This document shows positions 1 through 64,000 of a stretch of 64,000 nucleotides of DNA, one piece after another. The stretch is from contig CP136061.1 of the NCBI GenBank assembly GCA_032622095.1, positions 235,555,815 through 235,619,814 on the forward strand. The letters are read 5' to 3'. The position numbers were made by a program, and so were the translations under genes. The notes beneath the pieces were generated by a model that saw nothing but the letters and a program-made list of their open reading frames with translations, ran no database searches and had not been told where the DNA came from. This DNA is from Siphonodentalium dalli (Eukaryota > Mollusca > Scaphopoda > Gadilida > Siphonodentaliidae). The first letter of the stretch is position 1. Every line of letters starts with the position of its first letter.

Positions 1-410
1 TTTGGTAATATAAACATTACATATACATACTAATATAGATATAAGCTGGTGGGAGCTTTATTATATATGAACCAAGCCACAACGCAAAATGTCCAAACAC
101 CAAGCCGCAGCTTGGTGTCCGTCGCGCTGTGTTCTAGGCGATTTAATTAGACTTTCGTCCATCAAATATCATTAAAATAGTTATATCTGGTCATATAAAC
201 ATCATATATACACAATAATATAGATATAAGCTGATGGGAGCTTTATTTTATATGAACCAAGCCACAACGCAAAATATCCAAACACCAAGCCGCAGCTTTG
301 TGTCCATCGCGCTGTGTTCTATAGGCGATTTAATTAGACTTTCGTCCATCAAATATCATTAAAATAGTTTTATTTGGTCATATAAACATCATATATACAT
401 AATAATATAG
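1..410. repeat. 185-bp tandem repeat, two copies plus a partial third
   Basis: The block starting with ataagctg and 'gggagcttta' is seen near 41 and again at 226, giving a period of 185 bp. The copies are highly similar and include the segment 'caccaagccgcagctt'. A third, truncated copy (tttggtcatataaacatc) begins near 372 and breaks off at about 410. The first copy is cut by the window edge, so the array may extend to the left. No coding potential is seen. Confidence 0.9.
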
Positions 411-1182
411 AATAAACGTCAATTTTGCTTCTTATTTCCAACGGCTTGGTATGGCTTGGTGTTTATTCACACCCAATTTCCTGGAGTTTTCATTTCAGAA
501 GGTTTTTTTTTTAAAGTACCGGTACCCTCAACAATAGTTCTATTGCCTCAACAATAGTTCTATTGCACTGCCGTGCGGTACACAAATATGATTTTTTCCC
601 CTTAACATTCGTCCACTATCATCGCTGGTCACAAACAAATGATAAGAAACGAAATCACCGCTGCAGATCCATTAGCAAAGTGAAGAAAATAATGAAACAA
701 TCAAATGATATGAATACGTTCACATATACTGGCAAATTTACCTGTCAAGTTTGCCGGAATATCGTCGAAGAAGGCTGTATGCATGGTGCACATGCTTGGT
801 CAGAATAAACATGGCAGTAACTCGTAGCATTTCACAGTTCCCAAACATGTAAATGATAAAACAATAGGCAGATATAATATGACTGTAATCTCAAACTTAA
901 TGGTTCAGAAAATGTAAAACGGATATAACATGTAGGGCACGGTTTATTAGGGATTCCATAAATACTCGAGTCAATTTTGCCAGCTCTTATACTGTTGTTT
1001 GTAACAATGTTAACAAACAATTAGTTCAATTCCGATGGTTTCCTTTCAAATCAAATCGATTTGATCGACAAACTGCATGGTCGGACGTAGGTAAGACTTG
1101 TTCGATATTCGGAATTAAATGCAAACAACAATAAAGTAACATGCACTGTCACGTAGGCCTATTAGTTTGGTCGTTATAGCTA
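411..1182. other. Spacer with no recognisable gene
   Basis: AT-rich sequence. It holds a 20-bp direct duplication (cctcaacaatagttctattg at about 527 and 547). Around 478-515 there is a stray copy of the 'tttcatttcagaagg' motif that is abundant at 5.9-6.6 and 11.4-11.9 kb. The reading frames are short and have no recognisable domain. Confidence 0.6.
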
Positions 1183-1370
1183 AGCTTTGAGGTTCACGAA
1201 CCCGGAACGAATACATTTATAATAAGCTGTTTTTGGTGGCAATATTGTAAATATATAATCTGCTGACCACATATATACGCTCAGTCGACTTCCCTAGCTG
1301 ACTGCTAGATGTGACCACACAATAATCCCAAAATTCCCGTGCGTTTCATGGATGACAATTTGTTATTTTG

Positions 1371-1386
1371 GGGGGGGGGGGGGGGG
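1371..1386. repeat. Poly-G tract
   Basis: A run of about 16 G that is absent from the equivalent place in copy B, which has only a short G run followed by taaaataa. It is probably a length-variable homopolymer. Confidence 0.9.
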
Positions 1387-1984
1387 ATACAGAAAACATG
1401 TACGAAAATTTTAATTTTAAGTTTAGTCAGGTCGATCAACGTGCATCCCTATTCCCCCAGGATTAAATTTCATCAATGGTTTTTGTTCGTAAGGATGTCT
1501 GTTCAAACTATTTCGACGTTAAAAGGTGACTGCATGTACCGGGCAATATGGTGGCCAAGATGACCGCCATTTCCTGGAGTATACCACCACTCACTAACTC
1601 ATTACATAAACTTGCAACAAATCGCATTGTTCTTGTTGCCATGGCATATGCCTGTCATTTCATGCATAATTTGACTATAAAAATCCAAAATGGTGGCAGA
1701 AATGGCAACCGGAAGAAGTAAAATGAGCATTTTGCGTTAACGTTCACCACACATGTAAATTGCGCCATAGTTGCGCCACCATATATGGTGTCCAATCCTA
1801 ATCCGACAGTAGTAAGTCATATCCCGAGTTTTCAAAATGACGGTGAAAATGGTAATCGGAAGTCAACAATTGGAGTGCCTTTTGTTAATTATTAACTAAA
1901 TCTTCAAAAACCGAATACATGTATCGCCAATAAGTAGTTATATATATCCTATCATACGAGTTTCCAAATCCGGCAAATAGTTTC

Positions 1985-3010
1985 AGAATACATAAAATGA
2001 GTGTCCGAAACCACATATCGAGTGTACCAAACCATATCCTGAGTTACTAATCATCCACCTGGTATCCAAAACAAATATGTGAGTATTCCAATCATTACGA
2101 CAGTATACCCCAATTCCAAATATTGTCTTGAGTACATCATCGCAATCAACCAACGAGTTTCCCAAATCACAAAGTAGTGCCCCCCAAACCATATGCTACT
2201 GATGTCCCAACCCACACAGATAGTCACCCAACCAATGCACCTGGTGTCCCAACCCACACCATGAGTGCCCCAAGCCATCCAATGAGTGTTTCAATCAACC
2301 CGATTAGTGTCGCAGCCCATGCAACGATTGTTCCAAGTCACATTGCATGACAGTGCCCAAACCAATGCAACTGGTCTTCCAAACCACATAGGTTGTACCC
2401 AAATCACATAGATTTTGTCCTAAACAACCCAAATTAGTGTCCATAACCATCCATTTTTGTTCAAAAACATACCACGAGCACCCAACGAGTGCCCAATGAG
2501 TACACAATGAGTTTTCCAAACCACCCAGCGAGTGTTCGAAACGAAAATAGTGTTTAATATGCATCCAATATGTACTCGTGTCAAACAAGTAGTGTCCCAT
2601 AGCATTCGAGGAGTGTCCTATGCCATATAACAGGTATTCCAAACCACCAACTGTCGTCTCAGTCCAGTCAACGTCCCAAATCTGTGAATCAATCAACCAA
2701 CAAGTGTCACAATTCACCAAAACTAGTGTTCCATATCTATCCACACAGAGTGCCCCAAACCACCCAATTGGTGTCACAAAACTATCCAATGGGTGTCACA
2801 AACCATCCAGCGGGTGACCCAAACCATAAAACTGGTATCATAAACCATCCAATGAGTTCCCAATCCACCCAACTGGTGTCAGAAACCATATACTGTCATC
2901 TTAATACATCAACAAATGGTGTACAAAACATTCCATACTCCGTGGAGTATTTAAGTCCATCAAATGAGTGTTCCAAACGATCCAATTGGTTTACGAAACC
3001 ACGACACACT
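1985..3010 (+). repeat. Degenerate minisatellite, forward orientation (copy A)
   Basis: About 1 kb made almost entirely of variants of a unit of roughly 22-28 bp, with consensus near gtgtcccaaaccacccaacga. The unit length drifts and no two neighbours are identical. Reading frames across it are proline-, asparagine- and histidine-rich, but these are by-products of the repeat and not genes. Confidence 0.85.
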
Positions 3011-3059
3011 CCCTTGTTGGATTGAGATATTCTATGAATAATTTTGTACAATTATTATA

Positions 3060-3600
3060 GTTGGGATAATCATTAGTTCAGGTGGTGTGGGATATTCTGT
3101 ATGCGGTTGTTTTAGACACTTGTTGAATGTTATTTAGACACTCCTGGTTCTGATGATTGGATGGTTATGGACACACATTGATTGGTTTGGGACACCCAGT
3201 GGATGGTTTGGGGTTCTCAATTGATGGTGTGAGACGCTCGTTGAGTGGTTTTGGGACACCATGCGCATGATTTGGGACACTCTCTGGGAGATATATGAGA
3301 ATCGTTGGATGGTTTGGAACACTCATTTGGGCGGGTTTGGTCAGCATTTGGGTGGTTTGGGATGCTAGTTGGTTTGATTGGAATACGTATTGGGTGGTTC
3401 GAGACACTAGTTGGCCGATTTGTGACACCCGTTCTGTGGACTGGGTTTGTTTGTGCAGTATATTAATTATAATGGTGGCTTGAGACACACGTTGCGTTGA
3501 TTTACGCTCCTTTGATGGTTTGGGACCCTCGTAAGTGGGTGTGAACACTCACTGGATATATTTGGATATCCTATTGTTGCTTTGGACACCCATCTGAGGC
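3060..3600 (-). repeat. Degenerate minisatellite, inverted orientation (copy A)
   Basis: The same motif as 1985-3010 but on the opposite strand (tggtttgggacactcgttg...). The two arrays face each other across about 50 bp, forming a very large imperfect inverted repeat. Confidence 0.85.
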
Positions 3601-4004
3601 GTATAGGATTATTGGCTATAAATTATATTCGATATGAGAAGATTTAGTAGAAATCATCGAAAATATTTTGATTTTCGATCGCCAATTTTTTCGACGCCAT
3701 TTTGGGACACCGAAGTGACAAATTATCGGTATATAGCTCACTATTATCGAATTAGAATTTGACATCATATACGGTGGTGCAACTAGCCATTTACGCCAAT
3801 AGTTTTTGGTGCGTCTAAATGGAAACAATCTGGTGAACATATGCGAAAATTGTCCAATTTTATTATTTTTGTCCCTAATTTGGAAAGTGATGTTCTCATC
3901 TCTGGTAAACGGGCACCAGTGGTTCATATCGGTCATTATCGGACATCTAATTAGTATCAGTATACTGGGTGTTCGATTTCGGATATTCTGGGCATTGTTT
4001 AAAT

Positions 4005-4355
4005 AAATTTTAATTTGAGGGACACTGAAGGGCCAAATCCTCGTGATATGGGTCATAATTATTAGATATTAATGTTATTTAACATGGTATATCAATTTTA
4101 ATTCGAGGGACACTGAAGGGCCGAATCCTCGTGATGGTCATAATTATCAGATATTAATGTTATTTAACATGGTATATCAATGTTAATTCGAGGGACACTG
4201 AAGGGCCAAATCCTCGTGATATGGGTCATAATTATCAGATATTAATGATATTTAACATGGTATATCAATTTTAATTCGAGGGACACTGAAGGGCCAAATC
4301 CTCGTGATATGGGTCATAATTATCAGATATTAATGTTATTTAACATGGTATATGT
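4005..4355. repeat. Local 85-88-bp tandem repeat, four copies
   Basis: The motif 'gagggacactgaagggcc' starts at about 4017, 4105, 4190 and 4278. Each unit ends in a block containing 'tatttaacatggtata'. Copy B has this segment only once (about 10870-10950), so the amplification happened in copy A after the units separated. Confidence 0.9.
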
Positions 4356-5724
4356 TTGCCAGATGGCCATTCAAACCAATAGTTTTCTTTGAAATGGAAA
4401 CTATCTGGTGAAATTGAGCGAAAATTGCCCAATTTGACCACTTACGGGCACCATTTTGTCCTCCATTTTGGATTTTGTCATGACAACAATAATAATTTGT
4501 TTTTGATGCACATTTCTGCCATCTTTATAACTTAAATATGACAACAAAGCCATACATGTATATGGGACTTTTCGAAGAGCTCTAGAAAATTTCCCCCAAA
4601 GTAGATTTTGAATATGTTGTTCCCCAGATATACTGCCCGACAAAATGACATGAAAAATTACGTATTATATCTGTATTGTTTTATCTCTTATATTAGAACT
4701 ATGAAATGCCACGAGTAATTACTGTGCCATACCATAGCTTATGACCAAGAACTATACAGACTTCTACAACAAAATTTCGACAAACTTATCAGGTAAATTT
4801 GTCACTTTGTGAACTTAGCGCCCATAACATTTGATTGCCAGTGTTTCATAATTTTCTACACCATTTTTAATGATTTTGTTTTTTTCACCATTTGGTCTGT
4901 AACCAGTGATGACAGTGGAGGAAATATTAAGGAAAAAAAAATCATCTTTGCATACGGCAGGCCAAATAGAACTATTTTCTCGCTGGGTATTTTCAACCCC
5001 ACCACCCCTTCTTAAGTGGGAGATGCACGTTTTGCACAAATCACAGTAAATCCAGCCAGAAATGACAAGTGATTTTCAACAAAGAATTTGTCTGGATCTA
5101 TCTGGTGAAAAATCTTAAAAGTTACATATGATAATTTTCATTATATATAGAATCAGAGCAATTATAAAGAGACAATAACTATAATGGATTTTAATACATT
5201 TGAGAGGTTGTAAATATTTGTTTCGTTTCTGTCCCTTTAGGTACCGAGAACTGCCAGAAAAATTTATAATTTCAAACAACATGTCAACCATCAAATAGCT
5301 TATTGTCTTGACTCCATGATAGGAGGCTTCATTTGTATCATAATATTGAGTTAGATTTTTAATTGCATATTATAGCATCATGCATACCCCATGTATTATA
5401 ATGAAGAATAAAGCAGTCACAAAATCAAGAAAAATCAAGAAAAATTAAGTCTCCTCTCATGATCTTCAGATATGATATCATGTATATATGAAATGCACTT
5501 TCGAAAAAAATCTGTTTTACAGTAGTTATCGGTACCTGAACACAGTGAAATTTTAAAGATTTTTCATGCCATAAAAGTAAAGTAAATGAGATTATAATAA
5601 CCAAATGGCCAATGGTTCTTATGTATGGTACCACAATAATCTCTTGTACAAAATTTCACAAAGATATTCCTGATAGATTTAGAGAAAATACATTTTGAAA
5701 TACCAGGAAATTTTGGCAAAACGT

Positions 5725-6630
5725 GCGTCTGACCCTTAAATGATAACGCCACGGAATTTCGTTTCCTAAGCGATATTTTTTTGACCAGCGATAGCAGGAT
5801 AAATATTGAGAGAGAAACAAATCATCATTGTATACGACAGTATGTGCAAAAAAAGAGTTAATTTTCGGGTTTTTGGGGGCACTTTAAAAAAAAACCTTCT
5901 GAAATAAAAACGCCAGGAAATTTCGTTTCAGAAATTGTGTATTATTGATCAGTGATGACAGAGCACTATTAAAATAAAAATCAACATTGTATTCTAATGT
6001 GCAAATATATATCATTTTTGGGGGTTTTGGGGTTACTTTCAAAACCCCCTTCTGAAATGAAAAAGTCATGAAATTTCGTTTCAGAAATTGTGTATTATTG
6101 TTCAGCGATGACTAGAGCACTATTACTATAAAAATCAGCTTCGTAATCCGAGAGCCTGTTGGGTTCTATTTGCACAATCGCGTACGAAAGGTTTGATGCC
6201 CCAGATTTGTTCCACACCAGGAACGTTTAAATAAATCCGATTTCTTAAGTTCCGCATTCCTGGCGTTTAGGGGCCAGAGACCCCACAAAACCCCCAAAAA
6301 TGATTTCTATTTACACTTTTGAGTACAAAACTGATTTTATATTAATAGTTCTCCAGCAAACACTGATCAACAATCCACAATTTCTGAAACGACATTTCCT
6401 GGCGTTTTCATTTCAGAAGGGTTTTTTTATGGTACCCCCAAAAATGACTTCTATTTGCACTTACGAGTGCAAAGCTGATTTTTGTATTAATAGTGCTCTA
6501 GTCATTACTGATCGATGATACACAATTTCTGAACGAAATTACCTGGCGTTTTCATTACAGAAGGGGTTTTTGAATGTAACCCCAACAACCGGAAAATTTA
6601 CTTTTATTTGCACATACTGTCGAATACAAA
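5725..6630. repeat. About 153-bp repeats in inverted arrangement
   Basis: Units containing 'aatttcgtttcagaaattgtg' and 'ttctgaaatgaaaa' occur in direct orientation at about 5740, 5896 and 6049. They recur in reverse orientation at about 6360-6430 and 6500-6570 (atttcctggcgttttcattt). The centre is near 6200, so the region is a large imperfect palindrome. The direct half is repeated in copy B at 11425-11900. Confidence 0.8.
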
Positions 6631-6950
6631 GCACACCTTTGAGGTAAACCAGGAATAAATTTATAATAAGCTGTTTTTGGTGTCAGTTCTGTAAATATAC
6701 AAATCTACTGACCACAAATGTTCCCTAACTGCTAAATATGACCAAACAGCAAAAATTTCCGCGCGTTTCAAGGAGGAAAATTCGTTATTTTTGGGTAAAA
6801 TAAAAATGCAGAAAAACATGTAAGAAAATGAAAATTGAAATTTTAGTCCGGGAACCAAGTCGGTCAACGTGCATACCCCATCCAGGATTAAACTTCATTC
6901 ATTTTTTTTGTAAGGATGTCTGCTCAAACTATTTCGACGTTAAAAGGTGA

Positions 6951-6959
6951 TCTCGTACA
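6951..6959. repeat. 9-bp target-site duplication, left copy
   Basis: tctcgtaca occurs here and again at 8307-8315, exactly flanking the inverted ends tagtccaagtc / gacttggacta. The flanks outside correspond to contiguous sequence in copy A (around 1530), which supports an insertion. Confidence 0.8.
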
Positions 6960-8306
6960 TAGTCCAAGTCTTCTCGTACTAAAACCAGCTAAGATATTGG
7001 GATGGCGATTTGCTGTTTTTAGTCCAAGCCCGCTTGCATACTAATCCTATCACACGAGTTACGCCCACGGTCTGTGGCGGGAATCTGTGGTGTATTTTAC
7101 TCGATTTACCTAATGAATCAATACATGATGCTATATACATCGGAAAGAGAGACATCTTATGGTCATAATGGTGTATAATAATCTAACTTTCATGTTAAAT
7201 TACGCATAGAATATTCCGATTGATTGTCACCAACATCGCTGTTTTTTCTGTTTGTTTACTTAACTGAAAGCCGAACTCAGGTTCCGAAGAACTTCGGCAT
7301 TGTCCGGTGTTTGTTCTGGGTATTCTAGTTTCCGTTTCTATATATAGCGCGGGGTTTTCCGAACAAAATAGCGAAACCCGATCGCCGCAAAGTCCAGTTT
7401 CCAATGTGCTTTGAGAACAATTCCCGCACTAAAAACTTAATGACATAATGGAGGATCAGAAAGGTAGTTTTGTTGACAATTTTCGCAAGCAACTTGTCAA
7501 AATTGGAGCAAATTAGAACTCTTGTGTCTGACTTGCCATGCGTGTGATTTTCATCCATGTGCATTTTGACTTTTGTGTTGATAAAATAATCGGAGAACCG
7601 AATCACACAGTTTAGAAATATAGTTCTTCCGTTTTAGTGGGACTTTTCAAACTTAAGGTTAAAAATTTATACAAATTTTGTTTGATTTTGTGTGTGCTTA
7701 ACAAGAGCAGTATATTGCTCTGTTCGCTTAGTATATATCTTAATTTCGCTGAAGTCCACCAAATGTGGGAAATGTAGCACCATATTATTTATTCTAATGG
7801 TCGTTGTGTTTACACTGTTTTAAACTTTTGAGAGGGTTGTAATTCCCCGTAATTTATTTAATGTATTACATTTATATCTTCAATGTTTAATTAATCTATT
7901 TATTTTTTATTTATTGACACACATAATTACGATTACAATGGAGAATTCATCGTAATTTGCGTGGTCAGTCGAAAATCTACGGAATATTTTCAACGGAAAA
8001 TGCCGAACACAGTTCGCGAGGTCAACTGAGTTCGCATACTTTTAACAATTTGTAAACATTGCGGTAAATGTCCCTTTTCGCATTAAATTACCGCTTTCAA
8101 TTCACAACTGATGTGGGTTTCAGATCAAATAGCATTTCTTCTGCGGAAAATATCCGTTTATTGTCGCAATTGTGATATTTTATTTCATATAATTGTGGTT
8201 TTATTTGAGCGGGTCACTAACGCTTAAGTCGTGTCATAAGAATGCATGGGCCTGGAACTCGGACTAAAGACCGGCACCTCCATCCCAATATCTTGGACTT
8301 GGACTA
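6960..8306. mobile_element. 1347-bp inverted-repeat DNA element with 9-bp target duplication
   Basis: The ends are perfect 11-bp inverted repeats (tagtccaagtc). After about 20 extra bases on the left, a further 15-bp inverted match follows (aagatattgggatgg at 6991-7005 against 8280-8294), then weaker similarity. The element is absent from the homologous place in copy A. No transposase is recognisable in any frame, so it is probably non-autonomous. A 9-bp duplication is seen in some superfamilies (for example Mutator-like and Merlin-like elements), but the family cannot be assigned here. A shorter relative is at 39791-40283. Confidence 0.75.
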
Positions 8307-8739
8307 TCTCGTACAGTGAATGTACCGGGCAATATGGCGGCCATTTCCGGGAGTATACCCCCAATCACTTCATAAATTTACAACAAAAACCCATTGTTCT
8401 TGTTTCCATGGCATATGCCTGTCAGTTCATGCATAATTTGACTGAAATTTTTTTCCAAAATGGAGGACAAAATGGCAACTGGAAGTAGTAAAAAGGCATT
8501 TTACGGTAACTTTCACCATAGGTGCCAGTTGCCCCACCATACAGGATGTCCAAAATAGTAAGTCATAACCCGAGTTTTCAAAAAATGACGACGAAAATGG
8601 CAATCGGAATTCAACAATTGAAGTGCTTTTTTAATTTCTAACTTTTTAAACTAAATCTTCAAATATCGAATAAATTCATAGCCAATAAGTAGTGGTATAT
8701 ATGCCATCATACCAGTTTCCAAAGCCACCAACTAGTTTC

Positions 8740-9960
8740 AGAATGAGTGTCCCAAACCACCTAACGAGTGTATACCAAACAATATACTGAGTCACCTACC
8801 TACATGTAGTATCAAAAACCAATCTATAAGTATCCCCAATCCATACGTCTGGTGCCCCAAATTCAAATATTGTCACGAGTAAACATCGTAAATACTCCAT
8901 CCAACGAGTTTCCCAAACCACCAAGTAGTGCCCCAAACCATATGCAACTGGTTCCCAACCCGCATAGTCCTCCAATCAACGCATCTGATGTCCTAGCTCA
9001 CACAATGAGTTCCACAAGCCATCATAAGTCATCTAAATTCACCCGATTATCGTCGCAACCCTGCAACGATTGTTCCAAACCACAGTGCATGGTAGTGCCC
9101 CAAACAATGCAACTTGTGTTCCAAACTACACAGGTTTTGTCCCAAACTACCAAAAATGAGTGTCCCTAACATCCAACGGGTGCTCCAAATCATACAACGA
9201 GTTGGGTCAATCCATCAAATGATTGCCACAAACCACCAAATGAGTGTCCCAAACCATCCAGCGAGTGTTCGAAAGGAAAAGAGTGTCTAATATGCACCAA
9301 TACATCACAACTAGAGTCCCACGTCATCCGGGGAGAGTTCTATGTCATATAACAGGTGCCCCAAATCACCAAAAGTCGTCTCAATCCATTCAATGGCCCA
9401 ATCAGTAAACAAATGACAAATTAGTGTCCCATTCCACCTCACATGTGTCCCATATCCACATGTACATGGAGTGTCCAACACCACGCAATTGGTGTCTCAA
9501 ACCATGAAATGTGTGCCACAAACCACCCAACGAGTGATCCAGACCATAAAACTAGTATAACAAACCAGCCATTGAGTTCCCACTCCACCCAAATGGTGTC
9601 ACAAACCATCTACTAACTGGCATCTCAATACATTCAAACTAGTGTACAAAACCCTCCACCGAGTATTTAACCCTTTCATGGTGGGTGCTGTGCTGCTGCA
9701 ACTTTAATGATCCTATGTGCCATGCATTCTCCCATAGGGAGTCTTGTATATATAAGAGAATGCTGTGGCTAACACAACCAAGGTAAGTTTTGTTAGGCCA
9801 ATGCATATTCTTATATATGCGATGCGCCCTATGGCACCGGGTTTTCGCAAAATTTCAAGAAGCTACAGTCATTAAAAGGTTAAGACCATCAAATGAGTGT
9901 TCCAAACCATCCAGTGGGTTTACCAAACCAAGAAACACTCTCTGTGGGGTTTAAGATATT
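8740..9960 (+). repeat. Degenerate minisatellite, forward orientation (copy B)
   Basis: Counterpart of 1985-3010, again built from variants of gtgtcccaaaccacccaacga. It is interrupted by the TTAA element at 9671-9879. Confidence 0.85.
9671..9879. mobile_element. TTAA-flanked MITE, 209 bp, with empty site in copy A
   Basis: The flanks are TTAA at 9667-9670 and 9880-9883. The ends read ccctttcatgg and, inverted, ccttttaatg. The paralogous site in copy A (TTAA at 2951-2954, followed by 'ccatcaaatgag') lacks the insert, so this is an insertion that left a TTAA duplication. TTAA is the target typical of piggyBac-like and Kolobok elements. The interior contains degenerate versions of the hairpin module described at 23871. 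No transposase is present. Confidence 0.85.
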
Positions 9961-10560
9961 CGATGGATGATTTTGTACAATAGTTGGGACAATCATTCGA
10001 TGGTGTGGGACATTCTGCATGGGGTGGTATTTGACACCAGTTTGATGTTTTTAGACACTCCTGGTCCTTGTGGTTTGAGGCAATCGTCATGTTGCATGGG
10101 ACGCCATTGGATGGGTGTGCACACTCAATTTATTGGTTTGCATTGGACACACACGTGATGGTGTGGGGTTCTCAATTGATGGTTGAAGGTGCTCGTTGTG
10201 ATGTTTTGGACACCACGTGCAATTTGGGACATTCTCTGGATAATATATGTCAATCGTTTGATGGTTTGGATTACTCATTAGGGCAAAATTTGGATGGTTT
10301 GCGACACTAGTTGGGTCGACTGGGATACGCATTGGGTGGTACGGGACACTGGTTGGCAAATATGGGATGCCCGTTTTGTGGACTGGGTTGGTTTGGTGTA
10401 CTATATCAATTAAGATTGTGGTTTGAGACCCCCGTTGCGTGGATTTAAGCGCCTTAGATTACTTGGGACACTCGTTAAGTGGTTTTGGACACCCATTGGA
10501 TATGTTTGGATAGAAGTTTGGTTGCTTTTGACACTCATCTCATGACATATAGGACAATTG
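9960..10560 (-). repeat. Degenerate minisatellite, inverted orientation (copy B)
   Basis: Counterpart of 3060-3600 (motif tggtttgggacactcg). It faces the array at 8740-9960. Confidence 0.85.
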
Positions 10561-11424
10561 GCTATAAATTTTATTCGATATGAGAAGATTTAGTTACAAT
10601 ATAAATCAATGAAAATATTTATTTTTCTTTATTTTCGATGCCATGGACAGTCTGTTGAACTTCAGCCAAACTTGCCCAATTTTACTGCTGCCGGTCGCCA
10701 TTTTGTCCTAATTTGGATACTGATGTCCTCGTTTCTGTCCTAAATGGGCACTAATGGTTCATATCTGCCATCTTATTAGTATTCAGTATTCAGTACACCG
10801 GTGAGTTCAATTCTCTTCTGGACGTTAAAATAATAATTGATTTTTCTTCGAAATTGTGTTTAAATCTATTTTAATTTGATGGACATTGAAGGGCCAAATC
10901 CTCGTGATATGGCTCATTATCAGATATCGATTTAGCATGGTAAAAAAGTTTCTTAAAATAATGGAAACTGTCTGGTAAAATGTAACGAAATTTGCCCAAT
11001 TTGACCACATCCGTTCAACATTTTGTCCGCTATTTTGGATTTTGTAATGACAACAAAAATAATTTGTTCTTGTTGCATGTTTCTGCCATCTTTATAACAT
11101 AAATTAAATTTCATTGAAGTTTATATTCCACAATGAACGAAATATCTGACAATAAAGCCATACTCAAAGAACTCTAGAGAATTTTCCCCAAAGTGAAGAA
11201 AATGTTGTTCCCCGATTCTGCCCGATAAATTGACACAAACAATTACATATTGTATATTTTCCATTGTTTTATCGCTTATATGAGAACTATGAAATACCAC
11301 GTGTTACTGCACCATTGATTCTGACCAAGAACAAAAACAAAAATTACCCCACCCCAATAATACTTACTCCTATATAATTAAGTATTATTGGGGTAGTGTC
11401 CATTTTTGTTCTGGTGACCTGTGC

Positions 11425-11900
11425 TTCTTAAATGAAAACGTCACGGAATTTCGTTTCTTAAACGAGGTTTTTACGACCAGCGATAGCAGGATAACTATTG
11501 GGGTAAAAAATCAGCTTTGTCTTCGACATTATGCGCAAATAAAAGTAAATTTTCGGGTTTTGGGGGGTATTTAAAAAACAAACATTCTGAAATGAAAACG
11601 CCAGGGAATTTCGTTTCAGAAATTGTGTATTATTGATCAGTGATGACTAGAACACTACTAATATGAACATCAGCCGTGTACTCGAAGGTGCAAATAGAAG
11701 TCATTTTGGGGGTTTTGGGCCCGGTAATTTCAACCCCCCCCCCTTCTGAAATGAAAACACCAGGAAATTTCGTTTCAGAAATTGTGTATTGTTGATCAGT
11801 GATTGCTGGAGAACTATTAATATAAAAATCAGCTTTGTACTCAAAAGTTCAAATATAAGTCATTTTTGGGGTTTTTGTGGGGTCTCTGGCCCCTAAACGC
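11425..11900. repeat. About 155-bp direct repeats, three units
   Basis: Units begin near 11430, 11585 and 11742 with 'tctgaaatgaaaac' and contain 'aatttcgtttcagaaattgt'. They match the units at 5740-6140. A run of nine C lies near 11737-11745. Confidence 0.85.
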
Positions 11901-12359
11901 CAGGAACGCGGAACTTAAGAAAACCGATTTCTTTGAACATTCCTGGGGTGTAAGAAATCTGGGGCATCAAACATTTTGTACGCATATGTGCAAATAGAAT
12001 CCAGCAGGCTCCCTGATTATATACTGAGGGTCATTTATGGGAATACACATTACGATTTTCCATATTTTAAGCCGCCATCTCGATGGCCATCTTTTAAACC
12101 ATTATCAAACATTGGGCTCAATGATACATAGTGTAATCCAGCAAACGTGTGCTTGGTTCGGTGAGCGTAACCACATTATCCCTTCTTATCGAGATTGCCA
12201 TGTTTAGAACTGACTTGAGTAATTTACATTCAGGAGTTACGGCCATTTCTGCGTCAGCTGGTTTTGTACCACAGTTTTTGTCTCATTTTGCCCTATATAG
12301 GCCCTATACTATTAACTCTTTCTTTAGTAAATACTCATTGGTGAGTATAGTCCATTTAA

Positions 12360-12525
12360 AGGGGTACTATACACTAAATCCGGCCATTTATGGGACAATC
12401 TTCTTTTATACTCAACATAATATATGCAAAAATGAGTGAATTTGAGAGATGGATTAGTGTCAAATACACTCATGTGCTCTATGAACGATTCAAACAACAT
12501 GGTAATTATAATGAAAATGAATTTA
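12360..12525. mobile_element. Solo arm of a TTAA-type fold-back MITE
   Basis: It begins right after TTAA (12356-12359) with aggggtactatacac and then matches the outer arm of the element at 18012-18329 (ctaaatccggccatttatggga...aacaacatggtaattataatg). No matching right arm is seen. The following 12540-12590 resembles the end of the element at 57964. This is a broken copy. Confidence 0.65.
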
Positions 12526-12610
12526 TGACTCGAGAATACATAGGCACAGGGTGTTCACAAATTTCAGGAAGCTCCAGTCATGGAGGGGATACGCCCATCC
12601 AGGGATATTA

Positions 12611-13229
12611 ATAGTAAACTATCAACCTTCAAATGAAGCAGTTTTACCACGCTTTGACTTATCAGGCAGCCAGACATTACATTATAACCTGTGATAAAGA
12701 GCGTTTATACTTTCGTTGCCCAATAGCGATAAATATTAAACTGTTCTATACTTAAAGTTTATATGTCTTATTATTAATTTGGAGGCGTGTTCGGGAAAAA
12801 TGAGCATACAACAGATAAACAAGTACAGGAGGAGTCCTATTTAATGGAGGGACATGCTATAATCTGAATAGTTCATACTCATCAATTAGTATTTCGTATA
12901 TAAAATGTAAAAGAGCGTTATACAAAATCATTCGTATTATTTCGGATGCTTTTGGAGTCCATGTATGTGCGTTCAGAATGATGGCAATTTTCATCTTTTG
13001 GTGCACGGAAAAAAAATATTAGGAACCGGTAGCGTCATTCGTGTATCTGGACAAGTTTGTTAGTTGGTGGTTTCTACCTGAAAAATTGAGATATTTCCCG
13101 ATTAATATTGAATTAACCATAATACAATGGACAACGACCTAGAGCATCTGAAAAGACGATAAACCACAATACACCAAGCATTTAGATATACATGTTGTAT
13201 GGTTGAAACTATTGGTTCTCATTTGATCC
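12611..13229. other. Spacer with no recognisable gene
   Basis: AT-rich sequence with stop codons in all frames. No repeat of note and no domain can be recognised. Confidence 0.5.
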
Positions 13230-13237
13230 AGTTTCAT

Positions 13238-13411
13238 CAGGGGTGGCACCGGGGGGGGGGGGGGTGTCAGAGGGGCTATAATCCCCACATGTCGGGGAGG
13301 GTTAGCCCCCCCCCCCATCGGGGGATCTGCAATGATCAGCCCGGTGGCTATAGCCCACCCTGTCGGATGATCGTAATTCCTGCGTCCGGGATCAAGCTGG
13401 CGCCACCCCTG
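13238..13411. mobile_element. Small GC-rich hAT-like MITE, 174 bp
   Basis: The ends are caggggtggc / gccacccctg, of the CAGGG type common in hAT elements. They are flanked by 8-bp segments agtttcat (13230-13237) and cgtttcat (13412-13419) that match at 7 of 8 positions. The interior has a run of about 14 G and a run of about 13 C, giving a strongly GC-rich patch in AT-rich DNA. It is too short to encode a transposase. Confidence 0.75.
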
Positions 13412-13419
13412 CGTTTCAT

Positions 13420-15661
13420 GAATTATACTTTGGGTTGTATTATGCAGATATAACCAAACTGAAGAAGTAGAGACTCGTGTTGCAGGGTTAACGCCGACCA
13501 TGGTGCTCCGAATTAATTTAACGAGCGACGGACCTGTTTAGATATAATATACGTCTTGGCAGCAATCACATTCGGATGTTGTCCAATTTTACAAACGCCA
13601 ATTCAATTTCCTATACGGTCGGAGTTTGACAGGTTTGATCGGCTATACAAACTGATTTCCAGCAGTACAGAAATAGTCGCCCTGCTCAAATATCTTCACG
13701 TCAGATGAATTCTTATTTCCAACGAAACTGTATTGGTGACAAGTGCATGTACCTGCTACTATTTAACGAGTTTGTTTCGTCCCCAGCATCCTGACAACAG
13801 CAGGTATAGTATACTAGACATATACTAGCTGAAACAGGCTCCCTTGGGGGAGGTGTTATTTTGTTTTTCACGCATGTAAGAATACAACTTCAGGCCCTGA
13901 ATACAAGCCATGTTACACCAACGAGGTAAAACATTTTATTGACAATAATTAAAACTGGAAAAGTAAACCACGTTTCTTTTTCAACCTAGCAACTCCCATG
14001 TGGCCATCTGAGTCTAAACTTTTGACTACGTACACTGTAGGGCATATTTTGCTCTAGCTATTGGTTAGATACTTAAACTATTGGAAGAGACTCAACTTAC
14101 TTTAATTGTGTTCCAGTGCTAAAAGAAAAGCACAGATTTAAAACAAACAAAGATATTACAAAACAAAGTGAAGGAAATTAAAAACGATATTAGTGGAAGT
14201 GTTGCTGACTCTTGCATGACATGTGCACACTAATAAATTGATGGCTTCCTGGAGTTATTTCACAGAATATTGTCACATAAAATGGGATCGCACAATACAA
14301 AACATTATCCTGAACAAAAACAAGTTATCAGGGATTATAATACCGAGATATGCATGACAGCATTACAATGCCTGTCAGGCTAACTACTTTATACGGTCCG
14401 TGCCTGACAACAGAGATGCCATGGAATGCTCCCCCTGGGAGGGTGCGCCTCGACAACCCGACCCACCAATCGCTCACTGATCTCATCAATTAACTACACA
14501 CCGATACCGATTCCAATTTACTGGTGGTTAATAATAAATAGGGTGCATTGAAAACTAAGTTGTAATACCTGATCAACTAAAATATAAAACCAGCAACGAT
14601 TCAATATATAGTCATCAACATTGGCACGGTGAGTAGAGCTGTGTTCCGGCGGGACATATTCTAATACATCAACTCGTCTGACACATATTATACCCCTACG
14701 ACCATGGATGTAGACAGTTCTGGTTAAAACACAGACCCCACAGGTTACAGTGAAGTAATTCGATTGGTAGCGCCCTCCAACGGAATTTGGACCAAGATGC
14801 AGGAGAGAATTAAAACAATTCTGGGCTCTGGTTCGTTAATAGTAGTTTCGATATTTAAACATATAAAATACATGCAATCACTCCTCTTGAAATTTCAGAC
14901 TCCAAACAAAACATTGGCACATTGTAAAGCACGTGGTTCCTAGATTGAATTTTTTTGGTGTGAGGTAAAAAATGTCAATATTTTTTTCATGCAATTCTGA
15001 CTCTAGATTATAAATCCCAAATTTAAAGGTACATTCCATGCCTGGCGATATGATTTTTTTCATGCAGAAACTTTGCGCAGATGCCAGTCCTGGTGATCAT
15101 GTACTCATTTATCACAATTCATGGATAGTCAGGGCTGCAGGCCATTATATGTCAACACTGATGCCTATGGGAAATAATTACTTCACTGTAACCCACAGCT
15201 AAGCTGAAGTGATAAAGACAGCATTATTATTATTAAGTGGAAAATGGGTGCAGAACATTGGTTGGTTAAAATCACGTCAAGTGGCGTTGCTCGCATAGCA
15301 CAACCTGTTTCGATATTGCATGGAAGCAACTTGCTTCAAGTATTTTGTTGAAAATGGTGTTTTAATCTGCATGCTTGTTGATTGTAAATATAAGGAATAG
15401 ATGTTGAGTTCGCTGCGTTCCCTCGAGTAGCGGGCGACAGGAAGATTGTCTAGTCTGACTAAGCCACCCCTCGAATATGCAATACACTGTAACTAAATGT
15501 ATTATTTAAATATATAATATATTATGAACTATGTGTATATTGAAATAAAATATCCTATCATGTCAATCCTATGGATGCAAGTTGTTCTGCCATTTTTATG
15601 TGTTTCGAGTTCCACACGAAATTTCAGACCAACTTCAATCCATACCCCATGGGACGCAAGA
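13420..15661. other. Spacer with no recognisable gene
   Basis: No domain-bearing reading frame, strong tandem repeat or inverted repeat was found in these 2.2 kb. Isolated exons of a host gene cannot be excluded by eye. Confidence 0.45.
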
Positions 15662-15675
15662 ACGTCAACATCCAT
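15662..15675. repeat. 14-bp target-site duplication of R1 copy 1 (left)
   Basis: acgtcaacatccat occurs here and at 16659-16672, immediately outside the two ends of the R1 copy between them. A duplication of this length is typical of target-primed reverse transcription. Confidence 0.8.
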
Positions 15676-16658
15676 GATTTATTGATTGATTGATAGATTG
15701 AGGGTTTAACGTTGTTTTAGCCGCAAGGCCATATCTCAACCAAGAACAGAATCATGTATAACAAAAATCGTAGCGAAGCAACAGTGCAGATAAATCAGAC
15801 AGTGGATTAGATTAAAACAATGCAATGATGAGCTATGTACAAATAAAAGCACACAAGAGGAATGTGTCCACTTGTAGTCAGGAATATAATTCCATGAACT
15901 GACTAGTGAGCAATCATACTATAAAACGTATAAAAGTAGTACAAGAATAAATAATAAATAGCAAATAAATAAGACGGAATTACCAAGGAGCCGCATCGGA
16001 ATATATAAAGTAGCTTTTTAAATCAGATTTTGCCGTGATAAGGTATTTATAATATTTGATGAATCCCACATGAACATTTACAATGCGTCAAGCTGGTGGT
16101 CGGGTGGGTGAGACAGAATGCCACCCTTCCTCAACGGACAGCCTCGATCCACAAATACTGTTTCTTGTCTTTGGGAATTTCTCATCAATCATATTGTCAA
16201 ATTTTGAAAGCTCAAAGATGTACCTCTCTTTCTGAGAGTCGAAACGTTTGGGTGACTTTGGCGATCTTTGTTTCGAAGCAACAGGCGATTTTTCTTTTGG
16301 AACAATAGGATCAAATTGCATAGATTGTTTCGGGGGAAATGTCTCAACAACAGAAGCTGTATCCATAACCTGCGCTTCAGGTTCTGGAACAGGAATAATA
16401 TTAGTCGCCTCAACTTGTGTTGCTATATTGATATACTGACGAGTTTGGTTTGACTCTGTCTGAGTGCTGGCATCAACACACTGTGTAGGCACGATTGATG
16501 AGTATATGACATGTGGAATGGATGGTCGAGGACCAACTATTTTCTTAGTATCTATATCTTCTCAGCTTTACAACGGCAAACAGGGTGCCACATATTAGGC
16601 GATTCTTACCACTCGCAGTGGGGTTGTAGGCCTATTCTACCCCGGGCCCACACGGGGG
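15676..16658 (-). mobile_element. R1 copy 1: compact ORF1-only non-LTR element
   Basis: 983 bp, minus strand, between 14-bp duplications. From its 5' end (16658) it has a leader ('gtgtgggcccgg', 'ccccactgcgag') shared with copies 3 and 4, then the C-terminal part of an ORF1-like protein (16088-16492). A 3' region of about 400 bp follows, shared with copies 2 and 3, and a TTGATTGATTGA-type tail (plus-strand reading, about 15680-15699). The N-terminal and zinc-knuckle part of ORF1 is missing through an internal deletion, yet the ends and duplication are intact. No endonuclease or reverse transcriptase is present. Confidence 0.75.
16088..16492 (-). pseudogene. ORF1 C-terminal remnant (R1 copy 1)
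   Basis: An open stretch of about 134 codons on the minus strand. It holds the 'CVDASTQTES' motif, which recurs as 'KCVDASNQTES' (25.2 kb) and 'KCADASTQTDN' (63.3 kb), and a later 'VPEPEAQVMDTASVVE' segment matching 'VPEPVSQAMETSTEVA' at 63.2 kb. The rest is rich in K, S, P and E and is probably disordered. In this family the segment follows the CCHC zinc knuckle, which is absent here. It ends at a stop where the shared 3' region begins. It is a fragment: no start of the full protein is present. Confidence 0.7.
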
Positions 16659-16672
16659 ACGTCAACATCCAT

Positions 16673-17144
16673 CAATTAAATACATGTATTTTAAAGTAAA
16701 ACGACCTGCATTCATTTATCATGCTGGCATATTAGCTTGACCAATGAGAATGGAGATCTACTGCCAGGAGGTGAGGGCATATTAGGCAATCAGAACTAAC
16801 TTCGTCCGAATTTGTATCCTAATTCGAAATGCCCGATTTCGACGAGCGTGTGCCGAATGCATATTAGGTTCACCGACCCCATATTGAAAACCCCCAGGGG
16901 GTATATGCATATGGGGTCGATAGACGCCATCTTGTTTTCTTGGAGATATTTTCAGTGTATCTTGACACCAAGAAAGGCATATCAGTCGGAACACATTTTC
17001 TGCTAATTTAAATACATAGTGTATACCATGCACCAAAACCTGCATGATATATTTGAGGAATTCTAAAGACTCATAACTGTCAAACTCAGTGTGTTGTCCT
17101 ATTTCTTTTGATTAGCCATTGATAAAATCGTTACAGGACATTTA
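16673..17144. other. Spacer with no recognisable gene
   Basis: No supported coding region. Only short chance frames are seen. Confidence 0.5.
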
Positions 17145-17231
17145 GTTGCCGGATACGGTGACATGTGAGGCTCACTGAGATATTAGGCCATAATCTCACT
17201 TCACCATAAACATCACACCGTATCCTGCAAC
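17145..17231. repeat. Short inverted repeat
   Basis: gttgccggatacggtg at 17145-17160 pairs with caccgtatcctgcaac at 17216-17231 (15 of 16 positions). The loop is 55 bp. It may be a tiny fold-back element; no flanking duplication is evident. Confidence 0.6.
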
Positions 17232-18011
17232 AACTCGCCCTGTAGCTTATAATTATGCTATATATACTGTACCAGTCGAACTGGTCTGATATTCATAATC
17301 ATTTGTTTTGTCTACAGCAAATTGCATTCTCCATGATAAATGTGGGCCATCCAGATTCCGGAAGTCGCGAGGGAGCTTACATCGTTTCATGTTCCGTTGC
17401 CGGATGCAATAACACGTGCAGTTGTTCCCGAGTAATTCCATTAGCCGAAGATACCACGAAAAGAGATGTGAGATAACCAAGTTGTTGGAACTATCGCCGT
17501 CACCGCGGAGAATCCCAGTCATTGAATAAAGAAATTAAAGCGACAATGACGCTGTAGTTCAAACTAACAATATACTGGAGTCAGGTGGGTTTGCATTTTT
17601 TTTCTTCAGAATTCGTAAAGCAAATGAGTCAACATCTATATTTGAGGTAATATATAATCATGGAACTTATATAATTAATCTGATCAGATCCACGTTCAGA
17701 TCCTTCCTTACATGTTCAATGTGCTTTATATCCAGCGAAGATACTAAATGTGTCATAACATATTAGCAGAACCCCACCTATCTTGTCCTATGTTTAGTGG
17801 AGGTTGCTATGTCTACATGGAATTTAATGTAGAAATGCATAACTCAAACAAATCAGGCCGAATCATGGGGAGTCCATGGGTATTCCCCATTGTGTCCATA
17901 TTACCCCTACCCGCTTTACCCTATATACTGATAAACAATAAAGTCCATGTTTATAGGGGAGTCAGGCTCATCAGCCAGGATATCTATATATGTAGTCGTG
18001 GCTTATGTTAA
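17232..18011. other. Spacer with no recognisable gene
   Basis: No recognisable domain, RNA gene or repeat. Short frames on both strands overlap one another and look random. Confidence 0.45.
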
Positions 18012-18329
18012 ATGGGCACTGTACTCTAAATCCGGCCATTTATGGGACCATCCCCTTTTATACAAATGAATGAATTTGAGCCATGGATGAGTGCAAAATA
18101 CACCCATTTATGAACGATACAAACAACATGGTAATTATAATGAAAATGAATAAATGGCTGGAGTTGTAAATTCAATTTCATTATAATTACCATGTTGTTT
18201 GCGTCATTGAGCACGTGAGTGTATTTTGCACTAATTAATGGTTCAAATTCACTCATTTGTTGCATATATTCTGTTGAGTATAAAAGAAGATGGTCCCAAA
18301 AATGTCCGGATTTAGTGTAGAGTATCCAT
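18012..18329. mobile_element. TTAA-flanked fold-back MITE, 318 bp
   Basis: TTAA lies at 18008-18011 and 18330-18333. The two halves are near mirror images: atgggcactgtactctaaat on the left against, inverted, atggatactctacactaaat on the right. The arms continue inward to 'aacaacatggtaattataatg' on both sides of a short centre (about 18150-18185). A solo arm of the same family is at 12360. Confidence 0.85.
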
Positions 18330-18333
18330 TTAA

Positions 18334-19330
18334 CCCTTTTTATACTAAATTGATTCTCCCATTCATATCAGTTATAATATTATACATTGGAGTGGTCTAT
18401 TATTCATATGCCTCCAAAACTCAACAGCAGTGTGGCAAGTGTGACTACTTCTGGGATTCTCGGGCAAGAAAGAAGACGATATTCTAAAGAGTTGAACGCA
18501 AAACACAGTTATAAACGTAAATCGATCCAACGAACAGCGATTGTTTCCCAATTGTGGTAGGTAACATAGGTGACTCTATATAAACGATCTTGAGTCATCG
18601 ACCAATTGCGTGCTGGCATGTATACTGTTCCTAAAGCATGCATGCAGGCCAGAAGATAGCGACGAATGCGGTACTTTCCGTGGCAGAGATAATGGGTCAT
18701 CACGACATTGTGGGTCGTGTATGCCGGAAGACGCAAGGTATCGCGAATATGGCCTGCTAAACGTTAACATCGATGCCTATGGAAGACGTTAATTTCTTGA
18801 ACTTATTTCTAAATTTATTTGGTTATATTCGCAAAATTGTTTATGAAATCACCAATTTGATTTCCGTCAGTTTACCGAGTACACATCTCGCGTTTACGAC
18901 TGGCTGCCGCGCGCCTGGTGCATCCATCCGGTACACATCTCGATTTTTATTACCTGACTGCTTCGTGCCAAAGATGCATGCATAATTAAATAAATATTCT
19001 GTTTTATATTCGAGTTATTGCCATTACAGTAACGACCTCGAGGGTAATTAGAAATGGCGATCTTGTCAATTATATCCACGCAATTTGGTCGATCTATAGC
19101 GTTCCGACAAATACCGGCAACTGTAGTCGGCAGACGCATATCTAGACATATACAAATATTATAATAGCCGTAAGACCATTGCTCGTACAAACATGGTAAT
19201 GACTTTACACTTACACAATGCTTAATGTGTCAGATTGTTTTCGTTTAAATTTTTTTATTGAGGAAATAAATATAACAAGATGAGGCACACACATTGGAGT
19301 AACGATACATTGAGGCATTTAATATTCTTG
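18334..19330. other. Spacer with no recognisable gene
   Basis: Nothing identifiable. The stretch just before 19331 (19240-19330) is A/T-rich and precedes R1 copy 3. Confidence 0.45.
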
Positions 19331-19630
19331 CACCCGTGTGGGCTCGGATAAAATATGCCTACCGCCCCACTGCGAGGGATAAGAATCCCCTAATGTGGTA
19401 CCCTCTTTGCACAGGGGTGCATCATATGTGTAGTGTAGGAGTCCTGGTGTTATTAGGGTTACCGTACCACTTGGGACATCGACCTGCGGATATGACTTAG
19501 CTCATGGTCCACTTTGGTCCTACATCTCTTCATGACATGTGGTTGAGTTGACCCGGCTCAATCAATCGGTTAGTCACGCCTCACATGTGTTTCAGATTCA
19601 ATTTGTGTTAGCTGTTATATTGCTCATCTT

Positions 19631-20660
19631 ATGTTAGTTATGTATGAAGTATTATGCTTAGTTCGGATGGTGCTGGGGTATTCCACCAGTACTTGGTTCT
19701 TAGCTGCGACCCGAATATTAAAAGAGTCATTGATAAGACACTTTTTAAATATTGCTGGACAATTGAAATATGTCAAACCGATCAGGACCGAACAAATAAC
19801 CGGCTCTCTCCTGAATGAATGTGAAATGAAAGTTCAATCTGATGCTTTGTTGCAGTTAACAGCTATTTCACAAACACCAGTCACGATTGCTCCACACAAA
19901 ACATTGAATATTAGCAGAGCAGTTTTGAGAACCCGCGATATCTCCGACTCTTCTCAGTCGGAGATATTGGCTGAGTTGGCAGCCCAGGGAGTTACTGATG
20001 TTCGCAGATTTTGTAAGACAGTTGATGGACTAAAATTCATTTGCATAGTTATCGTTTGACTTTCAATCAGTGCGACCATCCGCCGGCACTGAAAGTTGCA
20101 TATATGAAGATGGGTTTGTCTACATATGATCCAAATCATTTACGTTGTTTTAAATGTCAGGGGTATGGTCATGGCCAGGAATATTGTAAAAGTAAAAAAT
20201 GCCACACGAGCACGCTGTTTTGCTTCTGGTCATGATCATCAGATTGTATTAAAACTTTAAAGGTTCACATGCTGCAATGGACCGTTCATGTCTCATGGGA
20301 CTATGAATTCAAACATCTATCATAATTATGTCGATACAAAGAAAATAGTTGGTGCTCGATCATCATCTCAATCAGTAACATTCTCTACAAAAAAAGTGGG
20401 ATGATGCCAGCACTTGGACAGTCAGCAGCCAGACCAGCACTATTCGTGTATCATGTACGCACAAGCGATACAACTTGAGGTAACTGCTATAACTCCTTCC
20501 CTGAACCTGTGTCGCAGGCCATGGAAACGTCTACGGAAGAGGCACCCGTTGCTAACAAACTATCCGCTCAAGTTGAACCAGTTACTGCGACACAGTCTAC
20601 TCGTGTTGATGCTATTTCTCCACAACAAAAATCGCACCGACCGACGCATTGACAAAGGTT
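19631..20660 (+). pseudogene. ORF1-like (gag/nucleic-acid-binding) pseudogene of R1 copy 3
   Basis: Remnant of the ORF1 protein of a non-LTR retrotransposon; such proteins coat the element's RNA. In one frame (19631-20059) it has the conserved segment 'SEILAELAAQGVTDVRRF', which is characteristic of this family's RNA-binding region. A frameshift near 20040 moves the reading to a second frame with 'LRCFKCQGYGHGQEYCKSKK', a CX2CX4HX4C zinc knuckle at 20146-20187. After further shifts the DNA still reads 'SHAAMDRS'-like and 'SQAMETSTEEAPVAN'-like segments and stops near 20654. Several frameshifts and in-frame stops make it a pseudogene. Family membership is fairly secure; the clade (I/Jockey/CR1) is not. 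Confidence 0.8.
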
Positions 20661-20783
20661 CATGCGCGATTCATCAAATAATATAAATACCTTTACATAT
20701 TTTGATGTGCAGCCTTGGTGATTTCGTGTTATTTATTTTCTATTTATGATGTATTCTTATACTGCTTTTATACGTTTTATATA

Positions 20784-20791
20784 GCATGCTT
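20784..20791. repeat. 8-bp target-site duplication of hAT MITE (left)
   Basis: gcatgctt here is repeated exactly at 21118-21125, directly outside the element ends. Confidence 0.9.
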
Positions 20792-21117
20792 CAGGGTTGG
20801 GGTAATCGTAATCAGTAATCGTAATCAAAGTAATCGATTACAAAATTTTGAGTAATCATCTGTAATCAGTAATCATGACATTTCTTAATTACAAGTAATC
20901 GTAATCGATTACTTTCAAATGTACCTGTAACCATGATTACATTTTGATTACTTTTTGATTACTTTTACCAAAATATCCATATGGATGGCTATTGTAATTG
21001 TAATAGTAATCGATTACATTGGAAAACATGTAATCAGTAATCGTAATCGTAATCATGTAAATCAAAAGTAATTATAATCGTAATCGATTACATTGGCATG
21101 TAATCACCCCAACCCTG
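20792..21117. mobile_element. hAT-type MITE made of GTAATCGATTAC repeats, 326 bp
   Basis: The ends cagggttggggt / accccaaccctg are perfect 12-bp inverted repeats flanked by perfect 8-bp duplications, which is diagnostic of hAT transposition. The interior is unusual: it is almost wholly permutations of gtaatcgattac, gtaatcagtaatc and their complements. It sits in the 3' region of R1 copy 3. Copy 1 shows the uninterrupted equivalent near 15915 (inverted). Confidence 0.92.
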
Positions 21118-21377
21118 GCATGCTTGCCCACTAGTCAATTCTTGAATTTATATTCCTGACTCCAAGTGGAAACATTCCCCGTGTGCGTTAATTTGTACAT
21201 ATAGCTCAATATTTTAATCTCATCCACTTTCTGAGTTACCTACACAGATGGTTCGCTACGATCGTTTTTTAAACGTGATTCTGTTCTTACTCATTTTTGC
21301 TCGCTCTCAAGTGATGTATAATTTCACTTGGTCCAATCTCTCACTGCCGACATTAAGGAAAGCATACACTGAGCATA

Positions 21378-21797
21378 TGTGACCCGCCATATCAAATCCA
21401 GTCATAAGTCGGAATTCTTTTTACCCTGTGCCAATGCATTCTCTTATATATGCGAGTCGACCATAGGTAGCCTCGCATATATAAGAGAATGCATTGGCCT
21501 AACAATTTTTTACAATTTTAATAATTTTTTCTTGTATTCTTTAACAATTTTATAATTTCACCCATACAGAGCCCCAGACAGACATGATCAGACGACACTC
21601 TTCTATATGCTTCTATATATGTGTGGGGCTCCCTGCAGGGTAATGGATGTTTTTTATTTTATGTCCTAAAAATTGTAAGAAACATTTATTTAAAAAAATG
21701 ATAAAAAATTGTTAGGCCAATGCATTCTCTTATATATGCGAGGCGACAGGGTAAAAAAAATCCTGACTTACGACTGGATTTGATATGGCGGGTCACA
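21378..21797. mobile_element. TA-flanked MITE carrying the hairpin module, 420 bp
   Basis: The terminal inverted repeats are about 50 bp, beginning TGTGACCCGCCATATCAAAT, with TA on both outer sides (21376-21377 and 21798-21799). That fits a Tc1/mariner-like TA target. Inside lie one full copy (21430-21498) and one half copy (21716-21748) of the 69-bp hairpin otherwise found in TTAA elements. No transposase is present. Confidence 0.85.
21430..21498. repeat. 69-bp palindromic hairpin module (in TA-flanked MITE)
   Basis: gccaatgcattctcttatat...atataagagaatgcattggc: near-perfect arms of about 30 bp around a short centre containing 'accataggt'. It differs from the copies at 23.9 and 57.6 kb at about one position. 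Confidence 0.9.
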
Positions 21798-21799
21798 TA

Positions 21800-22421
21800 T
21801 ATAGATTTGATGTGGTATAGTTCAGTAGATTGTTATACCGATGGCCATTCGGTGACACAACGAGCATGCTCTTAATGAAGGATGTCAGGTTATATAGTTA
21901 TATAAAGAGTTCAGTTTGGCGCAGATAAATTCATACTCGGCAATTTGATGATCGAGTTGAGAAACGATTAATGTAAATTTGAGAGATAGCTCGGGTTCCG
22001 GGCTTAATATATATATAACTGTGTTATCCGGGGTATATACATGTATATAGCTAGTTTTCTACGGGGAAATCAGCAAGTCAATCAGTTGTCTTGTTAATGA
22101 CATTGTATAAGAGTAGCTATAGCTTTGGAATGTGTCAGATTTATGGAGGCATGACTCAACATGAGTGTTCATTCAACTTCATTGCTTCATTGTTCGTGAA
22201 CACATTCTCATTTCTTATCGAAATGTCGCATATTGTATATATATATCCATGTTCTGCATTAACCTGCAGCTTTGATAATTAAAGCTTTAACAGTTACCTA
22301 TTATATTATGTATATGCTACGAAGAGATTATACAAACCAAGTTAATTATACTATCCCAAATCCCATATCACCATATTGTAGGCATCTTCAAGATTTGGCT
22401 TTTATGTGTCATTGTACGCAC
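21800..22421. other. Spacer with no recognisable gene
   Basis: AT-rich sequence with no domain or clear repeat. Confidence 0.5.
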
Positions 22422-22524
22422 ATAATCTGCTCAGAATCGCCTCATTATGAGTCGATAACGTGACTAAATGCCCTAATTTTCAGCACATTATCGACTCAAA
22501 ATGAGGCGATTCTCAGCAGATTAT
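22422..22524. repeat. Fold-back inverted repeat
   Basis: The 41-bp left arm (22422-22462, containing gcctcattatgagtcgataa) pairs with 22484-22524 with a few mismatches. The loop is about 21 bp. No flanking duplication was recognised. Confidence 0.8.
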
Positions 22525-22743
22525 CAACCTAAAACAAGTTCTATTTGTAAGCAGATAATGGGCGGATTTTTGGGAGAACAGGTTGAACAAGCAACTGCAC
22601 AAAATAAAGGAATCGGTTTCCGTCGATTTGTATGGAAACCCTTAATTATACCACGAATGATAGAACTAGCTTTTACATCGCTGTACGCATTATATATATC
22701 AACCTCTTGTGGTGTGAACACCGCCAACAGGCCTGAAAATATG

Positions 22744-23160
22744 GTGCCGGACATTTGCAGAATGATGTCACCAGAGGGTGAATTCAGCACAGCGGGATCG
22801 CGTCCCCAAATTCATCCAATTGGGACCTCATTCTGCTGACCTCATCTGCTATTGGAGACCTGTACACAAATTTAATTTCCCAGACAGTGAAGATGGTGAT
22901 GTGCACCAATTGGCCACCTCGATTATGCATGGTGTCGTCTGCCAATTTGGGGATATAGAGAAACGAAACTAAAATAAAAGAATGTTTCTGAAGTTTCTAA
23001 AGAAACTAAACAAATTGTTAATTTGATAATAAAGATAATTTCAAGAGAAGATGAGGCCTAAACAGAATGAGGTCCCCAGAGGGTCAATTTAGTTATGCTC
23101 TGTGGGGGTAGCGTCACTAAATTCACCTTCTGGGGACCTCAATCTGATAATGTCCGGCAC
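22744..23160. mobile_element. Possible MITE with GTGCCGGACATT ends
   Basis: gtgccggacatt at 22744 is mirrored by aatgtccggcac ending at 23160. The inverted similarity continues inward around 'accagagggtgaattcag' and 'ctggggacctcaatctg'. aatat flanks the right end directly and the left end with one base between, so a target duplication is only suggested. The frames across 22501-22839 have no known domain. Confidence 0.5.
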
Positions 23161-23164
23161 AATA

Positions 23165-23815
23165 TTATAAGGCCTGGCGACCAACCGAGCCACTCTATGA
23201 CCCTCACTTTCAGGATTGACGTCGCCTATTTCTTGGGCTGATACCTCGAGGACAATTATCGAGAGACGCTCTCAATTCCGTGATCGATGAATATAACAGG
23301 ATAAGTTGTCAAAGTGGTCACTTACGGTCTCTCGAGGCGGCGTATCACCGAGACGCGTATAATGCAATGCAAACACCCCATTGGATTCCATGAATGATTC
23401 CGACTAGATACATCAATAGGCCGACCATCTTGTGTGAAATTAACCAAATTAGACTGGACATCCTTTTGAAGTGGATATCCCTAGATTACAAAAGGATCCT
23501 ACCGGATCGAAACCAGGCAGCCCGAGCCGCATCGTAATGAGTGCTATCCCATCGCGTAAATCGTGACTAATTCTGGCTAATTGAATTTTCTACGACTGGA
23601 CACTGTGTCTCATATCTCAAGGAATCCATTCGAGAAACGACCGAATGGCCCTGTATGCTAAATCCGACATCGATATTGTTCGCTTCGAAGTGATATACTG
23701 TGTATAGCAGCAAAGCAATAACGTTTTAGCTTCAGATTCCAGCAGTGTGAGGATTTTGCAACAATGTTCTATCCAGATCCAGAGCGCTTTATGCTGGAGA
23801 TTATGACTATGTTAT
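23165..23815. other. Spacer with no recognisable gene
   Basis: Somewhat higher GC than its surroundings. No domain or repeat was recognised. Confidence 0.45.
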
Positions 23816-23847
23816 ACTGGTTGATTGATTGGTTGATTTGAGTTTAA

Positions 23848-24413
23848 CCCTTTACACAACAACGGCCCTGTGCCAATGCATTCTCTTATATATGCGAGTC
23901 GACCATAGGTCGCCTCGCATATATAAGAGAATGCATTGGCTTAACATATTAAAAATGATAAAAATGTAAGAAAAAATTATAAAATTGTTGTAAGAAAAAA
24001 TGGTAAAAAGTGTTAAAAAAAGATTTTTTTTAGGCCAATGCTTTCTCTTATATATGCGAGGCGACCTATGGTCGACTCGCATATATAAGAGAATGCATTG
24101 GCTTAACATATTAAAAATGATAAAAATGTAAGAAAAAATTATAAAATTGTTGTAAGAAAAAATGGTAAAAAGTGTTAAAAAAAGATTTTTTTTAGGCCAA
24201 TGCTTTCTCTTATATATGCGAGGCGACCTATGGTCGACTCGCATATATAAGAGAATGCATTGGCACAGGGTATAACTGTAACCATCACAATGTTGTCAAT
24301 GAGCCGGTTCCAATGATATCCATATTTGTATGGTTTTATTGAGACAGACCCAAGATAATTTAGGCTGTTGCAGCTTTATTTGGCCGTTTTTGGCCGGTTT
24401 GTTGGGTAAAGGG
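23848..24413. mobile_element. TTAA-flanked MITE with three hairpins, 566 bp
   Basis: TTAA lies at 23844-23847 and 24414-24417. The ends are ccctttacacaac and gttgggtaaaggg (inverted, 12 of 13). The interior holds three copies of the 69-bp hairpin (23871-23940, 24034-24102, 24196-24264), separated by A/T-rich spacers. Spacer plus hairpin is an exact 162-bp tandem duplication (spacers begin at 23941 and 24103). The sister element at 57568 has two hairpins. No coding capacity; the repeated peptide frames on the minus strand are by-products. Confidence 0.92.
23871..23940. repeat. 69-bp palindromic hairpin module, first of three
   Basis: Arms gccaatgcattctcttatat / atataagagaatgcattggc around a centre containing gtcgaccataggtcgcc. 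The same sequence recurs at 21430, 24034, 24196, 57594 and 57742, with half or degenerate copies at 9716-9830, 21716 and 58009-58130. Confidence 0.92.
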
Positions 24414-24469
24414 TTAACATCGCTTCAGCCGCTAGTTCAGATCATAATCATAGAGACAAAAACTATCGT

Positions 24470-24530
24470 AACGAAGCACAAACTTGAAATTAATAACTTT
24501 CATATAGAAAATACTAAGCATCTTCTCTGT
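24470..24530 (+). other. 55-60-bp fragment of another LINE inside R1 copy 2
   Basis: 'cttgaaattaataactttca' and the following bases match, inverted, 27930-27990 in the second LINE, where the sequence reads 'KLETNNFHIENTKHILCG'. R1 copy 1 lacks this block at the corresponding place (near 15770-15790), so it is an insertion in copy 2. Confidence 0.7.
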
Positions 24531-24785
24531 GCGTAACACAGACAGTGGATGAGACTACTAGTAAAACAATAAGCTAAGCTTGGAGCCAGGAAATATAATT
24601 TCAAGAACTGACTTGTGTGCAAAAATTTACATAAATCACATACAATTAGCACGAGAAGTCATGTGGAATACACAATAAAATTGCAAATAATGAAATTAAA
24701 TTTATCAATTAAGGCTTCACATCGCAATATGTTAAGTATTTTTTAATGTCGGATTTTGCAATGACATGATATTTATGAATCGGGC

Positions 24786-26040
24786 GTGAGCCTTTAACAA
24801 TGCGTAAAATTGACGGTCGGGTGGGTGACACAGATAAGAAGGTCGTCTTTCACCCAACCGGCAGCGTCAATTCACACATCTACTGTTTGGTGTCTTTCAA
24901 AGTTAAACGTTTTTCTTCAAGCATCGTGTCAAACTTTGAAAAAACTCGAATACCAACCTCATTTTCCGACAGTCAAACTATCTTGGGAGATTTTGGCGAC
25001 TGTTTTGGAGCAACATGCTCAACTTGAGTAGAATATTTTGGAGCAACTGGCTCAACTTGAGTAGATTGTATTGAAGCAATTCAGTAAATGTGCCCATGGC
25101 CTGTGGTGCATGCAGATTCTGGAACAGAAGCAATATCGGTCTCTTCAACTGGAGTAGCTATAGCGATACATTGACTATTTTGTTCTGACTCTGTCTGATT
25201 GCTGGCATCAACGCATTTCCTTGCAGACACAATCGCAAAAAAGGTGCAATGTCCAGCTGATGGTCGAGGTCCAGCAATTTTATGAGCGTCTGGAAATGAG
25301 AGTTGTTTCTCAGCTTTACTTTTATGTACTTTAAATTCATACTGCCCAGAGTCGAGAGTATAGGCAGGGAGACCACAGACACATACTTTATTTTGTTTTA
25401 AACATAACACACTGAGCGCTATGGTAATGTATTACTTTACAATTAATGGACCCATGCATGTTGTTTTGTGCAATTCGTATGTTCGTGACCTGGGCCAGAA
25501 TACTGCACATATGATGTCTTTGTTCTTACAGTTCTCTTTGCCATGGCCATACTTCTGACATTGAAAACACCGCAAAGGGGATGGTACAAAAGTAGTCACT
25601 GAAAGTTTCATGTATCCAACCTTCAGCTCCGGTGGGAGTTTAGACCGATCGGTGGTCAGAACATAGATGTTTAATAATACTTTCTTTCATCCAATTTGTT
25701 TGAGCATTCTGTGAACATTTGTGACTCCAAGTGGAGGCAACTCAGCCACTATCTCAGACTCATACGAATCACATTTCAGGGGTTCTCTATACACAGCCCT
25801 AAGGTCTATGGTGAGTAACCAATACATGTGTTTGTGCAAGAGATGTTAACTGTAATGTCGATCGTCAGATTGATCTCTGTTTGAACATTCAATCGGGAGA
25901 GAGCCATTTACTGGCCAAGTCCAGATTGGCTTGACATATTTCAATTGTCCAGAAATATTTGAATCGTTTAAATATTGAATACAGATATGATCGACGAAAA
26001 TTTCTGAAGGATTGGATTCCCACATGCAGATGAAACAGTT
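24786..26040 (-). pseudogene. ORF1-like (CCHC) pseudogene of R1 copy 2
   Basis: Minus-strand remnant of the same ORF1 protein as at 19631. It carries a good zinc knuckle, 'RCFQCQKYGHGKENCK' (25529-25572), preceded by 'ELKVGYMKLSVTTFVPSP', as expected for this family. Downstream are 'KCVDASNQTESEQ' (about 25190-25215) and a tail with repeated 'QVEPVAPK'-like residues. Upstream DNA (25700-25960) aligns with the 'EILAELAAQGVTDV' region of copy 3 but is broken by stops and shifts. No intact frame spans the domain, so it is inactive. It ends at the shared 3' region. Confidence 0.8.
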
Positions 26041-26110
26041 TATGTGGATTCCCTCTCAACTTTGCGGAATGTGTCTACATTTTTATTCCTAGCCACACAT
26101 AAGGCTACCA

Positions 26111-27080
26111 CGGCACTTTCTCATACGCTGGATTCTTTGTATTTTGGAACCGTACGCCGGCATATAAATGGATCCCATCTATAGCGAATACCCAAGAATT
26201 CAGCCATTTACTTTATATTCGCAACAGGCTTCGGCTGTCCATATCGCGTAACACATATATATTAACCGATAATCTCACTGTTAATATGATTGTAGTACTA
26301 TAATTTGTTCCTGTGTCATATAATACGCGGTAATTATAACTATAATGTGCCTATAATATTTCCGCCACTGTTCGATGGATAACATTTTGACACTTGGGTC
26401 AAAACTATGAACCATATACTGAGTATATATCTCAGTGGCGATGTGACGTAGCAGGTCATCATTCCTACGTTCAATACGTGGTTTTTGTTTGTTAGTTTGA
26501 GTTGCCATATGAAAAGCAAATATCTCCATAATATATCGCCCAAATGTATTTGCTGTAGCCCATATAGCGAATCGATGTACTGCTGCAATTAACACAAACA
26601 AATGATAGTAGTTTGAACATTGATGTACATATGTATCACGTTGCCCATTACAATATCTTGGTATAGCTTAGTGTGCCACCAATGAGTTGAATTTGGTATA
26701 TTCTGTTCCCACATAGGTCTGTGTACTGGAAACGCCCAAATCCGTTGCGCTGGTGTACACAATTTTAAATCAGACTGTGGTAATGTGACACATCGAATAA
26801 AGATATTTGGAATCTTCAACACAGCACGGATTGTCATACCACCTTATCATGTACTCGGTTGCTGCTTATACAGCTCTTTTTTGTAGATAGTATATAAAAT
26901 TCGATTTGATATTTTGTCATAGTGTGTACGTTAAGTCACAAACAGCGTAAATTGCCAGGGGAAGACAATGGAATTTTCTCCATGTGTAGCATAATCATGT
27001 CAACCACGCAGGCGTGTGTGTGTGGGGTCCTAATCTGTGACTCCTGGCATCCTGTCATCGGTGACATCTCCAGTCTCTTT
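26111..27080. other. Spacer with no recognisable gene
   Basis: No domain-bearing frame and no strong repeat. Confidence 0.45.
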
Positions 27081-27170
27081 AAAAGTCGACGGTAATCTTA
27101 TCAATTCAATTCAATTTTATTCTTTAAAAGTCGACGGTAATCTTATCAATTCAATTCAATTTTATTCTGG
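27081..27170 (-). repeat. LINE 3' tail with 45-bp tandem duplication
   Basis: On the minus strand the sequence ends in 'aataaaattgaattgaattg', a short-repeat tail typical of CR1/L2-like LINEs. The 45-bp block with 'aaaagtcgacggtaatctta' is present twice (27081 and 27126), duplicating the tail and the adjacent DNA. Confidence 0.7.
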
Positions 27171-27337
27171 CCATCAATAATGATATTACAGACTATATCA
27201 GAATGAGATGCATATATGCATGTACATGAGTGTATATATGAAAAATAAAGTATGCTGTTTATGATTGTTGCTTTCATAGATGGTGTTAATAATAATAGAT
27301 TTATTCTATTATGTTCACGTTAGTGGGGTTTATGTTA

Positions 27338-27550
27338 TTAATGCTGCTTAGCCTCAAGAGGACTAAAACTTTTCCGACGAAAAACGACATGTTCTTTGTG
27401 ATTTTGTTTATTTTCGGGAATTGAATAATTGCAGTAACTTATGTCAGTTTGGGCGAATATATCTATCTCAACTCGTGATTTTTTTGGGCACTTAAGTATA
27501 ATGTGGTATTCATCGCACAGTTCTAAATCACAGAGTGTTGATTTAAACAT
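27338..27550 (-). pseudogene. LINE ORF2 C-terminal motif
   Basis: It reads 'TLCDLELCDEYHIILKCPKK', matching the C...DEYHF..CP motif that closes ORF2 proteins of many CR1/L2-like LINEs. It is separated from the preceding ORF2 segment by the inserted LINE fragment. It ends with a stop close to the 3' region. Confidence 0.7.
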
Positions 27551-28135
27551 ATTTTATTGTATATCAATTATATACATGGGATTGGGAAACAAGTTGTGTC
27601 AACTTAGTGACGTCCCTCTCCCGCACAAAAGGTGTAACATAACATTTAAACAAGATGACAGGATGAGATATGTGAATATTTAAGCAGGGAAACAGATGTG
27701 AATAAGTGTGCAGAGTGTACTATGAGTGGGGTTTTATTGTGTCCAGTTTTTCCCTGACGTTGTCATAAGTTGTGTCTAAAAGGGTCAGGCATTTAAATTT
27801 TAAATAGTTTTCAATGACAGGTTGTCATAATAGAGAAAAATATATGTTACCCAAAACGTTTGGTTGCAGTAATGTTGGACTGTGTAATTTGAAATAGCAA
27901 TATATTTCTTCTGTGATCATTTTCAGAGATTCCACAGAGAATATGCTTAGTATTTTCTATATGAAAGTTATTAGTTTCAAGTTTGTGGTAAAATAGTCTT
28001 CTCTGGTTGGTGAACAGTGGAAGAAGAAATGACTATAGCATCCTCCTTCGGGAAACCGCATTGACATTTAGGACTATCTGCTATGTGATTATTGTGCATG
28101 TCACTCTTTAAGTATAGCTACAATAATTTCCGAGC
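27545..28135 (-). mobile_element. 5'-truncated 3' fragment of a second LINE family
   Basis: Minus strand. Segments read 'DSPKCQCGFPKEDA', then 'KLETNNFHIENTKHILCG' and 'RNILLFQITQSNITATKRF'. This is the Cys-rich C-terminal domain of ORF2 in another LINE group, with at least one frameshift. It is followed by a 3' region containing 'ccctctcccg' that recurs at about 55725-55830 and 57235-57330. It lies within the older LINE. Confidence 0.7.
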
Positions 28136-28139
28136 TTAC

Positions 28140-28790
28140 AATGGTTCACACTAACCTTCCGTCTATGACAAACGAAGGGAGCTTATTCCACTCATGTGTT
28201 GTGTTTAGGAAGAATGAATTCCTATAATGTGCGGTTGTCCAGTGGTACGAGTATAAAAAACGCGGTTGTTTAAAATTGTACCGGTTGTTTGATATGTGTG
28301 CTGCCCGGGCTGGTAGAAGTAGGGTGAGATAATCTGGAGTTTCTTCATTGGTTATTTAAAAAAGTGTTTGTAGGTGGTGTTTCTCCCTGAGCTCCCTAAG
28401 GTTGGACCACCCCACTTCGAGTAAAGCATTTGTATTGGAGACAGAGCGGGTTAACCCGGTCACTATTCTGGCGGCGTCCACGTGTATACGTTCAAGTTTG
28501 TCCATCCAGTATTGTGGTGCATAATCCCAAAATGAATCTGCATAATCCATTATTGTTAGAACGTAAGTTTTGTAATTTTTTTCTAACGTGTTTGCACTTA
28601 AGCTGTATTTGAATCGTCTTATTTGTGAGATGCGGGACGAAACTCTCTTCATTATATTATTAATGTGATCGTTCCAGTCTAAATTTGATAGAATATTTGA
28701 ATTTCGACACCAAGGTGTATAAATGTATGTGACGTTTCGAATGAGATGTTTTGGTCTTGAAATACAAGTGTGGGGTTTGTTTGTTTGCCC
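28140..28790 (-). pseudogene. LINE reverse transcriptase, post-catalytic region
   Basis: The minus-strand open stretch at 28356-28690 contains 'LDWNDHINNIMKRVSSRI', 'TLEKNYKTYVLTIMDYADSF' and 'LERIHVDAARIVTGL', the well-known thumb and post-RT segment of CR1/L2-like LINEs. The preceding 'HTFIHLGVEIQ' lies in a different frame, which shows a frameshift near 28700. Downstream to 28140 further conserved residues ('YLTLLLPARAA', 'EWNKLPSF') can be read. It is interrupted and not functional. Confidence 0.85.
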
Positions 28791-28812
28791 GATAACCAGG
28801 GGGGGGGGTCGG

Positions 28813-30102
28813 AAAAATTTCCAGACACGTATGCTACTTTTTGCCGATGACCACTTTTTGGACCCACACACCCTCGACCCCAATTTTTTTTCCATTTCAT
28901 AGAGTTTTTTCCGGCCATGTTTTGACACCCACCCCTTGTGGAACGCAAAACACAAACACACAGAGAGAACCAGGACCAAACCTCCTACATTGAGATTCAG
29001 TGAATCCAGTAATGAACAACAGGACTGGTCTCTAGCAGTATATTCTTGACTGCAGTGGATTTTGTCCCTAGAAACACCATATTCACACTATATATGACCA
29101 TGGAAATACTATAGATTTGTGCAAGAGATGCTGATTTAAAAAAAAAAAATAGAGCTCTCGAGGACTGAGACACCAAAGCTCCAGGAATGAGACATAATAT
29201 TTTTGGGACAGGGAAGCTGATAATCGGAAAATAGGGTTTTTTCCCTGATTTAAGTCAAGAAGTAAACCATATGAGGTAAGCAAGTCCTCATGCAGTGACA
29301 CCACATGCATGCTATATAGTATATGATCATAGTAATGGCCCAAATATGTGCAAACATACATTAAAAAACATCATATAAAAAATTACTACAGTTCTGGGAA
29401 GGAGACATCAATTCTTTGGATATAGGGATGCTGATAATATGTAATTAGGGATTATCATAGTTGAACACATACTCACAGTTGACTGTTTAAAAATACCTTA
29501 TACAATGTAGGCTATACGTTCGATTTAGCTATATATAAGAAATGAAATTGGTCAGTTGAAATTGGAATAACGATAGGTGCTAGTGAGCTAGACAGCAAGT
29601 ATTCCGCTGACTAAAAGTTAACTGTGTATCATGTATGTTCTGTGGTTGTGATGCCAGTGGGAGGGATGTGCATGACATCTCTTTTGTCACATATGAGATA
29701 ATTGTGTTATCCACTCACACGTCTAGGTAATACTAGTAGGTATGTTACATGTTTATACATCAGTGTTTAATGTCCATGTTTGACCAGATTTGGCATTAAA
29801 TTTATTTCTTTAAAGTTATCCTTATTTGATGTTAATTACATAGAATACTGCATGGGTGATTCAGCTGCATTAAGAATACTTTCCCTTGTAATAAAGAGGC
29901 ACATACCAACATCCAATGGCCCTAGTGTGTTTAGTGTTGCTGCAGTTCCTTATTATTGATTGCATAGTGTTACAAACCAGTACAAACAAGTAAAAATCCA
30001 ATAAAAGGTGTGAAGGAAAACAAATAATTTTGTCACGGAAAAAATTGCTTTGGGCTTATTTTGACACCCACCACCCCCAGCATACGTGTCGGAAATTTTT
30101 TT
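28813..30102. mobile_element. 1.29-kb inverted-repeat element inside the LINE
   Basis: The left end 28813-28835 (aaaaatttccagacacgtat...) is inverted at 30079-30102 (agcatacgtgtcggaaattt...). The match is about 22 of 24. The LINE RT coding sequence stops at one end and resumes at the other. A run of G lies just outside the left end (28799-28808). No transposase frame is seen. The target duplication is not clear. Confidence 0.65.
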
Positions 30103-30109
30103 GATATTT

Positions 30110-30540
30110 ATTCTAGGTCTTGATTTAGATCGATTTCAAGGATGGTCAGGTCATAATGGGATGCGATAATGCATGTGTCGTAGGCGTACATTCTAGTTGT
30201 TGAAATAAGGTTATCCGGGAGATCATTGATGTACGATAAAAACAGAAAAGGTCCGAGTATTCACCCCTGAGGCACTCCAGTGGGGACCAATTCTAACTCG
30301 GAGTATATGTATTATTCAACAAGACTCTTTGTTGTCTGTTAAACAGATAGTCCTCCAACCAAATGGACAGCTGACCATAAATCCATACTTGTCTAATTGA
30401 TGTATCAAACTCTTATGCCAGACCCTCTCGAGCGCCTTTGAAATATCACAAAAAATAGCACAGGTGTGCAAGTTGTTGACGAGTCTCTGACATAGGTTAT
30501 GATACATATCCAGAAGTTGATATGTTGTACTATGTCCCTC
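30110..30540 (-). pseudogene. LINE reverse transcriptase core, mutated active site
   Basis: Minus strand. It shows 'STTYQLLDMYHNLCQRL' and 'CAIFCDISKALERVWHKSL', the F-D-x-S-K-A region that supplies the first catalytic aspartate. Then, in other frames, come 'YLFNRQQRVLLNN', 'VPTGVPQG' and 'MYAYDTCIIA'. The last corresponds to the FADD box, but the first aspartate is replaced by tyrosine. Frameshifts occur near 30310 and a stop interrupts the GVPQG segment. The enzyme is dead. Confidence 0.85.
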
Positions 30541-30542
30541 AG

Positions 30543-30561
30543 TATATATATATATATATAT
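30543..30561. repeat. (TA)n microsatellite
   Basis: An uninterrupted TA run at the point where LINE similarity ends upstream of the RT core. Confidence 0.9.
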
Positions 30562-32762
30562 TAAGCAGGATTGGTGTCGATATAGGAGGCAGTTACAGAG
30601 TGTTCATTACTGTTCCGATTAGTCAACATTGAACCATGAGCCCTGTTCAACGGGCATCTCATAAGATTATCGCCCGCTTTAAAAGAGACTGCCATCCTCC
30701 CCACTAATTTCGTAATACCGCCAGTAAAGTACATTTTGACTAGGGGATTTGTCCCAATTTTTACCAGTTTAACTGACATCGCGTTTCCAGCATACCAAAC
30801 TCTGGACATGCAGAGTGAACTGTTGCAACATCGAACCTAATTGGAACTATCAAACTGCTTATTGGAATACATTATACGTCGAAACAAACGGTATCGATGG
30901 CAGCTGTAGCCTATAGGGTCAAACGGTCGCTTTTCATTGTGTTCGATCAACTGACACAGGGCATGTCGGTGAGATACTAACGTGCATTCGCCGTGCTGCG
31001 CGTGCAGAATATAGTGCAGGCATCACGTGCCACCCATGCGTATTAATGCACCGCACGATGGATACGCGCGCTGTGTTTCGAATTAAGTCGATTAATCGGA
31101 AATTTACGACAGCTTTAGTGAATTGTGGTTGTCAGACGAACATAATGTTATGGGATTCCCAGAGACTTCGTCACTTAACTAGGGAGTTAGAGCGACATGC
31201 GACAGTTGGGAATACGTTTAAATACAAATGCACCACACAGAGATGTTGATCCGCATCCGCATGCAGACCCATGAACTGCAGTTCCCACTGTCATTGGACT
31301 CTATTAGACATGCAGAGAAAATGCAACTCCAGTTCTCGCTTAGTTCAAAACGTCACAGTTTGGGCATGCGACGAAAAACACTTTGGCTCACACCTATAAT
31401 GAATACATGTTCTGAAGATGTTTTCTATGGAGTGGTACGGTCGATTTGCTTCAAATTTTCGGCGATGTTAGTAGAATGTTACATTCCTCCAGTTGTCATA
31501 GCCCCTGAATACTAACTTATCAGTTTCACGCACCCGAACAAGTACACAATATGTCTTTAAGGGTCAAACGCACGTTTCGAAATGGATTTTCTTAAACATT
31601 TGTGACTGCTTTAGTCTTCATTATATTTGAGGGTGTGATGTTATATTATGCAATTAAAAATTTGAACTCAACATTACGATACAAACGAAGCATCCTCTCA
31701 TAGAGCCGAGTCAATAAACTATTTGGTGATTGGAGTGATGTGTGAAATTATTAATTATTCTAGCAGTTCTCGATACTGAAGGTAAATAATAATTTCAACC
31801 TCTCAAAACAATCCATTGTTTTTGTCTCCGTTACTAGTTGCTCAGATTCTACATACAATGAAGATGATGATGTGTAAAATCGAAGTTTTTCGCCAAATAC
31901 TTCCAGAGTAATTCTTTGTTGAAAATCTCTTGGCATTTTTGGCTCGATGTATGTAAAACGTGCGTCTGCCCCTTAAGTATGATCCTTCTATTTTGAGAAA
32001 TAACCAAGAACCACTGGAAGTTGTGGAATTTTATGGTTGTATTGTATTGTATTGGTGGACGTTTTTGTGTTTTGCGTCAGTCGTTCTCGCGATGTAGATT
32101 TCAAGTATTTATCTCAATGATGAGGATATGTAGACCTTATGTTGACTGTACATTTTGTGGAAGGGGGCATACATGTATACCAAGGATGTTGCCTTTTTAC
32201 TTTTCAACGTTTCTGGAACCAGAAAAGACACATTATTGTACATCATAAGAACGGCGATACAGTTAATTTGTGGAATACAGGGATACATCCTGATTATGTT
32301 AGAGTTAATGATGATGATCATGATAGTATATATGTGCAGTAGAGATAGTATCTCAGTGAATTAACAAATGCCTACGGCCGTAGAATGTACGCAACAAGTG
32401 TCTTCTGTTGTCGAAGGTACTCCAAAAGTGCCTACTGCTGTGTAGAAGGTAATTAACAAAATGACGAAAATTTGACAATTATAACTCTGACTTGGACAAA
32501 AACAATATGGTTGAAACAGGCATAAAATTCAAATCATATCTCAAAAAGTTGTTCCATGTCCATGTTGTTCATGGCATGTCCATCCTCGACTGAGGTTCGT
32601 GTTCAACTGAAACTCGAGTGTTCATATGTCTCATATGTATGACGTCAACGTAAACAACTGCATGCGTGTATACATGGAGCTGTGAATCTGTAGTACATGC
32701 TTGTATGAGAAACTCCAACGACTGAAACTCAGTACAAATATGGATTGGATCAAAATTAACTC
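30562..32762. other. Spacer with no recognisable gene
   Basis: The frames at 31046-31515 and 32021-32364 overlap in several phases, have no domain and look random. No clear repeats. Confidence 0.45.
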
Positions 32763-32766
32763 TTAA

Positions 32767-33286
32767 AGGTGGATTATCTCTTTGTAAACATGTATTATAT
32801 AGTTACCGGGGTATAAAATATTAGATCTGATTCGAGGACTCCTGTCCGGAAATGCTTCTATCGATTAATATTCATTTTATTTCGAATATTTTCTGGTCTA
32901 ACAGGGTGTGGTTGTTTAGCTAACGAACAATAGTGGTAACTGTTAACAGAGACCAGAAATTTGATGGTGTAATTTTGTCACAAATAAACATTAATTATAC
33001 TCATTATCGCTTAAAATTATGGAATAAAACTATACAACCAATCAATCCGGGACATTTGACGTTCGGTACGTAGCCATAGGAACAGCCTAATGCTCTCTAT
33101 CGCTATAAGGTATCACCCGAATGGTCTGTTCTAAAAATAGATAAATAAAGGGTCCCAATAAAATATTTGAAATCAAATCAATATTAATTGATAGAAGCCT
33201 TTCCGGACAGGGGTCTTCAGTTCATATTTATTATTTTATACCCACGCAACTATTTCAAATTTGTTATTTAAAGAGATAATCCATCT
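32767..33286. mobile_element. TTAA-flanked MITE, 520 bp
   Basis: TTAA lies at 32763-32766 and 33287-33290. The ends are aggtggattatctctttg and, inverted, agatggattatctcttta. The inverted similarity runs about 135 bp inward (for example tgtccggaaa...gcttctatc near 32848 against 33198). It has no coding capacity. Confidence 0.85.
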
Positions 33287-33290
33287 TTAA

Positions 33291-33905
33291 TCCCCACACT
33301 TTCCCTGTTTCTGTGTACCCTAAAATATAGTCCCATATTATGAACGTCAATTAGTGCAATGATGATATGACCGAACACTCAAAGCGTGATCTATATGGGA
33401 TACCTTGTATAGCGGACCAGATATGATAAATTCATGTTCTATCGAATCTCGAACCACTCTAGAACTTTCCTGATGGGATTCACAGCCTCACGGGTTTGAT
33501 CTAAAAGGTTTTCTGTCGTCTGCGTCAATATAGCTGCGATTGGCATGGTGACAGCTGATGTCGTTTGTCACGTGCTCAACAGGGGGCGTCATTGTTACAA
33601 CGATTTTCGATCCCGCGGCAGGGAGCCACAATCGCTATGTAAAACTGTCGCAAGGCAAATCATGAATGATTATTTGACACATGCAGTGGGTGTTACGCTA
33701 TAACATGCAAGGAAACGTTTCTTTGTATATTCAGTTCGAAAAAAAAAACCAGAATGTACATGTAAAGTGGACACCCGTGTTCTTATAGAGAAATACATAC
33801 ATGCAGACGTTGCGTTTTAATTGGTCACCGCATATTACTGTGAACCATGCAACGGCCGTTCTCTTCCACTATATATGCATTAAACGGACATATGATTCAG
33901 TGAAA
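33291..33905. other. Spacer with no recognisable gene
   Basis: No domain or repeat. It ends with A, immediately before a Helitron TC start. Confidence 0.45.
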
Positions 33906-33927
33906 TCTCATATATATTTTGAAGACC

Positions 33928-33972
<45 letters not shown>

Positions 33973-34483
33973 ATGTCATTTATACAAATCTACGATTCTC
34001 GACCGATCGGGACGAAACTTGGTACGTGTGTGTAGTTTGACCAGGCGGTCGACGTTGTCGTGTTGCCGAGCCCGTGCGACGCCAGCTTCGCGCATGCGCA
34101 GACCAGATCTCGGAAACGGGTGGAGCTATCGACTTGAAATTTGGTATGTGAATGTATCTTGCCCCGGATACGAATTTTATCGGGTCGCCGAGCCCGTGCG
34201 ACGCCAGCTTCGCGCATGCGCAGACGAGATCTGGGAAACGGGTGGAGCTATCGACTTGAAATTTGGTATGTGAACGTATCTTGCCACGGATACGAATTTT
34301 ATCGGTTCGCCGAGCCCGTACGACGCCAGCTTCGCGCATGCGCAGACCGGATCTCGGAAACGGGTAGAGCTATCGACTTGAAATTTGGTTTTTGAATAGC
34401 CCGGACAACGTCGGGCTGGGTCGAGCTATCGACTTGAAATTTGGTTTTTGAATAGCCCGTACAACGTCGGGCTCATCGGCTAG
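33906..34483 (+). mobile_element. Helitron 1 of a tandem array, non-autonomous
   Basis: It starts TCTCATATATATTTT after an A. It ends CTAG, preceded by a GC hairpin (gcccg...cgggc) about 7 nt upstream, as in Helitron 3' ends (CTRR after a hairpin). The 5' part has a CTGT microsatellite (33932-33972). The centre has three units of an exact 122-bp tandem repeat (marker cgcatgcgcaga at 34091, 34213 and 34335). The 3' hairpin block is itself duplicated (34398 and 34453). No Rep/helicase is encoded. Confidence 0.82.
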
Positions 34484-35111
34484 TCTCATATATATTTTTA
34501 AGACCTCTGTCTGTCTGTCTGTCTGTTTGTTTGTCTGTCATTAATACAAATCTACGATTCTCGACCGATCGGGACGAAACTTGGTACGTGTGTGTAGTTT
34601 GACCAGGCGGTCGTCTTTGTCGTATTGGCCAGTCAGTGCGACGCCCGTGCAGCGCATGCGCAGACGAGATCTCGGAAACGGATGGAGCTATCGACTTGAA
34701 ATTTGCTATGTGAATGTATCTTGCCCCGGATACGAATTTTATCGGGTCGCAGAGCCCGTGCAACGCCAGCTTCGCGCATGCGCAGACCAGATCTCGGAAA
34801 CGGGTGAAGCTATCGACTTGAAATTTCGTATGTGAATGTATCTTGCCCCGAATACGAATTTTATCGGGTCGCCGAGCCCGTGCGACGCCAGCTTCGCGCA
34901 TGCGCAGACGAGATATCGGACACGGGTGGAACTATCGACTTGAAATTTGGTATGTGAATGTATCTTGCCCCGGAGACGAATTTTATCGGGTCGCCGAGCC
35001 CGTGCGACGCCAGATTCGCGCATGCGCAGACCAGATCTCGGAAACGGGTGGAGCTATCGACTTGAAATTTGGTTTTTGAATAGCCCGGACAACGTCGGGC
35101 TCATCGGCTAG
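34484..35111 (+). mobile_element. Helitron 2 of a tandem array
   Basis: It starts TCTCATATATATTTTT directly after the CTAG of Helitron 1, with no base between, and ends CTAG at 35108-35111. It contains a CTGT run and four 122-bp units (markers at 34653, 34775, 34897 and 35019). Confidence 0.82.
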
Positions 35112-35778
35112 TCTCATATATATATTTTAAGACCTCTGTCTGTCTGTATGTCCTTTATAGAATCGAAAACGGGTTGACCGATCGAGACCAAACTTCCTAT
35201 CTAAAGGTAAAATACCACGGGAATCGTCGACGTCGCATTTTGGACAAGCTCTGAGCACCGATTCTCCACTCCCAATCATCAAAATCCACCGCAAACGCCA
35301 CTTCGGGGGTTAAGGCATTAACGATCTTTATATAAACCATATTCGGAGGTGTTAATGATTAACGCTCTTTATTACAATCGAAGCTGCTAAACGTAAAATA
35401 CGGATGCAAAACGAAACGCGGAATGCAATTATCTCGATTAAAAAGGCAGAATGGGTTGTTGTGCTGTCGTTTCGACCGATCGGGACGAAACTTGGTACGT
35501 GTGCGTAGTTTGACCAGGCGGTCGTCCTTGTCGTATTTGCGAGCCCGCGCGACGCCCGTGCAGCGCATGCGCAGACGAGATCTCGGAAACGGGTGGAGCT
35601 ATCGACTTGAAATTTGCTATGTGAATGTATCTTGCCCCGGATACGATTTTCATCGGGTCGCCGAGCCCGTGCGACGCAAGCTTCGCGCATGCGCAGACCA
35701 GATCTCGGAAACGGGTGGAGCTATCGACTTGAAATTTGGTGTTTGAATAGCCCGGACAACGTCGGGCTCATCGACTAG
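35112..35778 (+). mobile_element. Helitron 3 of a tandem array
   Basis: It starts TCTCATATATATATTTT directly after Helitron 2 and ends CTAG at 35775-35778, followed by T. The insertion therefore lies between a host A (33905) and T (35779), the Helitron target. It has only two 122-bp units (35564 and 35686) and about 300 bp of unrelated interior (35160-35455). Confidence 0.8.
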
Positions 35779-36319
35779 TAGGTATATATAAATACTCGAA
35801 TTGTCTATATACTTGCAGGCAGTATATACATGTACTCTAAAATGTACCCGGCAATAGCAATGCCAATGCCAATTCTGTTTTCAATGTTTCGAACAGATGT
35901 GAGATAAACGCTCTTTGTTCTTACCATATATAAGGAACACACAAACGAATCGTTAATACTTCCGATGGCAGATCTGTCCTCCCTATTTGGTCGAACAAGG
36001 TGTATTCAGGAATAATTATGTGTTCTGTTTCACAGAAAATAATTCAGTGAATGAAATGAATAGGTAAATTGCATGTGTTTTGTTTGGATTTGGTAGCATA
36101 TCGGTAATCTGCATGGGTGACGTGTGCTGATAATCAACGATCGTGCCAGGCAGCAGTCTGTGGGCAAAACGCTTTCCTCGATCTCAAATATTGCTGTCAA
36201 TCTCTCTCTTGGATAAACGGAGGCGATGACAAGAACCGGAAATGATGACTGCACGCATGCTCTCGTGCGATGTCATCAGAGAACGAGATAACGCGAAATC
36301 AGCGCCGTATATGACACAA
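35779..36319. other. Spacer with no recognisable gene
   Basis: Nothing identifiable by eye. Confidence 0.45.
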
Positions 36320-36375
36320 GAAAACCATAGTCAGAAATGGTAACGCCCTCAAGATCATATTATTAGCCATCTATA
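36320..36375. repeat. End fragment of dispersed family F
   Basis: 'aaaaccatagtcagaaatgg' and the following bases match 58291-58340 directly. Inverted matches are at 50242-50292 and 62280-62331. A further piece of the same family ('atcggggtcgcactacaact' with flanks) is at about 37735-37855, so this copy may be split by 36375-37735. Confidence 0.7.
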
Positions 36376-36735
36376 CAATTTAACAACTTTAATGTGGTGA
36401 TTGTGAAAAATATGTATATAGGTAACGCCTATATGTAGTTGATCGTATGTGATATTTTTTTCCAATTTCATTTGAAATAGTGGTCTAAGTGGCCCATGAA
36501 ATAGCATGCAGATTAATAATCGGGCAAAAATTGGCGATCTTCGTAACATGGTTAAAGTACGAGCACGTTTCTAATCACATTTAGTATCCAATTACGCAAA
36601 TACCGAGTATGTTTTAATCACATTTAGTCCACCACCTCCTGCGACAGGGTCAGATATACTTGCCAATATACACCATATAGGAGGGCGTAATGCTGATCTA
36701 AGAATGGCCTCAGGTACTGCACTCCTGATATGACC

Positions 36736-37095
36736 TCTCATAAGGATTAATTAAAATTGTACCTTGATTGTTAATTAAAATATCGTCCCATGAGGGTTTA
36801 TAAAAATATGGACCCATGGGGTGGGGGGGGGGGGGGGGTAATTGAAATATAGTCCCATTAAGGTCAATTAAAATAGGCTAACGTGACTTAATTAAAGAAT
36901 AAATATGTGGTCCCATTATGAGGGCTAATTAAAATTAAAATATGGTGTCATCAGTGTTGATTAAACTACGGTCCCACTAGGGTGAAATAAAATATAGTCC
37001 CACGAGGGTCAATTAAAATATGGTCCAATGAAGACTAATTATAATATGCCCCTCCCCCATGAGGATCAATTAAAACATGGGGGGGGGGGGTAATT
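36736..37095. repeat. About 30-bp degenerate minisatellite with G runs
   Basis: Variants of ggtcccatgagggtcaatta plus aaatat are repeated about ten times, with two long G runs (36823-36838 and about 37079-37090). Confidence 0.8.
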
Positions 37096-38286
37096 TCTGA
37101 ACATTCTTCAATTCATATAGGATTCTGATATATCATCGGTACACATAAATAAAAATGATGTTTAGAATTAGACCACATTGTATGTTAAACAACCAATGTG
37201 AAGGGTTAGTGTTGGAACTTCTCTTATTAACATCTCTATTCACAGCTCCGATATATTCCACATACAAAGAAATGAAAAGTCAATATTTACAAACAGCATG
37301 AAGGAGTAGCATGGGAATTGGTTAATAATTACCATCCCAATTCATTTAGAATATAACATGCCGATATTTGTCGCGTATAACTAAATGAAAAAGTTCACTA
37401 AACGATATTAAATAACATGTTAAACACCGATATAAACAAACACCTCGTAGGATACATGTTCGAATTAAATTTCTTATATAATCGTCAAATCCCCGTGCAG
37501 TATAATAGTAGATAGCATTCCGATTTATGTCACGTGAAAATAAACGAAAGATGTTCAAATAACAATGCAACAAAGCAGGTTAAAGAACAACAGAAACACA
37601 TAACGCGCAGCGCGCTAATGTTTAACACGCCGAATTCCCGTTAGAATTAATCGCCTTGCACTTCTTGGCATGCGAATACCAAACCATGGGTCAATCATGA
37701 CATGCTCAAGAGACACCCGCTGAATGAAATAATAATGTGAACAACAATAAACGATATTGAAATTACCAACTACTCCTTTTATCGGGGTCGCACTACAACT
37801 TTTAAAGCGTCCCAAAAATCCCAATTTCTATAAATAAAAACCTCATGCGCCCATAGAATACCAAGAAACTGTAGCTGATAAAGATCAAATCACGGGAAAC
37901 ATTTTCACTATACATGCACGTTGGAGTTCTTCTGTGCAACTGTCGCAAACATGCAACTCATATTGTATTTTGTGCAAAAAAATTTGGATCTGAAATTGAG
38001 TCTTGTATATGGTGATCACTAATTTAGTTACATGTAATACTGATCACGATGTCTTTTTTCACAACAATTGCACGGCATTCTTTCCGATTTCTGAATGCAA
38101 CAACAGCACACATGGTAGGTGCTCCATCTGACCACATGCATTGTGGATAATTTGTAGATCATGCCATAATCTCTACTCTGTCTAACGCCCGTAGAGATCA
38201 TATCCCACCAGTTCAAATTTGGGAACTCTTTTGAAAGAGAACCTTATAAAGTCAAAACAATAACGCGGGGGATATATATATTTTGT
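37096..38286. other. Spacer with no recognisable gene
   Basis: Apart from the family F fragment at about 37735-37855, nothing is identifiable. Confidence 0.45.
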
Positions 38287-38673
38287 ATTACCTGTTGCTT
38301 AATATCTTATTCATCAGTAGGCAAGGTTCAAGCTCGAGATTACATCATTGAAGGTACTTTATGTGCAATTTTTTGCGCCACTTACAATCATGGAATTTCT
38401 CCAGCGAAATTAATTCAATTAATGGGACCACTCACTCCATACTTTGAAGTAGATTATCGTTTGTCAGAGAAGAGATTCATGGCTTGGTCTAGCTAATTTG
38501 TTGACCATCTTCCTTCACATGCAGCTAGGTGGTTAACGATCACCCTCAAATTGAACCAGGATCATGTTCGGCCCCTGTCGCCCAGGTATATTCATATTGA
38601 TGGAATGGAATGGCCAATTGAATGTTTTACTATAAGCTATATAACGCAGATATATTATATATGTGTAATATAA
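38287..38673 (+). pseudogene. Unidentified coding-like remnant
   Basis: One plus-strand frame is open for about 128 codons except for a single TAA at 38494. It reads with unusually protein-like composition: 'EGTLCAIFCATYNHGISPAK', 'LIQLMGPLTPYFEVDYRLSE', then past the stop 'FVDHLPSHAARWLTITLKLN'. 'cttattcatcag' (about 38306-38317) could be a splice acceptor. The family is not recognised. It could be a decayed transposon gene (the spacing of hydrophobic and tryptophan residues is a little gag-like), a host exon with an error, or chance. Confidence 0.3.
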
Positions 38674-39790
38674 TATCAAAGTCACAGGGCGAGATAAACT
38701 AATCACTATATAATACCGTAGTATATAGGAAATTTAACAGAACTTCATGCGTGCGACTGTTTTTGTCCTCGAAAAATTTCTTCGAGATGACGATGTCCAC
38801 TAAATTAATTTCGACGACGATTTTCAATCTCTTGATGAATTTGGCATGCCATAAACCAATCCATCATACGTCACGGCACTGAGTGTTTCATTAGGTTTTT
38901 CAATCAAGTTGATAATTCGAGCGCCAATCGATCGCATCCATCTTCGGGCGCTGTCTGGATATGTGTTATTTGCACCGTTCCAATTCCCGGGCGTTCCGAA
39001 TGACAAATGGAACACCCTTGCAGACGAAATGGCGATATTTTATATACGCTCTGAATTTTTATATAGTCTTTTTTTATATTCGGCACGGAACCGCGCCATT
39101 GGGTTTACATATAAAATGACATAAAAAATTGGCTGCGGAACTCCGATTAAAATAATCGACCCACGTTTCCGTCGATGGCGTTTGACTCCGTATCAGTGAC
39201 GTCTATCTCCTGGCTACTATAATGTACCTCTGACAATTTTTTTACTGATAATCCGACAAGTTGTTTCAACTTACATAGACTTATATACCAATACAGAGCC
39301 AGATCTAGAACAGCACACATTTTCTCCTGGCTACACAGAGCTATGGACAAATTTTGACCTGTTCAGTTTTCGACTTATACATGTACCTATATATAGGCGG
39401 ATAAACCGATTCAAATATTACCAATGCATACACATAAATTTATAGTGTGGTCTCTCTTCTCTGAGCTTTCAAAGTATATATTTTGTGAGAGTTCACTTAA
39501 CGATGATTCAATCACTATAATTAATTACCTTTCTCTCAGTTTTTCAACACGCTATATATAACAAGGACAACAAATGTTATACTTTAATAGAATAGTCCAA
39601 CGTTTGGCTGTAGTTTGTGTTTATATTCAATTAAAGGCGGGTATATGCATGTGGCATATATGATATGTCTCGTACATGGATAGCTGTATAATACAATCAC
39701 ATTACTTATATAACCAGCAACAACACACTCAATTAATGGTTATATAGGTCCTATCACTATAGTTCAAAATTCCTTCTACGTCAACCAGCT
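38674..39790. other. Spacer with no recognisable gene
   Basis: No supported feature. Confidence 0.45.
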
Positions 39791-40283
39791 AGTGAAATCG
39801 GTAGGGATAATACTGGTTTACGTCGAAGTACGGTTGCCTTGCTGTTCTATAGCGGACTTTACGTCCTGATCCAGTGGCGGGATTTTTCGTCAATTTTAAT
39901 CGGCTTAATCAAATAAATCAATACAAAATGTCACCTTTATCGGAAAGAATGATATTTTACGGTCATAATGATGGGTTATAATCTAATGTTAAAATTGTTC
40001 CGAAGTTCGCGAGGTCAAATGAGTTCGTACTCGTTTGACACCATGTAAACATTGTGATAAAATATATTTTTCACATTAAATTACTACATTACAACTCTTG
40101 TGGAGTTCATAACAAATATATGTTTTCTATAATAAATGAGGTTACTTTCACATTTGCGACATTTTATTACTGTCATATATAGGTGATATTAGGTGAGCGG
40201 GTGATTTATGCTTATATTCCGCTATATAAAAATAAGGCAACCGAACATCGAAGTAAACCAGTATTATCCCTACTGATTTCACT
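39791..40283. mobile_element. 493-bp MITE related to the element at 6960-8306
   Basis: The terminal inverted repeats are about 50 bp (agtgaaatcggtagggataa on the left; the inverted right end differs at a few positions). The interior aligns with the 1347-bp element: 'tcggaaaga...tcataatg' (about 39938; 7140), 'gttcgcgaggtcaa' (40005; about 8014) and 'gagcgggt' (40195; 8207). It lacks the middle of about 800 bp. The termini differ from those of the longer element. No clear target duplication was found. Confidence 0.75.
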
Positions 40284-40422
40284 GGTTTTCGTCGAAAGAA
40301 ACTTAGACTACTATAATTATGTCAACCGACGTTTCCATCTTGAATCGTGACAAATCGAGACATTATCGTGTGTAGTTAACCCTCGCTATACTAAAGCATC
40401 ATTAATGAGTAGTTATCACATA

Positions 40423-40487
40423 GGAAATGTTTGGATAATAAGTTCAACACACAGGTCGTTTGTTTAACTTATTATCTAAACATTTCC
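40423..40487. repeat. Palindromic hairpin with ggaaatgttt ends
   Basis: ggaaatgtttggataataag pairs with cttattatctaaacatttcc; the centre is about 23 bp. A related arm plus a poly-C run is at 56038-56090. Both are followed about 130 bp later by a 'gggagaatc' block, so they are probably one fold-back family. Confidence 0.8.
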
Positions 40488-40499
40488 CTCAATAAATAT

Positions 40500-43400
40500 G
40501 GCTCCTTCTGCACTTTTATCTATCTGTCGTCTACTTTTATCACATTAACATGCATTTAAATAAATAATAGAGTATTCCGATGAACACTATTTAACCGACT
40601 GGGAGAATCTATGTATTATAGAAAGGGATACGCTTTGTGGATACATGATAGGTTCGCCGCCACTTTAAAACACCCCAGTGTGTGTGTAGCACTCGAAAAA
40701 GTCAACTGCATGCGGCCCATTTCAGTATAAGTTCGGCGCTCGCGACTGCGTGCAAACTCATGCTGCAGGAATTTGCACCTGGCGACTATAGTTTCAACAA
40801 GACAAGCGGCCAACTATACCTATTACCACATCGTCGTAATAATATGAAACTATCTGTAATAAGTGTCAATCACTTAATCCGTTCGTTCATTGAAACGCTA
40901 ATATAATGATAACATGACGCGTCAAACTCGAAGATGATCGTTCAGCGCGACAAAGAGCACACCTCGCGTGACAAGATAGGATGTCTACCTTTAATTGCCA
41001 TTCGAAACAAGATCCACCCCCGTCCGCGAAATGATGGATGGACTAATATTATGCAGTTTATAGTGCACAACGAACGGTGGTATTCAGACAATTTAACATA
41101 AGTATAGTTCGTGAACACCAAGACATATTTTAACCAGGCCAGTCTTTTACGATAACACAGGTCCGTCCATGATAGTTCATCAAATGTCACTGCATATTCA
41201 CTCTGTGTATAACCAAACCCGGCAATCGCGAATTGAGCAATAGAGACTGACTGGGGGAAATACAGATGTTTGTCCATCTGTTTTAGCAGTGATATTGTTT
41301 ACAATATCATTTGTTTTAGTAAACTAAAACACACAAAAAAGGTATATTGCCCAGACATCCAACAAATTGTTTCCCATCGGGGCATTCATTGTCCATTATG
41401 CTAGTTTCCGCTTCAACCATATACATGCGCTGCTGAAAGTGTTTTTTGATTATTGGGTTCATGGTAGTTTTGGTCATTATATATAGTTCATATCCCGATG
41501 TTGTCAGTTATATCGGTCGACAATAGACAGTCCGTAGCGTTGATTTCACGGGGCAAACATTCCACTGCATGTAGAAACCAATCACTCCATAGAATCAATT
41601 GACACACTTGCCCAGATTTGGCAATAAATTTGAAGTTTATAGTATGTGTCGCATAGCATAAAGAGAATGTCATTGCCATATATGCACATGCATGCAACAC
41701 CGGGTCGATTTATATCTGTATATGAATTATTGCTCACACATTGGCGACATCTTTTTGTGTCGCTATATGTATATAGATACATGCCATAAGTAACATTCAC
41801 GTTCAAACATGGAGAGATAAAAATCAACGTTTCAGAAAATCACCACATGACACCCAGTTTTATTTAGGGTACACCGATGAGTGGAACACCTTTTAAAAAT
41901 ACGCTTACCATTGCAGTTGAGACAACGGAACATCGAATGAAGAATCTATGGAAGCAGATACCATTTGATTAATTTTCCTATTACGTTCACATTGTGTAAA
42001 TCTCTATAAGACTATATATGGCCAATCAGATCAGGTGTAATACCCTGCAAGCAGCGGGTATGAAAACATTAGCAATTAGACCTCTGGAAACATTTAAATT
42101 ATGTGCAACCTACTTTGCTCATTGCAACGTTTGTTTTTCAGATGTATGACGCCGAAGTATCGTGGTTTAAATGAAGGATGAAATCACATGCAACGGCACG
42201 GATCCACTTAAGGAACTCATGCATGCATGGCGGTCCACTAACGGATAATAATATGCATGCACAAACCCGCGCTTTATGGGATTCGAACCAGCTTCGCCAT
42301 GGCTAATATACACAGTACAGACTGAAAGAAACGAGCCCCCATACCTTGACGGTCGCTCTCATCGGTTAATTTGCGTGTTATTCTATTTTCTGTCTGTGTC
42401 ATGTCATTCGACGATCTGCGCTGTCAGTATGTTGGCCAAATATCGCTGACGTCTTCACAATAACTTTAATCATGAAAATGACATAATGATACAGGCATTT
42501 ATCCCGTAAATGCCAGTTATACGACTCGCACCATTATTCGGCACGCAAGCTGATTGTAACTATAGCCATTTGGTGGCGAAATACGATCATATAGTCCCGA
42601 ATCACTTAATTGTCCATTGGAGGACAGAAGGTAAGCCGATATTCGAAGATACACTCACTCAACGGTTGACAACTGACATTGATTGGAGTTGAGTAAGGTA
42701 TGCGCTTTTAATTGTGGGTCACCTGATCTGTTTATCAATGTTTAGATGCAGCAAAGTTGCCCAATAACAAGCACTTTGAAGGATTTGACCACCCTGAAAC
42801 AAGAGATATACAATGTATATATGACCCTTAAATTGTAGATATTTCCCTATACTATATAGTGTATTTTAGCACTCGAATAGTTTTAATTAAATTAAATTAT
42901 TTTGTTTATAGTTCCCATTGACCATTTCAGGAAATGATTCATAATTTACTCGAGTTAGGAATACCGGGCATGTATTGTATTTAAAGGGACATGACTCATT
43001 AGATGTCTACGTAATTTGGAAGGCGGTATAACATTTGTTGATAAATACATGAAATATTGATATAAGGTCTGGTTTCATAATCACTGAAAAATACTTGCCA
43101 CTGTCTCAGAAATTTTCCAGCTGTTTAAAATGTTTGCCATTTAAATTGGCGATGTTCTAAGGTTAGTTTTGGCCATAAAGTACTTAAATATGACAATGGG
43201 TGGTGATTATATATTCTCATATTTTAGTATCTGTCAACTAAAAATTTAAGTTCCCTGTTTTTCGAGTGTCGTTGTTGTTTTTGGCATATCGAGCGGATAC
43301 GACCACATTTTACAAGGTGAATTTATGACACAAGAAACATTATAACGAAAAGGCAAGGTCCCTCTCAATTCTCGGTAAACTATTATATTAAAAACATGCA

Positions 43401-46035
43401 GTAAACGGATATGAGTACCGTCACAAAGTGTAAAATTGAAATAGATTCCTGTATTTCATGTTTTATGATTATTATATTGTATTGATTATTTTATATATTT
43501 TCGGCCATATTGGAAGAACTTTCAACTCTGTCACGTTTAGGATACCCTTAATTCAATCAGTTTAATTAGTCTTCCCGTGGCACAAAGAGTCCGTATACAA
43601 GAATATGTAGCATATTTATCAACCTATACCCCGGAACCGGACAGCGGTGTAAACAAAAAGCGAGCATAATTTGGACCTTCAAACAACCAAGTGCACTTTA
43701 AGACGAAATATTTGACTTCATAAATATAGGTAAAATATACATCATGCATACTTCAACATTATTTTACTCTTTATATCAATGTTCCGTCGTCCGCGTCATC
43801 TGTTTGGGGATGCCCATCAAGTAATGCATGTGCACACAAACATAGCTATGCTACAGCGCATAAGGCCGGCGAAATTCGCAATGGATTATCCAATATAGAA
43901 AAGTTTCGTTTTCGCGTATGCCATGATTCCTATTTGAGAACAAAATGTTACGTTCCAATGTAAATTAAAATGAACTGAAAACAAACTGCTGATGGGTGCC
44001 AGATTTTCAGGAACACAGTTGAAGTAACTTTGTTAGTGCTGATCACAGGCCATGTGTACCCTTCAGCACATTTGTGCACATGTGCACCTTTCAGCACTTC
44101 TTTTGGTGAGAATGACTACTTCAGCCATAGTTTGCTCCCTGACCTATATATCTTGTTTCTACAGTTCCCAGAATGTTCCAAGATGTTGGCACTATACCAT
44201 AACTGGTATATTGGTCTATATTAATCACTTGCTTGTAAATATATGTGCCTGTTTTTAACGAGAGCTGGACTGTCGCCCGGTGCATACCCTCACGTGATAT
44301 ACATGCAGCCAAACGTTGGCATATCCTTAAGTAGACCACTCGCGAGTCTCGATACATGGGTTCTTTGAACATCCTCACCAAATTATATAGGGATCCGATA
44401 ACCTATGGCTGATATCAGCTTGGATGGACGAACAATCAACATTACAAAGATATATAACTCTAGACTGGAAAATGCGAGTAACATCATTGGACATTTCTAT
44501 ATGTCCTCCTGATTACCAACATCCTTGTCAAATTTCATCGAGATCCTATGATCTATATGACTGATATCTATATATCACCATGGTTATGTTGTCTCGCTAT
44601 TTAAAAGTTATGTGATGCCTGTGGGCTATGTCGTATTGTTATGATGCTGGTGAGTCCTGCTGCATTTCTAGGATGCTGGTATTGTAAAATAATGATTTTA
44701 AGACAAGCAAAACATGTTTTCTGCCACAAATTACTAACAATTGCAGCGACGAGTCGAGCAGATCAAGTGGCCTCTCTGTATACATGTACATGTATGTAGG
44801 TGAACACCACAGCCTCCATAAATTAAATAGCACTGTTACAAAGGTTTGGTATAAACATTATTTAATTCATCCGAATATTACACGAATTTACATGATGTAC
44901 ATGTATGATATAAGTGTGATAGGGAAGAAAGTGATCTGGCATCAAGTGCTGGGCGCTTATATGGAGTCATCACCCCCTTGCATGCAAGGTTTACATGTTA
45001 CATGTTGAATAGCCACCGACAGCAATGCTTTCATCGTTGTTTTTATTTCTATTTCGGAAACATAAATACGTTTCTAGACAAACTTAGGGTACTCGTAATC
45101 AAATTATCTTCGAAACAGAGTAATGACACATGAACTTGGAAAAAAAAAACCATTTCACTCACGACGTTCGCCAAGTCCAATGTAGAACCGATCGTCAAGT
45201 ACAGTTGCCCACAAACAACTGAAGAATCGAAATCATTTGTCAGATCTTAACAAGGGACTTAATTTACGATTCACCTGTCGGCGAGATCAAAGAAATCGTT
45301 GATTAATGCTGACATTCCTTTTCGCTACCCATTCCGGTGCGCTCTATAATGTGACAGGAGAAATATATATATTCTAGGATACTTGGTCCTTAGGCGAGAG
45401 TTGTTGATGGCTTGATTCACAAAAAATATATAATAAATAAGAACTCACCCCATAAAGACGGTAGCGATTCCCTTTCTGATGCCGGATTCGGGGTCTGTAT
45501 TCCGGACGCTGGAGCTGTCTTTAAATTTCGTACCAATTCAATATAATGATTATACGTCTTAATAATATGTCATTTCTTTTACTAATTGTTCTATTTTTTT
45601 CACAATCTGTCATTTTAGCCTTATTCGCATCTGTGTGGGGATATTCTATCACTAGTAGTCAGTTTGTAATGTCTTCTTCGGCTGTATTCCTCGCTTTATT
45701 TCCGGATACCGCCTTTCTGTTGTGGAGTTTTCAGGATGTCAGTGTCTGATTTACGCTGGATGCCACAGGGTACTGTGGTAATGCATTTTGTTTTATTCTA
45801 CGTGATTCTTTTGCGTTAAAGTCTAATTTCACAGTGGCAAGATATATTTGCAATCCACCTGGTGGACACAACATGTTATATGTTATTGTTATGCAAGGTT
45901 GGACAACACAAAACGGGCCGCTGCCTGACTTCTTGATAAATAATGACCAGTGCAATGTACAATTTTGCAATATATCCTCATGCAAATAGGTTCATATATT
46001 GGACGTAAATATTCACATATATATAGGATATGAAA
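40500..46035. other. Long stretch with no recognisable gene
   Basis: About 5.5 kb with no domain-bearing frame, no long inverted repeat and no tandem array that stands out. Short exons of a host gene cannot be excluded without transcript data. Confidence 0.4.
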
Positions 46036-46039
46036 TGAG

Positions 46040-46118
46040 TGTTTCTCTCATATGATATTTATGAAACGAGTCTAAGAAAATTCGTGACGAGTTTCATAAA
46101 TATCATATGAGAGAAACA
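46040..46118. repeat. Near-perfect palindrome
   Basis: The 27-bp arms tgtttctctcatatgatatt... at 46040-46066 and 46092-46118 are exact complements. The loop is 25 bp. The adjoining 'cgaattacatattctattta' (about 46121) is repeated at about 46356, suggesting a larger degraded element. Confidence 0.85.
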
Positions 46119-46129
46119 CGAATTACATA

Positions 46130-47197
46130 TTCTATTTATCATATGACACCTATAAATTGATTATGATGTCCAAAACGCACACAAATCACTAAATAGCTAT
46201 ATGACATCGGCAGCAAAAGGTTAATGTGACGTCACTTCGTTGCACCGGGAGCCCAATTACACCTGGTGAACTAGCAGAAATAATATGCACGCGAAGATAT
46301 AGTGCGCTATTCTGTTCTCAGTTTGTGACATTATATCGTATGTTTATTAGATAAATACGAATTACATATTCTATTTATCGTATAACAGTGTCCAAAACTA
46401 TATTATTTCAAGATTATAATTGCGAGAAATTCGGCATCGCGTTGATTCGTGTATTTGACGCGCACGAATTTGACCTGCATTTAGTCAGAGATGCGGCTCG
46501 GCCCCGGCTGCCATTCAGCCAATCAGAACACACTTTTTGTCAACAAACCAATTAAATTATCGGAAGGTGATATGAATTAGTAATTGATATGAAATTTATT
46601 TATGACATAGTTTCCCACGTAATAATGATTGAGTCATATGATAAATGTTTATATTGGACGGATTTGATTCTAAAATAAGCCCACAATGGCGCGGGTCGCA
46701 GTGAAACACATTATAAAGAGCGCGAATCTGCATGGAGAGTCGTGTCGACGAAAAAGGTACATTTAAAAAAATCGCGTTTTACGTCCACTTTTATTTTTTA
46801 GCGCGCTCGGTTTATTGAGGTTAAATAATGCCAATATGAGCGTATTTCGCTCACAAAAATACACCCGTTATGTGCTTAAAAATATTTTCACGAGAACAGG
46901 CTGATATTAATTTAGACAATAGAAATGATTCGTTCCGGGGCATATAACACACGTAGCCATGTCCGTTGAATCTTTTTGTACGACGGCTGAAATATAAGAC
47001 ATTATTTTATTTATCTGGAAAAGTTCTCAATATATTTAGATAATTCTCTCGAAATTTCGAGATAAATTAGGATAACTTCTCAATGCTTTGAGATAATGCA
47101 TATATAGGAGAGGTGAGGTGGTGCCAAATTCGTTCAGTATTACAAGCGCAAATGTGGTTAATGGTCGAATTGCCCATTTCACCTCTCCTCACAGTTA
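46130..47197. other. Spacer with no recognisable gene
   Basis: No gene. Its only structure is a short inverted repeat (gagaggtgag near 47109 against ctcacctctc-like near 47180), directly before Helitron 4. Confidence 0.45.
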
Positions 47198-47988
47198 TCT
47201 AATATATATTTTGGGACTTCTGTTTGTTTGTCTGTCTGTTTGTCTGTTAGCTATGGCCGGGAAAACGGCTGGACCGATTGAGTTCAAACTTCCAATCTAA
47301 GGTTAAAAACCCACGGGCAGTGTTTACCGCCGTTTTGGAGAACGTCAGAGTGTTTTGGACGGGTAAACTCGTGACTCAGACCTGACCTTGACCTTCAAAA
47401 AGGTAAATTCAAGGTCAAATCGGGTAAAACGGGACGTATTTCGACGAAATTTGATATCTACAGATACTTTTGTCCTGGGGAGTCTTTTGGACGGGTCAAA
47501 TCGTTACCCGACCTGACCTTGACCTTCAATAAGGTCAATTCAAGGTCAAATCGGGTAAAACGGACGGATTCGACGAAATTTGATACCCATGGGTACTTTT
47601 GTCTGGGGAGTGTTTTAGACGGGTCAAATCGTGACCCAGACCTGACCTTGACCTTCAAAATTGTCAATGCAATGTCAAATCGCGAATTTTGACGGGATTT
47701 CGACAACATTTGATACCTAGGGTTACTTTTGTCCGAGGAGTGTTTTGGGCGGGTCAAATCGTGACCCCAACCTGACCTTGACCTTCAAAATGGTCAATTC
47801 AAGTAAAACCTGACGGATTTCGACGGGTACTTTTGTTGGGTACTTTTGTCCGGGGAGTGTTTTGGACGGGTCAAATCGTGACCTCGACCTGACCCTGACC
47901 TTCAAAATGGTCAATTCAAGGTCAAATCGCGAAATTCGCAGAAAAGCAGAGGGGAAACAGCCCGGACGAAGTCGGGTCCACCAGCTAG
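47198..47988 (+). mobile_element. Helitron 4, second subfamily
   Basis: It starts TCTAATATATATTTT after A (47197) and ends CTAG (47985-47988) before T. A hairpin (cccgg...tcggg) lies about 8 nt upstream of the end. The 5' end and tgtttgtctgtctg run resemble Helitrons 1-3, but the internal array differs: five units of about 117-131 bp marked by acctgaccttgacctt. No coding capacity. Confidence 0.82.
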
Positions 47989-48329
47989 TACTCTATAAAT
48001 TGCATGTATATTTTATATGACGGCGCCCTACTCACCATATTCACAATATCTTCATTTACGCCACCGGTGTAAGATGTTTTGGAAATTTTAATAACCAGTG
48101 GACCAATGGGCGAATGCATTATGGGTATATAGGTATTCTCGTACTTGAGTAAACCGTACCGATAGAGTCACGATAGTCCGACACAGATTAGCACATGTGC
48201 TGATATTGGCATTATAAACAACACCCCTTGAAAAGCATGCGATCGTGTGATAATCAAAGATGGAAAGCTGAAGGGGACATGCTAGTTGCTAATTGCTGAT
48301 TGCTAGTTATACTATAATCAAAATCAAAG

Positions 48330-48635
48330 GGACATGTCACAGGTATAGCTGACTTAGGTTTTTCTGCACGGGCTCCAATTTGGGGTTCAATATTTTAAGG
48401 GCCAATCTTAGAAAATATGTATGGGCCCATACCTTTGAATTCTTGGCATATAATATGAATGTTGTGGTATATATGGACCCTCCTGCATGGGGCATGACAC
48501 AGGTACAGTTGACTTAAGTTTTGTTCTGCGCGGGCTCCAATTTGGGGTTCAATATTTTAAGGGCCAATTTAGAAATTTATGGGTCCATACCTTTGAACTC
48601 TGGGCATATAATATGAATATTGGGGGGCATGTCTC
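48330..48635. repeat. 160-bp tandem duplication
   Basis: 'gggctccaatttggggttca' occurs at about 48370 and 48531, with matching flanks over about 150 bp. Confidence 0.9.
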
Positions 48636-48760
48636 TATTCCGAAGGTTCGATATTCCGAAGGTCCACTATTCCGAAGGTTCTCTATTCTCAATGTTCGCT
48701 ATTCCGAAGGTTCACTATTCCGAAGATTCGCTGTTCCGAAGGTTCTCTATTCCGAAGGTT
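48636..48760. repeat. Minisatellite of about 17-18 bp, tattccgaaggttcg
   Basis: Seven to eight units of tattccgaaggttc plus 2-3 variable bases. Frames across it are by-products. Confidence 0.92.
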
Positions 48761-49410
48761 TTTGTTATTTTAAGGTTAATTCTATATTCTAAAGTATTGA
48801 GAGGGTTCATTATCATGAAGATTCTTTTTATGGAGGATATAACTTAAAACATTAAACAATAAATGTAATTTTGTTTTGATTTCGCGGGTTTTCTTGAGAT
48901 TTAATGTAATTGCGTATGACGTTATTTCTCAATACATATTCACGCCACGCAGCCCACACAATTGCTATGTTTCCATGCGATTTAATGTCATTACGTGTGA
49001 GGTAATATCTCAATAATCTCAGAGGCAAGAATACGCCAGCTAAAGGCGGATATAACAGTGGGGCTATAAAACGCTTAATGAATACTGGAGGCTATAACAA
49101 ACTGCGTAGCAGAATATCGCTGAATAGACGAGTATGAGATGAACTTAACTGCAATTGTGACTTTGTATTGACTTTAAAGGCCCACTTAATTTTCGAGTCA
49201 TCGATTTTTTTTAATTGTATATACGGTTTTAATAACAATTTATGCCATACAATATGAATAAAATACTATAATTCATCACCATTTGAAACGCAGAATAATT
49301 CTATCTCCTAGTTTGAAACACCCTGAAACACCTTGAAAAAACCGCGCCAAGTCGTGCGTCGTATAAATAGCAATTATCAACTAGCATATGTCCCCTTCGG
49401 CTTTCCATAG

Positions 49411-50102
49411 ATTAGACGAAATTTGATACTTAGGGTTAATTGTGTCCGGGAAGTGTTTTGGACGGATCAAATCGTGACCTCGACATGACCTTGACCTTCA
49501 AAATGGTCAATTCAAGGACAAATCGGGTAAAACGGACGGATTTCGACGAAATTTGATACCTAGGGGTACCTTTGTCCGGGGACTGTTTGGACGGGTCAAA
49601 TCGTGACCCCGACATGACATTGACCTGTAAAACAGTCAATTCAAGGTCAAATTTAGTAAAACGGACGGATTTCGACGAAATTTTATACCTATGGATACTT
49701 TTGTCCGGGGAGTGTTTTGAACGGGTCAAATCGTGGCCCCGGTGTGACCTTGTCTTTCAATATGGTCAATCAAAGGTCAAATCGGGTAAAACGAATGGAT
49801 TTCGACGAAATTTGATACCTATGAGTACTTTTGTCAGTGGAGTATTTTGGACGGGTCAAATCGTGACCCCGACCTGACCTTGACCTTCAAGTGTTCAATT
49901 AAATGTCAAGTCGGGTAAAACGGATGGATTTCGACGAAATTTGATACATAGGGGTACTTTTCTCCGGGGAGTGTTTTGGACGGGTCAAATCATGACCCCG
50001 ACCTGACCTTGACTTTCAAAATAGTCAATTCAAGGTCAAATCGCGCTTTTCGCCGGAAATCAGATGGGAAACAGCCCGGACGATGCCGGGCCCATCAGCT
50101 AG
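49411..50102 (+). mobile_element. Helitron 5, 5'-truncated
   Basis: It ends with the Helitron hairpin (gcccggacgatgccgggc) and CTAG (50099-50102) followed by T. The body is five to six units of about 128 bp of the same kind as Helitron 4. The TC start and the CTGT run are missing; it begins abruptly next to the element at 48260-49408. Confidence 0.8.
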
Positions 50103-50634
50103 TGTAACAAAAAAGACACTTTGAAGAATGTAATGTATAACACGAAAAACGGGAAAACTTGATATATGGAAGTATCCAAATTTCCCAGATGGAATTTGAA
50201 AGCTATAGTTTATATTATAATTATATTATAATTTATATTTATGGCTAATAATATGATCTTGTTGGCGTTACCATTTCTGACTATGGGTTTCTTGTTATAT
50301 ATGTTGGCGGGATGAAGTGCGGGTTGTGGTTACTGGTCGAATCGGGTGTCAGTTTGCCACTCCCCACACGATCTAGTAAAACTAAGGGGGCAATGGGAAG
50401 AAAGTTCGATTGTTCTGAATATCCAACGTCCATCTTCGTAATATCTTCCATGAAAGTATTTCAATTTCGGACTGTTCTATACGAATCTGCCGTTGCAGCT
50501 TGCCCACATAATGTCCGTAATGAGAAGAGAGTCGTGTTAAAAATTTGAGAATGCAAATAGAAATAATGTACGGCTGAATCAATTTGATCATGTGAAAATA
50601 TCAGAAAAATTGCAGGAACCCCAAGTACGAACTA

Positions 50635-50847
50635 CAGTAATGCCCTAAATAATCGACTCCTTAACCACAGAAGAATTATGGGCAACTTTTCAGGATTTAG
50701 TCGGAAATATCGCTTGATGCCATTCATCGGAAAGCTCTCCGTGAGAGCTTTCCGATGAATGGCAACAAGCCATATTTCCAACTAAATCCTGAAAAGTTAC
50801 CCATAATTCTGCTGTAGTTAAGGAGTCGATTATTTAGGGCATTACTG
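50635..50847. mobile_element. TA-flanked fold-back element, 213 bp
   Basis: Almost the whole element is one palindrome with arms of about 105 bp, from cagtaatgccctaaataatc to its complement, around the centre gagctctccgtgagagctt. TA lies at 50633-50634 and 50848-50849, which fits a mariner-like target. Few mismatches between the arms suggest recent origin or gene conversion. Confidence 0.9.
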
Positions 50848-51011
50848 TACTTCGTTTCACGAAGTTAGCCGAATTATTCCCGCGGTAAAAACCATAGGTT
50901 CCCCGACACAAATTAGTCATAACACTAAATGTACCTATTTATATGTATCAGGTGTATGTATGGAGGCACGGACTCAGTGTGAGTGTTCATTGCTTCAAAT
51001 GTGCATATTAA

Positions 51012-51585
51012 AGGGGTACTGTACGCCAAATGTTGTTGTTGGTTTCTATAGTCTCCGAGTCGGAGAATAAGGTAACAATTTTTTCATTATTTGAAAGTCT
51101 GTTGAGTACGAAGTCATGTTACGGATGACAAATTTACCGGAATGCAAAAATACAAATTGTCGTTGTCGAGTAATTTTTGTAAAGTTTTCAACCAAATGAA
51201 TCAAATAAAAGTTATATTATATGCATACTAGTCCCATATAATCATTTAAGTTATTGTATCGTCGCTAGTCAGTGAGTGTTCTCCCCGTATCATCATAATA
51301 TTTTAAGCGATGGTGTGTGCGATCGGTTTAACAATCCAGTATCCCTCAATTACTGTTTTTGATTACGGTAATTCGTAATTTAATTGACGCCATTTTATGG
51401 CTCCAGTCATAAATTCAATTTATATCAAATTATTAACTTTTAAATTATTAAATTTTAAGATAGCCTATTAACCTGAGCGTTTACAGAATACATCTTCGAC
51501 TCAAATTACTTATGTTTCTATATATTATCGATATTAGATCGTTGTTGTCACCGGAAATTTAATGAAAATAGCGTACAGTACCCCT
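51012..51585. mobile_element. TTAA-flanked MITE with AGGGGTACTGTACGC ends, 574 bp
   Basis: TTAA lies at 51008-51011 and 51586-51589. The 15-bp inverted ends aggggtactgtacgc are perfect. The ends resemble those of the 12360 and 18012 elements (aggggtacta / atgggcactg). No transposase frame. Confidence 0.9.
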
Positions 51586-51893
51586 TTAAGTGAGTGTGAA
51601 CAAATTCTCATTTATTATTGAATTGCCCATGTATCGATCGGAATGGTACATTGAGGTGTACTTTTAGTGTGGTTATGACAAATTTTGTGTCAGGGACCTG
51701 ATGTGGTAAAAAAATAAATATATGACCACGCATATTGATTCCGTACTTCCTTCTTAGTGCACGACTTGAAGTTGTCAATATGCATATTATATAGAGTCAG
51801 AGGGGAGTAGCCCCGAACCGAGATAAATAAAACAACGTCAATGTCCTAGTTCAGCATCGTATTTTTGAGTCCGCATATAAAGAGGATCTCAAA

Positions 51894-52024
51894 CGAGTTA
51901 TGTTGGGATATAAGATTTTATGAAACGAATTTGATAAATTTGATTCACAACGAGTTGTAGACGGGTTGTGAATCAATTTTTTCAAACGAGTTTAATAAAA
52001 TATTATACCCCAACATAACGAGTT
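51894..52024. repeat. Fold-back palindrome of about 130 bp
   Basis: The left arm, from aacgagttatgttgggatat to 'gattcacaac', pairs with the right arm ending 'ccccaacataacgagtt'. The match is about 80-85%, with a centre of a few bases. Confidence 0.8.
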
Positions 52025-52506
52025 GAAGATATTGTATATCACGTGAAAAAATAAAAGAAGCAGCTTCACGACCGTATGCGATAGTATATTGCGCTCTCTG
52101 GTGCTGGCGACGGAAAATATATAGTCCCCCAATTTGCCTCTTTGTTTTTGTGTCTATTTTCGTTCGTGCAACGAAGTTGGACGAGAATTTAACTTTAATG
52201 AACAAAGCAATAATTTTTGCATTGTCTGGCGTTGGTATCATTCGCGGCTTTTCGAAATAGTATTAATCCACATGAATCAATGTAAAGACGTGCGGTCATT
52301 TTATTGGCGCGATAAAGAGCGTTCATAAAATATCACTTGTGCTGAATGATAGAAAGCAGCTGATAAATTTCGATCGTTTCATACGTTTAAGTATATAATA
52401 GTGTGTATAGAGCCTATATTAATAATAAAACAGGAGGATTTTTTATTGTGAACATATAATTCCAGACTTCAAACAGTCACCACCTTTAATTTGATGGAAT
52501 GTTAGA

Positions 52507-52990
52507 CGTTTCGGTACCTAGTTGTTTAGGTACATATTTGTTCGGTAGACGTTTCGGTACCTAGTTGTTTAGGCACATATTTGTTCGGTAATTTGGACGA
52601 TTTGGCACCTGATAATAATAATCCAGACACCATGAATATTGTATTGGTGACTAAAATGTTTACGTTTTATTTCCATTATGCACTGATAGAAATACCATTA
52701 ATTTCTAGACCCTATACGGCACTTTGTCCTGATGGGGTGGGTCCTCTATTGGCCTTGGTCAATTAAATGCTTCAGTGGTATTGCGTGAGCGTGTGTTCGA
52801 GATCTGACGGGGAAATTTGCATTCCTTACAAACTGAGTCCCATTAATTAAAAATGTTCAACAAAAGAAACGGAGTGCAGAAGCGTCAACGGATAGGTGAC
52901 CAAACGTCAAAATGCCGAAAAACAACGTGCCGAAACGTCCAGAAAACCTAGGTGCCGAAACTTCCAGAAAACTAAGGTGCCGAAAGGTTA
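52507..52990. repeat. Inverted pair of small minisatellites
   Basis: The left block (52507-52595) has two units with gacgtttcggtacctagttg. The right block (about 52890-52990) has gtgccgaaacgtccagaaaa-type units in inverse orientation. The 290 bp between are unique. It may be a fold-back element whose termini are tandem repeats. Confidence 0.7.
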
Positions 52991-52999
52991 TGCTTGATG

Positions 53000-54370
53000 A
53001 ATACGCGCGGTTTTAGACTCTATCGTGGCTCTCTAATTCGTTCTCTTTCTGAATGTGTCATGCTTGGCAGCAGTTTGGGGGTTAAACCGATCCATAATAG
53101 GCTAACAAGACAGGCACCTCTTTGCATACCTGTCACGGAGATCAAAGGTGCCGCCGATTGTAGTTGGCATACTTCTGTCCGCTGCATTGTATACGTCTTG
53201 GCTAAGAGAAATATATCGCACAAAAACAACGAATAGAGTCACAGACGAGATGCTAAAAGCATTTTATTTTTGGGAGCAATAAAAAACCAGACTGTATAGG
53301 CTGTCATTGTCGATTCGATGGTTTGTCTGCTAGAATTGTTCGAACAAAATATATACGCGGCGTGTGTGGTATTGGAGTTACTCCCCCTGTAACAAGGCAT
53401 ATCAATAATGTTGTCTGTACCTGCATGATATGACACAAACAACAGCGCAGTTGTGATCTTCATCGTGCGACCCGCGGGAGGCCATGGAAGTTAGTCTTTC
53501 GGATAAATTTCCGACAAGATGAACACGATGCCCATTGAAGCGATATCCAATCACACTTATCAAATAAAACCTATACTCTGGTCGTTGAAGCCAAAATGCA
53601 GGATCAAACTAAACAGATTGGTAACAATGCGATTTTGGCGTCAAAACATGCGCAAATGTGCACGGAACAACATATCCAAAATCGGCTTGAGGGAACTTTT
53701 ATAATTCAAAATGGCTTCCAGCTTGGTTCTGCATGTTGTCTAAAAATACGAGCATAACATGGACATCTGTTTATGTAAATGGCACATTTACGTTCGATTG
53801 TATGTTACTTGAAAGGTGGAATTTATATAGGCTGTGTGTTAACCAAACAACAACAACTCAGGCCCAAAAAATGGCTGTCAAAATGGCTATCAAACTGGCC
53901 GAAATCTAATGAAATATTACAATGGCAGAAAAATAAATCTTATCCTTTATAGCGGCTGTTTTTTTTGGGGGCATTTTTTAAGGAATGAAATGAAGTGGGT
54001 AATGCTACTAATTCGAGTTTTAATAGATTAACGTTATAATCTAATACGATGCTTTTCTGGAACAAAAGCAAAAACAATGTTTGTAAAAGTGTGAGACACG
54101 GAGCATCACCGAGAACTGTATGAGTATATGTTAACATAGCTGCCTATAACGGTGCACTTTTAAAGATATGAACGTGTCAAAATATATGACAGATAGCACT
54201 ATTGTATTGTATTTTACAATGCTCTTCGCTTGATTATCTGAGAAAAAAATATATTCCCAAATTCTTTCGAAATTATCCGAATTTAGTTAATTTTACTAAA
54301 TTGTTTAACTCCAAAAACAAGAATATATTGATTAAACTCCACATTTATACAAAACGCAAGAGTTAATTAC
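53000..54370. other. Spacer with no recognisable gene
   Basis: Several short frames on both strands overlap at 53000-53460. None has a recognisable domain. Confidence 0.4.
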
Positions 54371-54371
54371 G

Positions 54372-54412
54372 AATAATGCATAATGCATAATGCATAATGC
54401 ATGAATAATGCA
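54372..54412. repeat. ataatgc microsatellite
   Basis: Five or so heptamer units of ataatgc. Confidence 0.9.
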
Positions 54413-54559
54413 CTCAGTCACGATATCTCCAACAGTTTCGAGGAGATAGCGCGATTTAGTGATGCATGTCATCAAACAACATTGTGATGCCCTATAATAT
54501 AATATAAATATTTAATAGCCCCCCCCCCCCCTCACACTAAAAAACCCTTTTCCACTGTT

Positions 54560-54655
54560 GCACACCATGTATTGTATTGTATACTTATGTATTATCTTCT
54601 CATAATATCATGTAACATGATTTACTTGAGAAATAAACATTTGAACTTTGAACAT
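54560..54655 (+). mobile_element. Possible LINE 3' end
   Basis: The sequence runs through 'tgtattgtattgtata' to 'gaaataaacatttgaacttt', a style common at LINE 3' termini. No coding part is attached, so this is tentative. A run of 12 C is just upstream (54522-54533). Confidence 0.35.
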
Positions 54656-54659
54656 GTGA

Positions 54660-57560
54660 GTATGCTGACTACATATATATAGTCTTTGTCAACAAAAGAC
54701 ATCAAAATCAAGGTATATCTAAAACTGTTGGACATTATTACATTAGGCTTGTAAATCAAAACGTATCAACATGATGCTCACGGGGATGCCATTGGTAAGT
54801 TTGTAGACAATGTTGTGTGTACTAAAACTGTAAGATCTGTCGATCTTTATGACCACATATTCGAGTGGTTATATCGGACATTCCTCGAAGTGGATTCATG
54901 GTTCTTCGAATATACGTTTCTCGTATGTGCTGCAACTATTCTGTGTTGCAATTTCGACCACATTCACGGCATTCTATAACACTATGGAAGATCACCCGAA
55001 ATGTAAATTTCAATCGATTTTGGCGATATTGACGGCCATCTAAGAAGGTATATTGTTCAAATATGTCATATCAGTGTGCTTCATTTGTATATATGTTGAT
55101 TTAGTCTAATGCCATGTACAATGTACATGCATTCTTTTTGGAATATTCTATAGTTTTCGATACAGACGACCATCTTGGACGCCATGTTGAATTGTGAATT
55201 ATACCGAATGAGAATTTCAGCGGATTTTAGACATATTTTTCTACAGTGTCATCCGCACAGAATGACACCAAAATAAAATCACTTCGTTACCAATTTGTTC
55301 TAGATCACACACCCCGTCGACCAGACCACTATACATTTGTGCACGTAATTACACGCGTTTTTCGTATTCCAAGGTTCAAAACAGGTCCATACATTCTCAA
55401 AATACTTTTGCCCAAATTATATTATTGGAAGCACACAACGTCATGTTTATATATAGATTATATACATCAACTACCTTTTGTGAAATCTTTGCAGTTTATT
55501 GCAAAGCGATTAATTCGTCCCGAATAAAGAACTATAAATATGTACTATTGAGTGTATATATAGTTCAGACTCTTTTAGACGGGGACTGTCGATGAGGTTG
55601 GAAATTTCGGCAATATTTCTTGGATGCTATATATATATACTCAGGAATCAGTTGATCCACTGAAATAAGCGAACAGTGTGCCTTTAACCCTTTCTATACT
55701 TATTACTCACTGACTTTACTCTACTTTAAACATACTTTAATGTATCTAGAAATTTAATATCTATACATATATAGGGATCGGGGCACAAGTTACAAAACTT
55801 ATAATTTGCCCCTCCCCTGATACAATCATTGAACATACATAAATTTACATAGCAGATATAGCACAAAGTGTTTATAAATAGTAGTGCAGAGTGTGTGTGC
55901 TGCGGATGTCGGGTTTTCTTCTGTATTCCAATCTCGGTTATGAAGAAAAGCCTAGAATTGAGTGAGTTTGACAGATGAATGACGAGATTAACCATGATAT
56001 AATACATGGGTTTGTTCAAAACGCTTTGTTTTAGCTAGGAAATGTTCAGATAATAAGTTAAACAAGCGATCTAAACATACCCCCCCCCCCCCAATGAATA
56101 TGAATTTTCCTGTACTTAAATGTATTATCATTTAGTCTGGCTGAATAATATATACCATTCCAAGGTATACTTGTATAACTGGGTGGGAGAATCCATTCAG
56201 TCTAGAAAGGTCTAATGGCCTATTTTGATTCCCGTAACGGGCTGGTCCGGACCGGAATGTTACAAGCGAGTACAATTTCAGGACATAAAATTAACGAGTA
56301 AAACCACATAACGTCACACTGTAGGAGCGACATCTGGATAATAGATGACACCATGTTGACACAATCATGTCATCTGGGTGGCATAAAAAACAGACCGGGG
56401 CCCATATATTTCCATAATGGTTCCCAGTGGCACCCAGCCACACGAGAAGCTAAATTACACGATATAAACTCATAAATTAAGTTCACAAAAAAGATGTTTG
56501 CTGTTCTTTAACATTTATATTGTGTGTGATATAGGAATGCGTCAACTCGACATTTTTTATTTCATTTTGATTATATGGATATGATCGCCATCAACAAACA
56601 CAATGACTGAATGGATTCTTCCATAAAGTAATAAAAGTATATACTGGAATGACATATTATTCTTTTAGAATACAGTTAATTGTCGGCGTCTATATATATA
56701 TATTAGTTAAAGATGCCCGGTCCGATTTCACACCAAATTTATCAAAATGTCCAAAAGACAATTCCAACCTCATACTAGACACAAGAAAAGTACATGATAA
56801 GAAATAATCATTCGTATGGAACACGCATCGCAAAAAACCATCAACATTTTACGTTGAAAACGATTACAAATGATCATAATTGATAACACTTTTTATAATC
56901 TAAATATTTTGGGTTTTGGAAAACGAAAGCATGGACGCTCTTTATCAGAGACGATCAATGGAATATTTGCTTTGATTTGAAAAAAAATCAAAAAGTCGTA
57001 CATGTAAAACTTCCTATTTTTGAAAGTCGATATATGGCCATCAAACTCCCTAATAATGGGTTCAGACGTCCGATGTCATTATGTTCTGGTATATAAAACA
57101 TACAGATGGTGGGTGATAGTATGGTGTCAAACCGGACAGGTTATCTTTCAATATCACCCCCCCCCCGTGGTCACTATGCAATTGCTATAGTTGAATTCCC
57201 TCTTTTATATATAATCGTTAAACATTCCTTTTTTTACTTTAAACATATTTTATTCGTATATAAATATACAAAAGGGATCGAAGCACAAGGTATTTCAACT
57301 TAGGTAGCCCCTCTCTCGTACAAAATTGACAATACATTGTTATAAAATGACAAGAATGCGATAACAGAAACTTTTGTACTTGGTGAGAAAACAATTTGAG
57401 TTTGCATTATGTCGAATAACATCTTTCAGCGTATATATGTGTCTATGGATGGGACGAGCATAAAACTATGCCTATCTATATCAATATCGGTAAACATTAA
57501 CACGTATATATAGTAATCACCAACAATGCTTACGTGATTTCCACTTAGCGCCGAGACGAT
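54660..57560. other. Spacer with scattered LINE 3' pieces
   Basis: No gene was recognised. About 55725-55830 and 57235-57330 share a block ('ttaaacata', 'gggatcg', 'gcccctc') with the 3' region of the LINE fragment at 27545. C runs are at 56080-56092 and 57156-57164. Confidence 0.5.
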
Positions 57561-57567
57561 CCATTAA

Positions 57568-57959
57568 CCCTTTACCCAACAGAAGGGCCCTGTGCCAATG
57601 CATTCTCTTATATATGCGAGTCGACCATAGGTCGCCTCGCATATATAAGAGAATGCATTGGCTTAACACATTAAAAATTATAAAATTGTTAAAGAATGTA
57701 AGAAAAAATGGTAAAAAGTGTTAAAAAAAGATTTTTTTTAGGCCAATGCATTCTCTTATATATGCGAGGCGACCTATGGTCGACTCGCATATATAAGAGA
57801 ATGCATTGGCACAGGGCATAACTATAACCATCACAATGTGGTCAAGGAGCCGATTCCAATGATATCCATATTTGTATGGTTCTATTGAGACAGACCGAAG
57901 ATATTTTAGGCTGTTGAAGCTTTATTTGGCCGGCTTTGGCCGGTTTGTTGGGTAAAGGG
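57568..57959. mobile_element. TTAA-flanked MITE with two hairpins, 392 bp
   Basis: TTAA lies at 57564-57567 and 57960-57963, with perfect 13-bp ends ccctttacccaac. It holds hairpin modules at 57594-57662 and 57742-57810. It is the sister of 23848-24413 but has one fewer spacer-plus-hairpin unit. Confidence 0.93.
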
Positions 57960-57963
57960 TTAA

Positions 57964-58190
57964 CCCTTCGACGACAAGAGCTTCCTGAAATTTTGCAATA
58001 GCCTGTGGCAATGCATTCTCTTATATATGCGAGTATCACATAGGGAGCCTCGCACATATAAGAGTACATTGCCATAATAATATTTTCCTTGACCGTGTTA
58101 GTCAGTGCATTCTCTTATATATGCGATGATTCCCATGCACCAGCACATGATCTTTAATGCTGCACCAGTGCAGCGCACACCATGAAAGGG
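57964..58190. mobile_element. TTAA-flanked MITE adjoining the previous one, 227 bp
   Basis: It shares the TTAA at 57960-57963 with its neighbour and has TTAA at 58191-58194. The ends are cccttcgacg and, inverted, ccctttcatggtgtg, like 9671-9879. It contains degenerate half-hairpins (about 58010-58070 and 58107-58127). One of the two adjacent elements must have inserted into the TTAA of the other. Confidence 0.85.
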
Positions 58191-58290
58191 TTAATGTAGA
58201 GTTGAAGGTTCACGTATGTAATATAGCGTTCACGTCCATAATGTAGTGCCAGAACCATAAATGTAGCACTTTGCACCAACAAACAAAACA

Positions 58291-58589
58291 AGAAAACCAT
58301 AGTCCGAAATGGTAACGCGCTCAAGATCATATATTATATACCCATGCATGATTGTAATTATAGAATCTTTTTCATTTCTGTTATTTGTAATTGGCATAGC
58401 TTATCACAAACCAAAAATCAACAATGTAAACGCCAATAAACGAAATTGAAATATCAACTACAACTTTTATCGGCATCGGGGTCGCACTACAGCTCGGCCT
58501 TGGGGTAGCACTACAACTTTTAATGTGTCCCAATAATTAACATTCTATAAATAGAACCCTCAGCGCTATGGCAGCGCCCAGGCGAAACT
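58291..58589 (+). repeat. Dispersed family F, left copy of an inverted pair
   Basis: From 'aaaaccatagtccgaaatgg' to 'agcgcccaggcgaaac'. It is matched in inverse orientation by 62021-62331 at high similarity across most of its length, including 'catttctgttatttgtaatt'. No coding frame. Confidence 0.88.
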
Positions 58590-58917
58590 AGAATTTGTAC
58601 ATTCGTATAAACGCGGCGCCCGTAATAACTGGCATGTTGACGAAAATCAATACTTTTCATGCGACACAGACTTGTAACCACGCAGCTACCGATTGACTGA
58701 AGCACGATTCACTTTAATATAAAATTTTGTTTTGTAATTGGAACACGCTCGACAACGATGATAAACCACAATCAATCAGTCGACGCTCATCACACAATTG
58801 TCTCTGTGAAATTCACAGGTTTCCATCATGTTTTTTTGGGGTAAATAGTTACAAGTGCGAGATTATATATTTATAAGTAAACTTTGTATCGACCTCTTTT
58901 GGATCAAGCCGTGTTCG

Positions 58918-59288
58918 TCGATCAACTGCATCACACAAATAATCACAAGTTCATTATTTCGCGATTTTCCATAGAGGGTGGGGGCGGGCGGGTCATCCAC
59001 TATCAACTGCATCACGTATACCAATAATCACAAGTTCATAATTTCGTGATTTTCCATAGAGGGTGGGGGCGGGCGGGTCACCATCGATCAACTGCATCAT
59101 GCAAATAAACCCAAGTTCATTATTTCTCGATTTTCCATAGAGGGTGGGGGCGGGTCACCATCGATCAACTACATCACGCAAATAATATCAAGTTCATTAT
59201 TTCGCGATTTTCTATAGTGGGGATTTCATCGATCAACTAAATCACGCAAATAACCCTAAGTTTATATTATTTCGTGATTTTCTATAGA
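58918..59288. repeat. Tandem repeat of 68-84 bp, five units
   Basis: Units start with 'atcaactgcatcac' (about 58921, 59002, 59086, 59164 and 59232). They contain 'agttcattatttcgcgattt' and, in the first three, a G-rich 'gggtgggggcggg' stretch that is shortened or lost in the last two. Confidence 0.9.
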
Positions 59289-59289
59289 T

Positions 59290-62020
59290 GCCACATTCAC
59301 TGTAAACATATTTATAAGACGTGATAATGTCACACATATTGAAACCAATGCTAAAGGCTATAGTGGAGACGAGAGGAACTCGGTCCAAGTCTCTGCCAGT
59401 GAACGTTTGTTAGACTGATTATGCAGACTGTTCCCATACTCCTCTATAACTGAATGACATACTGCCTGTCATTGGCAGCTAACCACGATTTATTTCTTCG
59501 CCATTATAATGTGTGTTGAGAATAGAATAGGTACTGCTTATCGTAGACAACAATCTGTTCTTCATTATAAGAAAATTATACATTTGTCTGTACAGTGTAA
59601 ATAGTTCCACAATTGATGGCCGAAGGAAGCAGTAATGTCCGTAATATGTAATAAGACCTGACAGTGGTAAGACGCGGAAATATATCCCCTCGCGCATGAA
59701 TATTAACACTCGTTGTCCGTGTACTATAACCTCGCACCGGCTTGAAAACATAGCGACGGTGGCAAGGCTCGCTATTGTCATTCATCGTGATAAAAAATAG
59801 TTCGATATATACATGAGATACGTGAATACGGACTTTATAGTCCTCAGAACATACTAATGAAGTCGAAAAAAACCACGGCTTCGATAAAAAAAGAAAGAGG
59901 ATGGTATATATATACATCGGCTACCTCTTTTTTGTGTTGTCGTTCTTGCATACCCACGTGCATAATGTAATATGTTGATCACAAATAAGACAGGGATATA
60001 ATCGTGATCTGCTACATTGGCTGCTAAAATTCCAATATATATATGTTATCAATGTGGTGTAGTCCTAATCATACATATAGCCATACGGGCCAGGGAGGTT
60101 GGGCCCTCCCAAACGTTTTTAAAGCTCAAAATTCGGGCAAATTGGAGATATTTTCGGGGAGTTTTCTGACAAATTGAATGGTATTTGAGGGGGAAATTAC
60201 ATTATTTTTCTAAATTTTGCCCGAATTATACATGTACATATGTAAGGTTAATTTTTAATATATGTTGTTATATTTATGTGTGTAAGGTATATTCTACACA
60301 ACTGTGTTACAACCATGAGGATATCATGTAAAACAATTCTGGCAAAAAGTCTCAGCCCCCCCCCCTAAACATTCGGGCGCCCGGACGGCTATGGGCCTTC
60401 CCGTGATGGCGTATTCGAGCAAGACCGCTCTCTTCAGGCTATATATAGAATGATGGCATATGTCGTCATTGCACCATATCGCATGACCACGTGCCCAGCT
60501 ATCCTCCTCAATGACTATTATTTGTCTAACACGACAGGCCTGATCTTTATAAATCCAAACGCTATTGAGTTTGAGCAATGAAGCGTGACGTCACCAGGAA
60601 GACATGATTACTGCAGCCATGTTACCGGAAGTCTGTCATTCGAGAATCTCGCAGAGAACGTGACATTACTTGAAATACAAGTGATTGATGGCCGGCTGGC
60701 ATGTGATTTGGGTCGCGCGTTAAATTTTTTGATACTACATATAGGAGACGAGGGAATGATACAAATACTGATAATTCGCATTCGGAGATTGCATGTAGTT
60801 TTTCCCTTACAACTTAAATCTGACCATAAAAAACATATTCTTATTTATGGTCACGCGACGCCAAAAGTGAATCGTTCAATTTTACCAATCACTTTCATGA
60901 GATCAAATTTGAATAATTTCTCGCCGTTTGAAGCATTTATGTCGTTTAAATAAGTTTCTCTATTCAAGTGATAATTATCAGATAGTTTTAGAAATGTCCG
61001 CTGTTCTACTTTCATAGAATAAAAATGTCATTGTTTATTTACAGTATGTGTATTCTTGTACTCGTCCAGATTGTGGTGAAAACTCATGACAATGACCTTT
61101 TCACCACAACCTGCTGGACTCGCACAAGAAAAATACATACATATTCCCGTTGCAAAAGTTGACGGTTCGCGTTGTTTATCTGTGATCCATGGTGTGTCGC
61201 GGTCATTCGTTGTCGTATATATATAGTGAGTCCACCACCGTGTTGATTATATAGCGCCTCACTAAAATCCTCACCAGTCAAGCTTTTGGGTTTTAGTGGT
61301 TCACCGCGAATCATCCCGCTCCCAAATCGCCACGGTGTTGAGTGATTTGTCTATGGCACACTATTTACATACTGTATAATTGGTTACACTTATACACGCG
61401 ACAACAAGTAGATGCTACGATCTTGAACGATTTTCGCCCATACTTGGTTACACTTATGTTAGTCGATGGAAAAGAGCTTGATTCTCAAATCACCGTGACA
61501 TCAGGCGCATGAACTGTTTGAATAAAACACGAGCATACTCGTAGTTAATTTGTCGGAAAATCTAATTGGTCTCGGGACAAATACAATATATTCCCGTAGC
61601 GTCACTCGAAGTCGTTGTTTGGCGTTCTATAAATGAAGCGTAAGCGGTCTGTATGGGAAGCGTGCTCGGGAATATCGAGGGATATAACCGACAAAAAAAC
61701 ATGGAGAAGTTTTGGCGAAATCCATTGTTCCAACAGTCCAAACTAATCTTTCCAATCCGCACATGTGGCGAGATGTCGGTGCATTGTCATATCATCTGCC
61801 GAGATTTAATTGTTTTAAAGTGTCCCCCATTGTGCGCATGTTGAGAATATTGCGAGCATGGTGATGTCATTAGAGTGCTGTAGATGTCGTTAGAATCATT
61901 TGGTGTCAGTTAATATTTAGCGACATGTGTGAAATGTCGTTCATACTTTATTCTTTATTTACCAGTTCGGTTTATTTGATTACGCGCGCCGCGTGTATAT
62001 ATACTAATGTACACATTATT
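59290..62020. other. Spacer with no recognisable gene
   Basis: About 60077-60391 may be a small element with imperfect inverted ends (atagccatacgggc against atagccgtccgggc, inverted). The frames at 59479-59917 and 60585-60953 have no recognisable domain. Confidence 0.4.
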
Positions 62021-62331
62021 GTTTCGCCTGGGCGCTGCCATAGCGCATGGGGGTTCTATTTGTAGAATGTTAATTATTGGGACACATTAAAAGTTGTAGT
62101 GCGACCCCGAGTCTGAGCTGTAGTGCGACCCGAGGCCGAGCCCAGTAAAAGGTATAGTTGAGAATTTCAATTTCGTTTATTGGCGTTTAAATTATGTCAA
62201 TAATGTTGATTTTTGGTTTGTGATGAGCTATGCCAATTACAAATAACAGAAATGAAAAAGATTCTATAATTACAATCATGGGCATATAATATATTATCTT
62301 GGGCGTGTTACCATTTCTGACTATGGTTTTA
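62021..62331 (-). repeat. Dispersed family F, right copy of an inverted pair
   Basis: Inverse of 58291-58589, from 'gtttcgcctgggcgctgcca' to 'ctgactatggtttt'. Together the two bracket about 3.4 kb. Confidence 0.88.
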
Positions 62332-62389
62332 TTGTAAACTATATATAGGCGGTTTATTGCACAGAGTTTTATAGCGGAATCCGTATCTG

Positions 62390-62785
62390 TGGTCCTCGCT
62401 GGCCATGATAACGACTCACACTGTCGCCGGTCCCCTTCGTACACTCGGTCCTCGCTGGCCGTGATAACGACTCACACTGTCGCCGGTCCCCTTCGTACAC
62501 TCGGTCCTCGCTGGCCGTGATAACGACTCACACTGTCGCCGGTCCCCTTCGTACACTCGGTCCTCGCTGGCCGTGATAACGACTCACACTGTCGCCGGTC
62601 CCCTTCGTACACTCGGTCCTCGCTGGCCGTGATAACGACCCACACTGTCGCCCGTCCCCTTCGTACACTCGGTCCTCGCTGGCCGTGATAACGACTCACA
62701 CTGTCGCCCGTCCCCTTCGTACACTCGGTCCTCGCTAGCCGTGATAACGACCCACATTGTCGCCCGTCCCCTTCGTAGACTCGCA
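62390..62785. repeat. 56-bp minisatellite, seven units
   Basis: Units start with 'ggccgtgataacgac' or close variants at 62401, 62457, 62513, 62569, 62625, 62681 and 62737. The first copies are nearly identical, and changes accumulate to the right. Because 56 is not a multiple of three, the repeated peptide frames across it are artefacts. Confidence 0.95.
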
Positions 62786-63064
62786 AATTTGCCATGCATT
62801 CTTTTGCAGGTATTTCGGTATAGAGGGCTAGAATGTGCCAGAAACCAAACGCGAAAATGCTTATCAAATGCAAATTTTCCGCGCCTAACTACATGATTAG
62901 TCAAATGTATGTATGTCCACCAGTAGCGATGCATTTGTCCTGCACATATCATGCAATTATCTCATAAGAATCAATAATACAGGTATTTAAGGCAATGTGT
63001 TAGTAGCACCGTTACATTTGGAACTATCGAAATGTTACTTCTCATTTCGGTATATAGTTTTGAG

Positions 63065-63765
63065 TGATTTTAGCGATTTTTGTTTTGAAGCAACATGATC
63101 AACATGCATATATGATGTGTTGTAGTAACTGGCTCAATTTAATTGGATTTGTTTATTGGAATAACTGTTGCAACTTCGGTAGATGTTTCCATGGCCTGCG
63201 ACACAGGTTCAGGAACTAAAGTGTTATCGGTCTGGTCAAATTCTGTTGCTTGCGCTATACGAATGATGTTGGTTTGACTGTTGTCTGTCTGTGTGCTGGC
63301 ATCAGCACACTTTTTTGTAGACACGACATGAGTATGTGATTGATGGTCAAGAACCAACTATTTTCTTTGCAGCGAAATAGGATAGATATTGCTCAGTCCC
63401 ATATGGAACACGTATACGATCCATTGCAGCATGTGAACCTTGATAGTTAGAAATTGTATGTGGTGGTTTGGTGCCATCCTTATGGTCTTTGTCCAGAATC
63501 ACAACTAGACAACAGGACCAAAATACAACAGATGACAGAAATGTAATCTGTAACACTGTCGAAAGGCGTGACCAGCCGATTGATTGAGTCGGATCAACTC
63601 CATCGTCCGCCTTGACGAGATGTATAGGACCGAAGAAGACCACGAACTAAGCCGTATCCGCAGGTCGATGCCTCATGTAATACTGCCGCCCTATAGTACC
63701 TCAAAGACTCCTGCACCAAACCTCACGGGATGTACCCCACGACAAACAGGGTGCTACATTATATT
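63065..63765 (-). mobile_element. R1 copy 4: 5' leader plus ORF1 remnant, minus strand
   Basis: 63555-63765 matches, inverted, the leader of copy 3 ('gattgattgag', 'ggtcgatg', 'agggtgctaca' blocks). 63065-63470 is the ORF1 C-terminal half. The ORF1 part between them, including the zinc knuckle, is missing. The 3' region is not recognisable below 63065. Confidence 0.75.
63139..63470 (-). pseudogene. ORF1 remnant (R1 copy 4)
   Basis: On the minus strand, 'GSHAAMDRIRVPYG' and 'SYFAAKKIVG' (63365-63460) are the segment that follows the zinc knuckle in this protein family. After a stop, 'KKCADASTQTDNSQTN' and 'VPEPVSQAMETSTEVA' (63150-63330) continue in another frame. It is a pseudogene with at least one shift; the CCHC knuckle is deleted. 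Confidence 0.75.
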
Positions 63766-63914
63766 GTATTGCCGTATATTTTATATCTATGTATTGTTCA
63801 TATATATCGCATAATATATAATCCGTTCCATTGCATCACAACTACAATTATCTATATCATATCATGTTTCCCATATTTAAATCTTATCTTACATAATCTT
63901 AAAAATATTTCGTT

Positions 63915-64000
63915 CTTTATTTGGGTCGGGTTGTGACGGGTTGGGGCGGATTGTCCCTGGTCGCGTTGTCCCGGATCGATTGGGTCGGATTGTCCCTGGG
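63915..64000. repeat. Short tandem motif at the window edge
   Basis: Variants of gggtcggattgtccctgg are repeated about four times and run off the end of the window. Confidence 0.75.

Follow-up and report, generated by a model that had tools for sequence, protein, structure and literature searches.

The 64-kb stretch of Siphonodentalium dalli DNA that we analysed (hereafter, the window) contains several copies of an element encoding a LINE-type ORF1 protein, and raises the question of whether they stem from a lineage that moves without an ORF2 of its own. A sequence-only reading of this DNA had described three copies in which the ORF1 C-terminus is directly followed by the same 3' region, and had proposed a family that kept ORF1 and the 3' recognition region while relying on the ORF2 of another element. 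ORF1-only LINEs are found among L1 derivatives (HAL1) and at fly telomeres (HeT-A).

The direct passage from ORF1 to the 3' region was seen in all three copies, with corrections to their boundaries, and to these we add a fourth copy. The features of the window are:

15676..16658, minus strand: copy 1 (subfamily A), internally deleted, with 80 bp of the 5' end, ORF1 C-terminus, 3' UTR and tail
16576..16656, minus strand: element 5' end in copy 1, common with the autonomous LINE, with motif GTGTGGGCCCGGGGTAGAATAGGCC; matches family 5' UTR positions 3-80
15983..16570, minus strand: ORF1 C-terminal part of copy 1, decayed and frame shifted
15703..15745, minus strand: 3' hairpin region of copy 1, common to the LINE and SINE-like families
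19331..21288, plus strand: copy 2 (subfamily B), with 5' UTR, ORF1 with CCHC region and part of the 3' region; without tail
19657..20642, plus strand: ORF1 of copy 2, decayed, with two stretches 42-52% identical to LINE ORF1
20792..21117, no strand assigned: insertion nested within copy 2; inverted ends CAGGGTTGGGG...CCCCAACCCTG, 8-bp duplication GCATGCTT; recognized by eye
23820..26528, minus strand: copy 3, with tail, 3' region and ORF1; 5' limit at least 26528
24579..26508, minus strand: ORF1 and start of the 3' region in copy 3, decayed; ORF1 start region at 26508
23848..24413, no strand assigned: 566-bp nested insertion in copy 3, TTAA-flanked, with ends CCCTTTAC...GTAAAGGG; recognized by eye
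63059..63762, minus strand: copy 4, part of the 5' UTR fused to the C-terminal half of ORF1; internally deleted

The start proposed for copy 2 was retained, its end moved from 21290 to 21288 and the nested insertion was added; likewise, the start of copy 3 stood, but its end, first placed at 26110, did not. The 8-bp duplication in copy 2 has a length that is presumably hAT-like, and we take the TTAA-flanked insertion that splits the tail of copy 3 to be piggyBac-like. Copy 3 is the most divergent, and subfamily C was seen in this copy only. The 3' region, described as roughly 400 bp, is indeed common to the copies but not wholly untranslated, because the first ca. 150 bp of its 465 bp code for the ORF1 C-terminus. 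Among copies 1-3, the TTGATTGA tail is carried only by copies 1 and 3, the two expected from the earlier reading, and copy 2 stops short of it; after the ORF1 part of copy 4, no 3' region was seen. The EN, RT and RNase H of a related LINE (see below) match nowhere in the 64-kb window (E 0.01).

In copy 1, the first ca. 80 bp of the 5' UTR are fused to the ORF1 C-terminus, whose frame stops at 15980-15982. Its 14-bp target duplication, already recognized in the sequence-only reading, is perfect (ACGTCAACATCCAT; repeats at 15662-15675 and 16659-16672) and was reached by none of the shuffles in two tests (0/500 and 0/300). A splice-like origin for the deletion was unsupported when the join was inspected by eye. 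Nor does this deletion represent an amplified short subfamily, since a similar match at C4:254152669 (L112) reaches further into the 5' UTR, and the 575-bp L022 and L113 share their flanks (99.2% identity over 741 bp) and so correspond to one insertion plus a duplication. Of nine family copies tested, four (copy 1, L003, L013 and L022) have duplications reached by 0/300 shuffles, three have weaker ones (L017, 5/300; L102, 6/300 and far from the end; L012, 20/300), and the shuffle test revealed none in L005 and L011. Target-primed insertion is marked by target duplications and also by a variable tail repeat; two copies of the related LINE have target duplications of 12 and 14 bp.

Used as a query, the 465-bp 3' stretch matches in the genome far beyond chance, with all 40 scored places (the window's own included) at 85-100% identity, and the many copies of the family are dispersed over all nine contigs. 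The element spans ca. 2.1 kb and comprises a 5' UTR, a single CCHC ORF1, a 3' UTR and a CAAT-type tail, with an ORF1 C-terminus that reads FDVAPW-stop in the subfamily A majority and FDVQPW-stop in that of B. Past codon 331, and before the C-terminal domain is reached, the majority reading shifts frame, and by itself therefore gives no unbroken ORF1; individual copies, L002 among them, do have a frame across. Pfam searches with decayed ORF1 pieces and with the majority ORF1 returned nothing above the curated cut-off.

Comparison of the 3' tail with full-length LINEs of the same genome, a check suggested beforehand, identified one EN-RT-RNase H LINE with the same tail, the same 5' end and a homologous ORF1, which is what a HAL1-like reading predicts. 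This LINE was read from pieces of several copies (L076/L082/L086; ORF1-bearing loci L082-L085) and is assigned to the I superfamily, of which we take RNase H to be the mark; it is apparently rare and partly young, and most of the LINE copies found are less diverged than those of the family. The 5' UTRs of family and LINE are 87% identical over 70 bp, and the 5' motif is exact in copy 1 and in four full-length-type LINE copies. The LINE ORF1 shares 117/256 residues with subfamily A, 131/303 with B and 86/259 with C (43-46% identity for A and B, 33% for C), and the last ca. 142 bp, including the 3' hairpin, show 75-79% nucleotide identity (E 2e-16 to 6e-24); for the C-terminal domain of the family ORF1 and the initial part of the family 3' UTR, the LINE has no nucleotide match. 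Two of 20 RNase-H-selected LINE 3' flanks, picked to cover distinct scores, carry the terminal ca. 141 bp of the family, and both are this LINE, the two being joined by a near-identical C-terminal translation. As controls, the ORF1-region frames of two other RNase-H LINEs did not match the family ORF1 (two further RNase-H loci had no frame of 120 aa), and neither did any of four 5' pieces of other RNase-H LINEs match its 5' UTR. In the PDB, the LINE ORF1 matched nothing beyond retroviral zinc knuckles, and these weakly (E 0.05 and 0.08). The common 5' end, ORF1 and 3' end support a non-autonomous family derived from an I-superfamily LINE.

Does the ORF1 protein matter for this family? It could be a passive passenger in a large SINE-like RNA with the two ends of the LINE, without any role in movement; copy 1, lacking most of ORF1, has a clean target duplication and so either moved without its own ORF1 or was deleted on insertion, and SINE-like families without ORF1 have the same hairpin core. 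We nevertheless consider this improbable, given the pattern of changes in ORF1. Between the majorities of subfamilies A and B (11 and 20 copies; 392 codons) there are 75.0 silent and 66.0 replacement changes, with a dN/dS of 0.212 (95% 0.149-0.301), against values nearer to neutral for single copies compared with their own subfamily (pN/pS 0.98 for B and 0.64 for A). Likewise, both majorities are free of stops over 331 codons, though the aligned codons of 30 of the 34 copies are interrupted by one or more in-frame stops. The third-position excess across 34 copies was 1.31 (1.21-1.42) and was reached by 0/1000 shuffles; in this and the dN/dS test, L020, a duplicate of L019, was counted in group A. 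Within A or B alone, the third-position excess of shared variants was not significant (p 0.33, 0.27; L020 and copy 3 dropped from parts of this analysis), so the signal of selection comes from the split between A and B. The mostly silent differences between A and B, together with the near-neutral decay of single copies, suggest that ORF1 was probably maintained as a working gene after the loss of ORF2. The divergence is uneven, ca. 4% in the last full 100-column stretch vs 11-25% over most of ORF1, which makes recombination conceivable: ORF1 may have recombined with unseen sources during the history of A and B.

The loss of ORF2 might, in turn, have occurred separately in each ORF1-only copy or subfamily, with no ORF1-only lineage at all. 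Internal deletions do occur, as in copies 1 and 4, and selection on the LINE alone would lower dN/dS between LINE-derived ORF1s too. We therefore looked for ORF2 in 48 family sequences, including 20 loci chosen to favour its presence, namely L003-L012 (ORF1 without adjacent 3' region) and L013-L022 (3'-region loci missing from the list of the joined ORF1+3' query), and 20 further loci, L092-L111. In tblastn comparisons (E 1e-3) using the EN, RT and RNase H regions of the related LINE, none of the 48 gave a match; the LINE ORF1 matched 40 of them. A wider search used 51 open frames taken from every LINE locus retrieved in this genome and, frames of the ORF1-bearing loci L082-L085 apart, had a sole match of 52-54 aa in L015, located ca. 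0.5 kb upstream of this 5'-truncated copy and outside the ORF1-3' interval. Among 65 frames following ORF1 in eight loci, the six longest non-repetitive ones gave no RT or EN family. Removal of L001 (the same locus as copy 1) and of the duplicate L020 leaves 46 non-redundant sequences; in 37 of these, ORF1 reaches the 3' region within 200 bp, and 28 of the 37 also match the 5' UTR. The check for an intervening ORF2 that the sequence-only reading called for thus came out in its favour, despite a sampling biased towards ORF2. Furthermore, an alignment of 40 sequences (L095, L101 and copy 3 falling outside groups A and B) showed an identical join in the A majority, the B majority and copy 3, which argues against independent deletions, and the A and B ORF1s are 84% identical (275/327) vs only 43-46% to the LINE. 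Separate losses of ORF2 are, in consequence, very unlikely. The absence of a detectable ORF2 in the 48 sequences also means that the family is not itself an autonomous I-superfamily LINE.

When hairpins were folded row by row, all five LINE rows (three with a weak outer stem) and both SINE-like rows adopted a two-stem fold, as did five of the ten family rows and two of the five from a non-coding family; family L005, L009, L011 and L017 and SINE-like L053, without an exact core, were left out. Separate folding of four tails gave this fold in three. The inner loop is UAGC in the family vs U-rich in the LINE and, as loop specificity is described for stringent-type L2 LINEs of zebrafish (PMC4176376), the LINE found may not be the helper; the historic helper may have been a sister family.

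A tail-pattern search with negated upstream bases retrieved 54 places in one run and 363, of which 100 were listed, in another. Thirteen fetched from the 54 comprised four of the SINE-like family, five of the non-coding family, two relatives (L046, L051) and two in none of these groups (L054, L055), with no RT partner among them, which led to the RNase H search. A helper was also sought by top RVT_1 score, and the tail was found in none of the 20 RT-selected 3' flanks (L023-L042, from 150 scored candidates; 0.7-2.7 kb beyond the RT match), the best hit (E 0.015) lying outside the tail. An RT-like ORF recognized by eye in the window, at 28356-29087 (minus strand), was rejected as helper for it lacks the tail core, and the ORF had no Pfam match. 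That some other RT, such as an L2/CR1-like LINE, moves the family, whose likeness to the I-superfamily LINE would reflect old common descent, is hardly credible: RT candidates are very numerous (38731 in a first look, with 150 scored and 3' flanks read for 20), yet those flanks lack the tail, which is common with the RNase-H LINE, and the hairpin core recurs in a second RNase-H LINE, L081 (4 mismatches in 21).

We thus favour, with considerable confidence, that the family is an ORF1-only, non-autonomous derivative of an I-superfamily (RNase-H) LINE with its ORF2 borrowed in trans; the lack of ORF2 matches, the common join and the LINE relative support the original proposal of a family dependent on the ORF2 of another element. 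It would have retained the LINE 5' end (probably a promoter) together with an RNA-binding ORF1 protein of CCHC type, as well as the 3' hairpin and CAAT-type repeat that the LINE ORF2 protein would be expected to grip. After transcription of the element, its own ORF1 would be translated and the product would coat the element's RNA, which the LINE ORF2 protein (endonuclease, RT and RNase H) would copy in trans by target-primed reverse transcription at the common 3' end. Two steps of this scheme are inferences: the action of ORF1 on its own RNA, and the supply of ORF2 from the LINE found or from a sister.

The family resembles mammalian HAL1 and fly HeT-A in mode but belongs to neither. HAL1 (half-L1), described as encoding only ORF1p and as having arisen several times independently in mammals (PMC5753468), is also an ORF1-only, non-autonomous LINE derivative; however, it comes from L1, whereas the relative of our family is an RNase-H LINE whose ORF1 is of CCHC type and whose 3' end has a hairpin and a tail of CAAT-type repeats, and the family ORF1 is homologous to that CCHC ORF1 and not L1-type. 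HeT-A (with TAHRE/TART), from Drosophila telomeres, is reported to have a Gag/ORF1-type protein, no pol and an RT from elsewhere (PMC5537684). Both HeT-A, whose Gag belongs to the jockey clade, and the family have an RT-bearing relative, but HeT-A adds to telomere ends, and membership is ruled out by the dispersed copies, several with target duplications. The I-superfamily LINEs Nimb and Ingi are recorded from molluscs (PMC10294476); EN, RT and RNase H are all present in the full-length relative, and the family has its 5' end, ORF1 and 3' end, with no ORF2 found. In LINE-SINE pairs with a common 3' tail, described for stringent-type LINEs (PMC4176376), the parasite keeps the 3' hairpin and tail of the helper, as in this family, which additionally carries the 5' end of the LINE and a protein-coding gene that shows a selection signal. 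SINEs have a pol III promoter and no coding capacity, and the family, with its coding ORF1, is not one of them. Neither does it belong to the R1 clade of rDNA LINEs, as no ORF2 was found and the copies are dispersed; the 'R1' first applied to it was a label only.

This is a further ORF1-only case, tied to an RNase-H LINE and with evidence of ORF1 selection in an ORF2-less lineage, and it bears on the question of whether an ORF1 has to be retained because it serves its own RNA, in contrast to an ORF2 that another element can lend. The LINE, the ORF1-bearing parasite and the SINE-like families, all with related 3' hairpins, also form a natural set for the study of ORF2 recognition. More tentatively, they might constitute a long-lived split LINE system, in which an ORF2-less lineage of at least three subfamilies, its own ORF1 under selection, lives on a rarer RNase-H LINE via the common 3' hairpin, alongside SINE-like families and perhaps supplying ORF1 to the LINE in trans. 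If true, the I superfamily would include an ORF1-only lineage, which would suggest that half-LINEs emerge time and again wherever the ORF1 protein serves its own RNA.

The ORF1-only family is present in the window in four copies:

Copies of the ORF1-only family in the window
15676-16658, minus strand: copy 1, internally deleted
19331-21288, plus strand: copy 2, with a nested insertion
23820 to at least 26528, minus strand: copy 3, with a nested insertion
63059-63762, minus strand: copy 4

The three repeats that the sequence-only reading had placed in 15662-26110 are real, but they are not the window's total, and copy 3 reaches further than that interval. A complete element measures ~2.1 kb. 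Its 5' UTR, ~300 bp long, opens with the motif GTGTGGGCCCGGGGTAGAATAGGCC and is separated by a spacer from ORF1, which is followed by a 3' UTR of about 310 bp whose end is formed by a hairpin plus a CAAT-type repeat; the first ~150 bp of what had been taken as the 3' region are coding, and correspond to the C-terminus of ORF1.

Copy 1 is flanked by a perfect target duplication of 14 bp, reached in 0 of 500 shuffles in an exact search. When mismatches were allowed, four of nine family copies tested (copy 1 and the genomic loci L003, L013 and L022) had duplications unreached in 300 shuffles; those of L017 (5 of 300) and L012 (20 of 300) were weaker, that of L102 (6 of 300) lies far from the end and is doubtful, and none was found in L005 and L011 by the same mismatch-tolerant search with 300 shuffles. 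Copies 2 and 3 carry insertions. The tail of copy 3 contains a TTAA-flanked insertion of 566 bp (23848-24413) with the ends CCCTTTAC...GTAAAGGG and internal repeats of 162 bp, and palindromic units resembling it also occur at 21424-21747 and 57576-58126. Copy 2 is interrupted at 20792-21117 by an insertion that abounds in GTAATCGATTAC repeats, has CAGGGTTGGGG as its inverted ends and is accompanied by a duplication of 8 bp. By eye, a stretch of ~50 bp close to the 3' part of a decayed RT-like element (27930-27985, minus strand) is also present in copy 3 (24480-24535, plus strand), on opposite strands.

We searched for ORF2 in 48 family sequences from the same genome (2.23 Gb in 9 contigs): the four window copies; ten loci with an ORF1 match and no 3' region seen alongside (L003-L012); ten picked by the 3' region and missing from the joined-query list (L013-L022), both choices expected to favour the finding of ORF2; twenty others (L092-L111); and L001, L002, L046 and L051. 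None of the 48 matched the endonuclease (EN), RT or RNase H regions of the full-length LINE relative at E 1e-3, and 40 of them matched its ORF1; the sequence-only reading had seen no endonuclease or RT between ORF1 and the 3' region in its three repeats. In a wider search, open frames from every LINE locus fetched (51 frames; L023-L042, L056-L091) served as queries. Beyond the frames of the ORF1-bearing LINE loci L082-L085, the sole match, of 52-54 aa, fell in L015 (1840-2001) and was to a stretch that other LINEs have behind their RNase H. The matching piece precedes a 5'-truncated family copy by ~0.5 kb, outside the interval from ORF1 to the 3' region. Both searches were made with LINE frames, which RTs from other clades could have escaped. 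Downstream of ORF1, eight loci together have 65 frames of at least 60 aa, and Pfam assigned none of the six longest non-repetitive ones to an RT or EN family.

After removal of two redundant rows, 37 of 46 sequences had the 3' region no more than 200 bp behind ORF1, and 28 of these 37 also matched the 5' UTR; the direct junction of a CCHC ORF1 with one 3' region is borne out by this sample. Three of the nine exceptions (L098, L106 and L111) are stretches that end inside or just after ORF1; in L005 and L046 a gap (569 and 996 bp, respectively) separates the two parts; L004, L007 and window copy 4 show no same-strand 3' region after ORF1 within the stretch, and L051 is without ORF1. The alternative that most full-length copies carry ORF2 at this junction is contradicted by these counts, with a match to ORF2 of the LINE relative in 0 of 48 sequences and the join in 37 of 46.

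ORF1 of this type often accompanies RNase-H LINEs. The family tail was absent from 20 3' flanks behind strong RVT_1 matches (taken from 150 scored, out of 38731 first-look candidates). An RNase_H profile search gave 189 first-look candidates and 141 matches; among 20 flanks picked to span distinct scores, two contained the last ~141 bp of the family at 75-79% identity. Four full-length-type copies of the LINE behind these two flanks open with an exact match to the family's 5' motif, and over 64-70 bp their 5' ends share 87% identity with the 5' UTR of copy 2. One of the LINE loci, L082, has an open frame of 502 aa (stop to stop) with an ORF1 homologous to that of the family; EN (PF14529, PF03372), RT and RNase H were pieced together from L082, L076 and L086. 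The shared tail is present at both LINE 3' ends read, and the two copies to which these ends belong are flanked by target duplications, one of 12 bp and one of 14 bp. When 40 of 634 candidate places were scored with a 1.1-kb stretch of LINE ORF2, 13 matched at 89-100% (query included, one partial) and four more were weaker or fragmentary; the remaining places match only a satellite in the first ~180 bases of the query. Judged from these 40 places, the LINE is apparently rare in the genome.

The ORF1-region frames of L088 and L090, two other RNase-H LINEs of the genome, did not match the family and, by eye, are PHD-finger-like rather than CCHC; two more loci yielded no frame of 120 aa. The family's 5' UTR had no match in the 5' pieces of these four loci, pieces that may stop short of the element 5' ends. 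In L081, a second, decayed RNase-H LINE, the hairpin core is recognisable and differs at 4 of 21 positions.

The tail folds into an outer stem enclosing an inner hairpin in the family (L002, z -2.1), the LINE (z -2.9) and a SINE-like family (z -1.5); row by row, the fold was found in 5 of 10 family copies and 5 of 5 LINE rows. The inner loop is UAGC in the family versus U-rich in the LINE. Recognition depends on loop identity in zebrafish L2 LINEs, according to excerpts of PMC4176376, and the family's actual helper may therefore be an element other than the LINE found. The SINE-like family (L043-L045, mutually 96-98% identical, and L053) is a repeat whose end, by eye, resembles a tRNA-type SINE bearing this 3' hairpin; copies of its tail are also found about 5 kb from each other in opposite orientation (C1:34679757+ and C1:34684728-, for example). 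A non-coding family (L047-L050, L052) has the 3' hairpin core in common with the ORF1-only family, and a tail of this non-coding family lacked the outer-stem and inner-hairpin fold (z +0.6).

First-look searches gave rough numbers of 1596 to 3865 family candidates. The 3' end (41 bases, up to 3 mismatches) occurs at 405 places, including a small tandem array on contig C4 and perhaps related tails, and the 25-base 5' motif (up to 1 mismatch) at 271, including LINE copies. In the array (C4:218341087-218346127), five exact tail copies are spaced exactly 1250 bp, indicating that the element is now included in a tandem array. Nine exact 5'-motif copies, all on the same strand, span ~2.1 Mb (C6:69755322-71898534), pieces of the 5' UTR are repeated about 267 bp apart (C5:44372476-44372955), and in L098 a second element, beginning at its own 5' end, splits ORF1.

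In-frame stops, leaving out frameshifts, occur among the aligned codons of 30 of 34 copies, the exceptions being L014, L101, L108 and the short copy 1. The majorities of subfamilies A (11 copies, one duplicate) and B (20 copies) are stop-free across 331 codons; beyond that stretch and ahead of the C-terminal domain, gaps in a variable linker shift the majority frame, and this linker is spanned by one frame in single copies such as L002. A and B differ at 34 first, 25 second and 82 third positions, with a dN/dS of 0.212 (0.149-0.301) over 392 codons; the C-terminal 90 codons alone give 0.40, with an interval (0.15-1.18) that includes 1. Copies compared with their own subfamily have a pN/pS of 0.64 (A) and 0.98 (B). 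Over the 34 copies, third positions differ 1.31-fold more often (shuffled mean 1.00, sd 0.047), and variants in at least three copies are enriched at third positions relative to singletons for A and B together (p 5e-5), an enrichment absent within A alone or B alone. The stop-free majorities, the low A-B dN/dS and the third-position excess indicate that, in the source lineage, ORF1 was evolving as a protein-coding gene. As the join of ORF1 to the 3' UTR is common to A, B and copy 3 (subfamily C), the simplest reading is that this selection postdates the loss of ORF2. Divergence between A and B is uneven, about 4% in the last full 100-column stretch, 6-7% in the zinc knuckles and 11-25% in most of ORF1, and it is therefore possible that lineages exchanged 3' ends, or ORF1 with unseen sources.

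As described in excerpts of the respective sources, ORF1p is the sole product of HAL1, which had several origins (PMC5753468), and HeT-A is non-autonomous and lacks pol (PMC5537684); the family is like both in its mode of working, but is a member of neither. The I superfamily comprises Nimb, Ingi and one unknown clade in the excerpted part of a mollusc survey (PMC10294476), and no ORF1-only family of this superfamily was recognised among the matches listed from open-licence full-text literature. The proposed likeness to mammalian HAL1 is supported by the lack of any match to the LINE's ORF2 in the 48 sequences, the common join and the full-length relative in the genome. Together, our results support a non-autonomous LINE lineage that has ORF1 only and is related to the I superfamily; its own ORF1 bears signs of past selection, and a full-length relative is still in the genome.
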